The notes under the pieces were generated by a model that saw only the letters and a program-made list of their open reading frames with translations, ran no database searches and was not told the origin of the DNA. The position numbers and the translations under genes were made by a program. A stretch of 64,000 nt of DNA from assembly GCF_016743815.1 (NCBI RefSeq), contig NZ_CP061035.1:3226501-3290500 (forward strand), given 5' to 3'. This DNA is from Sphingomonas aliaeris. GTDB taxonomy: Bacteria > Pseudomonadota > Alphaproteobacteria > Sphingomonadales > Sphingomonadaceae. This document shows, piece after piece, positions 1-64,000 of this stretch. How positions within the stretch are numbered: position 1 is the first letter of the stretch; every line of letters starts with the position of its first letter.

Positions 1-184
1 CGCCCGATGCCTCGAAGCCGATCCGCAGGCACGCCGTACCGGCAAGCCGGACAAGCTTGCGGCCGAGTGCGGCAATGCCGGTCTTGGTATTGGGTACCCG
101 CCAGAGCATTCCTGCCGGATGAGCGTGGATAACGAGTTCGTCCTTGGCAACATCGATGCCGACAAAGAGGTCGGAGTGTGACAT
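1..184 (-). CDS. IS110-family transposase, N-terminal part (cut by window edge)
   Basis: The frame opens at an ATG at 184 and runs leftward off the window, so 61 residues are visible. They begin MSHSDLFVGIDVAKDELVIH. GIDVAKD is the first acidic strand of the RuvC-like DEDD domain that opens IS110/IS1111 transposases; these enzymes move DNA by a site-specific, recombinase-like route. The rest of the catalytic domain and the C-terminal serine domain lie outside the window, so completeness cannot be judged. Palindromic repeats lie just upstream at 322-440, a setting typical of this family, parts of which insert into REP-type palindromes. Confidence 0.85.
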   Translation of the reverse strand, partial: MSHSDLFVGIDVAKDELVIHAHPAGMLWRVPNTKTGIAALGRKLVRLAGTACLRIGFEASG

Positions 185-321
185 GATCCGGTCTCCCAAG
201 CTTGTCATGCGGGGTCCGTAAGCACGGCCCCAGGCAACTGTCCGGGGTTTGGGAAGACGGATGTGGCCCTGCTCAGGAACGGTCTTTGTCGACCGGCTTG
301 TCGAACGGCCTCACATCCGCC

Positions 322-351
322 GCCTGAGCCGGGTGGCCACCCGGCTCAGGC
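322..351. repeat. 30-bp perfect palindrome beside the IS110 element
   Basis: Two 15-base arms, centred on CGGGTGGCCACCCG, pair perfectly with no loop. It lies 138 bases upstream of the IS110 transposase start. It could be a bidirectional terminator without a T run, a REP-type element or the insertion target of the IS. The sequence shows only the symmetry. Confidence 0.6.
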
Positions 352-371
352 ACCTTGCCGATTACACCATT

Positions 372-440
372 CCAGACAGACAAGCTTGTCGAAGGGCGGG
401 TAGCGCAGGACAGGTGCTTCGACAGGCTCAGCACGAACGG
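372..440. repeat. REP-like inverted repeat pair
   Basis: CTTGTCGAAG (385-394) and CTTCGACAGG (417-426) form an imperfect inverted pair. The right arm continues as CTTCGACAGGCTCAGCACGA. As I recall, this motif is dispersed in many sphingomonad genomes as an extragenic palindrome. From here to 507 I see no gene; the whole 185-507 gap holds this pair, the palindrome at 322-351 and IS flank. Confidence 0.5.
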
Positions 441-507
441 TAAAAGTTGAAGTCGTTTCACCCGAATATTGGAAGGGGGCCGGACGCACCGTCCGACCCC
501 CGATCCC

Positions 508-1080
508 TTACTTGGCCGCAGTCGGCGCCACAGCCGTCGCAGTCGGCGCCACAGCCGTCGCGGGAGCAGACGCAGGTGCAGCTGGCGGCGGCGGCGGAGG
601 CGCCGCCCGGTCGCCGTCGGGACCCGGACGCGGCCCCTTCCCTCCCGGCCCGCCCGGCCCGTGATCGGGGCCATGCATCGGTCCGAGCGCGGTCACCTTG
701 CCGTCCGCACCGACCAGGAACGCCGCCCGCATGAAGCCGCGGTCGAACCGCCCCTGCACGGTCACGGCCTGCCCGGCGGACACCAGAGTGCCGTCCTCGC
801 CTTCGCGCCCCAGATCGACCAGCGCGCGTCCCGATGCGTCTGCGATCACGATCTTGTTGCCATAGATCTGGTCCACGCGACCGCGGATCGTCACGACGCT
901 GTCGCCGGATTTCAGTGCGCTGATCGCTACCGGCACCGCCGGGGCCATCGTCGCGCTCGGTCGCGTCGCCGCCACGGTGATCGCGCCGCCCGCGCCACCC
1001 AGTGCGACCAAAGCCGCGGCGATCAGGCCGAACTTGCGCCGCGATGGGCGCCGTGTGGTTTCTTCAGTCATCGTCTTCAC
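508..1080 (-). CDS. Membrane-anchored or secreted OB-fold (BOF-like) protein
   Basis: This 190-residue protein has a basic start, a membrane segment or signal anchor at about residues 17-38, an OB-fold region at about 48-130 and a long Pro/Ala/Gly-rich tail. The fold region has the alternation of the YgiW/YdeI stress-tolerance family (VVTIRGRV, then NKIVIADASG, then VTVQGRF). A His/Asp/Gly stretch, MHGPDHGPGG, follows the fold. It is divergent from the two-component pair at 1196-3250, which also has a His/Asp-rich sensor domain, so it may be a target of that system. Function is inferred from fold resemblance only. Confidence 0.55.
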   Translation of the reverse strand: MKTMTEETTRRPSRRKFGLIAAALVALGGAGGAITVAATRPSATMAPAVPVAISALKSGDSVVTIRGRVDQIYGNKIVIADASGRALVDLGREGEDGTLVSAGQAVTVQGRFDRGFMRAAFLVGADGKVTALGPMHGPDHGPGGPGGKGPRPGPDGDRAAPPPPPPAAPASAPATAVAPTATAVAPTAAK

Positions 1081-1195
1081 TCCACTTGGGGTTTCGATCC
1101 ACCCTCTCTAGGCTCCGGTTCCCGACCCACACTGAACCGCTCCGTTCAGTTTCGGTTTGGTCGAAAGGGCTAGTCCGCCCGGCGGAGGTGTTGCT

Positions 1196-1856
1196 GTGCG
1201 GGTATTGCTGGTCGAGGATGACGCGACGCTCGCCGACGGCATCGCGCGCGCTCCGCGCGGAAAACTTTGCCGTCGATGTCGCGACGAATGGCGAGGATGG
1301 CGGGCATCTCGGCGCCACCGAACTCTACGACGTTGCGATTCTCGACCTCGGATTGCCCAGGCGCGATGGCCTGTCGGTATTGCGCGACTGGCGCGCCGCC
1401 GCCCGCAACCTGCCCGTGCTGATCCTCACCGCGCGGGACGGCTGGTCGGAAAAGGTCGAGGGGTTCAAGGCCGGTGCCGACGATTACCTGACCAAGCCGT
1501 TCCGTATCGAGGAGGTCGTGATGCGGCTCCGCGCGCTCGTGCGCCGTGCCGCCGGGCACGCCTCGGCCCGCGTCGCCTGCGGGCCGCTGGTCTTCGATGC
1601 ACAGCTGGGTACGTTCGAACTGGACGGCCTGCCGCTCAAGCTTACCGCGTTCGAATGGCGCGTTCTGTCGCAACTGATGCTTCGCCGCGAAGTGGTGATC
1701 GAGCGCGCCGACCTTATCGAACGCGTCTATGAAGGCGATGCGGACGTGGATTCCAACTCGATCGAGGTCATTATCGGTCGTCTGCGCCGCAAGATCGGCG
1801 CCGAAATGATCGAGACGGTGCGTGGCCGCGGCTACCGATTGACCGGCGGCGCATGA
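1196..1856 (+). pseudogene. OmpR/PhoP-type response regulator, reading frame broken near 1250
   Basis: The GTG at 1196 follows GGAGG by eight bases and starts VRVLLVEDDATLADGIAR. The frame then shifts inside the GC repeat at 1242-1250 and resumes as LRAENFAVD. Adding one GC unit gives a 220-residue protein, the usual length of the family. The receiver domain has its phosphoacceptor in AILDLGLP and its lysine in YLTKPF. The C-terminal winged helix ends in GRLRRKI and VRGRGYRL. It overlaps the kinase gene by four bases (ATGA), so the two are translationally coupled. Sequencing error in the GC repeat is as likely as a real lesion. Confidence 0.8.
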
Positions 1857-3250
1857 ACCGCTGGCTCCGGTCCCTACGCGGTCGCCTGCTGTTGATCGCC
1901 GCGGCCTCGACGCTCGCCGCCTTGCTGTTTGCGGGCTTCGCGATCGGCCATGTGCTGGAACGAGTCGTGATGCGCGGACTGGACGAACGCCTCGATACGC
2001 AGGTGCGTATCCTCGCCCGCGCGGTCCGCCCGGACGGCACGCTCGACACCGCCCGCGCCGTCGACCTCCCCGATTTCGGCCGGATCGGCTCGGGCTGGTC
2101 GTGGCGCGTCGATGGCCCCACAGGACACTTTACCAGCGCAGCCGGTGCCCCGGACGTTCCCGTAATCCGCTCCCCCGACGCACGCGCCCCCCGCCCCGAC
2201 CCGGCCCTCCGGCACGACGACGGCCCTCGCCACGACGATGACGGCATCCGACCCGGCGAGATAGACGACTCCTCCGGGCAACGGCTGCACGCGCGACAGA
2301 CGGTCGTCGCGACCCCGGCCGGCCCGGTCACGATCGCAGCCGCTGGCCCACGTCGCGTCGTCGCCGCGCCGCTGCGCGAGGCGCTTCTGCCGTTGCTCGC
2401 CTCGCTCGCCATCCTCGGCATCGGCCTGGGCGTCGCGACCTTCGTGCAACTCCGGCTCGGCCTGCGCCCGCTGACCAGGCTGCGCACCGCGTTGGTCGAC
2501 GTGCGCGCCGGACGGAGGAGCCACGTGCCCGCCGACCAGCCGGAGGAACTCGCCGGGATCGTCGGCGAACTGAACGCGCTGATCGACCAGAACGAGGCCG
2601 GCCTTTCCGCCGCGCGTCGCCACGTTTCCAATCTGGCGCATGGCATGAAGACCCCGCTCGCCGCGCTTGCGATGAAACTCAGCGAAGACGGCCGCGATCC
2701 GGACGGCAGCTTGTCGGCGATGGTGGCAGAAGTCGATGCCCGCGTCCGCCATCATCTCGGCCGCGCCCGCGCCGCCACGCCCGCCGGACGCAGCCGCGCG
2801 CGCACGCCGCTCCTGCCCGCCCTCATGGATCTCGCGACCGTACTCGACCGCCTTCACGCCGATCGCCCGGTGCGCTTCGAAACCGACGTCCCCGCCGATC
2901 TCGCGCTTGCTGTCGATCCGCAGGATCTGGACGAGATGCTGGGCAATCTGCTCGACAATGCCCGCCGTCATGCCCGGTCGGAGTTGTCCGTTCGTGTGGA
3001 GGTCCTAAATACGCTGGCGACGATCCTGATCGAGGATGATGGCCCTGGGCTTGCGGAAACCGCGATGCGCGACGCGCTCGTTCCCGGTCAAAGGCTCGAC
3101 GAGGCGGGCGAAGGCTATGGCTTCGGCCTGTCGATCGTGCAGGAACTGGCTGAACTGAACGGCGGCACGCTGTCGCTCGGCCGTTCCGAACGCGCCGGCT
3201 GGGGGCTCGCCGTGACCCTCACGCTGCCCCGCGCGCTACTGGCCGGATAA
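1853..3250 (+). CDS. PhoQ-like sensor histidine kinase
   Basis: This 465-residue kinase has a first membrane helix at about 11-31, a periplasmic domain at 32-175, a second helix at 177-199, a HAMP linker, a HisKA domain with phosphoacceptor H263 (LAHGMKTPLA) and an ATPase domain with N box EMLGNLLDNA, G1 EDDGPGL and G2 GYGFGLSIV. The periplasmic domain contains the acidic, His-rich run HDDGPRHDDDG at about 121-131, which could bind a cation. It partners with the response regulator just upstream, which it overlaps. The signal it senses is unknown; a metal is a guess from the His/Asp run. Confidence 0.9.
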   Translation: MNRWLRSLRGRLLLIAAASTLAALLFAGFAIGHVLERVVMRGLDERLDTQVRILARAVRPDGTLDTARAVDLPDFGRIGSGWSWRVDGPTGHFTSAAGAPDVPVIRSPDARAPRPDPALRHDDGPRHDDDGIRPGEIDDSSGQRLHARQTVVATPAGPVTIAAAGPRRVVAAPLREALLPLLASLAILGIGLGVATFVQLRLGLRPLTRLRTALVDVRAGRRSHVPADQPEELAGIVGELNALIDQNEAGLSAARRHVSNLAHGMKTPLAALAMKLSEDGRDPDGSLSAMVAEVDARVRHHLGRARAATPAGRSRARTPLLPALMDLATVLDRLHADRPVRFETDVPADLALAVDPQDLDEMLGNLLDNARRHARSELSVRVEVLNTLATILIEDDGPGLAETAMRDALVPGQRLDEAGEGYGFGLSIVQELAELNGGTLSLGRSERAGWGLAVTLTLPRALLAG

Positions 3251-3323
3251 GGCGATGCAACACAGGCTTGCGGCGCGCGTTCAGACCCCGCACGCTCTTT
3301 CTTCACCGACCACGGAACGCTTT

Positions 3324-3473
3324 ATGTCTATCGACGACCAGATGATCGACACGCCCGACGGCCCGATGACCTGGGCCGAATGGAAGAAGAAGAACCCGGT
3401 CCAGATCCCCTCCCGCCGCACCAAGGGCAAGGACCTGCCCGTCAAGGTCAAGCGCTTCACCGAGAAGCCCTGA
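3324..3473 (+). CDS. Small conserved-looking hypothetical protein (49 aa)
   Basis: The ATG at 3324 starts MSIDDQMIDTPDGPMTWAEW; the C-terminal half is Lys/Arg-rich (KGKDLPVKVKRFTEKP). The ordered acidic N-terminus and basic C-terminus argue for a real gene rather than a chance frame. It sits between the two-component operon and a convergent hybrid kinase, with a weak GGAA ahead of the start. I do not recognise a family. Confidence 0.5.
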   Translation: MSIDDQMIDTPDGPMTWAEWKKKNPVQIPSRRTKGKDLPVKVKRFTEKP

Positions 3474-3482
3474 CGAGTCCCG

Positions 3483-5027
3483 TCACGCCGCCTCGCGGAT
3501 CCTCGTCCCCGCCGCGCGCCGCAGCACGCGGGATACGTGGTCGATCGAATACGGCTTCTGGATCAGTTCGAACCCGTCCGTCCCGCTCGCCGCGAGCACA
3601 TGGCTGTACCCGCTCGCCAGCACCACCGGCAGCCCGACGTTCATCTCGCGGATCGCACGACCCATCTCCATGCCGGTCATCCCGGGCATCACCACGTCCG
3701 AAAACACCACATCGAACCGCGCGGCATCGGCCTTGACCTCCTTCAGCCCCTCGACGCCGTTGGTCGCCAGGACGGTGGTGAAGCCCAATTGGTCCAGCGC
3801 ATCCACCGTGCTCGCCGCGACCTCGGCATTGTCCTCGACCACCAGCACGCATCGCACGACGTCATTGCCCTCGGCATCGACGGCGGCCACCGCTTCCGCC
3901 TTTTCGACCGCGGCGACCTGCGGCAGGTACAGGGTGAAGCTGCTCCCCGAACCGATCTCGCTCTCGACCTGGATGTCGCCGCCCGATTGCCGCGCGAACC
4001 CGAACACCTGCGACAGGCCCAGCCCGGTGCCGTGACCGACCGGCTTGGTCGTGAAGAACGGCTCGAAGATACGCGCGCGTTCGCCTTGTTCGATCCCCGC
4101 GCCCGTATCGGTGATCGTCACCGCGACGAAATCGCCTTGGATCACCGGACGCTCGCGCAACGCCGGTATCGCCTGCACGGCCCGCGCGGAGATCTTCAGC
4201 CGCCCGGCACCCCCCATCGCGTCGCGCGCATTGGCGACCATGTTGACCAACGCGGTATCGAACTGGTTCGTATCGGCATTCACGGCGAACGACCCGTCCG
4301 GAATATCGACCTCGATCGAGATCCGCGATCCGACCAGCGTCCGCATCATCTCGTCGATCGCGCGGATGTTGCCGCCGATATCGAACACGGTCGGCTTCAG
4401 GGCCTGCCGCCGCGCGAAGGCGAGCAACTGCTGCGTCAGCTTCGACGCCCGCCCCACCGCCTCACCGATCGCACCGACATAGCGCGCACGCCGTTCCTCC
4501 TTCTGGTTCGGCAGTTTCAGCATCTCGACCGCGGATTGCACGATCGTCAGCAGATTGTTGAAATCGTGCGCGACGCCTCCGGTCAGTTGCCCCACCGCTT
4601 CCATCTTCTGGCTCTGGCGCAGCGCATCCTCGGTCTCGCGCAACGCAGCCTCTGCGCGCAACCGCGCGCTGATATCCTTGGCGTGGTGAAATGCGCCGAT
4701 GATCGTCCCGTGTGCATCGCGCAGCGGCGCATAGGAAATATCCCAATACGGCTTGTTGAGTTCGGGATCGCCGAACTCCTCGGTAACGTTGAAGACTTCG
4801 CCCAACAGCGCCCGCGTCATGAACCCCCGGATGACGTCCGCCTGTTCGGGCAGAAACAGATCGGGGAACACGTCACCGATCTGCACGCGGTAACCATAGA
4901 TGCGGAAAAACTCGTCGCTATGCGCCCGATTGAACGCTATCATGCGGTATTCGTGGTCGAACGCGCAGATCGGAGACTGGTCCGATTGCCCGATGATTTC
5001 CCAAAGCCCCATCGATCCTGTCGACAT
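3483..5027 (-). CDS. PAS hybrid histidine kinase with C-terminal receiver
   Basis: This soluble 514-residue kinase starts at the ATG at 5027, preceded by GAAGGGG. Order: a PAS domain (about 10-125), a short coiled linker, a HisKA domain with H154 in [11 protein letters not shown], an ATPase domain ([27 protein letters not shown]) and a receiver domain with SDVVMPGM. The HDFNNLL form of the H box and the attached receiver place it in the group of blue-light or general-stress hybrid kinases common in Alphaproteobacteria. The PAS domain lacks an obvious NCRFLQ-type flavin-cysteine motif, so light sensing is not supported. An in-frame ATG at 5075 would add 16 residues. Confidence 0.88.
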
Positions 5028-5134
5028 GCGCCCCCTTCTCCGGCCGGATATCGGCTCTTTTGGAACACGGAGCATAACATAGTTTCGGTCGAGGCAAAGC
5101 GTTCGCCTAACATTGCGCGAAGGACCGACGACAC

Positions 5135-5174
5135 TGGACGTTCGGCCCCGGCGGCACTATATACCGATCGGTAT
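5135..5174 (+). promoter_or_regulatory. tetR promoter with operator palindrome overlapping the start codon
   Basis: TGGACG (5135-5140) and TATATA (5158-5163) are 17 bases apart and resemble -35 and -10 boxes. The perfect palindrome ATACCGATCGGTAT (5161-5174) overlaps both the -10 box and the first two bases of the ATG at 5173. Transcription would then begin within a few bases of the start codon, making the tetR message leaderless or nearly so. The same palindrome recurs ahead of the efflux genes, which suggests autoregulation. Confidence 0.6.
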
Positions 5175-5790
5175 GGAACAATGCACAGCCTCCCCGCCCG
5201 TAAAGGGCCGCCCACGCGAGTTCGACACGGATGTCGCACTCACGGCGGCACTTCGCGTCTTCTGGCGCAACGGCTACGAAAGCGCATCGATGGCGGAATT
5301 GACCGCCGAGATGGGCATCACCAAGCCCAGCCTCTATGCGGCGTTCGGTAACAAGGAAGCGCTGTTTCACAAGGCGTTGGACCTCTACGAACGCGAAAAG
5401 CTCGCCTATACCGTTGCCGCGCTCGAAGCGCCGACGGCGCGCGGCGTCGCGGAGCGTTTCCTGCAGGGTGCACTCCAGATCCATCTGAATACCGGCGACC
5501 CAAAAGGCTGTATGGGGGTCATCTCGACCGTCACCTGTTGCGGTTCCGAAGCCGAGTCGATCAAGGCGGACCTGACCACGCGGCGCGCGTCGTCCGAGGC
5601 GGCGCTGATCGCGCGGTTCGAACGTGCGCAGGCGGAGGGCGAACTGCCCGAGGGCCTGACCCCGTTCGCACTCACGCGGTTCCTGTACGCGCTGCTCCAG
5701 GGGATGTCCGTACAATCGAGCTCGGGGGCCAGTTGCGTCGAACTCAGGCAGCTCGTCGAGACGACGATGCTGGTGTGGCCGACCCGCTGA
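5173..5790 (+). CDS. TetR/AcrR-family repressor, probable regulator of the efflux operon
   Basis: This 205-residue protein begins MEQCTASPPVKGRPREFDTD. Its N-terminal helix-turn-helix (about 15-60) includes ITKPSLYAAFGNKEALF, the recognition helix region of AcrR-type TetR proteins. The larger C-terminal ligand domain contains the paired-cysteine region STVTCCGSE. It lies upstream of, and in the same direction as, an RND efflux operon. Palindromes matching the one over its own start flank that operon's promoter. The ligand is unknown. An upstream in-frame start exists at 5113, but family alignment and the promoter position favour 5173. Confidence 0.88.
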   Translation: MEQCTASPPVKGRPREFDTDVALTAALRVFWRNGYESASMAELTAEMGITKPSLYAAFGNKEALFHKALDLYEREKLAYTVAALEAPTARGVAERFLQGALQIHLNTGDPKGCMGVISTVTCCGSEAESIKADLTTRRASSEAALIARFERAQAEGELPEGLTPFALTRFLYALLQGMSVQSSSGASCVELRQLVETTMLVWPTR

Positions 5791-5798
5791 AAAATAAA

Positions 5799-5860
5799 AT
5801 ACCGCCCGGTACATAAAGTCGTTGACGCAGTGCAACGGAACATTATATACCACTCGGTAT
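5799..5860 (+). promoter_or_regulatory. Efflux operon promoter with two TetR-type operators
   Basis: ATACCGCCCGGTAC (5799-5812) and ATACCACTCGGTAT (5847-5860) match the palindrome over the tetR start; together they give ATACC-N3-CGGTA(T/C). TTGACG (5822-5827) and TATATA (5844-5849) are 16 bases apart and look like a sigma-70 promoter. The second operator overlaps the -10 box and the first lies just upstream of the -35 box, so bound repressor would block polymerase. Operator assignment to the adjacent TetR is an inference from position and repetition. Confidence 0.65.
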
Positions 5861-5912
5861 CGAAGCTTCGTCCTGATCCGGATGCGGCGAAAACGGTGAA
5901 GGACCACCGCCA

Positions 5913-5933
5913 ATGAAGACCGCAACTACCTGA
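5913..5933 (+). CDS. Possible six-codon leader peptide MKTATT
   Basis: An ATG at 5913 follows a good ribosome site (GAAGGA, 5898-5903) by nine bases and is closed by TGA after six codons. It lies in the untranslated leader between the promoter and the first efflux gene, six bases before a perfect hairpin (5939-5960). This arrangement resembles leader peptides that couple ribosome stalling to expression of resistance genes. Only the arrangement is seen; expression is not proven and chance is possible. Confidence 0.35.
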   Translation: MKTATT

Positions 5934-5938
5934 TCCTT

Positions 5939-5960
5939 CGGACGATCCATCGATCGTCCG
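5939..5960 (+). promoter_or_regulatory. Leader hairpin upstream of the efflux genes (possible attenuator)
   Basis: CGGACGATC and GATCGTCCG form a perfect nine-base stem with the four-base loop CATC, followed by CTTTCATCATCATCATTC, which is pyrimidine-rich but not a clean T run. It follows the mini-ORF at 5913-5933. It may act as an attenuator or a stability element. The rest of 5861-6102 holds no recognisable gene. Confidence 0.45.
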
Positions 5961-6102
5961 CTTTCATCATCATCATTCAAACGGCCCGCCCACTGCGAAA
6001 CGTGGTCCGGGATCAATCAACTGCGCCTCGCAGGGTCTGCACCTCCGACGATCGGGTCGGCGGCGATCGCCCCGCCATGCCTGAGCCACAAGGGGAAATT
6101 AC

Positions 6103-6486
6103 ATGGCTTATCTGGGTATCGAAGAGATGTTCTCGGGTCCGTCGGCGGACGTTCGCAAAGAAACGAAAGCCGGCTTCACGGCGCTCGAATGGAGCGTCAT
6201 CGCACTCGCCAAGAAGGATTCGATCGGCAGCCTGAAGGCGCCGGGGCGCGTTTCCCGCGCAATCGGCACGGTGTTCGGCCTTGGCGTCAATTCGCGCCTT
6301 GCCGAGCCGCGGCTGGAAATGCTCCGCCGGCTTGCCGTCTATGCCTGGCGGCGCGGCTATGCCCTTCCCGCCGCGGAGGTGTCCGCCTTCCTGAAGGCCG
6401 GGTTCAGCATGGGGCAGGCCGAGGTGCTGGTCGCCAGCGTCACCGGCGGGTCGGTCGGTCAGCTCGCCTGGAAGGTCGCCGCATGA
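6103..6486 (+). CDS. Unknown 127-aa protein, first gene of the RND efflux operon
   Basis: The ATG at 6103 follows AAGGGGAAATTAC, a fair ribosome site. The protein begins MAYLGIEEMFSGPSADVRKE, has no signal peptide or membrane segment and is mostly predicted helical, with a central basic stretch (GRVSRAIGTVFGLG). Its stop overlaps the start of the adaptor gene (ATGA), so the two should be translationally coupled. I do not recognise a family. Position suggests a cytoplasmic accessory or regulatory role for the pump. Confidence 0.75.
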   Translation: MAYLGIEEMFSGPSADVRKETKAGFTALEWSVIALAKKDSIGSLKAPGRVSRAIGTVFGLGVNSRLAEPRLEMLRRLAVYAWRRGYALPAAEVSAFLKAGFSMGQAEVLVASVTGGSVGQLAWKVAA

Positions 6487-7763
6487 ACATGATCACTCCG
6501 ATCGAGGCCAAGGCGGACGACGCACCAGCGCCCCCGCCGGAACCGGACAAGCGCAGGCCCGCATGGCAGCGCGGCGCACTGGTGCTCGTCCCGCTCGCCT
6601 TGGCCGGCGGTCTCGGCGCAAAGCTCCTGAACGACGCCCCCGCCACCGCCGCCGTCCCCCCGCCCGCCGCAGTGACCGTCGCTGCCCCTCTGGTCCGCGA
6701 GGTCAACGAATGGGACCAATATGTCGGCCGGTTCACCCCGAGCCGCGCTGTAGAAATCCGCCCCCGCGTCTCCGGCGAAGTCACCGGCATCCACTTCCGT
6801 GACGGTGAAATCGTGCGAAAGGGCCAGTTGCTCTTCAGTATCGATCCACGTCCTTTCGCGGCGGCTTTGGCCGAGGCGCGCGCCAATGTCGCCAGCGCCG
6901 CCAGCGCGCTGGCACTCGCCCGATCGGATTATGCACGCGCCGCGCGGCTCGTCGACGACGAGGCGATCTCCGCGAGCGAAGTCGATTCCCTGCGCGCCAA
7001 GGTCCAGGCGTCCCAGGCGGCGCTCGCCGCAGCCACCGCCCGTGTCCGCGCCCGCGCGCTCGACGTCGAATTCACTCAGGTCCGCGCGCCGATCTCCGGC
7101 CGCGTCTCCGATCGCAAGGTCGATGCCGGCAACCAGGTCGCCGGCGGCGAAGGCACCGGCGGCAGCGTCCTCACCACGATCAATGCACTCGATCCGATCT
7201 ACTTCACGTTCGACGGCTCGGAGGCGTTGTACCTGAAGACGCAGCGCGCGCGTCAGCCCGGCGCAGCGCCCGCCGCGGTCGAGATCCAGCTTCAGGATGA
7301 AACGGATCACCGCTGGAAAGGCCATCTCGACTTTACCGACAACGGTCTCGACCAGCGCTCCGGCACGATCCGCGGTCGCGCCATACTCGCCAATCCGGGG
7401 CATTTCCTCACCCCCGGCATGTTCGGCAACATGCGCTTGTCGAGCGGTGGCACGGTCAAGGCGCTGCTCGTTCCCGACACCGCCGTGCAGACGGATCAGG
7501 CGCGCAAGGTCGTGTTGACCATTGATCGCCAGAATGCCGTCGTCGCCAAGCCCGTGACGCTCGGCCCGGTGATAGACGGCCTGCGCATCATCCGTTCCGG
7601 GCTTGCACCCACCGACCGCGTCATCGTCACGGGCACGCAGATGGCGATGCCGGGGGCGACGGTCGCGCCACGGCCCGGCAAGATCGTCGCCCAGCCCGCA
7701 TCCGCTCCCGCCGCCGCGCAGCCGATCGCGAGCGACGCGACCCTGGCCGCTCCGCCCGGCTGA
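6483..7763 (+). CDS. RND efflux periplasmic adaptor (MexA/AcrA type)
   Basis: This 426-residue membrane-fusion protein has a short cytoplasmic Pro-rich start, one membrane anchor at about residues 31-48, then a barrel-sandwich (VSGEVTGIHFRDGEIVRKGQ), a coiled-coil hairpin (about 125-190), the second lipoyl half (RAPISGRVSDRKVDAGNQV) and beta-barrel and membrane-proximal domains. It would bridge the inner-membrane pump at 7880 and the outer channel at 11083. Anchoring is by an N-terminal helix, as no lipobox cysteine is seen. The long Ala/Pro-rich C-terminus is probably disordered. Confidence 0.92.
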   Translation: MNMITPIEAKADDAPAPPPEPDKRRPAWQRGALVLVPLALAGGLGAKLLNDAPATAAVPPPAAVTVAAPLVREVNEWDQYVGRFTPSRAVEIRPRVSGEVTGIHFRDGEIVRKGQLLFSIDPRPFAAALAEARANVASAASALALARSDYARAARLVDDEAISASEVDSLRAKVQASQAALAAATARVRARALDVEFTQVRAPISGRVSDRKVDAGNQVAGGEGTGGSVLTTINALDPIYFTFDGSEALYLKTQRARQPGAAPAAVEIQLQDETDHRWKGHLDFTDNGLDQRSGTIRGRAILANPGHFLTPGMFGNMRLSSGGTVKALLVPDTAVQTDQARKVVLTIDRQNAVVAKPVTLGPVIDGLRIIRSGLAPTDRVIVTGTQMAMPGATVAPRPGKIVAQPASAPAAAQPIASDATLAAPPG

Positions 7764-7796
7764 TATCCCGACCGCGAACGTAAGAAGCCCGAACGT

Positions 7797-7815
7797 CTTG
7801 CCCATCGCGGGCAAG
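7797..7815. other. Hairpin between adaptor and pump genes
   Basis: CTTGCCC and GGGCAAG form a seven-base stem with loop ATCGC in the 116-base gap between adaptor and pump. No T run follows, so a strong terminator is unlikely. It may tune message stability or the relative output of the two genes. Confidence 0.4.
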
Positions 7816-7879
7816 CGTAATCCTTCGACGCGCCCATAACCGAAGTCATCCCACAGCCTCTCCAGTCGGGACACAAATC

Positions 7880-10800
7880 ATGCGCTTCTCGCGCTTCTTC
7901 ATCACGCGGCCGATCTTCGCCGCGGTGATCGCCGTCATCATCACGCTTGTCGGAGCGATCGCCTATCTCAGCCTGCCGGTGTCGCAATATCCCGACATCG
8001 TACCGCCGACCGTCACAGTCAGCGCGGTCTATCCCGGCGCGAGCGCGGAAACCGTCGCGGAGACGGTCGCCGCACCGATCGAGCAGGAGATCAACGGCGT
8101 CGACAACATGCTGTACCAGTCGTCGCAATCGACCGGCGACGGCAAGCTGACGATCACCGTGACGTTCAAGATCGGTACCGATCTGGATGCCGCGCAGGTG
8201 CTGGTGCAGAACCGCGTCGCCGTCGCCGTGCCGCGCCTGCCGGAGGACGTGCAGCGACTGGGCGTGGTCACGCGCAAGACGTCGCCCGATTTCCTGATGG
8301 TCGTCAACATGGTTTCCCCCGACGACTCGCTCGATCGCGGATACATCTCCAACTATGCGCTGACGCAGGTGCGCGATCGCCTGTCGCGGATCGACGGCGT
8401 AGGCGACGTGCAATTGTTCGGCGCACGCGATTATTCCATGCGTATCTGGATCGATCCCGGCCGCGCCGCCGCGCTCGACCTGACGGCCGGCGAGATCGTC
8501 GCCGCCCTGCGCGCGCAGAACGTGCAGGTCGCCGCCGGCACGCTCGGCCAGCCACCCTATGCCCAGGGCAACGCCTTCCAGCTCAACGTCGAAACGCAGG
8601 GCCGCCTGACCGATCCCAAGCAGTTCGGCGATGTCGTGATCCGCACCGACGCGACCGGGCGTCAGGTCCGCGTGTCCGATGTCGCGCGCGTCGAACTCGG
8701 CGCGCAGGATTACGGCGCCAACACCTATCTCAGCGGCAAACCGACGGTCGTCGTCGCGGTTTTCCAGCGCCCCGGCTCCAACGCGCTCGCCGCCGCGCAA
8801 AAGGTCAATGCCGAGATGGAAGCGATGTCGAAGCGCTTTCCCAAGGGTCTCGGCTACCGCGTCATCTACAACCCGACGGAATTCATCGCCCAGTCGATCG
8901 ACGCGGTGAAGCACACGCTGATCGAGGCGATGGTCCTCGTCGTGCTCGTCATCCTGGTCTTCCTCCAGAAGTGGCGCGCCGCGATCATCCCGATCATCGC
9001 CATTCCGGTATCGCTTATCGGCACCTTCGCAGTGCTGGCGGCGGTCGGATATTCGCTCAACAACCTGTCGCTGTTCGGGCTGGTGCTTGCGATCGGTATC
9101 GTCGTCGACGACGCGATCGTCGTGGTCGAGAATGTCGAACGCAACCTCGAACGCGGCCTGTCGCCGCTGGAGGCGGCACGGACGTCGATGGACGAGGTGT
9201 CCGGCGCGCTCGTCGCGATCGTGCTGGTCCTGTGCGCGGTGTTCATCCCCACCGTATTCCTCACCGGTCTGTCCGGGGCCTTCTACCGCCAGTTCGCGGT
9301 GACGATCTCGACCGCGACGATCATCTCGCTGATCCTGTCGCTGACTTTGTCGCCCGCACTTGCCGCGCTGCTGCTGCGCCCGCATGCCGATGCGGCCGAC
9401 GACAATCGCGTGCAGCGCGCAGTGCGCCGCGCCGGCGACGCCTTCAACCGGGCGTTCGAACGGATGAGCCTTGCCTATGCCGGGCTCACCCGCCGCCTCG
9501 TCCTCGCGCCCAGGCGGATGGCGGCGCTTTATGGCGCGTTGATCCTGCTGACCGTCGGTGTGTTCGCCTGGACTCCGACCGGCTTCGTGCCCGCGCAGGA
9601 TCAGGGCTATTTCCTCACCGTGATCCAGTTGCCGCCCGGCGCGTCGGTCGAACGCACCGACGCCGTGATGCAGAAGGTCGCCAAGCGCATCCTGCCGCTT
9701 GCCGGGGTCAAGGGCGCGGTGATGCTCGCCGGGTTCGACGGCCCGTCGCAGACGCTCGCCCCCAACGCCGCCGCCGCCTACATCCCGCTTAAGTCGTTCG
9801 AGGAGCGCGAGAAACTCGGCGTCACGCTCGCCAGCATCATGGCCGAGGCGCAGAAGGCGACCGGCGACATCGACGAGGCGCGCCTGCTCATCATCCCGCC
9901 ACCTTTGATCCAGGGGATCGGCTCGGCCGGCGGATATCGCCTGATGGTGCAGGATCAGGAAGGCCGCAGCTATGGCGAGATCGCCAAGGCCTCCAACGAC
10001 CTGATCGGCAAGGCCAACCAGACCGAAGGGCTGGCCCAGATCTACACCTTCTTCGAAACCTCGACGCCGCGTATCTTCGCCGATGTCGACCGGACCAAGG
10101 CGAACATGCTGGGCGTGCCCCCGGAAAGGGTGTTCGAGGCGTTGCAGGTCTATCTAGGGTCCGCATTCGTCAACGACTTCAACATGCTCGGCCACACCTA
10201 CCGCGTCACTGCTCAGGCCGATGCTCCATTCCGGAATACGACGGCGGATATCGCCAACCTGAAGACGCGCTCGAATTCCGGGCAGATGGTGCCGGTCGGG
10301 TCGGTCGCCACGTTCGAGGATCGCACCGGGCCGTACCGCGTGGTGCGCTACAATCTCCGCCCCGCGGTCGAGGTCGATGGCGATACCGCCCCCGGCTTCT
10401 CGTCCGGCCAGTCGCTGGTCGCGATGGAGAAGCTTGCTGATGCCAGCCTGCCCAGCGGCTATTCGCACGAATGGACCGGGATCGCCTTCCAGCAGAAGCT
10501 GGCGGGCAGCACCGCCGGTCTGGTCTTCGGCATGGCCGTGGTGTTCGTCTTCCTCGTGCTCGCGGCGCAGTATGAAAGCCTTACCTTGCCGCTGGCGATC
10601 ATCCTGATCGTGCCGATGTGCCTGTTGGCGGCGATGACCGGCGTCAACCTGCGCGGCATGGACAATAACGTCCTGACGCAGATCGGGCTGGTCGTGCTGA
10701 TCGCATTGGCCGCGAAGAACGCGATCCTCGTGGTCGAATTCGCCCGGCAGGCCGAGGAACAGGAGGGCCTGTCCCCGGTCGAAGCCGCCGTCCGCGCCGC

Positions 10801-11071
10801 GCAGGATCGTCTTCGCCCGATCTTGATGACCAGCTTCGCATTCATCCTCGGAACCGTTCCGCTGGTGATCGCGACCGGCGCAGGCGCGGAACTGCGGCAA
10901 GCGCTTGGAACGGCGGTGTTTTTCGGCATGATCGGCGTCACCGCCTTCGGCCTCTTCTTCACCCCCTTCTTCTACGTCATGTGCCGCGCCCTCGCGATCC
11001 GCCTGTCGCGTCGCAAACCGAAGGCGGCACCGGACCAATCGGGTCCCGCCGCGCTCCAGCCCGCCGAATAA
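7880..11071 (+). CDS. RND multidrug efflux pump, inner-membrane transporter (AcrB/MexB, HAE1 type)
   Basis: The protein is 1063 residues, the normal size for a drug-proton antiporter of this family. It begins MRFSRFFITRPIFAAV, the standard first helix, and has twelve membrane segments around two large periplasmic loops. Proton-relay aspartates lie in IGIVVDDAIVVVENV and the relay lysine in LAAKNAILVVEFA. The signature GGYRLMVQD-type porter region is present. It works with the adaptor upstream and the outer channel 11 bases downstream. Substrates cannot be read from the sequence. Expression is probably controlled by the TetR at 5173. Confidence 0.95.
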   Translation: MRFSRFFITRPIFAAVIAVIITLVGAIAYLSLPVSQYPDIVPPTVTVSAVYPGASAETVAETVAAPIEQEINGVDNMLYQSSQSTGDGKLTITVTFKIGTDLDAAQVLVQNRVAVAVPRLPEDVQRLGVVTRKTSPDFLMVVNMVSPDDSLDRGYISNYALTQVRDRLSRIDGVGDVQLFGARDYSMRIWIDPGRAAALDLTAGEIVAALRAQNVQVAAGTLGQPPYAQGNAFQLNVETQGRLTDPKQFGDVVIRTDATGRQVRVSDVARVELGAQDYGANTYLSGKPTVVVAVFQRPGSNALAAAQKVNAEMEAMSKRFPKGLGYRVIYNPTEFIAQSIDAVKHTLIEAMVLVVLVILVFLQKWRAAIIPIIAIPVSLIGTFAVLAAVGYSLNNLSLFGLVLAIGIVVDDAIVVVENVERNLERGLSPLEAARTSMDEVSGALVAIVLVLCAVFIPTVFLTGLSGAFYRQFAVTISTATIISLILSLTLSPALAALLLRPHADAADDNRVQRAVRRAGDAFNRAFERMSLAYAGLTRRLVLAPRRMAALYGALILLTVGVFAWTPTGFVPAQDQGYFLTVIQLPPGASVERTDAVMQKVAKRILPLAGVKGAVMLAGFDGPSQTLAPNAAAAYIPLKSFEEREKLGVTLASIMAEAQKATGDIDEARLLIIPPPLIQGIGSAGGYRLMVQDQEGRSYGEIAKASNDLIGKANQTEGLAQIYTFFETSTPRIFADVDRTKANMLGVPPERVFEALQVYLGSAFVNDFNMLGHTYRVTAQADAPFRNTTADIANLKTRSNSGQMVPVGSVATFEDRTGPYRVVRYNLRPAVEVDGDTAPGFSSGQSLVAMEKLADASLPSGYSHEWTGIAFQQKLAGSTAGLVFGMAVVFVFLVLAAQYESLTLPLAIILIVPMCLLAAMTGVNLRGMDNNVLTQIGLVVLIALAAKNAILVVEFARQAEEQEGLSPVEAAVRAAQDRLRPILMTSFAFILGTVPLVIATGAGAELRQALGTAVFFGMIGVTAFGLFFTPFFYVMCRALAIRLSRRKPKAAPDQSGPAALQPAE

Positions 11072-11082
11072 AGGCCAGTCCC

Positions 11083-12480
11083 ATGAAACGCGCTTTGCTC
11101 TCCTCCCTTTCCGCACTGACGCTCGCCGCCTGCGCCGCCGGCCCGAACTATGTCGCGCCGATCCCTGCGCCGAAAGCGACGGCCTCCTTCATCGGCGCGG
11201 GCCAGCCCGGCATCGCTGCCACGACCGCCGGCGATCATTGGTGGCGGCTGTATGACGATCCAGTCCTCGACGGGCTCGTCGCCGATGCGCTGAAGGCCAA
11301 TACCGATATCCGCGTCGCGGTCGCCCGGCTTGATGCGGCGCGGGCGTCCTTGCGCGGTGTGCGTAACGACCGCTTGCCGCAGACCAATATTGTGACGAAT
11401 ACCAACTATGCCCGTCTGCCCGCCGCACAGCGCCTGCCCGGCATGGACCGGGAGGATGCGGGCGTCGATATCGGGTTCAACGTCGCTTACGAACTCGATT
11501 TGGCCGGCCGGGTGAAGCGCAATATCGAGGCCGCGCGCGGCGATGTCGGTGCGGCGGAGGCCGACGCCGATGCGGTGCGCGTCGCGATCGTCGCGGCAAC
11601 CACGCGCGCCTATGTCGATGCCGCCGCCTCGGCCGAACGACTCGCCGTCGCCGAGCGAGTCGTCAAGCTGCTGGATGAAAGCGCGCGGTTGACCGGCAAG
11701 CGTGTCGAGGCCGGACGCGCTGCACCGCTGGACACGATCCGCATCACCACGTTGCGCGATCAACGCGCCGCGCTCGTCCCCGCGCTTCAGGCCGATCGGC
11801 AAGCCGCATTGTTCCGGCTGGCCACGTTGACCGGGCGGACGCCGCAGGAGCTTCCCGCGATCGCCGCCGCACGCACCAGCACGCCGCGCCTGACGCAGCC
11901 GATCCCGGTCGGCGACGGCGCCGCCTTGCTGGCCCGGCGCCCCGACGTGCGCGCCGCCGAACGCCGTCTCGCCGCCGCCACGGCGCGGATCGGCGTGGCT
12001 ACCGCAGACCTGTATCCACGTATCTCACTCGGTGGCTCGGTCGGCTCGACGGGAACCGGTTTTGGCGACGTCTTCGGCGGCGGTCCGCTGCGCTGGCTGG
12101 TGGGGTCGCTGATCAACTGGACCTTCCCGAACACCGGGGCGACCCGCGCCCGGATCGCCGGAGCGGAAGCGGACATGCGCGGTGCGCTTGCCGAATTCGA
12201 CGGCACGGTGCTCCAGGCGTTGCAGGAAACCGAGACGGCAATGTCCACCTACGCTCGCGAACTCGACCGCCGCACCGCGCTGCAAGCCGCGCGCAACGGC
12301 GCCGAACGCGCCGCACGCATTACCCGCGCACGCCAACGCGAGGGGCAGATCGACTTTCTGAGCGTCCTCGACGCAGAGCGCACGTTCGCAGATGCAGATG
12401 CCGACCTTGCCGCCGCCGATGCACGCATCGCCGGTGCGCAGGTCGATCTGTTTCGTTCGCTCGGCGGCGGGTGGAGCTAA
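11083..12480 (+). CDS. Outer-membrane efflux lipoprotein (NodT/OprM type)
   Basis: The ATG at 11083 starts MKRALLSSLSALTLAACAAG, a lipoprotein signal with lipobox LAAC. The 465-residue protein has the two repeated long helical hairpins of TolC-type channels (for example ARLDAARASLRG and the related second half) and the usual closing motif FRSLGGGW. It completes the tripartite pump with the genes at 6483 and 7880; the gap from the pump gene is only 11 bases. The upstream in-frame start at 10981 would overlap the pump and lose the signal peptide, so it was not used. Confidence 0.92.
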   Translation: MKRALLSSLSALTLAACAAGPNYVAPIPAPKATASFIGAGQPGIAATTAGDHWWRLYDDPVLDGLVADALKANTDIRVAVARLDAARASLRGVRNDRLPQTNIVTNTNYARLPAAQRLPGMDREDAGVDIGFNVAYELDLAGRVKRNIEAARGDVGAAEADADAVRVAIVAATTRAYVDAAASAERLAVAERVVKLLDESARLTGKRVEAGRAAPLDTIRITTLRDQRAALVPALQADRQAALFRLATLTGRTPQELPAIAAARTSTPRLTQPIPVGDGAALLARRPDVRAAERRLAAATARIGVATADLYPRISLGGSVGSTGTGFGDVFGGGPLRWLVGSLINWTFPNTGATRARIAGAEADMRGALAEFDGTVLQALQETETAMSTYARELDRRTALQAARNGAERAARITRARQREGQIDFLSVLDAERTFADADADLAAADARIAGAQVDLFRSLGGGWS

Positions 12481-12503
12481 ACCTCAGGCGTCAGCCGCAG
12501 AAA

Positions 12504-12953
12504 TCAGCCGACATCCTCGACCTGCGGCAGGTACGCGCCATAACCCTCGGCCTCCATGTCGTCGCGATGCACGAAGCGCAGCGACGCGGAGTTGATGCAG
12601 TAGCGCAAGCCGCCCCGATCGCGCGGGCCGTCATCGAACACATGACCGAGATGGCTGTCGCCATGCGCCGAACGCACTTCGGTCCGGACCATGCCGTGCG
12701 AGGTATCGCGGATCTCCTCGACATGCGCCGGCTCGATCGGCTTGGTGAAGCTCGGCCAGCCGCAATGCGAATCGAACTTGTCCGCGGACGCGAACAGCGG
12801 CTCACCCGACACGATGTCGACATAGATGCCGGGCTGTTTGTTATCGAGATACTTGCCCGTGCCCGGCCGCTCCGTCCCACTTTCCTGCGTGACGTGATAT
12901 TCCTCGGGCGTAAGTGCGGCTATCGCCTCGGCAGTCTTTGCATATGTGGTCAT
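12504..12953 (-). CDS. msrB: Peptide-methionine (R)-S-oxide reductase
   Basis: This 149-residue cytosolic enzyme reduces methionine R-sulfoxide in proteins, using thioredoxin. The catalytic cysteine is C119 in [10 protein letters not shown] and the resolving cysteine is C64 in SHCGWPSF; the [10 protein letters not shown] motif is present. The two CxxC zinc sites of many MsrB proteins are absent (the region reads [12 protein letters not shown]), so this is a zinc-free form. The gene is convergent with the efflux operon, 23 bases from its end. Confidence 0.95.
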
Positions 12954-13041
12954 GAACCATGTCTCCTATCCCTGCGTAGATGGGGAACTCGACCGGGATT
13001 TTCCACTCAGCGCGCGCCAGATATTGCGTTTCACCGGGACG

Positions 13042-14085
13042 TTAGGGCAGATTGGCGACCCCGTTTTGCCGCACCACTTCGACGATGATGTCGCCCGCTT
13101 GCAACTGCTGCGCCTCCGGGTCCCAGAAGCAGAAGCTGGTATTCCCGCGGTAGATACGGTGCCCGAGGCCGGTGCGGATCTGCGCCAGGGGGTGGCCGAT
13201 CTCATCCGCAGCGACCGGGCGTTCGCGCAACGCCACCTCGCCACTCGCACCCGCAAGATCGGAGATATAGGACGCGATATGCGCGCCGTGCGTCGAACCG
13301 GCGAGCAATACGCCCGCCAGGCTCGTCGGATTGATGACGGTGTCCGCACCCGCCTGCCGCGCGATCGCCTCGTTATCCTGCGATTTGATCACGACGCTGA
13401 CCGGAACGGTCGCGGCGAGCCCGCGCGCGGTGAGGACGATGAGGATCGAGGTGTCGTCGCGTCCGGCGGCGACGATCACCGCGCTCGCGCGATCTACTTG
13501 CGCCGCCTCCAGCACCGCGTTGCGCGTCGCATCGCCTTCCATCACGGTCACGCCGTGGGTTTCCGCAATCTCCAGCGCGGATGCGTGATCGTCGATCACC
13601 ACGATCGTTTCGGGCACCGCGCCGCGCTTGATCAGTTCGTCCACCGCCTGCGCCCCGCTGGTGCCATAGCCCGCGACGACGACATGATTGTGCAGGTTGC
13701 GCTGAATGACCTTCATTCGCCATTTCTCCCAAACCCGTTTGAAGACGAAGTCATAGGCAGTTCCCAGAAAGATGAGCCAGACGAACAGGCGGACCGGCGT
13801 CACGACGAACGTATCGAACATCCGGGCGTGCGTCGTAACGGGCACGATATCGCCGTAACCGACCGTCGTTACCGTGATCACGGTGAAATACAGCACGTCC
13901 AGGAAGCTGATCGCGCCGTCATAATTGTCGCGCAGCCCATCGCGGTCCAGCCAATGGCCGGTCAGGGCGACCGCGACCAGCGCGGCGGCGAGCGCGACGC
14001 GCCAGAACAAGCGCAGCCAGGCGGGCGTCTGGCCTTTCCGCCGGAGGTTGAAGCTGCGGCGTTGGCTCCGGCGATCCATCCCCAT
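13042..14085 (-). CDS. Two-helix potassium channel with RCK (TrkA-N) domain
   Basis: The 347-residue protein has two membrane helices (about 25-45 and 90-110) around a pore loop with selectivity filter TTVGYGD (GYG at 76-78). It continues as a cytosolic Rossmann RCK domain (HVVVAGYGTSGAQAV, about 133-250) and a TrkA-C-like end. This is the layout of MthK-type ligand-gated potassium channels. The acidic residue ending the second RCK strand (VIDDHAS) suggests nucleotide binding. It is a single gene, 88 bases upstream of msrB in the same direction. Confidence 0.92.
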   Translation of the reverse strand: MGMDRRSQRRSFNLRRKGQTPAWLRLFWRVALAAALVAVALTGHWLDRDGLRDNYDGAISFLDVLYFTVITVTTVGYGDIVPVTTHARMFDTFVVTPVRLFVWLIFLGTAYDFVFKRVWEKWRMKVIQRNLHNHVVVAGYGTSGAQAVDELIKRGAVPETIVVIDDHASALEIAETHGVTVMEGDATRNAVLEAAQVDRASAVIVAAGRDDTSILIVLTARGLAATVPVSVVIKSQDNEAIARQAGADTVINPTSLAGVLLAGSTHGAHIASYISDLAGASGEVALRERPVAADEIGHPLAQIRTGLGHRIYRGNTSFCFWDPEAQQLQAGDIIVEVVRQNGVANLP

Positions 14086-14193
14086 CGTCTAGGGCGGCAA
14101 CCGCGTGATCGGAAGGGGGTTTCGCAGGGACGACGCACCGGATGGCCGTATCGCGCGTTGTAAGGCATCGAACGCGAACGAAAGGATGCGACG

Positions 14194-14512
14194 ATGTCGA
14201 TGACCGAGCAGGATGACGAACGGGATATTCCCCCGATAACGGCAAGCGGCCGAAGTTCGCCACGCCGATCGACGAGCGGTTGAAGCAGGTCGGGACGGGC
14301 AGCGGCTATTCCGGCCAGGAATATGACAGTGCGGGTCAGGCCGAGTGGCGCGCGGAGCAGGAGCGCAAGAGCCTGCCGGCCGGCAGCGGCGTCAGCGGTA
14401 GCGGTATCGGCGCGGGGGTGGTCAGGCCGGGGAGGATTACGATCCGGACACGCCGGGCGGTGCCGAACCCGATGGGCAACCGTCCGACCGCGGGAGCAGA
14501 GCGGATCGCTAG
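14194..14512 (+). pseudogene. Hypothetical protein with two frame breaks (reconstructed 106 aa)
   Basis: Three successive frames make one sensible acidic protein: MSMTEQDDER, then GYSPDNGKRPKFATPIDERL, then GEDYDPDTPGGAEPDG up to TAG at 14510. Joining them needs one extra G in the G run at 14222-14224 and one in the run at 14414-14418; both repairs give natural Gly codons and a 106-residue protein. Two internal segments resemble each other (SGQEYDSAGQAEW and AGEDYDPDTPGGAE), a weak repeat. I do not recognise the family. Error in homopolymer runs is a good explanation. Confidence 0.55.
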
Positions 14513-15047
14513 GCGCGCGTCACCCAAGCCGAAGGCGTTGAAGGTCTTTCGCACCGCCGTCGGTTTCCACGACGCCTATGTCGCGGCGCCGAGCAAGAAG
14601 GCGGCGCTTGAGGCGTGGGGGAGTAAGAAGGATCTGTTTGCACGCGGGGCGGCGGAGCTGGTGGAGGATCCGGCGCTGGCGAAGGCTGCGCTGGCCTCGC
14701 CGGGCACGGTGATAAAGGTATCGCGGGGGTCGGTGGCCGAGCAACTGGCGGCATTGCCCAAGGAACCACGCGGGACGTCGAAAAGTAGCAAAGGAACCGC
14801 GGAGAAAGCTTCCGAACCGCAACCGCGGCCGGACCGGGGGGCGTTGGATGCGGTCGAGGTGGAGATCGACAAACTACTGAAGGAGCAGGAGAAAGAGCTT
14901 GCCGAGATCGCCCGTCGGGAGGCGGAATTGGCCGCGGAGAAGCGTAAACTTATCGCATCGCAGAAAGAGGAGATGGCGGCGCTGGAGAGACGGCGGGACG
15001 AACGCCGCCGCGCCTATGACGCCGCCATAAAGACTTGGCGCGGTTGA
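14472..15047 (+). CDS. TolA-like coiled-coil protein of sphingomonad type
   Basis: The N-terminal part carries LKVFRTAVGFHDAYVAAPS, which I recall as the opening of proteins annotated in sphingomonads as cell-envelope biogenesis protein TolA. The C-terminal third (about residues 130-185) is a charged coiled coil rich in Glu, Lys and Ala. No membrane segment is seen, so this is not a classical TolA. The start is uncertain: ATG at 14472 overlaps the previous gene, while TTG at 14538 would begin right at LKVFRT, closer to where the family starts. Confidence 0.6.
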   Translation: MGNRPTAGAERIARRASPKPKALKVFRTAVGFHDAYVAAPSKKAALEAWGSKKDLFARGAAELVEDPALAKAALASPGTVIKVSRGSVAEQLAALPKEPRGTSKSSKGTAEKASEPQPRPDRGALDAVEVEIDKLLKEQEKELAEIARREAELAAEKRKLIASQKEEMAALERRRDERRRAYDAAIKTWRG

Positions 15048-15050
15048 CCT

Positions 15051-15323
15051 TTATTCCAGATCGTCTTCGCTGATCACGATCGTATCGGAATCCGGATCGC
15101 GACCCAGAGCGACCAACGCTGCGTCCGCGATTTCGTCGGTATGGGCCTTGAAGATGGCCAGTGCGTCGCCATCGGGGATCGTCGCGCTGATCGCTTCCAG
15201 CACCGAATACTGGACGGCGAACAGATAGCGTTCGTCCTCCACCTCGCCTTCGAATTCGACCTGCTGCTGGTCGATATCGTCTTCGAGCGTCTTCATGTCG
15301 ATGTCCAGGCGATCCTCGGCCAT
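15051..15323 (-). CDS. DUF1488-like small protein (90 aa)
   Basis: The ATG at 15323 follows AAAGGACAATATCGC, a good ribosome site. The protein is very acidic, begins MAEDRLDIDMKTLEDDID and contains FAVQYSVLEAISA and LAIFKAHTDEIADAAL, which fits the DUF1488 pattern of a short domain with a conserved aromatic-Val core and a C-terminal helix. Function is unknown. It is convergent with the TolA-like gene; the stop codons are three bases apart. Confidence 0.6.
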   Translation of the reverse strand: MAEDRLDIDMKTLEDDIDQQQVEFEGEVEDERYLFAVQYSVLEAISATIPDGDALAIFKAHTDEIADAALVALGRDPDSDTIVISEDDLE

Positions 15324-15427
15324 GCGATATTGTCCTTTGTTCAAGTGATGTTGCGACTTCGCACCATCCTTGAACGTCGGCAGCGTTCGATCAAGCCTCA
15401 AACGATGAGGACGCGCGCTTTACCCTG

Positions 15428-17083
15428 TCAGACCGTCGCCACCGGGGCCCGCGCGCCGCTTGTCACCCGGTGCGTTGCGACGACGCGCCGGTCGAACGTC
15501 CGGCTGAAGACCGTCGACAGGCCGATATGTTGGGCGGTGGCGGCGTCGGGGGTCAGCGTCAGCAGGATATAGCCTTTCGCATCCTGATCGCAGAACGCCA
15601 CCTCGCGATTCTGTTCGGCCAGCACCGCGCCGAGGCCGGGCAGGAGCGAGCCGTAGGACGGGCTGGTGATCGCGGTGGCGCCGAATTCCGTCGCGACAAG
15701 CGTTCCGCCGTCATCGTACAGATCGTTCGACCAGGCGGCGTGACTGTCGCCCGAAAGCACGATCGGCGACGAATTTGCCTTGCGGAAGCTGGCATAAAGG
15801 CGTTCGCGCGCCGGTGGATAGCCGTCCCAGGAATCGAGGTTGAACGGCAGGCCCGCGCGGTAACTGGCCTTCGCTTCCTCTAGCCGGTCGCGCCACGTGT
15901 TGGAGAGTTTCGCCAGCGCCGGGCCGACGGCCTTCGCGGCAAGACCGGTTTCCAGATCGGGACCCGCGACGCGCGCCATGACGACCTGATTGCCGAGCAA
16001 CTGCCACGGCTTCCCGGCGCGGACCGATGCGGACAGCGTCTGTTCCAGCCAGCGTTGCTGCACGGCCCCGAGCAATTCGCGATCGGGACGCGCGCGTTCG
16101 GCGATCGCGGCGGCATATTGGTCGGGCGTGGGCGCCTGCCCCTTGGGCGCGACCTGTTCGGACCGGGCCAGCAACCGCGTCTCGACCATTGCGAGCGTCG
16201 CGAGATCGCCGAATTCGAAACTGCGATAGATCGCCGCACGCCCCAGCCCGCGACGCGATTCACGGATCGGCATCCATTCGAAATAGGCCTGCATCGCCGC
16301 CGCCTTGCGCGCGGCCCAACTGCCTTCGGTCTTCGGGTCGTGATTTTCGGCGCCACCGATCCAGCCGTCATTCGCGACCTCGTGATCGTCCCACACGCAG
16401 ATGAACGCGGCACGGGCATGCGCCGCCTGCATGTCGGGATCGGTCTTCACCTGCGCGTGGCGACGGCGATAATCGTCGAGCGACACGATTTCGTGGCGCG
16501 GGTCGGGGACGCGACCGATCTTCTTGCCGATATCGCCGCCATAGCCGTCCTCGCCATATTCGTAGATGTAATCGCCGAGATGGACGACCGCATCGAGCCG
16601 GGGCTGTTTGGCCATATCGGCATAGGCGTTGAAGAAGCCGCCCGGATAAAGCTGACATGTCGCCACCCCGATGACGAGCCGATCGACCGCTCCGACAGGC
16701 AGGGTGCGGAATCGTCCGACCGGCGATTTCATGCCACCGGGCGCGGTGAACCAGAACCAATGATCCTGCCCGGGTGCCAGGCCGGTCGCCTCGACTTTCG
16801 CCGTGTGATCCGCCGCGGCGCGTGCGACGACCCGGCCGGACCGGACCGGCTTTCCGTCCAAAGTGGTGGAGACGTGCCAGTCGAGCGCGACGTCCCCCGA
16901 ACCGCCACCGGCGGGCGTTGCGCGGGTCCACAGCACCGCCCCGTCGCGCGCGGGATCGCCGCTGGCGACACCGTGGTCGAACGTCGCGCCGCGCGGGGTC
17001 GCCGCATGCGTGCCGCCCGGAAGTACCAGGGTCGCGCCGCTGCCGATTAGCGCAAGTGCGCCGCGCCGTCCGATATTGGTCAT
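15428..17083 (-). CDS. phoD: PhoD-type alkaline phosphatase, probably Tat-exported
   Basis: This 551-residue enzyme cleaves phosphate mono- or diesters in the periplasm. The N-terminus MTNIGRRGALALIGSGATLV has a twin arginine before a hydrophobic stretch, as in Tat signals. Then come a fibronectin-like domain (FDHGVASGDP, DHWFWF) and the metallophosphatase core with ATCQLYPGGFFN, HLGDYIYEYG and WDDHEVANDGW, the metal-binding set of PhoD, plus LSGDSHAAW near the end. Calcium and iron are the usual metals of the family. It lies downstream of a TonB receptor in the same direction, separated by a repeat element. Confidence 0.93.
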   Translation of the reverse strand: MTNIGRRGALALIGSGATLVLPGGTHAATPRGATFDHGVASGDPARDGAVLWTRATPAGGGSGDVALDWHVSTTLDGKPVRSGRVVARAAADHTAKVEATGLAPGQDHWFWFTAPGGMKSPVGRFRTLPVGAVDRLVIGVATCQLYPGGFFNAYADMAKQPRLDAVVHLGDYIYEYGEDGYGGDIGKKIGRVPDPRHEIVSLDDYRRRHAQVKTDPDMQAAHARAAFICVWDDHEVANDGWIGGAENHDPKTEGSWAARKAAAMQAYFEWMPIRESRRGLGRAAIYRSFEFGDLATLAMVETRLLARSEQVAPKGQAPTPDQYAAAIAERARPDRELLGAVQQRWLEQTLSASVRAGKPWQLLGNQVVMARVAGPDLETGLAAKAVGPALAKLSNTWRDRLEEAKASYRAGLPFNLDSWDGYPPARERLYASFRKANSSPIVLSGDSHAAWSNDLYDDGGTLVATEFGATAITSPSYGSLLPGLGAVLAEQNREVAFCDQDAKGYILLTLTPDAATAQHIGLSTVFSRTFDRRVVATHRVTSGARAPVATV

Positions 17084-17115
17084 GATCTGCTGTCTTTCGG
17101 TGGTTTCGGGCCGTC

Positions 17116-17211
17116 GTCATTCCCGCGAAGGCGGGAATCCATACTGGCTGACGTTTGCATATCCCGGTTCGAACGTCAGTGATTATGGATTCCCGCCTGC
17201 GCGGGAATGAC
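17116..17211. repeat. Paired ATTCCC-N8-GGGAAT repeat element, copy 1
   Basis: A 96-base element: GTCATTCCCGCGAAGGCGGG ending in AATCCATACTGGCTGACG, a variable middle, then GTGATTATGGATTCCCGCCT ending in GCGGGAATGAC. Each end is a small palindrome and the two ends are inverted to each other. Further copies lie at 25796-25889 and, split by an IS, at 34096-35246. The core matches the ATTCCC-N8-GGGAAT form known from neisserial dRS3 repeats. It sits between the TonB receptor gene and phoD. Confidence 0.75.
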
Positions 17212-17242
17212 ATGGTTTAGAGCGGCTTACAGACGAACCCGA

Positions 17243-19573
17243 TCAGAACCGCGCAGTCAATTGTGCGCCGTAGAAACGCGGTTCGGCGGGGATGAAGGTC
17301 GGGATACCGAACGCGCCACCAGTGTTGCCGGCATCGAGCAGGTAATCCTTGTTCGTGGCGTTGCGCAGGAAGCCCGCCAGTTCGAACCTGTCCTCGGCGA
17401 AGCTGATCCCGGCCTTGGCATTGACCAGGGTCACCGGCCCCTGCGACAGCGCCGCGCTGTTCGGCAGTTCGAAGAAGATCCGGCTGCGATACGTCACGCT
17501 GGGCGTCGCGAAGACGCGCATTCCGCCACCGATCGGCGCGTTGACGGTGAAGCCCGCCGCCGCCTGCCATTCGGGCTGGAGACGGAAACGCGCGCCGGAG
17601 AAGGTAGGCGCGAAGCTGTTATTCTTGTCGATGCCGCCCTTGATATAGCCGAAATTGCCGAACACGCTGAGCCAGCGCACGGGCCGTACGTTCAGCTCCG
17701 CCTCGACGCCGAGGTTGCCGGCCGAGCCCGCGCTCTGCGTGATCGCGGTACCGTTGGGCTGGGTCACGCTGACCTGGAAGCCGTCATATTTCTGGTAATA
17801 GACGCCGACCGACCCCGAAACCTTGCCGAAATCCGCCTTCAACCCGCCTTCGTAATTCCACACGATCTCCTCCGGCACCAACTGCCGGTTGGCCCGCGGC
17901 ACGCCGCCCGCAAGCGCCGCGTTCAACTGGACGACCGGCGAACGGCGGCCCTTGGACACGGTGGCGAAGACGTTGATCTCAGGCGTGAAGCGGTACAGCG
18001 CATTGAAGCGCGGCAGGACCGCCGCATAGCTTTCCTGCGTCGTATAGGTCTGGCCCGCAGTATCGACCTGGCCGGGGACGAGCGAGGTGGCGGCAGGGTT
18101 GAGGACGGGGCGTGGCACGCGCGCAAAGAAGGTCGACTTGCGCTGTTCGATCAGCACGCGGACGCCAGCTGTGAGTTCCAGCGCGGGGACCGGGATCCAC
18201 GTCGTATCGGCGAACACCGAATAGCTGTCGTTGCGCCCGCCATTCTCGAACACCGAGCTGTACGGAATCTGCGTGGCGAGGCCGCCGGTCAGCTGGCTGG
18301 TCGCATTCGCCGCCTGAACCACGCCCGCCGTATCGATGCATGGCAGATTGGGGATGACGCGCCCGGCGCATTGCAGGAAGGTGCCTTCCTCCGACGAGAA
18401 GGGGACGCGCTGGATATTGTCCTCGACGAACGCATTCCAGCCGAACGACGCGCGCCAGTGCGGATCGGAATAGGAGAAGCGGCCTTCGTGGCTCGCCTGC
18501 CAGCCCTTGGCGATCTCCGCGAATTCCAGATACCAGGCGGCCGAGCCGTCCGCGTCGAACACCTCCGCACTGTCGAACTTGCGGTATCCGTTGACGGTGG
18601 TGAAGTTCCAGCCGTCGTGGAAATCGTAGCTGGCGGTCAGGTTGACGTCGTACACCTTGCGGTCGAGCCCGAGCTGATCGTTACCCAGCACCTGTGCCGA
18701 CAGCGGCGAGCCACCGAGATTGGCGCGGCCGAACGGATTGCCGGGGCCGTCCTGCGTCGGCAGCGCGCGCGATACGAACGGGGTGCCGCCATTCTTCTGG
18801 CGATCGAACGTGCCGATCAGGTCGATCGTCAGCGCATCGGACGGCGTGTAGCGGAGCGAGCCGCGCACGCCGAGTTGGTCCTGCGCGTACAATTCCTTGT
18901 TCTGACGCGGGGACAGGTTCTCGACATAGCCGTCGCGCGTCTTCCATTCGAACGCGACGCGACCGGCGAGCACGTCTGACCCGGCATTGACGAAGCCCGA
19001 CACCAGGGTCTGGTCGTAATTGCCGTATCCGCCGGTCAGCGCGCCCGAAAAGCCGGGCTTCGGGCGGGCGGAGGTCAGGCTGATCGCGCCGACCGCCGAT
19101 GCGGTGCCGAACAAGGTCGCCTGCGGCCCCTTGATCACTTCGACGCGTTCCAGATCGTAGATCGCCTGATACGAACCGCGCGACCGCGAGATGTCGACGC
19201 CGTTATAATACAGCGTGACGCGCGGCCCCTGCTGCGACGATCCCGAATCCGACGTGATGCCGCGGATGACGATGCCGGGATTGTTGGCGCTCTGCTCCTG
19301 GATATTGAGGCCGGGGACATAGTTGGACAGTTCGTCCAGATCGCTGACGCCGAGTTCTGCCAGCCGCTTGCCCGACAAAGCCGAGATAGTGATCGGAACG
19401 TCCTGCGCGCGCTGTTCGATCTTCTGCGCGGTGACGATGATATCGTTGCCGCCGCGATCATCGGCATCGGCGGGCGCGTTCTGGGGCTCCGGCGCGGTCT
19501 GAGCCTGGGCAATCGAGTCGACGGTGGAAGCGGAGGCGAGCAGCATCGCCGCGAGAGACATACGCGTTATCAT
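17243..19573 (-). CDS. TonB-dependent outer-membrane receptor
   Basis: The 776-residue protein has a signal peptide (about 1-25), a TonB box-like DIIVTAQKIEQRAQD, a plug domain (PGLNIQEQ, VIRGITSDSG, VEVIKGPQATLFGTAS) and a 22-strand barrel that ends in the aromatic residue F776. It would take up a siderophore, vitamin or oligomer using TonB energy. The substrate is not evident; the nearest downstream gene is the phosphatase phoD, which would fit a phosphate-containing ligand, but that is speculation. Confidence 0.93.
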   Translation of the reverse strand: MITRMSLAAMLLASASTVDSIAQAQTAPEPQNAPADADDRGGNDIIVTAQKIEQRAQDVPITISALSGKRLAELGVSDLDELSNYVPGLNIQEQSANNPGIVIRGITSDSGSSQQGPRVTLYYNGVDISRSRGSYQAIYDLERVEVIKGPQATLFGTASAVGAISLTSARPKPGFSGALTGGYGNYDQTLVSGFVNAGSDVLAGRVAFEWKTRDGYVENLSPRQNKELYAQDQLGVRGSLRYTPSDALTIDLIGTFDRQKNGGTPFVSRALPTQDGPGNPFGRANLGGSPLSAQVLGNDQLGLDRKVYDVNLTASYDFHDGWNFTTVNGYRKFDSAEVFDADGSAAWYLEFAEIAKGWQASHEGRFSYSDPHWRASFGWNAFVEDNIQRVPFSSEEGTFLQCAGRVIPNLPCIDTAGVVQAANATSQLTGGLATQIPYSSVFENGGRNDSYSVFADTTWIPVPALELTAGVRVLIEQRKSTFFARVPRPVLNPAATSLVPGQVDTAGQTYTTQESYAAVLPRFNALYRFTPEINVFATVSKGRRSPVVQLNAALAGGVPRANRQLVPEEIVWNYEGGLKADFGKVSGSVGVYYQKYDGFQVSVTQPNGTAITQSAGSAGNLGVEAELNVRPVRWLSVFGNFGYIKGGIDKNNSFAPTFSGARFRLQPEWQAAAGFTVNAPIGGGMRVFATPSVTYRSRIFFELPNSAALSQGPVTLVNAKAGISFAEDRFELAGFLRNATNKDYLLDAGNTGGAFGIPTFIPAEPRFYGAQLTARF

Positions 19574-19707
19574 TTGGAACCCCTTTTCGTTGGGGAGCCA
19601 TTGCCGCGCGTTCGTGAAGGTTGGACGACAGCGCCGTTACGGACGCGTTACAGCGTGAAGATTTTAGCCGACGTTACCCGCCATTTGGGCCGCAGAGCGT
19701 AGACAGC

Positions 19708-19736
19708 AAAAAGCCGCCACCCTTTCGGGCGGCGGC
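19708..19736 (-). terminator. Rho-independent terminator of the PEP-CTERM gene
   Basis: Read on the reverse strand, GCCGCCGCCC, loop GAAA and GGGTGGCGGC form a stem followed by TTTTT. It lies 30 bases after the stop of the gene at 19766-20311. The region 19574-19707 between it and the receptor start holds no gene and must contain the receptor promoter. Confidence 0.85.
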
Positions 19737-19765
19737 TCCTTGATCGCGTGACGAAGCGATATGGT

Positions 19766-20311
19766 TCAGGCGAACTTGACGCTCGTCTTGACCTTGCGGC
19801 TGCGTGCAGCTGCGCCGATCATGCCGAAACCGAGGATCATCATGCCCCAGGTTGCGGTTTCCGGAACTGCGCTCGGGTTGAATGCGACGCTGCCGCCATA
19901 GGCACCGTTCGTACCGCGCAACGAACCGTTGGTGGTGAACGTGTAGGTACCGATGCCGACGAAGAGGTCCTCGAAGCTACGCGTCTCGTTGACGTCAGAG
20001 TTGCTGGTCGGTTCCAGAACGTACGTTACGTTGCCGGGGCCCGTGACGAAAACGCTCGTGAAATCGACGTCGTTGGCCGAGCGAGGTCCGCCACCCGTGG
20101 TGGAGATGATCGCGCTCAGGAAGCCGCTGGTCGTGGTCGAGAACGTGAACGATTCCGTGAAGGTCGGGCGCGCTACGTTCGCGCCGCTGAAGCCGATCGA
20201 GAACGAGCCGTCCGGGCCGAAGTCCGGACCGTTGACGGTTACCGCTGCCGATGCCGGGACGGAGAGTGCAAGTGCGGCGGCTGCGATGCCGGCGCGATAG
20301 ATGTTACGCAT
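19766..20311 (-). CDS. Secreted PEPxxWA-CTERM protein
   Basis: This 181-residue protein has a signal peptide (about 1-22, ending ASA), a beta-rich middle and a C-terminal sorting signal: VPETATWGMMILGFGMIGAA, then a basic tail. The signal is the PEPxxWA variant typical of sphingomonads, processed by an exosortase so the protein is surface-bound or secreted with polysaccharide. A strong GGAGTAACTC ribosome site precedes the ATG. It is a single gene with its own terminator. The exosortase is not in this window. Confidence 0.88.
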   Translation of the reverse strand: MRNIYRAGIAAAALALSVPASAAVTVNGPDFGPDGSFSIGFSGANVARPTFTESFTFSTTTSGFLSAIISTTGGGPRSANDVDFTSVFVTGPGNVTYVLEPTSNSDVNETRSFEDLFVGIGTYTFTTNGSLRGTNGAYGGSVAFNPSAVPETATWGMMILGFGMIGAAARSRKVKTSVKFA

Positions 20312-20634
20312 GAGTTACTCCACGGGTTTGATTACCGTAATAAAACAAGCACAAATCGTGCCATCCTTAGAAATCCGCCATTTTCGTGCCGTTCCCGAGA
20401 TCGACTGTAAGCGCCAGCGACATGTTGTAAATGCTCGCTGGCCGATACGGATCGAGAGGTTCCGGCGTAAGGCGAACCCGCCTCCATGGTTAACGAGGCG
20501 AGGGCGGCGGTGGACCTTCTTCGACCGTTTGACGGCCCGAACCCTTGCCCGTCGCGTGCGTGGCTTGAGAAAGGACGCCGGATCGCGCGCGCGTGATCGT
20601 CAGTGTCGCGACACAGCCTGTGGTGCCGCAAAGC
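20312..20634. other. Intergenic region without recognisable gene
   Basis: This 323-base stretch holds the ribosome site and presumably the promoter of the PEP-CTERM gene on the reverse strand. I see no convincing small gene, RNA or repeat in it. Confidence 0.5.
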
Positions 20635-20663
20635 AAAAGCCGCCGGTCCGGGGGACCGACGGC
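20635..20663 (-). terminator. Rho-independent terminator of the sulP-carbonic anhydrase operon
   Basis: On the reverse strand GCCGTCGGTCC pairs with GGACCGGCGGC (one mismatch) and is followed by TTTTGCTTT. It lies 64 bases after the stop of the carbonic anhydrase gene. Confidence 0.8.
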
Positions 20664-20727
20664 TTGTGAGTGTGCGCATGAACTCTTCGTTCGCGCCCGG
20701 GATAAGCGTGAAGCAGCATGTCGCGGA

Positions 20728-21402
20728 TCAGCTCGCGCCGTTCGTCGCCTTGATCTCGTCGGTGGTGAGCAGGACGCGGCGCGGGTGCGGCACGGCGTCC
20801 AGCGGCGTATCGCGATCGATTTCCATCAATGGTTTGATGCGCCCGTCGCGAATATCGTAGACCCAGCCGTGCAGCCACAGATCCTGTTTCTTGGCGAACG
20901 CCTCCTGCACTGTGGCGGTGCGGGCGAGGTTGACGAGCTGGTCGCGCACGTTGAACTCGACGAAGCGATTGACCTTGGCCTCGGGCGTCGCCTGGTTGCC
21001 GAGTTCCTCCCAATGATCGCTTGCGACGTTGCGTGCAGTCTGCAGCCAGTCATCCACCGGGCCGGTCGTCCCGCCGTCCAGCGCCGCCTTCACGCCGCCG
21101 CAGCCGTAATGGCCGCAGACGATCAGATGCTTCACGCCCAGCACGGTGACCGCATATTGCAGCACCGACATCAGGTTGAGATCGTCGTGATTGACCAGAT
21201 TGGCGATGTTGCGATGCAGGAACATGCCGCCGGGTGGCGTCATCGTCATCTGTTCCGGGCTGACCCGGCTGTCGGAACAGCCGATCCAGAGGAATTCCGG
21301 CTTCTGGCCATGCGACTGGCGTTCGAAGAAATCGGGCCGTTCCTCGACCAGTTCGAGCGACCAGGCGCGGTTGGCGAGCAGCAATTGCTTGTAGTTCTTC
21401 AT
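20728..21402 (-). CDS. Beta-class carbonic anhydrase
   Basis: This 224-residue cytosolic enzyme interconverts carbon dioxide and bicarbonate. Zinc ligands are C42 and D44 (GCSDSRV), H98 and C101 (CGHYGCGG); R46 completes the Asp-Arg dyad. The length and FLHRNIANLV motif match the Can/CynT group. Its ATG overlaps the stop of the upstream SulP transporter gene by four bases, so the two are made together; the enzyme would balance the bicarbonate moved by that transporter. Confidence 0.95.
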   Translation of the reverse strand: MKNYKQLLLANRAWSLELVEERPDFFERQSHGQKPEFLWIGCSDSRVSPEQMTMTPPGGMFLHRNIANLVNHDDLNLMSVLQYAVTVLGVKHLIVCGHYGCGGVKAALDGGTTGPVDDWLQTARNVASDHWEELGNQATPEAKVNRFVEFNVRDQLVNLARTATVQEAFAKKQDLWLHGWVYDIRDGRIKPLMEIDRDTPLDAVPHPRRVLLTTDEIKATNGAS

Positions 21403-22973
21403 GCGTAACGGATCCCGGCAATCGGTGCGTTGATGAGCGGCGCGCTCCGTTCGGCCACGTCGCCGCGGACCGTGACGACGATGCCGCGATATTCCGCACC
21501 CTTGATGAAGGCGTTGATGACGTCGACATTGTCGAGATCGACATAGCTGGTCGAGGACAGGTCGATCAGCAGGTTCGAATTGTCGGGGACCTTCGCCAGT
21601 TCGTTCTGCAATTCGTACTTGTGGATGAAGTACAGGTTGCGGCGCGCGCGGATCAGGCAGTCGCCGTCATCGCAGACGAACGTGATCGCCGAGCGGAAAT
21701 TGCGCGCGATGACGAACACGAAGCCGACCGCGAGCCCGATGACGATGCCGATCAGCAGATCGGTGAACAGGATCGCGCCGATCGTGACGACGAAGGGCAC
21801 GAACTGCGTCCAGCCCTGCTTGTAGCGTTCGGTGAACAGCTTGGGCTTGGTCAGCTTGTAGCCGGTCGCGATCAGCACCGCGGCGAGCGCGGCGAGCGGG
21901 ATCAGGTTCAGCAGGGTCGGGATCAACGCGACGCTGAGCAGCAGGAAGGCGCCGTGCAGCATCGTCGAGGCCTTGCTCTTTGCGCCCGCATCGACGTTGG
22001 CGGAGGAGCGGACGATGACCGAGGTGACCGGCAGACCGCCGATCAGGCCGGAGACGATGTTGCCGCCGCCCTGTGCCATCATTTCCCAGTTCTTGGGCGT
22101 CGTGCGGCGCTGGGGATCAAGTTCGTCCACCGCCTTGACGCTGAGCAGGGATTCGAGGCTGGCGACGATCGCGAGCGTCACGGCCGTCGTCCACACCGCG
22201 GCATTGCCGATCTGCGAGAAATCGGGCGTCGAGAAGAAGGAAGTGAATTCGCCGAAGCTTCTGGCGATCGGCACCTGGACGAGGTGAGTCGCGCCCAATT
22301 GCCAGCTTGGCTTGACGATACCGAGCAGCGCATTGCCGCCCACACCGATCAGCACGACTACCAGCGGTCCGGGCACGAAGCGCAGCGGGCCTTCCTTCGG
22401 GCGTGCGCCGTCCCACCAGAACAGGAAGGCCAGGCTGACTGCGGCGATCGCGATCGCACCGGCGGACAGATGCTGCTGGATCGCCTCGACGATCGCGGTG
22501 AAGGTGTTGCTGCCGTCTTCCTGCGTGAACTGGAAGCTGCCCTCGAAATCGCCGTCATAGCCGAGCGCGTGGGGCACCTGCTTCAGGATCAGGATGATGC
22601 CGATCGCGGCGAGCATCCCGGTGATGACCGAGGAAGGAACGAATTCCGCCGCGATGCCGGACCGGGTGGCGGCGAGCGCGACCTGCAGGACGCCGCCGAG
22701 CATCACCGCGAGCAGGAACGCCTCGAACGACGGCAAGCGCTCGATCGCCGCGAATACGATCACGGTCAGGCCCGCGGCCGGGCCGCTGACCGACAGCGGC
22801 GACTTCGAGAGGCCCCCGACGACGATGCCGCCGACGATACCGGCGATCACACCCGAGAAGAGCGGTGCGCCGGATGCGAGCGCGACGCCGAGACACAGCG
22901 GAAGCGCGACGAGAAACACCACGATCGACGCAGGAAAATCAGCGCGCAGGGTCTTGAACAGGGGTAACGCCAA
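21399..22973 (-). CDS. SulP-family anion (probably bicarbonate) transporter with STAS domain
   Basis: The 524-residue protein has about 12-14 membrane helices (ASIVVFLVALPLCLGVALAS, SPLSVSGPAAGLTVIVF) and a cytosolic C-terminal STAS-like domain (LLIDLSSTSYVDLDNVDVI). Coupling to carbonic anhydrase suggests bicarbonate, as in BicA, rather than sulfate. I chose TTG at 22973 because GAGG lies nine bases ahead and the protein then begins LALPLFKTLRADFPAS, the normal family start; a longer frame reaches 23156 but adds an unrelated basic extension. Confidence 0.88.
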   Translation of the reverse strand: MALPLFKTLRADFPASIVVFLVALPLCLGVALASGAPLFSGVIAGIVGGIVVGGLSKSPLSVSGPAAGLTVIVFAAIERLPSFEAFLLAVMLGGVLQVALAATRSGIAAEFVPSSVITGMLAAIGIILILKQVPHALGYDGDFEGSFQFTQEDGSNTFTAIVEAIQQHLSAGAIAIAAVSLAFLFWWDGARPKEGPLRFVPGPLVVVLIGVGGNALLGIVKPSWQLGATHLVQVPIARSFGEFTSFFSTPDFSQIGNAAVWTTAVTLAIVASLESLLSVKAVDELDPQRRTTPKNWEMMAQGGGNIVSGLIGGLPVTSVIVRSSANVDAGAKSKASTMLHGAFLLLSVALIPTLLNLIPLAALAAVLIATGYKLTKPKLFTERYKQGWTQFVPFVVTIGAILFTDLLIGIVIGLAVGFVFVIARNFRSAITFVCDDGDCLIRARRNLYFIHKYELQNELAKVPDNSNLLIDLSSTSYVDLDNVDVINAFIKGAEYRGIVVTVRGDVAERSAPLINAPIAGIRYA

Positions 22974-23537
22974 AGTTGGACCTCGTGTCGGTACGTCTGC
23001 CGGAGTGGCAAGTCGACAGGCCCTTGGCATCTCGCGCGAGCGGCGGCTTCCCCCTATTGCAGCGCAGCAATCAATTGTTACAGGCCCGTCACCGGCGCGT
23101 ATCGTTACGCTCCCGTCCGCACCGCGATTGTTTCTGGAACGTGTCCCGCGCGTCATGCCGGACTGACGTTTTTCGGCCCGTTCGCGAAAGTACCGGACGC
23201 CGCACCGGCATGGTTCCAGATCAGACGAGCCCGAAAAAACAACGCCCGCTTTTCGCTAACGAAAAGCGGGCGTTAGGTGAAGCGCAATACCGATTTGCGC
23301 TTGGGTCGCATTGCCACCTGACATGGTCCTGCGCTGGCCGGCATACCCCATTTGGGGGATAGACCTTCGATTAGGGTAAAAAGACGCACGAAAACGCAAT
23401 TACTTTGCCTTTTCAGGATACTCGGCATCGCTTTCGTATCGTCCAAGCAATTGACGAACCGCGGCTGCGACCTAAGCAGGGTCGGTGCTGAGCACGGCTG
23501 AAACCCCGCGCACGTGGTAAGAGGGTGAGTCGCAGGT
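22974..23537. other. Divergent intergenic region and long leader of the sulP operon
   Basis: This 564-base region separates the reverse sulP operon from the forward HTH-TPR gene. It contains the terminator-like hairpin at 23241-23274, a second hairpin just upstream of it (AAGCGCAA and TTGCGCTT, about 23279-23304) and the symmetric TACCCCATTTGGGGGATA at about 23345-23362. No protein-coding gene is evident. Confidence 0.5.
23232..23274 (-). terminator. Strong hairpin plus T run inside the sulP leader (attenuator or sRNA terminator)
   Basis: On the reverse strand AACGCCCGCTTTTCG, loop TTAG and CGAAAAGCGGGCGTT form a perfect 15-base stem followed by GTTTTTTCGGG. This is a textbook intrinsic terminator, yet no reverse-strand gene lies upstream of it before the divergent gene at 23538. 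It must therefore end a small RNA or act as an attenuator about 260 bases before the transporter start. Confidence 0.7.
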
Positions 23538-24929
23538 ATGGACGGGTCGATACCGGAGGATCCGGGGAAACGGATAGACGGATGGAAGGCGATCGCCGCC
23601 TATTTCCGGCGCGACCGCAGCACCGTGATGCGCTGGGCCCGCGACCATCGCCTTCCCGTCCGGCGCATGCCCGGCGGCAAGCAGGGATCGGTCTTCGCGT
23701 TCGAGCGCGAGCTGGCCGCCTGGTCGCTGACGCCCGACCGCACCGACGCTGCCGACACCTCGGAAGCGCCCGCCCCCGACTCGACGGCTGCCAATGCCGC
23801 TGCCGATCCAGCCGCCCCGGCCCGCCTCCGACGCCGCCCCCTCGCGTGGATCATGCCCGTCGCGCTGTTGGGGGCGGTGGCGGGCGGAGCGTTCTGGCTC
23901 GGCCGGCCGGAGCCGGCCCCGGCAGCCGGCATGCGGCCCGATCTGCCCGCCGACCCAGCGGTCGCCGCGGACTATATGACCGCACGCGACGATTGGGCAC
24001 GACGCACCCCACGCGACATCGCACAGGCCATCGCGCTGTATCGGTCGGTCATCCGCCGCGACCCCGGCTTCGCGCCCGCGCATGCCGGCCTGGCCGAGGC
24101 ATGGCTGGTTTACCGCGAATATGGCGAGACCGACGATCCGACCGCCTATGCCGCCGCGCGCAAGGCAGCCGAACAGGCGGTGCGGCTGGACCCGAACCTG
24201 CCCGCCGCACACCGCGCACTGGGCTTCATCACCTATTGGTGGGCCACCGACGCGCCGACCGCGGTCGCCGAGTTCAAGCGCGCGATCAGCCTGGACGATC
24301 GCGATGCGCAGAACCACTTCTGGTACGCCAACGTCCTCGCCGACCTGGGAGAACATGCAGCGGCACAGCGCGAATATAGCCGCGCGCGCCTGTTGTCGCC
24401 CGGGTCGCAGATCATCGAGGCCGAATATGCCTGTTCGAAATGGCAGGCGGGCGACGACCGGCTGGCGATGCGGCAATTGTCCGATCTGGCACGGCGTTAT
24501 CCCGGCGATGCGACGATCCACAATTGCCTCGCCTGGGTGTATATATCGGGCGGGGATATCGTCAGTTTCGCGCGCGAATATCGCCTGGCCGCTCTGGCCC
24601 GTCGCGAGCCGGGCCTGTTGCATCTGACCGAACGGCTGGACGCGGCGGTACGGGCCGATCCCGCCACCGCGCACCGCGTGCTGATCGCCGATGCACGGGC
24701 GAAGATCGCGCGCGGATCGATGCGGATCCGCGAGACGCCCGCCTTCTTCGCCTCGACGATGGGAGACCGGGACGAACTGGTCGCGTTGCTGACGGAGGCG
24801 AGCAATCTGGGCGAAACATGGCTTTCGGCCAGCGTCCGCCGGCGGATCGGCGCGCGGTGGAAGGACGATCCGACGATCCAGCGGCTGGTGCGCGATATCT
24901 CGCCCCCGCCCCTTACTGCGCCGCTGTGA
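23538..24929 (+). CDS. Membrane protein with N-terminal HTH and C-terminal TPR repeats
   Basis: Residues about 10-65 form an excisionase/MerR-like helix-turn-helix (DGWKAIAAYFRRDRSTVMRW). A disordered Ala/Pro linker follows, then one membrane helix at about 100-122 and a periplasmic part with TPR-like repeats (AIALYRSVIRRDPGFAPAHA, AEQAVRLDPNLPAAHRALGF and others, about 165-330). This is the layout of one-component membrane regulators that pair a cytosolic DNA-binding head with a protein-binding external domain, seen also in Acidobacteria. Targets are unknown; the LuxR-type gene just downstream and the divergent sulP operon are candidates. Confidence 0.8.
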   Translation: MDGSIPEDPGKRIDGWKAIAAYFRRDRSTVMRWARDHRLPVRRMPGGKQGSVFAFERELAAWSLTPDRTDAADTSEAPAPDSTAANAAADPAAPARLRRRPLAWIMPVALLGAVAGGAFWLGRPEPAPAAGMRPDLPADPAVAADYMTARDDWARRTPRDIAQAIALYRSVIRRDPGFAPAHAGLAEAWLVYREYGETDDPTAYAAARKAAEQAVRLDPNLPAAHRALGFITYWWATDAPTAVAEFKRAISLDDRDAQNHFWYANVLADLGEHAAAQREYSRARLLSPGSQIIEAEYACSKWQAGDDRLAMRQLSDLARRYPGDATIHNCLAWVYISGGDIVSFAREYRLAALARREPGLLHLTERLDAAVRADPATAHRVLIADARAKIARGSMRIRETPAFFASTMGDRDELVALLTEASNLGETWLSASVRRRIGARWKDDPTIQRLVRDISPPPLTAPL

Positions 24930-25054
24930 TACGGTAGGAACCGCCCCGTCATGCGCCCAGATTCTGCACAATGCGGCAATTTGCCACACCTGCCCCGAAC
25001 CGTTTCCGGTCCATCGTCGCGCCTTCGAACATCGGCACCGACGGGGGTCTGCCA

Positions 25055-25755
25055 GTGGATAGTATCGCATCGTTCGGCGTCGTTCACGGCGCGATCGGGA
25101 CCGGAGCGGCCGGGGGCGCCGGTCCCGTCCTGACGTCGCCGCGTTCGGAATACCCGACGATACGCAGTCCACGCTGGCGGCGCTGACGCTCGATACACTG
25201 GCACAGGGTGCGTTCGTGCTGGGCGCGGATTGCCGTCTTTCCTATGCCAATCGTGCGGCGCGATCGATGCTGGCGACGGCGACGGCCCTGCGGCTCCGCG
25301 GCGACCGCGTGCAGGAAGCGGATCCGGATGCAACCGGATCGTTCGCGCGAATGGTCGCGGCGACCGCGACGTTCGGCAACACGAACGCGATGTGCATCGG
25401 AACGTCGCATGGATCGCGACTGATGCTGACGACGAAGCCGTTGCGCGGGGGCGCGGGCGGCGGCGTGGGCGGGGGCGGGGGCGGGTCCGTGCTGATGCTC
25501 GCCGCCGACATGGATCGTGGCGAGCGGCAATGCGCATCGCAACTGAAGAGCGCATTCGGCCTGACCGCAGCCGAAGCGGATATCGCCCGCGCACTCGGCA
25601 CCGGCGCCTCCCCCGCCGAAACCGCGGTGGCGCGCGGGGCGCTGCTCAGCACGGTCCAGTCGCAGATCAAGTCGATCGCGTCGAAACTGGGGTGCAGGCG
25701 GCAGTCCGAGATCGCGGCGATCGTCCAGACGATGCCGAAGTTCCTGGAGGACTGA
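25055..25755 (+). CDS. PAS-LuxR-type transcriptional regulator, frame break near 25112
   Basis: The C-terminal part has a LuxR/GerE-like helix-turn-helix (LTAAEADIARALGTGASPAE through LGCRRQSEIAAIV), preceded by a PAS-like stretch (AFVLGADCRLSYANRAARSM). Upstream coding in this frame has no start codon: it continues back as AAFGIPDDTQSTL into a stop at 25060. The neighbouring frame has a GTG at 25055 behind a GGGGG site; one added G in the run at 25112-25116 joins the two into a 233-residue protein. Without repair only the GTG at 25216 remains as a start. The interior Gly-rich loop (coded by CGGGGG repeats) is unusual. Confidence 0.6.
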
Positions 25756-25795
25756 TCGGGCGGGCGATTGCGGAGTTGCGTCGACACTCTCACCC

Positions 25796-25889
25796 GTCAT
25801 TCCCGCGCAGGCGGGAATCCATACTGGCTGACGCGCGTGGGTCCGCACGAACTGCGGTGATTATGGATTCCCGCCTGCGCGGGAATGAC
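25796..25889. repeat. Paired ATTCCC-N8-GGGAAT repeat element, copy 2
   Basis: The 94-base element has the same ends as the one at 17116-17211, including CCATACTGGCTGACG and GTGATTATGGATTCCC, with a different 20-odd-base middle. It sits between the convergent LuxR-type gene and the regA end, where its palindromes may serve as terminators. Confidence 0.75.
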
Positions 25890-25899
25890 GGTCGCTAAC

Positions 25900-26463
25900 T
25901 TAGCCGTTCGGCAAATGTCGTTTGTCCAGTTTCCGCGCCAGCGTACGGCGGTGCATGCCGAGCCGGCGGGCGGCTTCCGATACGTTGAAGTCCACTTCGG
26001 CCAGAACCTGGTGGATATGTTCCCATTCCAGCGTCTTGATCGAGGTCGGACGCACGGCGAGGCCAGCGTCCACATCGCCTTCGACCCGCCCGAACGCCCG
26101 TTCGATATCGTCGCTGTCGGACGGTTTGGTCAGGTAATTGGTCGCGCCGAGCTTGATTGCCTCCACCGCGGTCGAGATGCTGGCGAAACCGGTCAGCACA
26201 ACGATACGCGCCGCCGGATAGCGCGCGTGGAGCACTTGCACGCAGGTCAGCCCGGATGCGCCGCCGAGCCGGAGATCCACCACGGCATAATCCGGGGCGA
26301 ATTCCTCCAGGATTGCGGGCAAGCCGGCCGCGTCCTGCAGCGAGCGGACCCGATAGCCGCGGCGTTCGAACGATCGCGACAGCGTGCGCGCGAAACCGGC
26401 ATCGTCCTCGACGATCAACAGGCGGCGGGATTCCTCGCGCGGCCGGGTGTCGGCTTCGGTCAT
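25900..26463 (-). CDS. regA: RegA/PrrA-type redox response regulator
   Basis: This 187-residue regulator has a receiver domain with D63 (VVDLRLGG), the same position as the known phosphoacceptor of Rhodobacter RegA, a Pro/Thr-poor linker and a Fis-type helix-turn-helix ending NVSEAARRLGMHRRTLARKL. RegA controls respiratory oxidases, carbon fixation and other redox genes. The start overlaps the stop of regB by four bases. It is the last gene of the cyo operon, so the oxidase and its likely regulator are made together. Confidence 0.92.
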   Translation of the reverse strand: MTEADTRPREESRRLLIVEDDAGFARTLSRSFERRGYRVRSLQDAAGLPAILEEFAPDYAVVDLRLGGASGLTCVQVLHARYPAARIVVLTGFASISTAVEAIKLGATNYLTKPSDSDDIERAFGRVEGDVDAGLAVRPTSIKTLEWEHIHQVLAEVDFNVSEAARRLGMHRRTLARKLDKRHLPNG

Positions 26464-27767
26464 GCGGTTTGCTCCAGCGCCAATGCGTCGAGCGGCAGCG
26501 ACAGTTCGACCTCCGCACCACGACCGGGAGCGTTGCGAACCGCCACCGATCCGCCGAGCGTCCGCATGACGTTGACCGCCAGGAACAGGCCGAGCCCGGC
26601 GCCACGACGGTCCTTGGTCGAGCGATACGGCTTGCCGACGCCCTCCAGCATTTCGGCGGGGAAGCCGCGCCCGTCGTCGCGCACGGTGAGCAGCAGCACG
26701 CCCGCGCTTCGTTCGGCGATCAGGTCGACGCGAGTCGCCCCCGCCTCCGCCGCATTGTCCAGCACGTTGGTCAGGATCTGCGCGAGCGTGCGGTCCGCGG
26801 CGATCACGGTGTCGCCGCCCAACCGATCGGCAATGAACAGCAGGCCCGGCCGTTGCGCGCGCCACTGATCCGCGACGGACAGGATGAAGGCGCGCAGCGT
26901 GGTGCGTTCGAGATCCTCGCTGCGTGCCTCGCCCGAGGCATAGAGGATACCGCCGACGATCTCCTTGCAGCGCGCGACCGCGGCCTGCATCTCGACGATC
27001 TCCTCCGACAGCGCGGCATCGCGGGCGAGCGACGGCTGCTTGCGCCAGTCGCCGAGGATCACGGACAGCGACGACAAGGGCGTGCCGAGTTCGTGCGCCG
27101 CGCCCGATGCGAGCAGGCCCATCCGGACGATATGATCCTCCTCCGCCGCGCGCTGACGCATCTCGGCGAGGCTGGCGTCGCGCATCCGGAGGTTGCGGCC
27201 GATCCGCGTGACGAAGAAGACGAGCAGCACCGCAGCAAGAACGAAGTTCACCCAGCTGGCGAGCAGGTGCGCCGGCGACAGCGTGCTCGCCAGGCCTTCC
27301 GGCAGGACCAGTTCGCGGTGGTATATGGCGAGCAGCCCGAACGCCGCGCTGTGCAGCGCGACCAATGCATAGCTGGACCAGGGCGCGAGCAGCACGGCGC
27401 CGATCACCACCTGCAACAGGCCGATCGGGGCGAACGGATTGGTCGCGCCGCCGCTCATATAGAGTTGCGCCGTCAGCGCCGCGAAATCGACCAGCAGCGC
27501 GACGAACAACTCCCAATTGGCCACCGTCCGTCCGCGCGCCAGCACGATCAGCGTGACGGCGTTGAGCGCGGCGAGCCCGGTGGCGACGGCGATCATCGGG
27601 ACGATCGGCAGGCCGACGTGCAGGAAGAGATGCACGAACAGGATCGTCGCCAACTGCCCCGCCACCGCGATCCAGCGCAGGTGGGTCAGCACCAGCATGT
27701 TGCGCGTCCCCGTCTGGTCGGAGCCGGTAACCGGCGGACCGTAGGGGAGGATGCTGGTATCGGCCAT
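26460..27767 (-). CDS. regB: RegB/PrrB/ActS-type redox sensor histidine kinase
   Basis: The 435-residue kinase has six membrane helices in its first 190 residues, including the quinone-sensing motif GGATNPF at 106-112 (GGxxNPF in RegB). H225 in ASGAAHELGTPLSSL is the phosphoacceptor, and C267 in VARCKEIVGG corresponds to the redox-active cysteine of RegB. The ATPase domain has NVLDNAAEAG, DDGRGFP and GAGLGLFLA. The gene follows surf1 by nine bases. The pair would sense quinone redox state and adjust oxidase expression. Confidence 0.93.
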   Translation of the reverse strand: MADTSILPYGPPVTGSDQTGTRNMLVLTHLRWIAVAGQLATILFVHLFLHVGLPIVPMIAVATGLAALNAVTLIVLARGRTVANWELFVALLVDFAALTAQLYMSGGATNPFAPIGLLQVVIGAVLLAPWSSYALVALHSAAFGLLAIYHRELVLPEGLASTLSPAHLLASWVNFVLAAVLLVFFVTRIGRNLRMRDASLAEMRQRAAEEDHIVRMGLLASGAAHELGTPLSSLSVILGDWRKQPSLARDAALSEEIVEMQAAVARCKEIVGGILYASGEARSEDLERTTLRAFILSVADQWRAQRPGLLFIADRLGGDTVIAADRTLAQILTNVLDNAAEAGATRVDLIAERSAGVLLLTVRDDGRGFPAEMLEGVGKPYRSTKDRRGAGLGLFLAVNVMRTLGGSVAVRNAPGRGAEVELSLPLDALALEQTA

Positions 27768-27776
27768 CGCGCGATC

Positions 27777-28460
27777 CTAGGCCCGGCCGCGACCGAGCGC
27801 CATCCACAGGCTGACCCCCGCCAGCATCGCGGCCATCGCGAACCAGGTCAGCGCATATTGCAGGTGGCTGTTGGCGAACGCGATCACCGTCAGCCCGCCG
27901 CGCGGCCAGCCGGGTTCGGACGCGGCATCGGCGTCGACGAAATAGGGTGCGGCGCTGTTCAGTCCGCGGCGGGCGGCGATCGCGGCGACGTCGCGCGAAT
28001 ACCAGCGGTCGGCGGCGGGATCGTTGCTGCGCAGGAAACCGCCGCCCGGTTCGGTGACGCGGAGCAGTCCGGTGACGGTGACCGGTTCGGCCGGCGGCCG
28101 GGGGCGGGTCTTGCGATCAGGAGGGACGAAGCCGCGATTGACGAGCACGGTGAAGCCCGTGTCGGTGGCGAGCGGGGTCAGTACCCAATATCCGCCGCCG
28201 AGCGTCGTCGCCGCCTGCACCAGGGTTTCGCGGTCATGCGCGTACGTGCCGTGCAGGACGACGCGGGTATAGGCGTCGTCGCGGCCGATCCCGGCCCATG
28301 CGGACGGTCCCGGTGCGGGCACGGGGGCGGCGGAGAGGCGGCGCTCGACCTGCGCGATCAGTGCCAGTTTCCACGTCCTGCGCTCCAGCTGCCACAGGCC
28401 GAGCGCGACCAGCCCGGCGATCGCCAGCAGCGCCAGCCCCGCCAGGACGATCCGCTTCAC
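27777..28460 (-). CDS. SURF1-family oxidase assembly protein
   Basis: This 227-residue protein has one helix at each end (VLAGLALLAIAGLVALGLWQ and a C-terminal YALTWFAMAAMLAGVSL) with the SURF1 periplasmic domain between them, including GYWVLTPL and VNRGFVPP. SURF1 proteins help insert heme into terminal oxidases. The GTG start at 28460 overlaps the cyoD stop (GTGA). Its place inside a cyo operon points to service of the quinol oxidase rather than a cytochrome c oxidase. Confidence 0.9.
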   Translation of the reverse strand: MKRIVLAGLALLAIAGLVALGLWQLERRTWKLALIAQVERRLSAAPVPAPGPSAWAGIGRDDAYTRVVLHGTYAHDRETLVQAATTLGGGYWVLTPLATDTGFTVLVNRGFVPPDRKTRPRPPAEPVTVTGLLRVTEPGGGFLRSNDPAADRWYSRDVAAIAARRGLNSAAPYFVDADAASEPGWPRGGLTVIAFANSHLQYALTWFAMAAMLAGVSLWMALGRGRA

Positions 28461-28819
28461 ATGCCGCTCGTGTCGCCCGGCATCGCGCCCATGCCGGGCA
28501 TCATGTTCAGGTTCATATGATGCATCACCCACAAGGATCCGATCAGCCCGATCGCCACCAGAACGATGGTGAAGATCAGCGCCATCATGTTCCAGCCACC
28601 TTCCGACCGCGTGTTCATATGCAGGAAATAGATCATGTGGACGATAACCTGGACAAGCGCGAAGCCCATGATGACCAAAGCGGTCGTCTGCTTGTCGCCG
28701 AGCGCGCCGCCCATCACCAGCCAGAAGGGGATCGCCGTCAGCACGACGGACAGGGCAAAGCCGATCAGGTACGACCGCCGCGTGCCGTGGGCGGCTGCGT
28801 CATGGGTATCAGCGCTCAT
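28457..28819 (-). CDS. cyoD: Cytochrome bo3 quinol oxidase subunit IV
   Basis: The 120-residue protein has three membrane helices ([20 protein letters not shown], a middle one with [16 protein letters not shown], and [19 protein letters not shown]) and a Met-rich tail. The [10 protein letters not shown] motif is characteristic of CyoD. Start 28819 overlaps the cyoC stop by four bases. Confidence 0.93.
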
Positions 28820-29439
28820 CTGAGGACTCCGAGCAGGTAGACGAAGGTGAAGACGCCGATCCAGATGACGTCGAGGAAATGCCAGAACAGCGACAGGCAC
28901 ATCAGGCGCCTTTTGTTCGCCGCGGTCAGCCCGAAGCGCGCGACCTGCGCCATCAGCGTCACCAGCCAGACGATGCCGAGCGTGACGTGCAGCCCGTGCG
29001 TGCCGACCAACGTGAAGAAGGACGACAGGAACGCACTGCGCTGCGGCGTCGCGCCTTCGTGGATAAGTTCGCTGAATTCATACAATTCGATGCCGATGAA
29101 ACACAGGCCGAACAGCCCGGTGATCGCCAGCCAGGCGAGCGTGCCGCCCTTGCGCTGTTCCTCCATCGCCAGCATCGCGAAGCCGTAGGTGATCGACGAC
29201 AGCAGCAGCATCGTCGTGTTCACGGCGACCAGCGGCAGTTCGAAGATCTCCGCCGGGGTCGGCCCGCCGGCATAGCTGCCGCCGTATACGCCGTAACAGG
29301 CGAACAGCATCGCGAAGATGAGGCAGTCGCTCATCAGGTAGATCCAGAAGCCGAGCATCGTGCTGCCCCCGGCTTCGTGATCGTGTTCGTCCGCGAGGTA
29401 GAAGACGTCGCGGTCGTATGCGGTCTGTGCGTTCGCCAT
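28816..29439 (-). CDS. cyoC: Cytochrome bo3 quinol oxidase subunit III
   Basis: The 207-residue protein has five predicted membrane helices. [30 protein letters not shown] and [12 protein letters not shown] are typical of heme-copper oxidase subunit III in its short CyoC form. I chose the ATG at 29439; a GTG directly before it at 29442 is also possible. It lies three bases after the cyoB stop. Confidence 0.94.
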
Positions 29440-29442
29440 CAC

Positions 29443-31449
29443 TCAGCGCTCCAGTGCCGCGAGGCTGCGGCTACGCGCATCCTCGGTCGAGGCGATTTCT
29501 TCCATCGGAATGTGGAATTCGCGGTCGTAATTGTAGCTGTGGTGGATAGCGGTCGCGACGACCCCGATCAGGCTGAGCGCCGCGAGCCACCAGACGTACC
29601 AGATCAACGCCACGCCGCACACCGCGCTCAACACCGCGATGAACAGGCCGGCGGGCGTGTTGCGCGGCATCAGGATCGCGCGGTAGCCCTTCACCGGGCG
29701 TTCATGGTTGCGGCTCTTCATGTCGTACCAGGCGTCCAGATCGTGGATCACCGGCGTGAAGGCGAAGTTGTAGGCCGGCGGCGGCGAGGACGTCGCCCAT
29801 TCCAGCGTACGCCCGCCCCACGGATCGCCGGTCGTGTCGCGTAGCCGGTCGGTATTGCGATCGCGAATGCTGACATAGAACATGATCAGCTGCGACAGGA
29901 TGCCGAGCGCGACGAGGAACGCACCGAAAGCCGCGATCAGGAACCAGATCTGGAGCGACGGATCGTCGAAATGGCGCAAGCGGCGCGTGACGCCCATCAG
30001 GCCGAGCACGTAGAGCGGGGTGAAGGCGAACCAATAGCCCGCGACCCAGAACCAGAAGGCCAGCTTGCCCCAGAATTCGTCGAGCTTGAAGCCGAACGCC
30101 TTGGGGAACCAGTAGGTGATCCCGGCGAACATGCCGAACACGACGCCGCCGATGATCACGTTGTGGAAATGCGCGACCAGGAACAGCGAGTTGTGCAGCA
30201 CGAAATCCGCCGGCGGCACCGCGAGCAGCACGCCGGTCATCCCGCCGACCGTGAAGGTCAGCATGAACGCGACGGTCCACATCATCGGCACTTCGAAACG
30301 GACGCGGCCGTGATACATCGTGAACAGCCAGTTGAAGATCTTCGCGCCCGTCGGGATCGAGATGATCATCGTCGTGATGCCGAAGAAGCTGTTGACGCTG
30401 GCGCCCGACCCCATCGTGAAGAAGTGGTGCAGCCAGACGAGATAGGACAGGATCGTGATGACCACCGTCGCATAGACCATCGACGTATAGCCGAAGAGCC
30501 GCTTGTCGCTGAACGTCGAGGTGACTTCGCTGAACACGCCGAACGCCGGCAGGATCAGGATGTAGACCTCCGGATGGCCCCAGATCCAGATCATGTTGAC
30601 GTACATCATGGGGTTGCCGCCCAACGTGTTGGTGAAGAAGTGCGTGCCGAGATACCGGTCGGCGCCGAGCAGGGCGAGCACCGCCGTCAATACCGGGAAG
30701 GCGGCAACGATCAGGATATTGGTGCAGAGAGCAGTCCAGGTGAAGACCGGCATCTTCATCATCGTCATGCCGGGCGCACGCATCTTCACGATCGTCGCGA
30801 CCAGGTTGATGCCGGACAGCAATGTCCCGACCCCGGCAATCTGTAGCGCCCATATGTAATAGTCGACCCCGACACTGGGCGAGTAATCGATCCCCGACAG
30901 AGGCGCCATGGCCAGCCAGCCCGTGCTGGCGAATTCGCCGACGAACAGGCTCATCATCACGATCGCGGCGCCCATCGCCGTCATCCAGAAGCTGAAATTG
31001 TTGAGGAACGGGAAGGACACGTCGCGCGCGCCGATCTGCAGCGGCACGACGAAGTTCATCAATCCGGTGACGAACGGCATCGCGACGAAGAAGATCATGA
31101 TCACGCCGTGCGCGGTGAACACCTGGTCGTAATGGTGCGCGGGCAGGTATCCGTCGTTCGCGCCGAACGCCATCGCCTGTTGCAGGCGCATCATGATCGC
31201 GTCGGAGAAGCCGCGCAGCAGCATGATCAGGCCGAGGATCATGTACATCACCCCGATCCGCTTGTGATCGACGCTGGTGAACCATTCTGACCACAGATAG
31301 CCCCAGACCTTGTAATAGGTCAGCACCGCGACGAGCGCCGCACCGCCCAGCGCCACCGCGCAGAAGGTCGCGACCACGATCGGCTCGTGCAGCGGCAGGG
31401 ATTCGAGCGTGAAGCGCCCGAAGATGATCTTGAGAAGCTCAGGGGACAT
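29443..31449 (-). CDS. cyoB: Cytochrome bo3 quinol oxidase subunit I
   Basis: This 668-residue catalytic subunit reduces oxygen to water and pumps protons. It has about 15 membrane helices. The heme b ligands lie in FTAHGVIM and HFHNVIIG, the CuB site and its Tyr crosslink in [13 protein letters not shown] and the paired CuB histidines in WLHHFFTMG. The extra terminal helices and the loop [15 protein letters not shown] match the ubiquinol rather than the cytochrome c branch. It is the second gene of the cyoABCD operon, nine bases after cyoA. Confidence 0.96.
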
Positions 31450-31458
31450 GATCTGGCC

Positions 31459-32580
31459 TTAACGCTGCACAGGCTTGGTGGATTGCGGGTCGAGCGGGGT
31501 GCCGGGGGGCGATGGCGGACGCGGCGACTTGCCGAGATCGTCCGCATCGCGCAGCAGCGCCCCTTCCTTCTCGCCCGGTTTTCGGTTGGCGTTATTGTTG
31601 GTCGGCGCAGGCATGGCGTGGCCCATCGTGCCGCCCATCTTGCCCTGCATGTCGTGCTTCATCGTCTCGCTCATGCACGTCGTGCCGGGTTCGACGCACA
31701 TCTGCACGATGCGATCGAACAGCCCGGGCTGCACCGCGGACCAGCGGCGCGCGGGGACGTTCTCGCTGGGACGGACGATCGCCTTATAGGTGGATGCGTC
31801 GATCAGCCCGCCGCCGGTGCGCGTCTGCGCGGCCCAGCGGTCGAACCCGGCATCGTCCACGCCGGTGACCGAGAAGCGCATGCCCGAAAAGCCCGCGCCG
31901 CTGTAATTGGCGGAGAAGCCCTCGAACTTGCCGCCGCGGTTCAGCACCGCATGCAGCTTCGTCTCCATCCCCGGCATCGCATAGATCTGACCGGCGAGTG
32001 CGGGGATGTAGAAGGAGTTCATCACCGAACTGGCGGTGATGCGGAAACGGACCTCGCGGTTGAGCGGCAGGACCAGCTGGTTGACCGTCGCAACGCCCTG
32101 TTCGGGATAGATGAACAGCCACTTCCAGTCGAGCGCGACGACCTGCACCTCCAGCGGCTTGTCGGTCGCGGCGACCGCCTTGCCCGGCGCGATCCGGCCA
32201 AGCCGGCGATACGGATCCAGCGTGTGCGTGCTGATCCAGGTGATCGCGCCCAGCGCAATGATGATCAGCAGCGGCGCGGCCCAGATGATCAGTTCGAGTC
32301 CCGTCGAGTGATCCCAGTCCGGACGATGTTCGACCGCCTTGTTCGACGCGCGATACCGCCATGCGAACAGCGCGGTCAGCGCCATCACCGGGATGATGAT
32401 GATCAGCATCAGCCCGGTCGAGATCATCAGGATCTGCGCCTGTTGATGCGCGACGTCGCCGGCCGGCTCCAGCACCTGCATTCCGCACCCGCCGAGCGCG
32501 AGAAGGGCCAAAGGCGACATAAGCGCGCCGAGACGGGCAGCCCCGCGAGGCAGGAAATGCTGATAAGGATGCGAAACCAT
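31459..32580 (-). CDS. cyoA: Cytochrome bo3 quinol oxidase subunit II (lipoprotein)
   Basis: This 373-residue protein has a lipoprotein signal (SPLALLALGGCG), two membrane helices (LMISTGLMLIIIIPVMALTA and ELIIWAAPLLIIIALGAITW) and a periplasmic cupredoxin domain with VVALDWKWLFIYPEQG and SSVMNSFYIPALAGQIYAMP. The Cys/His copper A ligands are absent, as expected for a quinol oxidase. The C-terminus is extended with a Met/Asn/Pro-rich tail. The ATG at 32580 was chosen so that the signal starts the protein. First gene of the cyo-surf1-reg operon. Confidence 0.95.
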   Translation of the reverse strand: MVSHPYQHFLPRGAARLGALMSPLALLALGGCGMQVLEPAGDVAHQQAQILMISTGLMLIIIIPVMALTALFAWRYRASNKAVEHRPDWDHSTGLELIIWAAPLLIIIALGAITWISTHTLDPYRRLGRIAPGKAVAATDKPLEVQVVALDWKWLFIYPEQGVATVNQLVLPLNREVRFRITASSVMNSFYIPALAGQIYAMPGMETKLHAVLNRGGKFEGFSANYSGAGFSGMRFSVTGVDDAGFDRWAAQTRTGGGLIDASTYKAIVRPSENVPARRWSAVQPGLFDRIVQMCVEPGTTCMSETMKHDMQGKMGGTMGHAMPAPTNNNANRKPGEKEGALLRDADDLGKSPRPPSPPGTPLDPQSTKPVQR

Positions 32581-32617
32581 GCTCGGCCTGTACGACCGGG
32601 TCCCGGATCGAACGATT

Positions 32618-32630
32618 GGACAATTTGTCC
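32618..32630. promoter_or_regulatory. Inverted repeat GGACAA-T-TTGTCC upstream of cyoA
   Basis: A perfect 6-1-6 inverted repeat lies 37 bases before the cyoA start, in the divergent region shared with the transporter gene at 32738. It is well placed to be an operator for the cyo operon. It does not look like a known RegA or FNR site; the binding protein is unknown. Confidence 0.4.
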
Positions 32631-32737
32631 TATGCCGCATTGCACCAAAATGCGGTTAGGGGCGTATATCGAACACCGATACAGGCTGTCCGTGCGCCCC
32701 GCGCAGATGGCCTGTATCCAGCAAGCAGAGCAGCCGA

Positions 32738-34057
32738 ATGGCCCAAGACATGTCCTTGACCGCGCTGGAACGCGACGCCCGAATCGTCAATTCGGGGAAC
32801 GACCACGACGTCCATCCGGGCGAAATCGCGATCGGCGTGATCATCGGGCGAACGTCGGAATTCTTCGACTTCTTCGTCTACGCCATCGCATCGGTGCTGG
32901 TCTTCCCGCAGATCGTCTTCCCGCATCTGGACCGGTTGACCGGTACGTTGTGGTCGTTCGCGATCTTCGCGCTGGCGTTCGTCGCGCGTCCGTTCGGGAC
33001 GCTGATCTTCATGGCGGTCGATCGCAATTACGGACGCGGCATCAAGCTGACGATCGCACTGTTCCTGCTCGGATCTTCGACCGTCGCGGTCGCGTTCCTG
33101 CCCGGATATGCGCAGGTCGGCGGGCTTTCGGCGGCGATCCTGTGCCTGTTGCGCATCGGCCAGGGCATCGCGCTGGGCGGCGCGTGGGACGGGCTTGCCT
33201 CGCTGCTCGCGCTCAACGCACCGGAAAAGCATCGCGGCTGGTATGCGATGATCCCGCAACTCGGCGCGCCGCTCGGCCTGATCGTCGCCAGCGGGCTGTT
33301 CGCCTATTTCCTGTCCTATCTGTCGCCTGCCGACTTTCTCGACTGGGGCTGGCGCTATCCGTTCTTCGTCGCCTTCGCGCTGAACGTCGTCGCCCTGTTC
33401 GCCCGCCTGCGCATGGTCGTCGCGCCCGAATACGACACGCTTTTCCGCAACAAGGAATTGCAGCCGTCGCGCGTGACCGCGACGATCCGGTCGGACGGGT
33501 GGAAGATCGTCGTCGGCGCATTCGCCCCGCTCGCGAGCTTCGCTTTGTTCCACATGGTGACGGTGTTCCCGCTATCCTGGGTCGTGTTGTTCACGCAGGA
33601 AGCCGCCCCGACCTTCCTGATGGTGGAGATCGTCGGCGCGACCGTGGGACTGATCGCGATCATCTGTTCCGGCCTGCTGGCGGATCGCTTTGGCCGGCGA
33701 TCGGTGCTGGGCGTCTCCGCCGCGGCGATCGCAGTGTATAGCGGGTTCGCGCCGCAATTGCTCGACACGGGCGAGGCGGGCGCCGCCGCGTTCATGATCA
33801 TCGGCTTCGCACTTCTTGGCCTGTCGTTCGGCCAGTCGTCGGGCGCGGTCGCGTCCAGCTTCACGACCGAGTCGCGCTATACCGGGTCGGCTCTCGTGTC
33901 CGATCTGGCGTGGCTGTTCGGTGCCGGGTTCGCGCCTTTGGTCGCGTTGCTGCTGGCGACGAAGCTGGGGCTGTTGGCCGCGGGGCTGTATCTGCTTTCG
34001 GGGTGCATCGGCACGCTGGTGGCGCTGGGGGTGAACAAGAACCTCGCCGGGCGGTAG
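32738..34057 (+). CDS. MFS transporter of the metabolite:H+ symporter (MHS) type
   Basis: The 439-residue protein has twelve predicted membrane helices. GRTSEFFDFFVYAIASVLVF is the opening helix typical of the ShiA/ProP/KgtP group, LLRIGQGIALGGAWDGLASL is the helix 4-5 motif and SGLLADRFGRRSVLG is the second cytoplasmic loop. It should import an organic acid or similar solute with protons; the substrate cannot be told. Divergent from cyoA. Confidence 0.88.
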   Translation: MAQDMSLTALERDARIVNSGNDHDVHPGEIAIGVIIGRTSEFFDFFVYAIASVLVFPQIVFPHLDRLTGTLWSFAIFALAFVARPFGTLIFMAVDRNYGRGIKLTIALFLLGSSTVAVAFLPGYAQVGGLSAAILCLLRIGQGIALGGAWDGLASLLALNAPEKHRGWYAMIPQLGAPLGLIVASGLFAYFLSYLSPADFLDWGWRYPFFVAFALNVVALFARLRMVVAPEYDTLFRNKELQPSRVTATIRSDGWKIVVGAFAPLASFALFHMVTVFPLSWVVLFTQEAAPTFLMVEIVGATVGLIAIICSGLLADRFGRRSVLGVSAAAIAVYSGFAPQLLDTGEAGAAAFMIIGFALLGLSFGQSSGAVASSFTTESRYTGSALVSDLAWLFGAGFAPLVALLLATKLGLLAAGLYLLSGCIGTLVALGVNKNLAGR

Positions 34058-34095
34058 TTTGGATGGGCCGTCACGCCCCGCTGTTTCTTCTTCCC

Positions 34096-34117
34096 GTCAT
34101 TCCCGCGCAGGCGGGAA
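34096..34117. repeat. Repeat element copy 3, left end, interrupted by IS30-type element
   Basis: GTCATTCCCGCGCAGGCGGG plus AA matches the left end of the elements at 17116 and 25796. The remainder resumes at 35171 after the insertion. Confidence 0.8.
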
Positions 34118-35170
34118 TGTGGATTCACGTTTGAAGTGCACCGTTTGAGAGAGCGATGAATGCCTCGGCGGGTGTCTGGAAGTCGAGGCATTTTCTGGGG
34201 GGTATTGTTGAGGCGCTCGGCATAGGCACGGAGTTGCCGGTGGGTGATCGTGTCGAGGTCGGTCTTGCGGGGCAGGACGCGGCGCAGCCGGCCGATGGTA
34301 TTTTCGACCCCGCCTTTTTGCCAGGGGCTGCGGACATCGCAGAAGAAGGTGGCGACGCCGAGACGATCGTGCAGGCGATAATGCTCGGCGAACTCGGTGC
34401 CGTTATCGAAGCTGATGGTGCGCCGCATGTCGCGGGGGATGGCGCGCAGGTGCGCTGCGATACGGCTGGCGGTCAAGGCGGCTTTGCGGTGCGGTGGCTT
34501 GTCGAGAATGGTGAAGCGGGTCTGTCGTTCGTGCAGGACGAGGATGTTGTGACCGTATCGGGCGAACAGCATGTAGTCGGCCTCCCAGTGGCCCGGCTGG
34601 TCGCGCCGGTCGGCCTCTGCGGGCCGTTCGGACAGGGGTATACGGTGCTGGATGAAGCTGGCCGGACTGCCGCCGCGGCGTGCATATCGCCCGCGCCTGA
34701 ACTTCGCGCGGGGCAGCAGGCGGTGCCAATGGTCTTTCTGCGCCGAGCGGTGATAGACGTAGCGATAGATTGACTCATGGCTGATCACGGTGCGACCAGC
34801 ATCACGCGCCAGCCGGCCGGCGATCTGTTCGGGGGAATGTCCCATCGCAAGGCCTTTCCTCACGATCTCTCGCAGGTCCGGCTGGCGTACCAGCTTGAAG
34901 CGACCGTCCCAGCGCCGCCGCCGTGCCGCCAGCGCATGCGCCCGCGCCGGGGCATAGCCCCCATCCCAGACCTTCGTCCGCTGGCTATTGCGCCGCCGCT
35001 CGCGACCGATCGTCGTATGATCCCGGCCGATCGCCGCCGCTATCGCACGATCCGACAGCCCGGCGGCATGCAACCGCGCAATCTCGATCCGCTCGTCTAG
35101 GCTGAGCTGCCTGTATCTTCGCCCCATCGCACTACCACCCTAGCAGTGGTGCACTTCTTTCGTGAGTCCA
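34118..35170 (-). mobile_element. IS30-family insertion sequence, about 1053 bp
   Basis: The ends are imperfect inverted repeats: TGTGGATTCACGTTTGAAGT... at 34118-34142 and its counterpart ending TTTCGTGAGTCCA at 35148-35170, sharing TCACG-N3-GAAGTGCACC. GGGAA flanks both sides (34113-34117 and 35171-35175). Family duplications are normally two or three bases, so part of this match may come from the repeat target itself. One transposase gene fills the element. The insertion splits a dispersed repeat, so the target was non-coding. Confidence 0.85.
34125..35127 (-). pseudogene. IS30-family transposase, frame break near its C-terminus
   Basis: The protein starts MGRRYRQLSLDERIEIARLH with the IS30 helix-turn-helix. 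The DDE core includes GHWEADYMLF, ISFDNGTEFAEHY and PWQKGGVENTIGRLRR, so the catalytic residues precede the break. At a run of six C bases (34197-34202 on the plus strand as G) the frame shifts; removing one base restores the usual ending NNTPRKCLDFQTPAEAF and a stop at 34125, giving 333 residues. As written, the frame reads through the IS end to 33877. A base-calling error is likely, but a slippage site cannot be excluded. Confidence 0.85.
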
Positions 35171-35246
35171 GGGAATCCATACTGGCTGACGTGTCGGTTC
35201 CTTTCCGGCGCCGGTGATTATGGATCCCCGCCTGCGCGGGGATGAC
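35171..35246. repeat. Repeat element copy 3, right part
   Basis: GGGAATCCATACTGGCTGAC leads into a variable middle and ends with GTGATTATGGATCCCCGCCT and GCGGGGATGAC, the same right end as copies 1 and 2 with a T-to-C change on each side of the palindrome, so base pairing is kept. Confidence 0.75.
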
Positions 35247-35302
35247 GGACGGTGGGGTGGGCCTTGGCCGCTATCATTCCGTAACCCCAAAACCCCTGCG
35301 GT

Positions 35303-35321
35303 TGATAATCATTCGCAATAG
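35303..35321. promoter_or_regulatory. Probable Fur box ahead of the PepSY-DUF2271-DUF4198-apbE genes
   Basis: TGATAATCATTCGCAATAG resembles the classical Fur-box pattern GATAAT-GATAAT-C-ATTATC and the ATCATTCGCAAT variant common upstream of iron genes. It lies 38 bases before the GTG at 35359, in the promoter zone. It suggests iron repression of the four genes downstream. Confidence 0.55.
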
Positions 35322-35358
35322 TGTTGATCTTCTCCCGCGTTGGCGCTAGGCGGCGGGG

Positions 35359-36012
35359 GTGACTCGACACGATCCCATCGCGGTGCCGCCTGTCCGCAAG
35401 CCGAAGCCCAAATGGCGTGGCTGGTGGCTGAAGCAATTGCATACGTGGCACTGGATGAGTGCCGCCGTCTCGCTGATCGGGATGCTGCTGTTCGCGATCA
35501 CGGGGATCACGCTGAACCACGCATCCTCGATCGGCGCGACGCCGGTGGTGGCGGAGAAAGCGGGCACGCTGCCACCCGCTTTGCTCGCCCAGCTGAAGAC
35601 TCCCGCCGCAGCCGATGCCCCCCTGCCCGCGCCCGTCGCGGCGGCGGTGAAGCAGGCGGTCGGGCTGGATGCGTCGGGCAAGCCGGGCGAATGGTCGGAT
35701 GCGGACGTCTATGTCGCTTTGCCGCGGCCGGGCGGCGACGGATGGGTCAGCATCGACCGCACCAGCGGCGCGATCACGTCCGAGAACACCGATCGCGGCT
35801 GGATCGCGTATCTGAACGACCTGCACAAGGGCCGCAATTCGGGCACGGCGTGGAGCTGGTTCATCGATATCTTCGCCGGGGCGTGCATCCTGTTCACGCT
35901 GACCGGGCTGTTGCTGCTGCAACTGCATGCGCGGCATCGCCCGACGACATGGCCGATCGTGGCCGCGGGGCTGATCGTGCCGGTGCTGCTCATCATCGTC
36001 TTCATTCACTGA
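35359..36012 (+). CDS. PepSY-associated transmembrane protein
   Basis: This 217-residue protein starts at GTG 35359. It has a His-rich entry (KQLHTWHWMSA) into helix 1 (about 32-55), an outside PepSY-like domain (about 60-165, with WVSIDRTSGAITSENTDRGW) and two closing helices (about 168-190 and 195-216). Such proteins are reduced relatives of PepSY-TM ferric reductases; the membrane-edge histidines could bind heme. It leads a set with DUF2271, DUF4198 and ApbE, which together suggest an iron-controlled electron path across the inner membrane. Confidence 0.8.
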   Translation: MTRHDPIAVPPVRKPKPKWRGWWLKQLHTWHWMSAAVSLIGMLLFAITGITLNHASSIGATPVVAEKAGTLPPALLAQLKTPAAADAPLPAPVAAAVKQAVGLDASGKPGEWSDADVYVALPRPGGDGWVSIDRTSGAITSENTDRGWIAYLNDLHKGRNSGTAWSWFIDIFAGACILFTLTGLLLLQLHARHRPTTWPIVAAGLIVPVLLIIVFIH

Positions 36013-36041
36013 ATTTCATCTACTTACGGGGGGCGTCCATC

Positions 36042-36521
36042 ATGCGTGCATCCAATCTGGTCCTGTTGAGCGGCGTGCTGGCCGGCCCCGCCGTCGCGGG
36101 GACGATCACCGTCACCGTGCCCGCGATCAAGGTGGCCGAATATCACCGCCCGTATGTCGCGGTCTGGCTGGAGCCGGTCGGCGGCGGCGCGGCGCGCACG
36201 ATCGCCTTGTGGTACGAGACGAAAAAGACCGGCAAGGATGCGGGCACCAAGTATCTCGCCGACCTGCGGGCGTGGTGGCGCAAGGGCGGGCGCACGATGA
36301 CCGTACCGGCGGACGGCGTCAGCGGTGCGACGCGCGCGCCGGGCACGTACAAGATCGCGCTGCCCGCCAACATCAAGCCGGGCCAGTATGTGCTGAACGT
36401 CGAGGCCGCGCGCGAGACCGGCGGACGCGAACTCGTCACCATGCCGCTGACCGTACCCAATCCGAATGCGAAGGGCTCGGGCAAGTCCGAACTCGGCGCC
36501 GTCACCGTTTCCGCTCGCTGA
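36042..36521 (+). CDS. DUF2271 periplasmic protein with possible flavinylation motif
   Basis: The 159-residue protein has a signal peptide (about 1-19, ending VAG) and the DUF2271 domain (RPYVAVWLEPVGGGAARTIA, DLRAWWRKGG, GTYKIALPANIKPGQY). Residues 91-97 read DGVSGAT, which fits the Dx(x)SGAT pattern in which ApbE attaches FMN to the threonine. An ApbE gene lies two genes downstream. DUF2271 proteins are small electron carriers or partners in flavin-based envelope redox systems, as I recall; the role here is inferred. Confidence 0.82.
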   Translation: MRASNLVLLSGVLAGPAVAGTITVTVPAIKVAEYHRPYVAVWLEPVGGGAARTIALWYETKKTGKDAGTKYLADLRAWWRKGGRTMTVPADGVSGATRAPGTYKIALPANIKPGQYVLNVEAARETGGRELVTMPLTVPNPNAKGSGKSELGAVTVSAR

Positions 36522-36534
36522 AAGGAGCCGCATC

Positions 36535-37374
36535 ATGAAGCGTTTCACCACTCGCCTGATCGCCGCCGCCGCGCTCGTCTCCGTGCCCGCGATGCTCTCC
36601 GCCCACCGCCAGTGGCTGCTGCCGTCGGGAACCGTCTTCTCGGGTGAGGATGCCTGGGCGACGATCGATGCCGCCGTGTCGAACGACCTGTTCTTCGCGG
36701 ATCATCAGCCGATGCGGCTGACCGGCGTGAAGGTGTGGCAACCCGATGGCAGCGAGGGCAAGCTGCAGAATCCATCGACCGGCCGCTATCGCTCGGTGTT
36801 CGACGTGCAGCTGGACAGACCGGGGACATGGAAGGTCGGCACCGCAATGTCGGGCGTGATGGGCAGCTTCATGGTCGATGGCGTCGAAAAGCGCATCGGT
36901 GGTCGTGGTGGCCCGCCGCGCCCCGGCCAGCCCGCGCCGCTGACCGTTGCGGACATTCCCGCCAATGCGACCGACGTGAAGCTGACCGAGACGTCGGCGC
37001 GGAACGAGGTGTTCCTGACCTCCGGCGCGCCGACCAGGACGGTGTTCGCGCCGACCGGCAAAGGGCTGGAATTCGCGCCCGTGACGCATCCCGACGAACT
37101 CGTCGCGGGCGAGACGGCGAAGTTCAAGTTCCTGATCGACGGCAAGCCCGCTGCCGGTCTGAAGGTGACGGTGATCCCGGGCGGCAAGCGCTATCGCAAC
37201 GACGAGGGCGCGGTGGAACTGACGACGGGGGCGGACGGCATGCTCGATGTGAAATGGCCGACCGCGGGCATGTACTGGCTGAACGCCACCGCGACCGACG
37301 ACAAGGCGACGACGCCGCGCGCGACGCAGCGGCGGATGAGCTATACGACCACGGTCGAGGTTATGACGCCCTGA
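36535..37374 (+). CDS. DUF4198 periplasmic protein
   Basis: This 279-residue protein begins MKRFTTRLIAAAALVSVPAM with signal cleavage near LSA, then HRQWLLPSGTVFSGEDAWAT, the typical mature start of DUF4198 (NikM-like) proteins, which carry N-terminal His as a possible metal ligand. The C-terminal half is Ig-like (GLKVTVIPGGKRYRNDEGAV). The family is linked with transition-metal or redox functions. It follows the DUF2271 gene by 13 bases with an AAAGGAG ribosome site, so it is cotranscribed. Confidence 0.85.
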   Translation: MKRFTTRLIAAAALVSVPAMLSAHRQWLLPSGTVFSGEDAWATIDAAVSNDLFFADHQPMRLTGVKVWQPDGSEGKLQNPSTGRYRSVFDVQLDRPGTWKVGTAMSGVMGSFMVDGVEKRIGGRGGPPRPGQPAPLTVADIPANATDVKLTETSARNEVFLTSGAPTRTVFAPTGKGLEFAPVTHPDELVAGETAKFKFLIDGKPAAGLKVTVIPGGKRYRNDEGAVELTTGADGMLDVKWPTAGMYWLNATATDDKATTPRATQRRMSYTTTVEVMTP

Positions 37375-37390
37375 CCGCGAACCGGCGCGG

Positions 37391-38412
37391 ATGATGCCGG
37401 ACGAGCCGGAACACGGGGGCGCGCGCGGGGCCGAGCCGCGTATCGCCCTGCCCCGCTCGATCTCGCCCGACGCATTCGCCGGCCTGTCGCCCGATGCGCG
37501 GATCACCGGGCTGGGCGGCGAGACAATGGGCACGGGCTGGACGGTGCGCGCCATCCTTCCCGATGGCACGACCGCGACGGGTGTGCGGACCGCGATCGTC
37601 GCGCGGCTGGAGGGCATCGTGGCCGAGATGAGCCACTGGTCGCCGGCGTCTTTGCTGTCGCGGTTCAACCGGTCGGCGGCGGGTAGCTGGACGACGCTGC
37701 CGCCGGACTTCGCGCGCGTGATGGCGGAAGGGCTGGCGATCGCGGAGGCGAGCGGCGGCGCGTTCGATCCGACGATCGGGCGGCTGGTGGATCTGCACGG
37801 CTTCGGTCCGGTGCCGGCCGATCGCCCGGCCGACGCGGCGCAGGTCGCGCGCGCGCTGGGTGACGGCGGATGGCGGCGGCTGGACTTTACGCCGACCGAC
37901 CGGCGGTTGCGGCAGCCGGGGGCCTTTCGCTCGACCTGTCGGGCATCGCGAAGGGCTATGCGGTCGATGCCGTGGCCGATCTGCTCGCCGCGTCGGGCAT
38001 CGCGCATGCACTGGTCGAGATCGGCGGCGAGCTGGTCGGGCGCGGGGTGCGGCCGGACGGGCAGCCGTGGTGGGTCGATCTGGAAGTCCCGCCCGGGCTG
38101 ACGCTGGCGCCGTTCCGGGTCGCGCTGCACGGGCTGGCGGTCGCCACATCGGGCGATTATCGCCGCGGCGAACATACGATCGATCCGCGGACGGGCTATC
38201 CCGTCGTCGATCCCGTTGCCTCGGTCAGCGTCATCCACCGTTCCGCGCTGGCGGCGGATGCATGGGCCACCGCGCTGACGGTGCTGGGTGTCCATGAGGG
38301 CATCGCGATGGCCGAGCGGGAAGGTCTCGCCGCGCGACTGGTGACGGTGCGGGGCGGCGTTGCGGTCGAGCATATCACGCCGGCGCTGGCCGAAATGCTG
38401 GCCGACGATTGA
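37391..38412 (+). pseudogene. apbE: ApbE-type FAD:protein FMN transferase, frame break at 37918-37922
   Basis: The first part (from ATG 37391) has ETMGTGWTVRA, MSHWSPASLLSRFNRS and GAFDPTIGRLVDLHGFGP; the second part, in another frame, has LDLSGIAKGYAVDAVADLL, ALVEIGGELVGRG and DPRTGYPVVDPVASVSV with AADAWATALTVLG. These are the FAD and magnesium-binding motifs of ApbE. Adding one G to the run of five at 37918-37922 joins them into 340 residues. The enzyme would attach FMN to a threonine in exported proteins such as the DUF2271 gene product. Sequencing error is likely, since both halves are well preserved. Confidence 0.88.
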
Positions 38413-38445
38413 TTGTCGCGGGGCGCTGGCGCAGCGTCGGCCACG

Positions 38446-38817
38446 ATGCGTACGAAACTGTATTTCGACGGCGGATGCCGCCCGAACCCCGGCACGATGG
38501 AAATCGCGGTCGTCGTCGGCGGCAAGGCGCACGTCCTGCCAGACATGGGCACCGGCTCCAGCATGGATGCGGAATGGCTCGCTTTGATCCACGCGCTCCG
38601 GCTGGCGCAAGACCTTGGACTGGCCGACTTCGTCCTGCTGGGCGATTCCGCGGCGGTGATCGGACAGGCGAACGGAAGCCTGAAATGCCGGGGTGCCGGC
38701 CTGCGGCACATGGCCGAGTTCCGCGCGCTGGCCGGGGATCGTCCGCCGGCAATCCGCTATATCAAGCGATCGCAGAACCTTGCCGGCATCGCGCTCGCCC
38801 GGCTGCACGGTCGCTGA
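38446..38817 (+). CDS. RNase H-like protein
   Basis: The 123-residue protein has the RNase H fold motifs: YFDGGCRPNPGTMEIA with the first Asp, SSMDAEWLALIHALRLA with the Glu and LLGDSAAVIGQANG with the second Asp. It lacks the basic handle of E. coli RNase HI and is short, so it is the RnhA-like form found in many bacteria and archaea. It should cut RNA in RNA-DNA hybrids, but activity is not certain. It converges with ccmB, with no gap. Confidence 0.82.
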   Translation: MRTKLYFDGGCRPNPGTMEIAVVVGGKAHVLPDMGTGSSMDAEWLALIHALRLAQDLGLADFVLLGDSAAVIGQANGSLKCRGAGLRHMAEFRALAGDRPPAIRYIKRSQNLAGIALARLHGR

Positions 38818-39477
38818 TCAATCGATCGCGGCCCGCATCGCCGCGCCCGCGACGAACGGCGCGCCCGCGAGGAACAACAGGCTGATCGCGCCGAGCAGTT
38901 TGAGCGCACCCGCCGCGCCACCCGCCGTTCCGCCGTCGATCGATCCGGCACCGAAGATCAGCAAGGGAACCGCGAGCGGCAACATCACCAGCCCGGCCAC
39001 CGCCCCCGCCCCGCGCACCCCGGCGACCAATGCCGATGTCGCGACGGCAAGCGCGGCGAGACCCGGCGTGCCGATCGCCAACCCGATCTCGACCGCGAGC
39101 AACGTATCCCCCGGCAGCCCGAGCAACCCCGCCGCAGCCACCGCCGCCAGCATCAATGGCGGACCGAAACCGATCCAGTGCGCGACGACCTTCGCCGCCG
39201 CGACGCCCGCCATGCTCACCCCGCGGACCGCAAGCTGATCCAGCACCCCCGCATCCGCATCGGGTGCGATCAGCCGTTCGACCGGCAACAAGGCCGCGAG
39301 CAACGCCGCCGCCCAGATGACGCCCCCGCCGACGCGCGCCAGCAACGTCGCATCCGGCCCGATCGCGAAGGGAAACAGGATCGTCGCAAGCAGGAAGAAC
39401 GCCACGACCATAGTAACCCCGCCACCCGACCAGGCCCGGCGCACGTCGCGCGCGATCAAAGCGAACGCGATGCTCAA
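38818..39477 (-). CDS. ccmB: Heme exporter membrane subunit CcmB
   Basis: This 219-residue protein has six membrane helices and the family features of CcmB: LIARDVRRAWSGGG at the start, ATILFPFAIGPD, LDQLAVRGVSMAGVAAAKVV and PLAVPLLIFGAG. With CcmA it forms the ABC unit used in cytochrome c maturation. The TTG start at 39477 overlaps the ccmA stop (TTGA). No ccmC follows: the next gene is the convergent RNase H-like gene. Confidence 0.9.
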   Translation of the reverse strand: MSIAFALIARDVRRAWSGGGVTMVVAFFLLATILFPFAIGPDATLLARVGGGVIWAAALLAALLPVERLIAPDADAGVLDQLAVRGVSMAGVAAAKVVAHWIGFGPPLMLAAVAAAGLLGLPGDTLLAVEIGLAIGTPGLAALAVATSALVAGVRGAGAVAGLVMLPLAVPLLIFGAGSIDGGTAGGAAGALKLLGAISLLFLAGAPFVAGAAMRAAID

Positions 39478-40055
39478 CGGACCGGCCCGAGCGCGATGCG
39501 GCGGGCGGACTGGATCGCGATCGGCGTATGCGTCGCGACCAGCGCGATCCCGCCCCGAGCGCGGTGGACGACGATCGCCGCCTCCAGCATCGCCACCGCG
39601 CTTTCGTCCAGCCCGTTGGCGGGTTCGTCGAGCAGCCACACATCCGCCCCGCTCGCCACGATACGCGCCAGCCCGGCGCGCCGCCGCTGCCCGGTGGACA
39701 GCAGGCGCACGGGAATCGCGGCGATCGGCATCAGGTCGAACGCCGCCATCGCTTCTTCCAGCATGTCGGCGCGGCCGTCGATACCGGCCCAGAAACCAAG
39801 CGCGCGGACGAGCGTCAGATCCCGGTCGAGCGCGCTGGATTCCCCCAGCAACGCTCGCCGGCCCGATGCGTGGACGACACCGTCGGCGGGCGCGAGCAAT
39901 CCGGCCGCGATCCGCACGAGGCTGGATTTGCCGACACCATTCGGCCCGGAAACCACGCCCGCATCGCCGGGGTTCAGGTCGAAGGACAGGTTGGCGAAGA
40001 CCGTCCTGCCGCCCCGCATGCACGCGACGCCGTCGAACGCGAGCGCCGCCGTCAA
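39474..40055 (-). CDS. ccmA: Heme exporter ATP-binding subunit CcmA
   Basis: This 193-residue ABC ATPase has Walker A GPNGVGKSSL, signature LLSTGQRRRAGLARI, Walker B VWLLDEPANGLD and switch His in VATHTP, all in the short CcmA form. It powers the CcmABCD complex that releases heme-charged CcmE for cytochrome c assembly. The TTG start at 40055 overlaps the stop of the metallopeptidase gene (TTGA). Confidence 0.92.
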   Translation of the reverse strand: MTAALAFDGVACMRGGRTVFANLSFDLNPGDAGVVSGPNGVGKSSLVRIAAGLLAPADGVVHASGRRALLGESSALDRDLTLVRALGFWAGIDGRADMLEEAMAAFDLMPIAAIPVRLLSTGQRRRAGLARIVASGADVWLLDEPANGLDESAVAMLEAAIVVHRARGGIALVATHTPIAIQSARRIALGPVR

Positions 40056-40468
40056 GCGACCGAATCCTCCAGCGCATGCATATCGTCGTCCGACAGGCCG
40101 AAATGGTGTCCGATCTCATGGATCATCACATGCGAGACGAGATCGCCGAGCGTTACATTGGTCTCGATCCATTCCTCCAGGATCGCGCGGCGATACAGAT
40201 GGATGCGATCCGGCACCGCGCCGGAATCGCTGGACGATTTCTCGCCCACCGGACGGCCGTGATAGATGCCGCTCAGGTCCAGCGGATGTTCGATCCCCAG
40301 CGCCGCCAGCGTCTCGTCATCCGCGAAATCCTCGACGATCAGCACGACCTCGCCCAGATGCGCGCGGAATTCGGGCGGCAAAGCTTCCAGCGTCGCCAAG
40401 GCGATATCCTCGATCGCCTGTGCTGTCGGCGCGAGTGTTTGATCCGGGGCGGCCATGCGATATGCCAT
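40052..40468 (-). CDS. Small zincin-like metallopeptidase family protein
   Basis: The 138-residue protein ends in VMIHEIGHHFGLSDDDMHAL, an HExxH zinc site with a following His, and contains LSGIYHGRPVGEKS and PDRIHLYRRAILEEW. These belong to the short metallopeptidase family common next to ccmA in Alphaproteobacteria. A second start at 40456 would remove four residues. Substrate unknown; coupling to ccmA suggests shared expression only. Confidence 0.85.
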   Translation of the reverse strand: MAYRMAAPDQTLAPTAQAIEDIALATLEALPPEFRAHLGEVVLIVEDFADDETLAALGIEHPLDLSGIYHGRPVGEKSSSDSGAVPDRIHLYRRAILEEWIETNVTLGDLVSHVMIHEIGHHFGLSDDDMHALEDSVA

Positions 40469-40506
40469 AAGCCGAAGGCGCGCGTCGCGCCAGCAGGAGG
40501 ACGGAC

Positions 40507-40800
40507 ATGGCCATCGAACCGCTGAGCGAGGAAGAGCGCGCCGAAGCCCTGGATGCGCTGGACGAGTGGGATTATGACGAAGCGCGCGACGCGATCACGC
40601 GCACGCTCACGTTCAAGGATTTCAGCGAGGCGTTCGCCTTCATGACGCGCGTCGCCCTGCTCGCCGAGAAAGCAGACCATCATCCCGAATGGTCGAACGT
40701 ATGGAACCGCGTCGAGATATTGCTGACGACGCACGATGCCGGCGGACTCTCCCACCGCGACGTCGACATGGCCGAAGCGATCGACGCGCTGGTGGAGTGA
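40507..40800 (+). CDS. phhB: Pterin-4-alpha-carbinolamine dehydratase
   Basis: The 97-residue protein recycles oxidised pterin cofactor. [20 protein letters not shown] holds the conserved His-His and Trp, and [16 protein letters not shown] the closing helix. A GGAGGA ribosome site precedes the ATG. Divergent from the metallopeptidase gene. Confidence 0.95.
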
Positions 40801-40803
40801 AGC

Positions 40804-40827
40804 GCGCCGGGGGTTCGGCCCCGGCGC
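40804..40827. terminator. Shared hairpin between convergent genes
   Basis: GCGCCGGGG and CCCCGGCGC form a perfect nine-base stem with loop GTTCGG between phhB and the convergent GloVer-repeat gene. No T run follows on either side, so termination strength is uncertain. Confidence 0.5.
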
Positions 40828-40834
40828 CTCGATG

Positions 40835-42113
40835 TCAGGCCGCGACCGCGATGCCGCTATGACGACGGCGGCGGAGATTGCCGCCCAACAGTCCGAAGCC
40901 GATCATCATCATCGCCCAGCTCGCCGGTTCGGGCACGGCCGCTGCCGCCGTCACGAAGCCGGCGTCGCTCAGCCGGAAAACCGTGCCGCGGTTGATCGAT
41001 CCGCCGCGCCATGTCGTGCCGTACAGATTGCCCTTCGCGTCGGCGACCAGACCCTCGGCATTGTATGGGCCGCGCCCCTCCGGCTGGCCGCTGAAGCTTG
41101 CCAGCGTGACGATAGCATTGGTGCCCGCATCGATCCGGAAGATCGTTCCGTTATTGGATGTGCCGCCCGAAAAGGTCGTGCCGAACAGATTGCCGACCGC
41201 ATCCATGATCAGCCCGGAATAGGGATTGGCCGGGTTGGGATTGCCGAACCCGAATTCCGCGATGCTGGTGATGGTGCTGGTGCCCGCATCGATCCGGAAG
41301 ACGTTGCCGCTGCCCCGTCCACCGTTGACCGTCGTGCCGTACAGATTGCCGGCATCGTCCAGCAACAGCCCGCCATTGGGGGTGTATCCGGTGGTATTGG
41401 TAAAGTTGGCCACAGTCGACACGGCGTTGGTTCCGGCGGCGACCTTGAAGATGGTACCCCGCCCATTCGTCCCGCCGGTCGATGCCGTTCCGAAGAGATT
41501 GCCGTCCTTGTCGAGCACCAGCGGCGCATAGGGCATCGATCCGTTGGGGCCGGTGAAGCTCGCCAACGTGGTGATCGACGTCGCGCCCGCGGCGAGCCGG
41601 AACACGGTGCCCTGATTCTGTCTGACCACCGGACGCCGTCGTCCCGTAGATGTTGCCTGCCGCGTCCAACGTCACGCGACCCCAGGGATTTGCGCCGTCG
41701 CCGTTTCTGAAAGCGGCCAGCGTCGTGATCGTGTTCGTCCCCGCGGCGATCCGGTATATCGTTCCCAATCCGCCCGCACCGCCGGTCTGCGTCGCGCCGT
41801 ACAGATTGCCGGCGGCGTCCATCGCGACCCCGCCGATCGGGCCCGCGCCATTCGTTCCGTTGAACCGTGCGATCGTCGTCATCGTGCTGGTTCCGACGTC
41901 GATCTTGAACACGACGCCCGACGTGTTGATACCGCCCTGGCTCGCCCCGCCATAGATATTGCCTGCGGCATCGATGGTCAGCCCGCCACGCGGCGATGCG
42001 CAGTTATTATTGTCGAAGCTGGCGAGCGTGACGAGCGTCGCCGCGGAGGCGGGCACGGCAGCCAGCAAAGCGAGCCCTGTTGCCGCGGCGGCGATGGTCG
42101 ATATGATCTTCAT
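40835..42113 (-). pseudogene. GloVer-repeat PEPxxWA-CTERM secreted protein, frame break near 41625
   Basis: The ATG at 42113 opens MKIISTIAAAATGLALLAAV with a signal peptide. About eight repeats follow, each like GTIYRIAAGTNTITTLAAF plus DAAGNIYGTT-GG, the Gloeobacter/Verrucomicrobium-type repeat that forms a propeller. The protein ends VPEPASWAMMMIGFGLLGGN plus an Arg tail, a PEPxxWA-CTERM signal. Two frames are needed: they meet near 41621-41628, in the repeat that should read ASGG-x4-GTVFRL. Removing one base gives 425 residues. It would be exported and handled by an exosortase. Confidence 0.75.
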
Positions 42114-42714
42114 GAATTTTCCCCTGTTGCCCTGATCGGTGACATCACGCCGAGGCCATGCGGCAGGGCCGCGATCCGGCGGCGAGATCACCGGATCACG
42201 TGCGCCCGTCGGCATCCGCGTAAACGTTAACGGCGCGTTTAGAGTCCCGTGCGGGGATCGGCGTAGGTCATCGACCTACACGGCGCGAAATTAGCTTGCG
42301 GGCGCGGGGGGCGGGGGGCGGGGATTAGGCCGCGGGAGCGTCGGAAGAATGAACCGTCGCATTGCAACTCGTATGGCGAAAACGACCGACGCTGTGGTGG
42401 ATTGAAGCGGCAAGACGATGCGACAGCCGTTGGTCCTTCCCTTTTCTACGTCGCCAAGCTTCGGTTTTGGGAATGAGCAAATGGGAACAGGTTTCGGGAA
42501 AGCGGAGATCTCGGATGGCCGCGAGCTATCATGGCAGGGTGGTTCTCGCCGAACGACGTTCCTTTTGGGCAAGCTGGAATGACCGCTAACGCCCAAAACC
42601 GGACGGTCAGGCTGCCTGATGGCCATCCCGACAGCGGACGTTCGGTATCGACCTTGAGCAAGAACCCTGCGACTATCGACCTGCGAGATTTTGCGTCTCG
42701 ATCGGGAGCGGCAC
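42114..42714. other. Intergenic region with inverted repeat and G-rich tract
   Basis: No gene is recognisable in these 601 bases. They hold the perfect inverted repeat GTAGGTC-ATC-GACCTAC (42263-42279) about 150 bases ahead of the GloVer gene and a G-rich tract with four G runs (42300-42323) able to form a quadruplex on the plus strand. From about 42350 the base composition becomes clearly less GC-rich than the flanks. Confidence 0.5.
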
Positions 42715-43140
42715 GTGCTAGATTTTTTCCATAGGCTCCGGCGCAAGCAGGCCGCTGACTTCATCGAGGAGCGGCTTGAGTCCGTATCGGTGGATCTTCC
42801 TTACGAGCTTCAATCGAAAATTTTCGATCAGTTGGCGACGGTCAGCATCGCCGGCGCCGGGCTCTCCGTCACTTTGATCGGCAGTTTGCTCCAGAACGCA
42901 TCGCGCGTCGTGTGGCTGTCAGTGATCCTCTTTGGGTTAGCCGCAGTTACGTCAGTCAGTGGCAACGTTCGGCTAATCGACGGACTGACCCAGCGCCGGC
43001 CTGTCCTACGCCGCACCAAGCTGGACGTGCAGATCGCGATGGGCCTGATTGGAATGGCGATCGGGTTCCTGTGCATGAGCATGTATTACGAGGGCGATCG
43101 TGCACCAACGCAGGCCGCCAGCGTACAGCCGGAACGCTAA
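42715..43140 (+). CDS. Small membrane protein of unknown function (141 aa)
   Basis: The GTG at 42715 lies six bases after GGGAG and starts VLDFFHRLRRKQAADFIEER. Three hydrophobic stretches follow: LATVSIAGAGLSVTLIGSLL (about 41-62), VVWLSVILFGLAAVTSVSG (about 67-86) and IAMGLIGMAIGFLCMSMYY (about 105-125). The short GC-poorer codon use differs from the neighbours, so it may have been acquired. I do not recognise a family. Confidence 0.55.
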   Translation: MLDFFHRLRRKQAADFIEERLESVSVDLPYELQSKIFDQLATVSIAGAGLSVTLIGSLLQNASRVVWLSVILFGLAAVTSVSGNVRLIDGLTQRRPVLRRTKLDVQIAMGLIGMAIGFLCMSMYYEGDRAPTQAASVQPER

Positions 43141-43420
43141 AGCTGGGACGTTCGCTGACCACCAACTCCGGATATCACTGTCGTCGCAAAAGGCCGGACA
43201 TACGCGACGTTCGATAATCACATTTGTGCGACGCCGCTGAGCCGATAGTGACCTTTGGTAAGGACGAACGAACACAGTGCCATAAAGATTGGACGACTAA
43301 CGGAAAGGGTATGGAGCAGCTGATGACGCGCGGTGCCCAACTCGAACTACCTGGTGATCAGAGTGGCAGCGGCACCTTCTGTCGTCTCGCTCGTTCGGTT
43401 CAACCGTTCGGAGATGAATT

Positions 43421-43708
43421 ATGCGGATGATTGCCCTTACGATAGTGTGCATTGGCATGAGCACGGCGGCCGTTGCTCAGGATCTGAACACAAGTCCGCT
43501 CGACCATACCCCGGTCATAGCGCTGGGAGCCGCGGCTAATGCGCAAGCCCGAGACGTCGCTCGTACTAAGCGATCCACCCGTCGCGCATCTTCAGCGGTG
43601 AGCGATCGTCAGACCTGCCGCGAGCTTCCATCCTACCGCGCGAAACTTGGCGCGTCCGATCGACGGATCGTGAAGCTGACGCGCCTCTGTCGTGAGGCCG
43701 GGCTATGA
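43421..43708 (+). CDS. Small exported protein of unknown function (95 aa)
   Basis: The ATG at 43421 follows CGGAGATGAATT. MRMIALTIVCIGMSTAAVAQ is a clear signal peptide. The mature part of about 75 residues is basic and has two cysteines (RQTCRELPS and LTRLCREAG) that may form a disulfide. It lies in the lower-GC patch. Family not recognised. Confidence 0.55.
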   Translation: MRMIALTIVCIGMSTAAVAQDLNTSPLDHTPVIALGAAANAQARDVARTKRSTRRASSAVSDRQTCRELPSYRAKLGASDRRIVKLTRLCREAGL

Positions 43709-44054
43709 GGGGCATTGCTACGTGACCGGAAAGCGCCTCGAGCTGCGCTCTTCTGCGGCTTATGCCATATTGAAGCCTCACGTTTGGACGTCGTCGCCGG
43801 AAGCCAGCCTATTTGCCGGCTGACCAACGGCGGAAGCCGACGTCAGAGCCGAACTTCGAGCAAGCCCCCGCGAACGCCGAACATCCGCGATCCACGAATA
43901 TCCGACGCCGTCATGTCCTACACGCCCTCGGTCCGCTAACGCTGACTCCGCTCTTTCGCATTGCTGGATATCGCTCAGCCGCTCGTCGCATCCGGGTGCA
44001 TATCGTGTGACCTTGTGTGAACTTCGGCGCCACGGAGCGTCGTGATACGGGCCG
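43709..44054. other. Intergenic region, nothing recognisable
   Basis: The 346 bases between the small exported protein and the SDR gene carry no convincing gene, RNA or repeat. Composition remains below the window average until about 44030. Confidence 0.4.
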
Positions 44055-44855
44055 CTACCCCTCGCGCGTGGTGATTCCCCGGCGCATCATCTTGCGCAGC
44101 TTGCCCGGCATCCAGCGCGCGGCGAAGGCCATGCGGTGCGCGGTCTTGCCGACATAGGTGTGGACCTTGTCGCCATGCACCGCCGCCCAGGCCGCGAGCG
44201 CGACGTCTTCTGCAGAGGTCAGTTCCAGCCCCGCGCCGGTCACGGTCTCGCGGATCGAGTGATCCGATCCCCCGGCCGGGCCTTGCAGCAGCGGCGTGTC
44301 GATGAAGCTTGGGATGATCGAGCGCACCTTCACCCCGGCGCCCGCCCATTCGCCGTCCAGCGCCTCGGTCATCGCGCGGACGCCGAACTTGGTGGCGGAA
44401 TAGGGCGCGAGGCCGGCGGATCCGTAGATTGCCGATGCGCTCGCCGTGTTCAGCAGGCACGATCCCGGCGTCGCGGCGAGATAGGCATAGCCGATCCGCG
44501 CGCCGTTCAGCGCCCCGACCAGATTAATCGCGATGACGCGGTCGATCTCCTCGAAGCTGGTTTCGGCGAGCGGCCCGCCCGACCCGATCCCGGCATTGTT
44601 GAACAGGACGTCCAGCCGCCCGCCGGTCGTCGCGACGAACGCATCCAGGCTGGCGACCCAGGCCTCCCGGTCCCGCACGTCCATCGGATATGCGGACGAC
44701 ATTCCGGGCGGCAGCAGCGCCGCCGTCTCGGCCATTCCGGCGACGTTGACGTCGGCCAGCCCGACGCGCCAGCCACGCGCGGCGAACAGCTTGGCCGTCG
44801 CTTGCCCGATGCCCGATCCGCCGCCGGTGATGAAGATAGATTGCTGGTGCGCCAC
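44055..44855 (-). CDS. Short-chain dehydrogenase/reductase
   Basis: The GTG at 44855 follows AGGGGAT and starts VAHQQSIFITGGGSGIGQAT. The 266-residue protein has the cofactor motif TGGGSGIG, NNAG in DVLFNNAGIG, the catalytic Ser in LLNTASASAIYG and the YxxxK pair in YSATKFG. D41 after the second strand (LADVN) suggests NAD(H). The substrate is not evident. Single gene, divergent from the ABC transporter. Confidence 0.9.
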   Translation of the reverse strand: MAHQQSIFITGGGSGIGQATAKLFAARGWRVGLADVNVAGMAETAALLPPGMSSAYPMDVRDREAWVASLDAFVATTGGRLDVLFNNAGIGSGGPLAETSFEEIDRVIAINLVGALNGARIGYAYLAATPGSCLLNTASASAIYGSAGLAPYSATKFGVRAMTEALDGEWAGAGVKVRSIIPSFIDTPLLQGPAGGSDHSIRETVTGAGLELTSAEDVALAAWAAVHGDKVHTYVGKTAHRMAFAARWMPGKLRKMMRRGITTREG

Positions 44856-44988
44856 TGAAATCCCCTGCCCTTCGGTGTTTTTTCGACTGTGCGGTACGCC
44901 GGAGGCCACGGCAAGCCGTCCGCTCGTCGGCGCGGATTCGGGAAGGAGCGTTTGACGCCTGCCCCGCCCTCCCGCACAACCCGCCGCA

Positions 44989-45771
44989 ATGTCACAGGAT
45001 TCCCCCGGCCCCGCCGTCGCCTTTGCCGATGTGACGAAGCGGTACGGCGATGCGGTCGCGGTGGATGCCGTGTCGGTCGCGATCGCACCAGGCAGCTTCG
45101 TCGCGTTGGTCGGATCGTCGGGATCGGGCAAATCGACTTTGCTCAAGATGATCAACCGGCTGGTCGAGCCGAGCGGCGGCCGGGTGACGATAGGCGACGA
45201 GGACGTCACGCAGGCCGAGCCATACCTGCTGCGTCGGCGGATCGGCTATGTGTTCCAGAATATCGGGCTGTTCCCGCACATGAACGTCGCCGAGAACATC
45301 GCGATCGGATTGCGGATCGCGGGGGATGCATCCGGGGCGGACGGCGCCAGCGCGCGGGTGACGGAATTGCTCGAACTGGTCGACCTGCCCGCCGCGTTCG
45401 CCCGGCGGATGCCCGGCGAGCTGTCCGGCGGGCAGCGGCAGCGGGTCGGCGTGGCGCGCGCGCTGGCGCCAGCGCCCGGGCTGATGCTGATGGACGAACC
45501 GTTCGGCGCGCTCGACCCGGTGACGCGCGATCAACTCGGCACCAGCATCCGGGCGCTGCACGACCGGCTTGGGCTGACGACGATCATGGTGACGCACGAC
45601 ATGGCGGAGGCGCTGCTGATCGCGGACCGAGTGCTGGTGATGGAACGCGGGCGGATCGTGGCGGATGAAACCCCGCGCGACCTGATCGCGGGCAAGGGCG
45701 GCGCGGCGGCGGATGCGCTAGTCGCGGTGCCGCGGGAGCAGAGCCGTCGCTTGAGGGATCTGGAATCGTGA
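44989..45771 (+). CDS. Osmoprotectant-type ABC transporter ATP-binding protein
   Basis: The 260-residue ATPase has Walker A GSSGSGKSTLLKMINRL, Q-loop YVFQNIGLFPHMNVAEN, signature ELSGGQRQRVGVARAL, Walker B LMLMDEPFGALD and the switch His in MVTHDM. The KMINRL and FGALDPVTR motifs are those of the ProV/OpuCA branch for betaine, choline or carnitine. There is no CBS pair at the C-terminus. Its stop overlaps the GTG of the permease-binding protein fusion. Confidence 0.9.
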   Translation: MSQDSPGPAVAFADVTKRYGDAVAVDAVSVAIAPGSFVALVGSSGSGKSTLLKMINRLVEPSGGRVTIGDEDVTQAEPYLLRRRIGYVFQNIGLFPHMNVAENIAIGLRIAGDASGADGASARVTELLELVDLPAAFARRMPGELSGGQRQRVGVARALAPAPGLMLMDEPFGALDPVTRDQLGTSIRALHDRLGLTTIMVTHDMAEALLIADRVLVMERGRIVADETPRDLIAGKGGAAADALVAVPREQSRRLRDLES

Positions 45772-47309
45772 GCGCGTTCCTGGAGGCGATGGGCCGCGTG
45801 CCCGATCTGCTGGCGTCGCACCTGTTGCTGGCGGCATCGGCGCTGCTGGCGGGACTGGTGATCAGCCTGCCGTTGGCGGTCTGGTCTGCGCGGAATGCCC
45901 GCGTCGGGCGGGTCGCGCTCGGTTTCGCGAGCCTGGTCCAGACGATACCGTCGCTCGCGCTGCTCGCGTTATTCTACCCGCTGTTGCTGTCGCTATCGAC
46001 CCTGGTCGGGGGCGGGATACCTGCTTTGGGGTTCCTGCCGTCGCTGCTCGCGCTGACCTTGTATGCGCTGTTGCCGATCCTGCGCAACGGCGTGACGGGG
46101 CTGGCCGGGATCGACCCGGCGGTGATCGAGGCGGCGGACGGGGTGGGCATGACGCCGGCGCAGAAATTGCGGCTGGTGGAGGCGCCATTGGTCGCGCCCG
46201 TCCTGATGGCGGGGATCCGGACCGCGGCGGTCTGGACGATCGGCGCGGCAACGTTGTCCACCACCATCGGCTATCCGAGCCTCGGCGACATGATCTTCGC
46301 CGGATTGCAGACTCAGAACTGGGCGCTGGTGCTGGCCGGATGCGTGAGCGCGGCGGCGTTGGCGATGGCGGTGGACGCGATGCTCGGCGTGATCGAACAC
46401 GGCATCCGCCACCGCCGCCACGCGCAGGTCTGGATCGCGGCGGCAGTGCTGGGGGCGGGCGTGCTGGTCGCGCTGACGCCGTTATGGCCGAAGTCGGGTG
46501 ACGATCAGGTCGTGACGATCGGCGCGAAGAACTTCTCCGAGCAGTATATCCTTGCGCGGTTGATCGGGCACCGACTGGAGCGTGCGGGATACCGGGTGCA
46601 GTATCGCGAGGGGCTGGGTTCGGCGGTGATCTTCGGTGCGCTGAAGAGCGGCGATACCGACGTCTATGTCGACTATTCCGGTACGATCTGGGCCAATGAG
46701 ATGCACCGCAAGGACGTCCCCCAACGCGCGCCGATGCTGGCGCAGATCGGGGAATGGGCGTCAAAGACTTCCGGCGTGAAACAGCTCGGCGCGCTGGGTT
46801 TCGAGAATGCCTATGCCTTCGCGATGCGCGGCGACGATGCGAAGGCGCGCAAGATCGCATCGCTGGACGATCTGGTCGCGGCCGCCCCGACGCTGAACCT
46901 CGCTTCCGATCTGGAGTTCCTCGAACGGCCCGAATGGGCGGCGGTCCAGCGTTCCTATCCGCTGAGGTTCAAGTCAGCGCGCGCCTATGCGCCGACCTTC
47001 ATGTACCGCGCGCTCGACAGCCGTCAGGCGGACGTGATCTCGGCATTTTCGTCCGACGGGCGGATCGCCGCGCAGAAATTGACCGTGCTGACCGACCCAC
47101 GCCGCGCGATCCCGGGCTATGACGCGATCCTGCTCATCGCGCCGAAGCGCTCCGGCGATGAACGGTTCAACGCGGCGTTACGGCCGCTTATCGGACGCAT
47201 CCCGGTTGAGGCGATGCGCGAGGCTAACTACATGGTGGATCGCGATACCGACAAGGCAACGCCGGAACAGGCCGCGCGCTGGCTCGAGGAACGCCTGGGA
47301 TTACGCTGA
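45768..47309 (+). CDS. Osmoprotectant ABC permease fused to its substrate-binding protein
   Basis: This 513-residue protein joins two parts. Residues about 1-225 form the permease with six helices and the coupling loop VIEAADGVGMTPAQKLRLVE. After a helix at about 223-240 comes a ProX/OpuAC-like binding domain (VTIGAKNFSEQYILARLIGH, DTDVYVDYSGTIW, LASDLEFLERPEW). Such fusions are known in the OpuA/OpuC family. The binding part faces the periplasm and may take up glycine betaine, choline or a related solute. GTG start, overlapping the ATPase gene. Confidence 0.92.
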   Translation: MSAFLEAMGRVPDLLASHLLLAASALLAGLVISLPLAVWSARNARVGRVALGFASLVQTIPSLALLALFYPLLLSLSTLVGGGIPALGFLPSLLALTLYALLPILRNGVTGLAGIDPAVIEAADGVGMTPAQKLRLVEAPLVAPVLMAGIRTAAVWTIGAATLSTTIGYPSLGDMIFAGLQTQNWALVLAGCVSAAALAMAVDAMLGVIEHGIRHRRHAQVWIAAAVLGAGVLVALTPLWPKSGDDQVVTIGAKNFSEQYILARLIGHRLERAGYRVQYREGLGSAVIFGALKSGDTDVYVDYSGTIWANEMHRKDVPQRAPMLAQIGEWASKTSGVKQLGALGFENAYAFAMRGDDAKARKIASLDDLVAAAPTLNLASDLEFLERPEWAAVQRSYPLRFKSARAYAPTFMYRALDSRQADVISAFSSDGRIAAQKLTVLTDPRRAIPGYDAILLIAPKRSGDERFNAALRPLIGRIPVEAMREANYMVDRDTDKATPEQAARWLEERLGLR

Positions 47310-48145
47310 TGCCGTTGCGCGATCATTTGAGGAGCCGGCTCGTCGGGGAAGTCCGGGCGATCTTCAACGACAAAAATCGCGGCGAGCAACCGGTGCAGCG
47401 CCGCGACGACGGCCTGTTCGGCCCCGGATCCGCCGCCTGGACGGTGCATGGCGACGTGACGACGATGATGGTCGGCGGCGTCGCGGCATTGCTGTTGCAG
47501 ATGCTCCACCCGGCGGTGCTGGCCGGCGTCTGGGATCATAGCGAGTTCCGCAAGGACATGCTGGGGCGGCTGCGGCGGACGGCACGCTTCATCGCCGTGA
47601 CGACGTTCGGTGCGCGTGACGATGCCGAGGCCGCGATCGAGCGGGTGCGATCGATCCACACCTATGTCTCCGGCACGCTGGCCGATGGCACGCCGTATCG
47701 CGCCGACGATCCCCGGCTGCTCGCCTGGGTGCATGTGACGGAGATGACGAGCTTTCTCGATGCGTGGCTGATGTATGGCGATCCCAGGATGTCGCTGGCG
47801 GATCAGGATCGGTATTTCGCCGAAACCGCACGGATCGCGCGCGATCTGGGGGCGGACCCCGTGCCGACCACCAAGGCCGAGGCGCTGGCGCTGATCGCCG
47901 AGATGCGGCCCGAACTGAAAGTGGATGCACGCACGCGGGAAGTGGCCCGCATCGTCCTGACGCAGCGCGCGCCGAAGCTCGCGGCGCAACCCGTACAGGC
48001 GATGACGTTCCAGGCGGCAGTCGACCTGTTGCCGCATTGGGCGCGCGAGATGCACGGGCTGCATGCATCGACATTGGGACGGCCATTGGTGTCGGCGGGG
48101 ACGCTGGGGCTGGCCAAGACGTTGCGCTGGGCGTTCCACGGCTGA
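47309..48145 (+). CDS. DUF2236 (MpaB-like) oxygenase-family protein
   Basis: The 278-residue protein overlaps the preceding stop by one base. [20 protein letters not shown] is the conserved His-containing helix of DUF2236, RSIHTYVSG the second His motif and [14 protein letters not shown] the third; together they bind heme b in characterised relatives such as MpaB and Lcp. The natural reaction is unknown. Its place between the osmolyte transporter and the rut genes has no clear meaning. Confidence 0.88.
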
Positions 48146-48203
48146 GGGCTACCACGCGCTTTCACCCTTGCGAAGCGCGCAGGCCCGCCGCAGACTTGCC
48201 CCC

Positions 48204-48932
<729 letters not shown>

Positions 48933-48965
48933 TCCCCCGCCCCCGCTTTAGTCTCCGGAGACAGC

Positions 48966-49349
48966 ATGCCGTTCGAACCGATCAATCCGCCGCAATTCCC
49001 AACGCCGATCGCGCCCTATTCCGCCGGGGCGAAGGCGGGCAATACGGTCTATGTTTCGGGTGTGCTGGCGCTGGGCGAAGGCGGCACGGTGTTGCATGTC
49101 GGCGATGCCGCAGCACAGACGCGCCACATATTGGACGTCATCAAGATCACGCTGGAGGCGGGCGGCGCGACGCTGGAGGATGTGGCGATGAACCATATCT
49201 TCCTGAAGGATCTGGCCGATTATGCCGCGTTCAACGCGGTCTATGCCGAGTATTTTCCGGGCGCGAAGCCGGCGCGCTATTGCATCAAATGCGATCTGGT
49301 GAAGCCCGATTGCCTGGTCGAGATCGCTTCCGTGGCGCATATCGGTTGA
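48966..49349 (+). CDS. rutC: Aminoacrylate peracid reductase/deaminase RutC (RidA family)
   Basis: The 127-residue protein is a YjgF/RidA-type trimer subunit. [40 protein letters not shown] and [20 protein letters not shown] match RutC. It converts aminoacrylate or its peracid in the uracil pathway. Starts 33 bases after rutB. Confidence 0.93.
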
Positions 49350-49390
49350 GCGCCTTCCCGCTTCGTCACCCCTGCGCATCGGACGGTTAG

Positions 49391-50170
49391 TTGGCGGAGG
49401 CTGGTGGGCTGTATTACGAGGAGCATGGCAGCGGGCCGCCGCTGATCCTGTCTTCGGGGCTGGGCGGGTCGGCGGGATATTGGGCGCCGAACCTGTCTGC
49501 GCTGGCGGAGCATTTCCGCGTCATCGCCTATGATCATCGCGGCACGGGGCGCAGCGACCGCACCGTCCCGAGGGGCGGGACCGGCGTGGCGGGCATGGCG
49601 GCGGACGTCGTGGCGCTGATGGATGCCCTCGCGATCAAGCGGGCCGACTTTGTCGGGCATGCGTTGGGCGGGATGATCGGGCTGGAAACGGCGATCTCAG
49701 CCGGGCGGATCGACCGGCTCGTCGTCATCAACGGCTGGGTCGAACTGGATGCACATACACAGCGATGTTTCGACGTACGGCTGACGCTGTTGCGCGACAG
49801 CGGGGCGGAGGCGTTCCTGCACGCACAGCCTCTATTCCTCTATCCGCCCGACTGGATATCGTCGCACGATGCGGAGTTGCGGGCCGAGGCGGCGCACCAA
49901 CTGGCGCATTTCGCCGGCGCGGAAACGACCCGGCGCCGCATCGACGCGGTGCGGTCCTACGTGCCCGATCTGGTACGGATGTGCGACATTCCGGCGCTGC
50001 TCGCGCTCGCGACGCGCGACGACATGCTCGTGCCGATGCAGCGGTCGCTGGACGTCGCCGCGCACGTACCCGGCGCCAGAACCGCGACGTTCGACTGGGG
50101 CGGCCATGCCTGCAATGTCACCGATCCGGACACTTTCAACCGCCTCGTCCTCGATTTCCTCAGGAGCTGA
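49391..50170 (+). CDS. rutD: RutD, alpha/beta hydrolase-fold protein of uracil breakdown
   Basis: The 259-residue protein begins at TTG 49391 ([20 protein letters not shown] follows). The oxyanion region is GLGGSAGYW and the elbow reads [11 protein letters not shown], with Ala where a Ser nucleophile would be; the E. coli RutD has the same HALG, as I recall, so this is normal for the family. It is thought to speed hydrolysis of aminoacrylate. C-terminal His in [18 protein letters not shown]. Confidence 0.92.
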
Positions 50171-50172
50171 AC

Positions 50173-51249
50173 ATGCAAGTCGGTGTTTTCGTCCCCATCA
50201 ACAACAATGGCTGGCTGATCAGCGAAAACGCACCGCAATATAAGCCGAGCTTCGACCTCAACAAACAGATCGCGCAGTCGGCGGAGAAGCACGGCCTGGA
50301 TTTCCTGCTGTCGATGATCAAGCTGCGCGGTTTTGGCGGGAAGACCGAATTTTGGGAATATGGACTGGAAAGCTTCACGCTGATGGCCGGGCTGGCCGCG
50401 GTGACCGAGCGGATCAAGATCTACGCCACTTGCCCCACGCTGATCATCCCCCCGGCCTTTGCCGCGCGGATGTGTAACACGATCGATTCGATCAGCCACG
50501 GCCGGTTCGGTTTGAACCTGATCACGGGGTGGCAGCGACCGGAATATAGCCAGATGGGTTTGTGGCCGGGGGACGAGCATTTCCGCAACCGCTACAAGAT
50601 GCTCGACGAATATGCCCAGATCCTGCGCGAATGCTGGGAGACGGGCGGCTCCGATCTGAAGGGCGAATACTATCAGATGGACGACTGCCGCGTGAAGCCG
50701 CAGCCGACCGGCGACATGAAGATCATCTGCGCGGGGTCGTCCGAAGAGGGGCTGGCCTTCTCCGCGAAGTGGGCGGATTACGCCTTCTGTCTGGGCAAGG
50801 GCGTCAACACGCCGACCGCCTTTTCATCGAACAACGACAAGCTGGCCGCCGCGACCGCGAAGACCGGTCGCGACGTGTCGATCTTCGTCCTCGTCATGGT
50901 CATCGCCGCCGAGACGGACGAAGAAGCGATGGCGAAGTGGAAATCCTACAATGACGGCGTCGATCTGGAGGCGATCGCCTGGCTCGCGGATCAGGGCGCG
51001 GTGGACAAGCATAACAAGGACACCAACGTCCGGCAGCTTGCCGCGCCCGAAGGTGCGGTCAACATCAACATGGGCACGCTGGTCGGCAGCTACGAAAGCG
51101 TCGCGCGGATGCTGGACGAGATGGCCGCAGTGCCGAACACCGGCGGCGTGCTGCTGACGTTCGACGATTTCGTCGAGGGGGTCGAGGCGTTCGGCACGCG
51201 GATCCAGCCGCTGATGAAATGCCGGGAGCATATCACAGCGGCGGAATGA
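50173..51249 (+). CDS. rutA: Pyrimidine monooxygenase RutA
   Basis: This 358-residue flavin-dependent enzyme opens the uracil ring using FMNH2 and oxygen. The N-terminus [20 protein letters not shown] and motifs [40 protein letters not shown] and [19 protein letters not shown] are close to RutA. It is last in the order B-C-D-A; E. coli has A first. The flavin reductase RutF that RutA needs is not in this window. Confidence 0.95.
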
Positions 51250-51259
51250 AACTCCGGCG

Positions 51260-51871
51260 CTACCCTTCCAGGCAATCGCGCAGGTTGCCGAGGGGCAGCG
51301 GGGTCGAAAAGTGCATGCCGAATGCGTTGCCCTCGACCCAGCGGACGGTGCCGAACAGGCATATCTGGTGACCGGGCAGCAGGATCTGTCCGGTCTGTCC
51401 GGGTTCGACCGCGACGTTTGCCTCCAGCCGGACGCCGCCGGGGGAGATGTTCGAGATCTTCGCCTTGAACTGGCGTCCGGACAGCCGGACCACGGCATCG
51501 AGCGTGACGTCGAAGCGCGGTGCGCGCGCGATTTGCCCGTCATCGCTCGTCTGGCAGAATACGGGTTCCAGATTCTGCTTTTCTACGAATTGCATGCCGG
51601 CCTTCATGCCGTTGACCCAACGGACATGCGCGGTGCACCGGGGCAAGCCGCGAAGCTCGATCTCCAGCGCCTGCCCGACGGCGGGCGTGAAGCTCATCCG
51701 TGCCATCAGTCCGTATTCGGACAGGTTGAGCACGAGACAGGCATTGTCGTTCATGCCGTCATTGACCTTTCCGATCAGCAATACCGTCGAGGCGCGCGCA
51801 GCTTCGCGGCGGTCGACATTGGCGGACGGTACGGTCTGGGGTGAAGGGATTGTTTGGTAGAACATGATCAT
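51260..51871 (-). CDS. Tandem PilZ-domain protein
   Basis: The 203-residue protein holds two PilZ-like domains. The first has the complete c-di-GMP signature, RxxxR at R22-R26 and NLSEYG at 49-54. The second starts RAPRF at 116-120 with a shortened arginine motif and has NISPGG at 141-146. It is the last gene of the DUF11 operon and overlaps the gene before it (ATGA). It probably links that surface system, or another process, to c-di-GMP. Confidence 0.85.
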   Translation of the reverse strand: MIMFYQTIPSPQTVPSANVDRREAARASTVLLIGKVNDGMNDNACLVLNLSEYGLMARMSFTPAVGQALEIELRGLPRCTAHVRWVNGMKAGMQFVEKQNLEPVFCQTSDDGQIARAPRFDVTLDAVVRLSGRQFKAKISNISPGGVRLEANVAVEPGQTGQILLPGHQICLFGTVRWVEGNAFGMHFSTPLPLGNLRDCLEG

Positions 51872-52167
51872 ACATTCCTTTCACTTGATCGCGCGAACCA
51901 GCGATCTTCGGGATGAATTGAGGTGAGGCGCGGATCCGGTGTCATCGCGCGGAGCATTCGTGCGCGGAACTTCACCCGTTGCCAGAATGTCGCGTCCTTA
52001 AGACGCCACTGCCGGATCGCCTCGCAACAGAAGGATTCGATCAGTTCCTCGCTTTCTTGCCGGTCGCGCAGCGCGAAGCTGGCGGCCAGCTCCTCGAGCG
52101 CGGCGACCTGATCGGCCTCGGGCGGGGTGCGCATCGACTGCAACCCATTTGGATAGAAGCTCATCAT
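51868..52167 (-). CDS. Small hypothetical protein of the DUF11 operon (99 aa)
   Basis: A soluble, helical 99-residue protein beginning MMSFYPNGLQSMRTPPEADQ, with acidic helices (ELAASFALRDRQESEELIES) followed by a basic half. No signal peptide. Its stop overlaps the PilZ start and its start is five bases from the DUF11 gene upstream, so it is cotranscribed. No family recognised; it may partner the PilZ protein. Confidence 0.7.
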   Translation of the reverse strand: MMSFYPNGLQSMRTPPEADQVAALEELAASFALRDRQESEELIESFCCEAIRQWRLKDATFWQRVKFRARMLRAMTPDPRLTSIHPEDRWFARSSERNV

Positions 52168-52172
52168 CTCTC

Positions 52173-52682
52173 CTATCTCAGCATGACGCGATACCGAAGG
52201 CGGAAGGCGCCGCCGGTGGTCATGATGCCGTTGCTCATCGTCACGCGGATGCCGCGGACCTTGCCGTCATATCCCGTACCGTCGTCCTGCGGCAGATAGG
52301 TCCAGGTGACGCCGTCGGAATATTCGATGCTGCCATAGGTCAGGCCACTCGACAGCAATTGCAGGCCGAGCAACGTGCCGTTGGTGAATTCGACCGCGGT
52401 GGAGCCGCTGCCGTAGGGAAGAACGCGGAACTTTACCGTCGCCGGGATGACGTCCTCGATCACGACGTGGCGGATCGTGACGAGGTTCAGCAAGGGATTG
52501 GTCGCGACGAGCGAATAGTCGATCGTCGCGCCCGGCAGGTTGCGCGCGGGGGTGAGCGTATTGACCTGATCTCCGACGATCGTGCTGGTCTTGTCGACAT
52601 TCAGATCGGCGGCGATGGCCGGCGTGGTCATGACCAGCGCGGCAATCAGCGCGAGGATCATCCGGAGTGAAAGCGGGGTCAC
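52173..52682 (-). CDS. Secreted DUF11-like protein (169 aa)
   Basis: The protein starts at GTG 52682, overlapping the stop of the giant gene (GTGA). MTPLSLRMILALIAALVMTT is a signal peptide (to about residue 24). The mature part is a single DUF11-type beta sandwich: LNVDKTSTIVGDQVNTL, LPGATIDYSLVATNP, VVIEDVIPATVKFRVLP, close to one in the 372-residue protein at 57794. It ends in basic RLRYRVMLR. Probably a partner of the other DUF11 proteins of the operon. Confidence 0.82.
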   Translation of the reverse strand: MTPLSLRMILALIAALVMTTPAIAADLNVDKTSTIVGDQVNTLTPARNLPGATIDYSLVATNPLLNLVTIRHVVIEDVIPATVKFRVLPYGSGSTAVEFTNGTLLGLQLLSSGLTYGSIEYSDGVTWTYLPQDDGTGYDGKVRGIRVTMSNGIMTTGGAFRLRYRVMLR

Positions 52683-55600
52683 TTCCGTCCTCCAAAGATC
52701 GCGCGGGTAGTGTTGCCAATGGTCCGCTGGTCGAATTTCATCCGCATCGTGATGTACGGGCCGTGCCGGGTGTAGCGATCATCCTCGAAGTCGCGATCGC
52801 GATAGCCGGCGACGTTGTAGCCGCCCGTGATCCAGACATTCTTCGCCGGCGAGACACCGATCGACGGGCCGCCGCTGAACGCCACCGCGCCGCGATCCCA
52901 GGCGTGCTGGACCGAGCCCTGCATGCCGATGTCGAAGCGGGTGCCGATGTCCTTGCGCAGTTCGAAGCCGGTGACGTGGATATACCCGGTATAAATGTCG
53001 TCCTGAAACCGTCCGCGCACATATTTGGAGCCATAATAGAGGGTCGCTTCGAAGCCGTGCCCGTTGCCCTCGGGGCCGGAGCGATAGTTGATCGCGAGAT
53101 TGTTGATCGCGCGGCTGGTGACCTGATCGCCCGCCCCATAGGCCGGGACACCCAGATTGTTGCCGGCGGAGAAGCCGGCATCAGCGCCTTCGTGGCGCAG
53201 TTCGAAGCGTTCCAAGATGGACCAGCGGCTGTCGAAGGGGCGCAGCGCGATGGCGAGATCCGCCGAGGCATAGGTGCCCGATGCACCACCCGCGTCCGTC
53301 GTCCGATAAGCGCGGATCGAGGATGCGAGCGTCTGACCCTCGCCGAGCGAGCGCAGGAAGTTGGTCGTGAGGCCGAGCCGCTTGTCAGCGGCGGCGTCGC
53401 GATATTCGATCCGCCCGTTCCACGACCAGCGATTGGCACGATAGGCCGCGCTGAGCGTGGCGGCGGTAAAGCTGCCGGTGCTGCCCGTATTGCCGAAGCC
53501 CCCCGTGGTCGAGGACGAAACCGAGCCGATCGAGCCGCCCGACGCGACCGGCTGGAAAGGATTGATCACCGCACCGGTCGGGACGCGCCCGCTGATCGTC
53601 GAGGCGGCATCGAGCGTGGCGTCGAACGTCCAGTGCTTGCCGACCGGCAGCGACTGGCTGAGGCCGTATTGCGCGAAGGTGCGGCCGCCATTTTCGGCCA
53701 CGGCCTGCTGGTTGAGCGTGCTCATCAGCTTGGCACCGGTCCAGGGCGCGACGTCGAAACCGATCTGCTTGGTATGGACGACGAATTCCTGGCCGTTCGC
53801 GATTTCGTATCCGCCGATCAGGCGGATGCCGGGCGTGATGCGATAGGCCGCGGTCAACTGGTGACGGATCGGGAAGTCGACGCTGTCCTTGTCCCCGCCC
53901 GGCGCGAACTGGGTCTGGCCGGACACGGTCAGGTCGCCGCCGAACAGGATCTGGCTGCCACCGAGGGTGAGCAGGCGGGAGTCGCGATCCTTGCCGTCGC
54001 GGCCACGATCCATCGCCACCTGGGCGCCGATGAAGACGGTGCCGGTGTCGCGGCGATATTCGAGCCGCATATCGCCGGCGGTGCGCGTGCCCGGCCCTTC
54101 CAGCTGCTGCTGGTGCCAGGCCGAGCCGGTCAGGTTGAGCCGGCCGGATAGATGGACCTTGCCGTCGAAGCCGAACTTGCGCGTCCCCGCCTCAACCAGA
54201 TTCTGCTGGCCAAGACCGAAGCTGGCATCCTGTTGCCGGGCATAAGCGAGCACGTCGGCGACCGGGCCGTGATGCTCGACCTCCGCGGTATAGGCCTGGC
54301 CATCGCGCAGTCCGCCGCGCCCGCCGGTCGCCGCTTCGGCGCGCAGCAGCGTGCTGGTGGTGAGTTTTGCCTTCAGGTCCACGCCCGCAACGGTGGCGAC
54401 GCCGACGGTTTCGTCGCGAATGCCGCTGACGCCGACTTCGACGCGGCCCTGCGCAAGCTTCGCGGCGACGCGGGCGGCGGCGACCAGCTTGCCGCTGCGA
54501 CCGCCGTCGACTTCGTAATCGGCGACGATGAAGACCGGGTTGAGGTCCAGATCGCGGCTGAGCACGGGTTCGCGGAAGCGGATCGTGCCAGCGACGATAT
54601 CGATGTCATAGTCGATGTGGCGAGCGAGTTCGCGGCTGGAGACGATCAGTTCGGAACGGAAGCGGTTGCGCACCTCGATCCGCAACTTGTCGCTGTTCGG
54701 CACGATGTTGCGGCCCGACAGGCGATACGGACCGCTGAGGCCGTTGCCCTGGATCTCGTCGCGCGAATACAGAGTGTCGGTGGTAGCAGCGAAGCCCGTC
54801 GCGCGCAGTTTCGTGCCTTCGTATGCCGCCTTCAGGCCGTTCAGCGTGCGGCTGTAGCGGGTGAGTTGCGTGTCGGTGAAGCCGGTTTCGAAGTCGCCGA
54901 AAAGAGCGTAGAATTCGCGGCGTTCGAGACGCAGGTACAGCTTGCGCCGGGTGGCCGCGTCATAGCCCTGCTGCGAGCCGTCGCCATAGACGGTGTAATA
55001 GCGGTCGGGATCGATCGTGCCGAGCAGCCCGCGCGTCGGATCGTACTTCCGGTCGCTGTCATAGGCGATCGTCAGCAACCACGATCCTTTGACTCGACCC
55101 TTGGCATAGAAGCTCAACTGGCCGTCCGTGACGACCTTGCCGCGTTCGGCGACGGGCAGGCCGGACGAATGCTTGCGCAGCGTGTCGTAGCCGATCGTAC
55201 CCGATCCGAAGCCGACGACCATCCAGTCCTTCTGCGCACCCGACAGCCAAGCGCGGATCTCGCTGGTACGGGTGATCTTCTCATCGGTCAGCGCGATCTT
55301 GATCTGGACGGCACCGGCCTGCGTCGTGGGCTGCAGCGCAAGGAACGCGATGCCATCGTCGCCGACGACGCGCGCAGTGGTGGCGGCGCGATCGCGCCCG
55401 GCAAGCTGGCGGCCCTGTTCGAGTTCGGCCTGCACCGCGGCGGTGTAGGGCTGATCGACTGTGAAGGGGACGACGGTGCCGGCATGGACCGGACGCCCAT
55501 CCCTGTCGGTGACGCGCACCGCGATCAGCGGGCGCGTGAGGCCGTCGGCGACGAGGCGGCTTTGCGCGGCGTCATAGACCGCGTTCGCGGCGGTTCCGGA

Positions 55601-57718
55601 CACGCCGACGGTGCGGGCAATCGTCTGAACCTCACGCCCATCGGCGGACAGAATGCGCGCGACGAGCTGGTTCGTGCCCGATCGCAGCGGGAGGCCGGAC
55701 CAGCGCGACACGGCGACACCGGTGCTGTCGTTCACATCGGTACCGTCGAAGGCGAGCGCATCGCCGCGGACGCCGTTGATCGTCAGCGCGACATTCTGCC
55801 CCGGCAGGTGCTTGACGACGACCCGGGTGACCGGCGCACGGGGATTGTAGGTTTCGGTCGGGAAAAGCATTGCGATGCCCGGCGTCTGGCCCGTGAGCCA
55901 GTCGCGATTGCCCGCGGCGGTGGCGTCGTCGATCTGGGTGACCGGCAAGTCCGCCAGGGAAGATACGGACTTGCCGGTCGGACGGAGCTGAAAGTCTACG
56001 CGCTTCAACAGTCCGCCATCTGCTTCGACGAAGCGCGAGATCGCGCTTCCGGCCTGTCGTGTATCGACATCGCACGCGACCGCTTCATGGGAAGCGGGGA
56101 TGCTGGCAGTGTCGAGTTGCACGACGTGACGGCCTGGGCGTACGCCCTCGATATGGTACAATCCGTCGCGATCGGTGACGACGAACGTGCCGTCCTCCAT
56201 CAACAGGCGGATTCCGGCTATCCCTTTGCGATGGCTGTCGGGATCGCCGCAATTTCCTTCGCTGACACGACCGATGATAGTCATCGCATCGGTGAAGAGC
56301 AGGCTGCGCAGGCGCACGGAGGCCATCGCTTCGTTGCTTTGAGCATTGGCGCCGAGCACGCGGGCGCGGTTCAGCGCCTCGCCCTGCGGCGCACCGGGCG
56401 CGATACTGACGACGTAACGGAGTTCTGCCGTGCCGCCCGCCGCGATCGACGGAATGGTGAAATCCAGCGTGCGTCCATCGGTCGCGACCCTGGGTTCCGC
56501 CCCGCCCCGCGTCGATCCGCGTTCGTAGCGGAGGCCGGCGGGCAAAACGTCCGAAACGTGTAGCTCGCGCGCCGCCAGAGTATCCCGGTTGGTTATCTGC
56601 AGCCGGTATTGCACGAAGTCGCCCGGCGATGCCTCGCGCACCGACGCCGCCTTGGTCAACAACAGCGCGGCGCTCGTCGGCCGATCGAGCGGGATATCGA
56701 CATAGAAGGGATCGGGTTCCGCCAGCGTCAGCCATCCGCCGAAGCTGGTCGGGTTGATGATGAAGGGCTGGCCCGTGGGGTCGCGCAAGGCGGCGATGAC
56801 GGCCGGGTCCTGTACCGAGGGTGCGGTATAGTCGCCGGGGGGCTCGATCCGCAGCGAATAGGTACCGGGCGCGGCGAGCGGGAAGCGGAAGCGACCCGGA
56901 CGACCGGGATAAATACGCCCGCTGCTGTCAGTGACGGTTTCGCCGCTGATGACGGTGGAGGGATAGCGCGAGACGCCGTCATCGCCGTAGACCTGCGCCG
57001 GGTTGCCCGCCGTGTCGACCAGCGTCACGCGCGTGCCGTCGACCAGCGCGCCGGTGCGGGAATCGAACGTGAAGCCCGCTGGATCGATCAACAAAGACGC
57101 GCTGGAACCGAAGCTGAAGCCGTCTTCGATAAAGCTGAGCTTGATCGTGACGCCGCGTTTCGTCCGAACATCGCAGGGTACCAGATCGGGATATTTCCCG
57201 GTCATGGAGGCCGGAACGCCGCCCGCGAAGACGCCCGTATCGGGCCCGGTTTCCACCAGGGTCAGCGTGGTGTGGATCGGCCCCGCGTCGACATCGATGA
57301 CGGCGTTTTCGCGGGTCAGTGGATCGCGATTGCTGCCCTCGCTGTCGAGGGCGAGGATCAGGTCGGTATGGATGTCGATCGTCTCGACCAAAGGCGCCGC
57401 CGCATAGTCCGCAGCATCGATCGGTGCAGGCGTGAAGGTAGGGATGGGCGAGCCTTTGCAGGCCATGCCCGTCATCTCGTACTTCATCGGCGTGAGATGG
57501 AAACTGAGCGAGGTCGGACGCTTAGTGCGCGTGACGTCGAGCGAAACAGTGTTCGATGGCACGATGCGGTGACCATCGCCAACCGTATAGGTTAGCGATG
57601 CTGTGTTGGTCACGCGCCCCGGGCCCATCTGGGGCACCTGGGCCCGGAGCGCGGTGACGCTGCTCGACAGGCCGAGGACAAGGGCGCTGACGCGCGCAAG
57701 AGTGCGGAAACTGGACAT
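52679..57718 (-). CDS. Giant surface protein: DUF11 and SdrD/CNA-B-like domains plus predicted outer-membrane barrel (1679 aa)
   Basis: A signal peptide (about 1-26) is followed by a motif shared with two operon partners (GRVTNTASLTYTVGDGHRIV, about 34-63), then beta-rich domains, a DUF11 domain (about 355-470: TKAASVREASPGDFVQYRLQ, HVSDVLPAGLRYERGST), a CNA-B/carboxypeptidase-regulatory-like domain (about 480-545: GIRLLMEDGTFVVTDRDGLY) and Ig-like parts. From about residue 830 alternating amphipathic strands (LYLRLERREFYALFGDFETG, GWLLTIAYDSDRKYDP-like) run to the end, as in a large outer-membrane barrel. The last residues are FGGRK, not an aromatic terminal residue. Likely a surface adhesin or anchor; this is inference from domains. 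Confidence 0.8.
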   Translation of the reverse strand: MSSFRTLARVSALVLGLSSSVTALRAQVPQMGPGRVTNTASLTYTVGDGHRIVPSNTVSLDVTRTKRPTSLSFHLTPMKYEMTGMACKGSPIPTFTPAPIDAADYAAAPLVETIDIHTDLILALDSEGSNRDPLTRENAVIDVDAGPIHTTLTLVETGPDTGVFAGGVPASMTGKYPDLVPCDVRTKRGVTIKLSFIEDGFSFGSSASLLIDPAGFTFDSRTGALVDGTRVTLVDTAGNPAQVYGDDGVSRYPSTVISGETVTDSSGRIYPGRPGRFRFPLAAPGTYSLRIEPPGDYTAPSVQDPAVIAALRDPTGQPFIINPTSFGGWLTLAEPDPFYVDIPLDRPTSAALLLTKAASVREASPGDFVQYRLQITNRDTLAARELHVSDVLPAGLRYERGSTRGGAEPRVATDGRTLDFTIPSIAAGGTAELRYVVSIAPGAPQGEALNRARVLGANAQSNEAMASVRLRSLLFTDAMTIIGRVSEGNCGDPDSHRKGIAGIRLLMEDGTFVVTDRDGLYHIEGVRPGRHVVQLDTASIPASHEAVACDVDTRQAGSAISRFVEADGGLLKRVDFQLRPTGKSVSSLADLPVTQIDDATAAGNRDWLTGQTPGIAMLFPTETYNPRAPVTRVVVKHLPGQNVALTINGVRGDALAFDGTDVNDSTGVAVSRWSGLPLRSGTNQLVARILSADGREVQTIARTVGVSGTAANAVYDAAQSRLVADGLTRPLIAVRVTDRDGRPVHAGTVVPFTVDQPYTAAVQAELEQGRQLAGRDRAATTARVVGDDGIAFLALQPTTQAGAVQIKIALTDEKITRTSEIRAWLSGAQKDWMVVGFGSGTIGYDTLRKHSSGLPVAERGKVVTDGQLSFYAKGRVKGSWLLTIAYDSDRKYDPTRGLLGTIDPDRYYTVYGDGSQQGYDAATRRKLYLRLERREFYALFGDFETGFTDTQLTRYSRTLNGLKAAYEGTKLRATGFAATTDTLYSRDEIQGNGLSGPYRLSGRNIVPNSDKLRIEVRNRFRSELIVSSRELARHIDYDIDIVAGTIRFREPVLSRDLDLNPVFIVADYEVDGGRSGKLVAAARVAAKLAQGRVEVGVSGIRDETVGVATVAGVDLKAKLTTSTLLRAEAATGGRGGLRDGQAYTAEVEHHGPVADVLAYARQQDASFGLGQQNLVEAGTRKFGFDGKVHLSGRLNLTGSAWHQQQLEGPGTRTAGDMRLEYRRDTGTVFIGAQVAMDRGRDGKDRDSRLLTLGGSQILFGGDLTVSGQTQFAPGGDKDSVDFPIRHQLTAAYRITPGIRLIGGYEIANGQEFVVHTKQIGFDVAPWTGAKLMSTLNQQAVAENGGRTFAQYGLSQSLPVGKHWTFDATLDAASTISGRVPTGAVINPFQPVASGGSIGSVSSSTTGGFGNTGSTGSFTAATLSAAYRANRWSWNGRIEYRDAAADKRLGLTTNFLRSLGEGQTLASSIRAYRTTDAGGASGTYASADLAIALRPFDSRWSILERFELRHEGADAGFSAGNNLGVPAYGAGDQVTSRAINNLAINYRSGPEGNGHGFEATLYYGSKYVRGRFQDDIYTGYIHVTGFELRKDIGTRFDIGMQGSVQHAWDRGAVAFSGGPSIGVSPAKNVWITGGYNVAGYRDRDFEDDRYTRHGPYITMRMKFDQRTIGNTTRAIFGGRK

Positions 57719-57793
57719 AAGGGGGTGCTGTCCGGCGCACGGGGGTTTCCCGCGCGCCGGCTGGCAAAGTTCCTTTTCGGTAAGGGCGTCTGT

Positions 57794-58912
57794 TTAGTTG
57801 ATCGTGACCTGGAAGCTGACCGCCATCGACGTACTGCCCAACAGGGTCGGGATCGACGCGGTCACCGTTTTGGTCGTCGCGTTGAACGATCCGCCATACG
57901 GACTGAGCGGGACGGCCGACCCGTCGTCATTCGCGGCGAACCCGCCAAGAATGCAGACGCCGCCCGTGCCGAGACCGCCGATCCGGATCGATCCCGGAAC
58001 ATAGGTGGTGTTCGTCGGGATCACGTCGGTCAGCGTGATGCCGTTTGCCGGGACGAGCAGGCTGCTATTCTGGATCGTCAGGCAATATTGCACCGTCGCG
58101 CCGGGGATGGCCTTCGGCGCGATCAGATTGACGTTGTCCGTCACGACCGCCGACGTTTTCGTAATGCTGAGATTGGCGGTGCGTGCGCCGACTTCATATT
58201 GCAGGTAGGCGCGGGCCTGTCCGTTGCGCGCCGCGTCATAGCCGAGCAATCCGTCGGTATCGGCATCGGCAAAGACGATATCCTGATCGGCATTCTGGTT
58301 GAGCAGATTGAGATCGGTCGCGACGAGCGCCTGCCCCGCCGTCCCCGTCGCGCCGCCGATCGCGACCTGCGCATTCAGCGAGACCGAGGCGTAGTTCGCC
58401 GACGTGGTGTTGGGTACATCGGCGACGACGAAGACCAACGCCGAGGCGTCGGGCAACATCTCGTCCAGATACGTCACGAGCTGGTCCTGCGCGTCCCATT
58501 GGCCGTTCGTGTTGGAATCGACATAGATGCGGACGTTGCCGACATCGTAATTGTCCGTTCCCGTGCCGCCGGCGCCGAGGATCTGGCTGGTCGTCAGCAG
58601 CATGTCCTGTGTGCCGTTGGTATTGTTCGTCACGCGGAACGCCATCACCGCGTTGGACTGGCCGAGATTGACGATCGTGTTGGTGTTGGGGTCGGCAGCG
58701 ACGGTGACGTTGACCTTGCGGTCGACGACGAAGGTCGACAGGTTCGATTGCACGCTCGCCGGCGTGCCGTTGACGGTATAGGTGGCGTTCGCCTGGTTGC
58801 TGATGACCGTGCCGGCGGACGTGGTCTGCGCATACGCAGCCCCGCCGACACCGAACGTCGCGACCGCGGTCGTTCCCGACAGCAGAAGTCGCCGCATCCC
58901 TTTTGCAGTCAT
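57794..58912 (-). CDS. Secreted DUF11-like protein (372 aa)
   Basis: The ATG at 58912 follows ACGGAGTATCTTCA. MTAKGMRRLLLSGTTAVATF leads a signal peptide ending AYA. The mature start shares the motif of two neighbours: TVISNQANATYTVNGTPASV then QSNLSTFVV. A central part is Asn/Thr/Asp-rich with VRIYVDSNTNGQWDAQDQLV, a calcium-type loop, and the C-terminal domain is DUF11 (LSITKTSAVVTDNVNL, PGATVQYCLTIQNSS, TDVIPTNTTYVPGS). An earlier ATG at 58966 overlaps the previous stop (ATGA) and is possible. The gap to the giant gene is 75 bases. Confidence 0.82.
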   Translation of the reverse strand: MTAKGMRRLLLSGTTAVATFGVGGAAYAQTTSAGTVISNQANATYTVNGTPASVQSNLSTFVVDRKVNVTVAADPNTNTIVNLGQSNAVMAFRVTNNTNGTQDMLLTTSQILGAGGTGTDNYDVGNVRIYVDSNTNGQWDAQDQLVTYLDEMLPDASALVFVVADVPNTTSANYASVSLNAQVAIGGATGTAGQALVATDLNLLNQNADQDIVFADADTDGLLGYDAARNGQARAYLQYEVGARTANLSITKTSAVVTDNVNLIAPKAIPGATVQYCLTIQNSSLLVPANGITLTDVIPTNTTYVPGSIRIGGLGTGGVCILGGFAANDDGSAVPLSPYGGSFNATTKTVTASIPTLLGSTSMAVSFQVTIN

Positions 58913-58962
58913 TGAAGATACTCCGTTGAAAATGGTGTGTGGGTTGGGGTTGAGGGTGGTGG

Positions 58963-59439
58963 TCATTTGATGACGGCCTGGAATGCGAGTTGGCCTTGCG
59001 CGCCGGCCGCCACCGGACTTGCGAGGCGCCACCGGACGGTGGTGACATCGTCAGGCACCGCCGCGCGCGAAGTCCCGGCGGCAGTCGCCACGCGGAGGCC
59101 GGACAGCGGGCCGAAAGTCTTGCCGTCGACCGAAAGCTCAGGTGCGGCGGAACCGGGATTGGCGGCGCGATAGGCGATGTTCGCCGGCACCGGATTCGCG
59201 AGGACGAGGTTCGCGATCGGCTGCGTGCCGGTGTTGCGATAAGTGAGGACGAAGACGACGCGGTCGCCGGGGACGATCTTGTCCGCCTTGACCAATGCGA
59301 TGCGCGTCGTGCCGTCGGCGGCAGCGACACGCTTCTCCGTCTTGACTTCGCTGACCAGCGACAGCGGGCCGGCGGCATAGGCCGCGGTGGCGGAGATGGC
59401 CGCGACGGCGGCGGCGGCGGCGATGATATGCAGGCGCAT
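58963..59439 (-). CDS. Secreted DUF11-like protein (158 aa)
   Basis: The ATG at 59439 follows GAGGAGTCATCAG, a strong ribosome site; an ATG at 59454 overlaps the stop upstream. MRLHIIAAAAAVAAISATAA is the signal peptide. The mature protein is one beta-sandwich domain: KIVPGDRVVFVLTYRNTGTQ, NPVPANIAYRAANPGSAAPE, and ends VRWRLASPVAAGAQGQLAFQ. It lacks the shared N-terminal motif of its larger neighbours. Third-smallest of five DUF11-type proteins in this operon. Confidence 0.8.
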   Translation of the reverse strand: MRLHIIAAAAAVAAISATAAYAAGPLSLVSEVKTEKRVAAADGTTRIALVKADKIVPGDRVVFVLTYRNTGTQPIANLVLANPVPANIAYRAANPGSAAPELSVDGKTFGPLSGLRVATAAGTSRAAVPDDVTTVRWRLASPVAAGAQGQLAFQAVIK

Positions 59440-59450
59440 CTGATGACTCC

Positions 59451-60422
59451 TCATTGAATCCGGACCTTGAACTTGATGGTGTGGATGACGGGATCGACCG
59501 GCGCGCCGAGCGCGACCGCGATGGCCGAGGCGGTCGCGGTTCCGGCATCGCCGTCCGCGCCGTCGGTCAGCGATGCACCGTCGAGCATCAGGCTGCCGGG
59601 CACGTAGCTGGTACCCGCAGGGATCGGATCGTCGACGCGGACGCCGCTGGACGGGCCCGGGATGCTGGCGGTGAGCGTGTAGGTGATGACCGCGCCGCTG
59701 ACCGCGCTGGCGGATCCGTCCGCCGCCAGGACCGACTGGGTCTTGACCAGGGATCCCTGTGCCGCCTGGCCGATCGTGGGGACGATGATCTGCCCCTGTG
59801 CGCCGGTCGGACCGACCAGTGCGTCGCCGCCGCCATCGCCCCGGCCGGGGAATGCGGTGCCGGGCGAACCGCTGCCGGTGACCGCGCGGGCGACGATGAC
59901 GTTCTGTACGCCGTCGAACTGCCCCTCGTCGCCGATCAACAGCAGCTGGAGTTGTGCGCCGGGCGCTATCGAGGGCGTGATCGCGCTAGCCAGCAGTTGA
60001 TCGCGCGCGGCGTCGTAGCGGCCGTCGCCATCCACATCGATCGCGAAGCGCGATGGCGGCGTGTCGGTGCCGTCGGTGGCGGACAGGGCGAATGCCTCCT
60101 GCCCATTGCCACGATTGGTGACGACGAGCCCGATCGATGTCGTCGCCGGGGTGATCGGTTCGTTGCCACGCCGGGCGAGCGCTATGTCGAGCCGCTCCGC
60201 CACCACTGTCGTCACCGTATTCGACTGTGCGGCGATCGGCTGACCGGCAATATCATAGCGCAGGGCGGCAGTATTGGGGATCGGCGTTCCGGCAGTCGTC
60301 TCGGCCCGCGCGGAGCTGGATACTATTGCGACCGTTCCGGCCAGCATCGACGCGACACACGACTTCACACACGGGCGCCTGAACCCGTTTGATCCTGTAA
60401 CGATGTGAAGGCGTGCGCGCAT
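59451..60422 (-). CDS. Secreted DUF11-like protein, first gene of the operon (323 aa)
   Basis: The 323-residue protein has an unusual long N-terminal region before its signal core (CVASMLAGTVAIVSSSARA, cleaved near 40). The mature start, TPIPNTAALRYDIAGQPIAA then QSNTVTTVV, is the motif shared with the 372- and 1679-residue proteins. FAIDVDGDGRYDAARDQLL is a calcium-type loop; the C-terminal DUF11 domain includes SAVSGAVITYTLTASIPGPS and VDDPIPAGTSYVPGSLMLDG. Stop overlaps the next gene (ATGA). No membrane barrel. Confidence 0.82.
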   Translation of the reverse strand: MRARLHIVTGSNGFRRPCVKSCVASMLAGTVAIVSSSARAETTAGTPIPNTAALRYDIAGQPIAAQSNTVTTVVAERLDIALARRGNEPITPATTSIGLVVTNRGNGQEAFALSATDGTDTPPSRFAIDVDGDGRYDAARDQLLASAITPSIAPGAQLQLLLIGDEGQFDGVQNVIVARAVTGSGSPGTAFPGRGDGGGDALVGPTGAQGQIIVPTIGQAAQGSLVKTQSVLAADGSASAVSGAVITYTLTASIPGPSSGVRVDDPIPAGTSYVPGSLMLDGASLTDGADGDAGTATASAIAVALGAPVDPVIHTIKFKVRIQ

Positions 60423-60674
60423 GGTTCCCCGACATTTGAGTCAGGGGGATTTTCAGTGATGTCGCTTAACGAAAAGCTACAGCATCACTTTGGGTTTACT
60501 TGGGATTGTTCAGCAATTCGGTTCGATTGGAACTGGTATCGGGGGGAGGATTTCGTCTCGTAACAACGCGGGATGCGACCCGGATCGGTTCGATCGGCGG
60601 CGCCGAGGCGGGGCGGAATGTCGGAACCGAAACGACGTATTTACGGGCGTTTACCACGTTCCGAAAACGACGAC

Positions 60675-61142
60675 TCAACCGATCGTGACGTCCTTTAAAT
60701 AGTTGACCATCGCGGCATGCCCCCGCTCGCTAAGCGAGATGTCGATACGGCGGCGATCGATCGTGTCGGTGACGCGGTCGATCAGGCCGGACTTGTGGAG
60801 ATGGTCGATCCAGCGCTGCGAGGTGGTCGCGGGGGCATCGCTACACGACACGAGCTGCTTCACATTCATCGTGTGCTCGCCTTCGTAGATGATGAACAAT
60901 GCCATCAGCATTTCCCAGGCGGGTTCGTGGAACAGGTCGGACGGGAAGTATTTACGCCGTGCCTTGCGCGACGCAATGATCCCTCGCGCCCGCGCGACGA
61001 GGTCGGGCGGACCGTCCGACGGGGCAATACCGGGCGCCGGGCGGCTCGACGAGATGATCTGATCGGCGCGTACGCCGAATTCCCCGGCGATGCTGCCGAG
61101 CTTCGCGCTGAAATCCCGTATGAGGTCCTCGACCGTTTCCAT
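60675..61142 (-). CDS. MarR-type winged-helix regulator upstream of the DUF11 operon
   Basis: This 155-residue protein has an N-terminal extension and a winged helix in the C-terminal half: WEMLMALFIIYEGEHTMNVK, QLVSCSDAPATTSQRWIDHL (recognition helix) and DRRRIDISLSERGHAAM (wing). It fits MarR proteins. It is transcribed in the same direction as the DUF11 operon, 252 bases ahead of it; that gap must hold the operon's promoter. The predicted role, control of that operon, rests on position. Confidence 0.82.
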   Translation of the reverse strand: METVEDLIRDFSAKLGSIAGEFGVRADQIISSSRPAPGIAPSDGPPDLVARARGIIASRKARRKYFPSDLFHEPAWEMLMALFIIYEGEHTMNVKQLVSCSDAPATTSQRWIDHLHKSGLIDRVTDTIDRRRIDISLSERGHAAMVNYLKDVTIG

Positions 61143-61630
61143 CCCTTTTCAGCTCCATCCGTATCAAAACAACACAGACCGCCCCCGGCCTTCCATCCCT
61201 TCGATCGTCACCAGACTGCCAGCCTAACCCCCATAAAATCCGCACATATGTCAGAGAGTGTCCATTAATATCTATAATGGTTCAAGTTTTTTCGTACGTA
61301 AAAGCAATTCGCAGGTCCGGCGAGCGGAATTTCCGGCGCCCTTCGCATTTGCAGCAAGAATATGCGCGGCGGCGCATTACTTGCGGGTGACGTCATGACG
61401 CCGGACTTTACCCGGATCGGTCAAACCTGCGGCAATAAACCCGATTCCGCAGCGATCCCGGCGGCAAAACCCCCGGATCGACCGGCGAAGATTGATGGGT
61501 CGGATCGGGAGCGAAATCGATCGGTCCGCGTTAGCCACCCCACTTACGAAAGCGTGTTCCGGTGTCGGTGCAGCGCGTATACAGACCCGGCCGACGGCAC
61601 GATAGCCGCCCGTCCAATACGGAGACACTG
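61143..61630. other. AT-rich intergenic region with inverted repeat
   Basis: No gene of note in these 488 bases. CCATTA-N7-TAATGG (61262-61280) lies in an AT-rich stretch about 120 bases ahead of the marR start and could be an operator. The AT-rich run TTCAAGTTTTTTCGTACG follows. Confidence 0.45.
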
Positions 61631-61795
61631 ATGGATCCCCTGCGAATATATTCGCTTTTGCAGGAAGCTTGCCGCGCGCTCGAACAGGCGGGCGATCACG
61701 GCATCGCCGCGCATGTCGGACACAGCATGGCGCTGGTCCAGGAAAAATACGGCGTCGGCGTCGACCATCTGGACGTTTCCGACCCCGACGCCTGA
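61631..61795 (+). CDS. Small hypothetical protein (54 aa)
   Basis: The ATG at 61631 follows CGGAGACACTG, a good ribosome site. The peptide begins MDPLRIYSLLQEACRALEQA, is helical and acidic and ends HLDVSDPDA. It lies 151 bases before the HprK-like gene of a probable RiPP cluster. It lacks the leader and core features expected of a lasso precursor, so precursor status is not supported; it is more probably an independent small protein. Confidence 0.5.
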   Translation: MDPLRIYSLLQEACRALEQAGDHGIAAHVGHSMALVQEKYGVGVDHLDVSDPDA

Positions 61796-61946
61796 CTGTT
61801 CACGCTTCGTAACTCGCTGATAACCGGCGTAGAATGCGGCCGGCGCCGCGAAGGTGGCAGCCCGACCAATATCCGCTATTGAACGGACACCGCGACGCGC
61901 GAAGCCGTGCGGGCGGGTGGTCGCGGGAATTTCGGAAGGGGTTAGA

Positions 61947-62873
61947 ATGTTTTCCTATCTCATCTCCGGATTGTCGGTCGAAAGCGACTTGACCCTGCCG
62001 GGGCTGATCGCCTTGCCCGACCCGCCGGATGCGCATGACGTCCGGTTGCACGCCGGTTCCGTGCCGCAGGAAATGGACGGCGCGGTGAACATCGGACCGA
62101 ACTGGCAGATCGCGCCCGATCGCTTCACGATGACCGTACCGAATATCGTCCGCATGCTGATCACGGACGGTCGCGATATGACGTACGAGCTGCTCGACGG
62201 GACCTCCGCGACCGATGCGGCGATCTTTCTGAGCGGAACGGGGTTCGGCATCCTGTTGCATCAGCGTGGCCGCATCGTCCTGCATGCGAGCGCCGTACGC
62301 GTGCAGGATCAGGCGGTGCTGTTCTGCGGACAATCCGGCGCGGGCAAATCGACGCTGGCGGCGGCGCTGGTCGAGGCCGGATACGATCTCGTGACCGACG
62401 ATTTCTGCGGCATCACGATGCGCGACGATGGCACGCCCTGGGTCGAGCCGGACGGGCGGCAGTTGAAGCTGTGGCAGAATTCGATCGACCGGCTGGCGCT
62501 CGCCGATCGAACCACCGCCCCGGTGCGCACGCACCTCGAGAAATTCTATGTCGAGCCACGCACCGTCATCTCCGCACCGCTGCCGCTCGCCGCGGTCTAT
62601 ATCCTGCGCGAGGCCCGCCCGCCCGATCCACCCGGAATAGAGCGGCCGAACATCGTCGACGGCGCGCTGCTGATCCGGAGCAACGCCTATCGGCCGTTGA
62701 TGGTAGAACGGATGGATCAACAGGCGCTGTATTTTCATGCGGCGGCGACGATCGGCCAGCGGTCTGGCGTCTTCACGCTGACCCGCGCGATGGACTTCGA
62801 GCGATTCCCGACAGTGATCGGTTGGCTGGAGGATCATTGGCGGACGCTGGGCCTGCTGGAGCAGGCGGCTTGA
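61947..62873 (+). CDS. HprK-like serine kinase family protein
   Basis: The ATG at 61947 follows GGAAGGGGTTAGA. The 308-residue protein has a P-loop GQSGAGKST (128-136), a second acidic motif LVTDDFCGI and the ATP-binding fold of HPr kinase/phosphorylase, but lacks the N-terminal HPr-binding domain. Relatives in lasso-peptide clusters phosphorylate the C-terminal residue of the precursor. It overlaps the sulfotransferase gene (TTGA), which in turn overlaps a PqqD-like gene, so the three are one operon. Confidence 0.88.
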   Translation: MFSYLISGLSVESDLTLPGLIALPDPPDAHDVRLHAGSVPQEMDGAVNIGPNWQIAPDRFTMTVPNIVRMLITDGRDMTYELLDGTSATDAAIFLSGTGFGILLHQRGRIVLHASAVRVQDQAVLFCGQSGAGKSTLAAALVEAGYDLVTDDFCGITMRDDGTPWVEPDGRQLKLWQNSIDRLALADRTTAPVRTHLEKFYVEPRTVISAPLPLAAVYILREARPPDPPGIERPNIVDGALLIRSNAYRPLMVERMDQQALYFHAAATIGQRSGVFTLTRAMDFERFPTVIGWLEDHWRTLGLLEQAA

Positions 62874-63778
62874 CCGATATCGTCTGGCTCGCCTCCTATC
62901 CGAAATCGGGCAACACCTGGTTCCGGATGCTGGTGGCCAATGTGCGGCAGGACAAGCCGGTCGATATCAACGCCTTGCCCGACAGTGTCGGCATCGTGAG
63001 CGCGCGGACATGGTTCGACCATATCATGCTGTTCCCATCGGGTTTGCTGACGCACGAGGAAATCGACCGGCTTCGTCCGAACCTCCATCGTACGATGGCT
63101 GCCGATCTGATGCCGCCGGACCCCGCGGATAAGACGGACACGCGCCTTGGCGCGAAGCGGTTCATCAAGACGCACGATGCCTACACCTATACCGCCGACG
63201 GGGAGCCGTTGCTGGGCGGACGCGCGGCGGCGGCGTGCGCGATCCTGATCGTCCGCGATCCGCGCGACGTGGCGGCGTCCCTGGCGCATCATATCGGAAG
63301 GACGGTCGATCAGGCGATCGACTTCATGGGATCGCAAGACGCCGACTTTTCCGGGCGGCGCGACCGGCAGCACAAGCAGTTGCGCCAGCTCCTGCCGACC
63401 TGGGGCGGCTATAATAGAGGGTGGATCGAGCAAGGCGACATTCCGGTGCATGTGGTGCGGTATGAAGATCTGAAGGCCGATACGCCGGGCGTCCTGCGCC
63501 ATGCGTTGGTCTTTGCGGGGGTCGAGGTGAGCGAGGCTGAATGCGAGCGCGCGGCGCGCTTTGCCGATTTCGATGCGCTGAAAAAGCAGGAGGCCGAAAA
63601 AGGTTTTCGCGAAGGGGCCCGCGCGGTGCCAGCCTCTCGATTTTTCAGGCGTGGCGTGGCGGGGGGCTGGCGCGATGAACTGAACCCTGCCCAGGTCGCG
63701 CGGATCGAGGCGGATCATGCTGTGACGATGAGACATTTCGGTTATTATCCGGACGGTTACGAAAGGATGACGGGATGA
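62870..63778 (+). CDS. Sulfotransferase of a probable RiPP cluster
   Basis: The TTG at 62870 overlaps the kinase stop. The 302-residue enzyme has the PAPS 5'-phosphosulfate motif LASYPKSGNTWFRM and the 3'-phosphate motif ILIVRDPRDVAASLAHH, so it should move sulfate from PAPS to a hydroxyl. The C-terminus has VPASRFFRRGVAGGWRDEL and HFGYYPDGYE, the usual end of such enzymes. Between an HprK-like kinase and a PqqD-like protein, a peptide substrate is plausible but unproven. Confidence 0.9.
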   Translation: MTDIVWLASYPKSGNTWFRMLVANVRQDKPVDINALPDSVGIVSARTWFDHIMLFPSGLLTHEEIDRLRPNLHRTMAADLMPPDPADKTDTRLGAKRFIKTHDAYTYTADGEPLLGGRAAAACAILIVRDPRDVAASLAHHIGRTVDQAIDFMGSQDADFSGRRDRQHKQLRQLLPTWGGYNRGWIEQGDIPVHVVRYEDLKADTPGVLRHALVFAGVEVSEAECERAARFADFDALKKQEAEKGFREGARAVPASRFFRRGVAGGWRDELNPAQVARIEADHAVTMRHFGYYPDGYERMTG

Positions 63779-64000
63779 TCGGGCGTTCCGGAGATTGGCT
63801 GAGCGCGAAGGTCGGCGACGAGATCATGATGATGAGTGCCGAGCGGGGCGATTATATCGGTGTCAACGCAGTGGGTGCGCGGATCTGGGAATTGATCGAG
63901 ACGCCGAGCGACATGGACACGATCTGCGCCGCGTTGGTGCGGGAATTCGAAGTGGACGCGGCGACATGTCGCGCCGAAGTCGAGCGATTCATCACCGAAA
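63775..64000 (+). CDS. PqqD-like RiPP recognition protein (cut by window edge)
   Basis: The ATG overlaps the sulfotransferase stop (ATGA). About 75 residues are visible: MIGRSGDWLSAKVGDEIMMM, DYIGVNAVGARIWELIE and CAALVREFEVDAATCRAEVE, the winged-helix PqqD fold that binds leader peptides. PqqD homologues serve as B1 proteins in lasso-peptide clusters. The remainder and any transglutaminase-like or asparagine-synthetase-like genes lie beyond the window. Confidence 0.85.
   Translation, partial: MIGRSGDWLSAKVGDEIMMMSAERGDYIGVNAVGARIWELIETPSDMDTICAALVREFEVDAATCRAEVERFITE

Follow-up and report, generated by a model that had tools for sequence, protein, structure and literature searches.

DUF11, renamed CLIPPER, was shown by Costa et al. 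(2025; PMC12617251) to form a Lys-Asn bond with a presumed catalytic Asp; CnaA-like domains have the two bonded residues on their first and penultimate strands (PMC12617251). The CLIPPER fibrillar adhesins of that paper have the same domain and the same Lys/Asp/Asn triad as the proteins reported here, in which the first-to-penultimate-strand bond would be the same too, 9IFR being the matching solved domain. In those adhesins the domain and its bond lie inside one chain, whereas in the proteins named A to E below a second chain would supply the penultimate and last strands. No mention of a split form of CLIPPER was found in PMC12617251, and the word “split” is absent from its main text. DUF11 also occurs in an anchor of spore appendages (PMC11952670).

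The nearest printed principle is an archaeal thread (PMC9715654, PMC11607397). Like the assembly proposed here, the Saci_0406 thread is described with head-to-tail donor-strand complementation, a proposed intermolecular isopeptide bond and no known chaperone-usher pathway (PMC9715654). It differs in being archaeal, in its fold, and in using a single N-terminal strand, with an N-terminal amino group bonded to Asn at n/n+2 (PMC9715654), while A to E would use a two-strand hairpin, a Lys-Asn-Asp triad at n/n+1 and, as proposed, outer-membrane anchoring. Chaperone-usher and type V pili, as generally understood and as outlined in PMC9715654, have a donor that completes an Ig-like domain and an acceptor-only tip with a binding domain, as A to E are predicted to have. 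Chaperone-usher pili are also understood to have an outer-membrane barrel at their base, as D would be. The differences from both pilus types are that the donor is a hairpin and that the base protein itself bears a donor. No PapD-like chaperone or usher-family barrel was found among the Pfam matches (E up to 1) of the seven proteins studied, and visual inspection of the A to E N-termini showed no type V lipobox. With the predicted completion by a hairpin, A to E would resemble chaperone-usher systems by analogy, in their way of working.

SpyTag/SpyCatcher and the RrgA fragments are reportedly split isopeptide domains, cut in the laboratory, that rejoin covalently; in A to E the split would be natural and would serve assembly. 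Literature on DUF11 (with PilZ, barrel, donor strand, filament/adhesin, Deinococcus or isopeptide), on donor-strand pili, on split isopeptide pili and on head-to-tail isopeptide polymers was searched, subscription papers and preprints being mostly outside the coverage, and no description of such a system was found. The principle, donor-strand completion and isopeptide bonds, has precedents, while for a system of the A to E type none was found.

The locus was analysed in a window of 64,000 nt from a sphingomonad. Seven of the eight named relatives are Sphingomonas, Novosphingobium or Sphingomonas-like, and the eighth is a Methylotenera bin. The run of seven reverse-strand genes given by the original prediction was confirmed: A-B-C-D-E-F-PilZ, read from 60422 down to 51260, with overlaps of 4 nt and no gap wider than 75 nt (Table 1).

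Table 1. Genes and domains of the locus, in positions of the window
Feature	Position	Strand	Description
Gene A, 323 aa	59451..60422	-	Secreted, shaft-type; N-terminal donor hairpin and C-terminal acceptor DUF11 (putative)
A donor hairpin, residues 41-78	60189..60302	-	Conserved Asn50
A acceptor DUF11, residues 223-323	59454..59756	-	Lys227 and Asp265; without last hairpin
Gene B, 163 or 158 aa	58963..59454	-	DUF11-like, putative acceptor-only; Lys/Asp pair mostly missing
Gene C, 372 aa	57794..58912	-	Shaft-type: putative donor and acceptor
C donor hairpin, residues 30-67	58712..58825	-	Asn39
C acceptor DUF11, residues 245-372	57797..58180	-	Lys252 and Asp296
Gene D, 1679 aa	52679..57718	-	Donor hairpin, Ig-like domains, giant C-terminal outer-membrane barrel (predicted)
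D donor hairpin, residues 27-68	57515..57640	-	Asn38
D internal complete DUF11, residues 346-478	56285..56683	-	Lys356/Asp390/Asn450; yardstick for the split copies
D barrel domain, residues 830-1679	52682..55231	-	Prediction
Gene E, 169 aa	52173..52682	-	Putative acceptor-only, tip-type
Gene F, 99 aa	51868..52167	-	Small, lineage-specific; no convincing family match
Tandem PilZ protein, 203 aa	51260..51871	-	Lineage-specific

The DUF11-type repeat model TIGR01451 was matched above cut-off by A, B, C and D and below it by E, and the Pfam DUF11 cut-off was passed by D alone of the seven proteins. Assignment to DUF11/CLIPPER is based on both a sequence match and a CnaA-like fold. When profiles were compared with D's complete DUF11 (133 columns), A, B and C matched up to column 94, where their chains end, and the match of E reached column 71. 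Because the chain ends where the DUF11 match stops (column 94 of 133), the C-terminal pattern of A, B and C sits at the very end of the protein. The shared beta-strand pattern formed the extreme C-terminus in all 30 A, 29 of 36 B, 31 of 33 C and all 14 E proteins. Computation on the sequences supports the view that the C-terminal DUF11/CLIPPER domain of A, B, C and E stops short of its last two strands.

The tail that the acceptors lack has the form G-x-x-x-N-x-A ... S-N-x-V, and A, C and D have the same form directly after the signal peptide. The hairpin-bearing N-termini of these three are alike (profile probability 97-98), while the domain that follows is a different one in D than in A and C. 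Searched as a plain pattern, the hairpin was matched in 27/30 A, 13/33 C and 33/46 D proteins and in none of 36 B and 14 E. A donor profile matched 29/29 A, 31/32 C and 39/44 D, which follows by construction, as it was built from these proteins; its lack of matches in B (0/35) and E (0/14), which lie outside its training set, is informative. Computation thus supports a likeness of these three N-termini to the two missing DUF11 strands.

Complementarity of the putative halves was scored with two DUF11 models. With the Pfam model, addition of the D hairpin raised the score of the C acceptor from 20.7 to 29.3 bits, of B from 21.1 to 29.0 and of A from 18.9 to 25.9 (cut-off 24.6). The A hairpin gave the C acceptor only 2.7 bits more, the C hairpin gave the B acceptor no gain, and the C acceptor lost its match when joined to C's own hairpin, as it did with the reversed control, so that in the Pfam test only the D hairpin is clear. 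The second model was built from 111 complete domains, each followed by more than 40 residues; only family matches above 80 bits were scored, without L104 (broken genes) and without D reading frames below 1400 aa. With it, all nine pairings of A, B or C acceptors with A, C or D donors (28-32 loci each) scored higher than the lone acceptor by a median of 7.1-9.7 bits, and the donor was better than all 20 shuffles in 21-29 loci. Control segments of 42 residues from inside D gained about 0 bits (95th percentile 2.8-4.2); some of them gained as much as genuine donors (maxima 8.4-12.5). The E pairings were weaker, with gains of 2.7-6.1 bits (n = 12-14). When the A, C and D hairpins were compared by hhalign with the tail of D's own DUF11, the result was not significant and other D windows scored higher.

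A composite of the C acceptor and the D hairpin was modelled with AlphaFold, the partners being tethered by a read-through linker (pTM 0.60; 15 rows only). The model aligned with CLIPPER 9IFR over 118 of 123 residues at 2.4 Å, with the hairpin aligned as part of C's domain; pLDDT of the hairpin was 59 at its end. This predicted structure indicates that the D hairpin completes the DUF11 domain of C. Despite the structural match, a sequence search of the composite against the PDB gave a chance match only. SpaD and BcpA were the top structural matches of the model; they span the whole of it at an rmsd of 18-19 Å and were set aside for single-domain rows. That donor and acceptor halves are complementary is supported by computation, generally through the sequence scores and, for C with D, through the predicted structure.

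The intact DUF11 of D aligned to 9IFR (E 0.0067) with Lys356, Asp390 and Asn450 opposite the Lys, Asp and Asn of the triad. For these 9IFR residues PMC12617251 gives the numbers 715, 748 and 806, and a count along the printed chain gives 10, 44 and 101, which is off by one at Asp. In the family alignments, acceptor Lys and Asp were present in 30/30 A and 33/33 C proteins each and in 12/13 and 11/13 of E, respectively, and the donor Asn in 29/30 A, 32/33 C and 40/44 D. The Asn column was filled by the donor in 296 of 308 chimeras. The HMM alignments of the chimeras often stop before the Lys column (Lys in 22/32 C, 11/29 A and 4/14 E; Asp in 29/29 A, 32/32 C and 12/14 E), and the Lys absent there is visible in the family alignments. 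With Lys and Asp on the A, C and E acceptors and Asn on the donors, the triad would be split and the links may be covalent; each A, C and E joint can probably self-weld through an intermolecular Lys-Asn isopeptide bond, as judged from the conserved residues. In the B family alignment, Asn replaces Asp in 30 of 34 proteins and Lys is not conserved, and most B joints should therefore be non-covalent. Lys was found in 8 of 33 B acceptors in the HMM alignments, three of which also had Asp.

For D, 32-39 barrel strands were predicted, so that the original prediction of an outer-membrane barrel in the 1679-residue protein holds. Full-length D had no PDB sequence match at E up to 1. Structural comparison of the barrel showed no convincing relative among the families listed; the longest alignment listed was to SprA, the type 9 translocon (6h3i), over 441 residues with an rmsd of 11.6 Å and 7% identity. 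SprA is a very large barrel, as that of D is predicted to be, and its gene context is another. We infer that the D barrel is an outer-membrane anchor and plausibly also an exit channel. An OmpA-family gene is next after D in one locus (L006) and on an Acinetobacter plasmid, and perhaps ties D to peptidoglycan. In Deinococcus the role of D is divided between two adjacent genes.

Of the 61 genomes in the first set, 15 had D, the host's own genome counted, all of one genus. With the barrel part as query, 9 of 240 genomes in a class sample and 44 of 299 in a phylum sample had matches, many of them partial. Neighbourhoods were collected at 45 places: seven of the eight loci of the first relatives (L008, on a short contig, was left out), 15 same-genus places, 20 class or phylum places and three plasmid matches. 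Except for L091 and L104, these have D in a single reading frame of more than 1400 aa and make up a set of 43 loci; contig ends truncate several of them, and with many of the genomes related the counts are not independent. A-B-C precede D in that order in 28 of the 43, a B relative lies upstream of D in 38, which makes B the most widespread small gene, and an E-type gene adjoins the set in 19. Shaft-type subunits differ in number and length among loci. There are also relatives in Deinococcota, Cyanobacteriota and other Proteobacteria. Deinococcus ficus, Synechococcus NIES-970, Kovacikia and Pacificitalea have plasmids with similar sets, in which B-type proteins (E 7e-19 to 1e-21 in scans of small sets) accompany A- or D-type proteins. 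With a generic DUF11-like query, no match was obtained on plasmids.

The proteins are one-sided in a regular way, D having a donor only, B and E an acceptor only, and A and C both halves. This sets an order in which an E-type protein would be the first member of the chain and D, at the membrane, the last. The N-terminal domain of E-type proteins is swapped in some loci (Ice_binding in L089, E 2e-60; SCPU in L005 and L037; a P-domain match in L093), while the other E-type proteins scanned had no such match. Such swapping would be expected of tips. In 9 of the 15 D-bearing genomes an E-type gene (about 330-410 aa) stands alone, in eight of them far from the operon and in one about 4 kb away (G020); in the host genome, one of the eight, it lies about 33 kb past the window end. 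SCPU was detected in all five of the nine that were tested, and in the host's own below cut-off. No E-type match was found in 24 same-genus genomes without D, 19 of which are at least 90% complete (one-sided Fisher test of 9/15 versus 0/24, 2e-5, relatedness ignored). The unlinked SCPU tips apparently have no Lys/Asp pair. That they might belong to chaperone-usher operons was considered; none of the four neighbouring reading frames scanned matched a chaperone or usher family.

Taken together, we consider it probable that a D-anchored surface chain is assembled between molecules through split CLIPPER domains. Once exported by Sec, a subunit would use its donor hairpin to complete the acceptor of the next. 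D, with donor and barrel, would be the base; A and C, with donor and acceptor, the link subunits. The tips would be E and its relatives of the unlinked SCPU type, with an acceptor only and a variable N-terminal domain. B, with an acceptor only and the bond residues mostly missing, would be a non-covalent cap or a placeholder for a free donor. The split DUF11 domain gives an assembly mechanism to the envelope-anchored fibre with a barrel protein suggested by the original prediction, which fits well; the fibre itself, the covalency and the export through D are still what we infer. A wider proposal is put forward tentatively, as possible but not the expected outcome: diderm-wide self-welding fibres, in which split CLIPPER subunits would polymerise with an autocatalytic intermolecular Lys-Asn seal at each joint, the chain being exported by, and ending on, a 30-plus-strand barrel protein that supplies the last donor hairpin, with exchangeable tips that have an acceptor only (among them ice-binding and SCPU types), some of whose genes lie away from the operon, and with B capping donors until use.

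Other explanations were weighed against this assembly. The hairpins could be a normal part of each protein's own N-terminal domain, their likeness to a DUF11 tail being convergence in short beta-rich sequence. The segments are indeed short, and the hhalign comparison was negative and the Pfam hairpin test partly so. But the A, C and D hairpins match each other although D's next domain differs, the score gain is mostly missing with shuffled or internal segments, and the predicted model places the hairpin in C's domain, which makes convergence very unlikely. Hardly more credit can be given to a hairpin that closes on the C-terminal domain of its own chain, with A and C as ring-closed monomers and the operon as a group of separate adhesins around the barrel protein. 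A and C do have both halves, and the score gains of the A+A and C+C chimeras are close to those of mixed pairs; D, however, has no acceptor and B and E no donor, so at least these would have to pair between chains, and same-chain closure is rejected as the sole use of the hairpin. Halves that pair between proteins could also make, with no polymer, a coat, a barrel accessory or a short, fixed envelope complex (e.g. B/E-A-C-D with a single copy of each). There are few distinct subunits per locus, the acceptor-only B is the commonest small gene and nothing in the sequence sets copy number. Against it, A and C could polymerise through their two halves, some tip-type E proteins carry binding-type domains, and the shaft-type subunits vary in number and length, so we regard a fixed complex as unlikely, though clearly less so than ring closure or convergence.

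The original prediction suggested a single matrix or fibre system under c-di-GMP control, to which PilZ would be integral. The PilZ protein has two PilZ stretches by Pfam, the first with the c-di-GMP motifs RxxxR and NxSxxG and the second with NxSxxG only. Its gene overlaps F by 4 nt, and a relative adjoins D in 9 of the 43 loci, both in favour of an integral role. All nine are sphingomonad loci, as are the six with an F relative; PilZ proteins dissimilar to that of the window would escape the count. A tenth, weak match was found in L104, a Novosphingobium plasmid with a broken D. In contrast, 34 of the 43 loci, non-sphingomonad ones included, have no relative of the window PilZ beside D, and no convincing PilZ match was found in selected Deinococcus, Synechococcus, Pacificitalea and Acinetobacter proteins (part of the reading frames) or in the Kovacikia reading frames. 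Because of the 9/43 occurrence PilZ is not in the conserved core, and it was ruled out as a core component. Since most of the related loci have no relative of the window PilZ or of F beside D, the c-di-GMP link is weakened on the terms of the original prediction, which had named the lack of PilZ and small proteins in homologous clusters as counting against it, and it is not general; an integral PilZ is improbable. PilZ may regulate the system in some sphingomonads and, where present, would probably tune its use by c-di-GMP.

The donor, acceptor and tip roles proposed for the D-anchored chain are directly testable through point changes of one Lys, one Asp and one Asn. If true, the proposal would describe a new kind of surface fibre, possibly self-welding, and a fibre class with no evident kinship to chaperone-usher, type IV, type V or curli systems. 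The principle of SpyTag/SpyCatcher would then operate in nature, and the proteins would be a source of parts for split-domain protein ligation. It would also give a mechanism to the DUF11/CLIPPER-rich operons of environmental diderms.

A gene for a MarR-like regulator was found directly upstream of gene A, the first of the operon, and the neighbourhood comparison of related loci placed a relative upstream in 8 of 22. The protein may be considered a possible regulator of the A-PilZ operon. Among the other flanking genes, the row of four presumably resembles the rut operon (pyrimidine degradation); in the pair we take the P-loop-bearing protein to be HPr-kinase-like and the next one sulfotransferase-like.

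Features flanking the operon and at related loci
Feature	Location	Positions	Strand	Basis
Isochorismatase-like, RidA-like, alpha/beta hydrolase and luciferase-like genes, consecutive	window	48063-51249	+	
MarR-like regulator	window	60675-61142	-	named by eye
HPr-kinase-like protein with P-loop, then sulfotransferase-like protein	window	61854-63778	+	from sequence
E-type protein, ice-binding domain and DUF11-type acceptor	L089	606-1817		
Lone SCPU-like acceptor gene	L131, window's genome, ~33 kb beyond window end	5677-6906		
Related set: D, OmpA and tip-type genes	L102, Acinetobacter haemolyticus plasmid p4			

On a Deinococcus ficus plasmid, the role of the barrel protein D is shared by two separate proteins, a donor protein of 928 aa and one of 1049 aa that partially matches the D profile. 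In the Acinetobacter set the shaft-type genes are apparently fragmented. Arsenic-resistance genes lie near this set.

The SCPU match of the lone acceptor gene was below the cut-off, and its one scanned neighbour encodes a chemotaxis-type protein; its product is a candidate second tip of the same system as the window operon. The fusion of acceptor and ice-binding domain at L089 could possibly act as an ice-adhesive tip.
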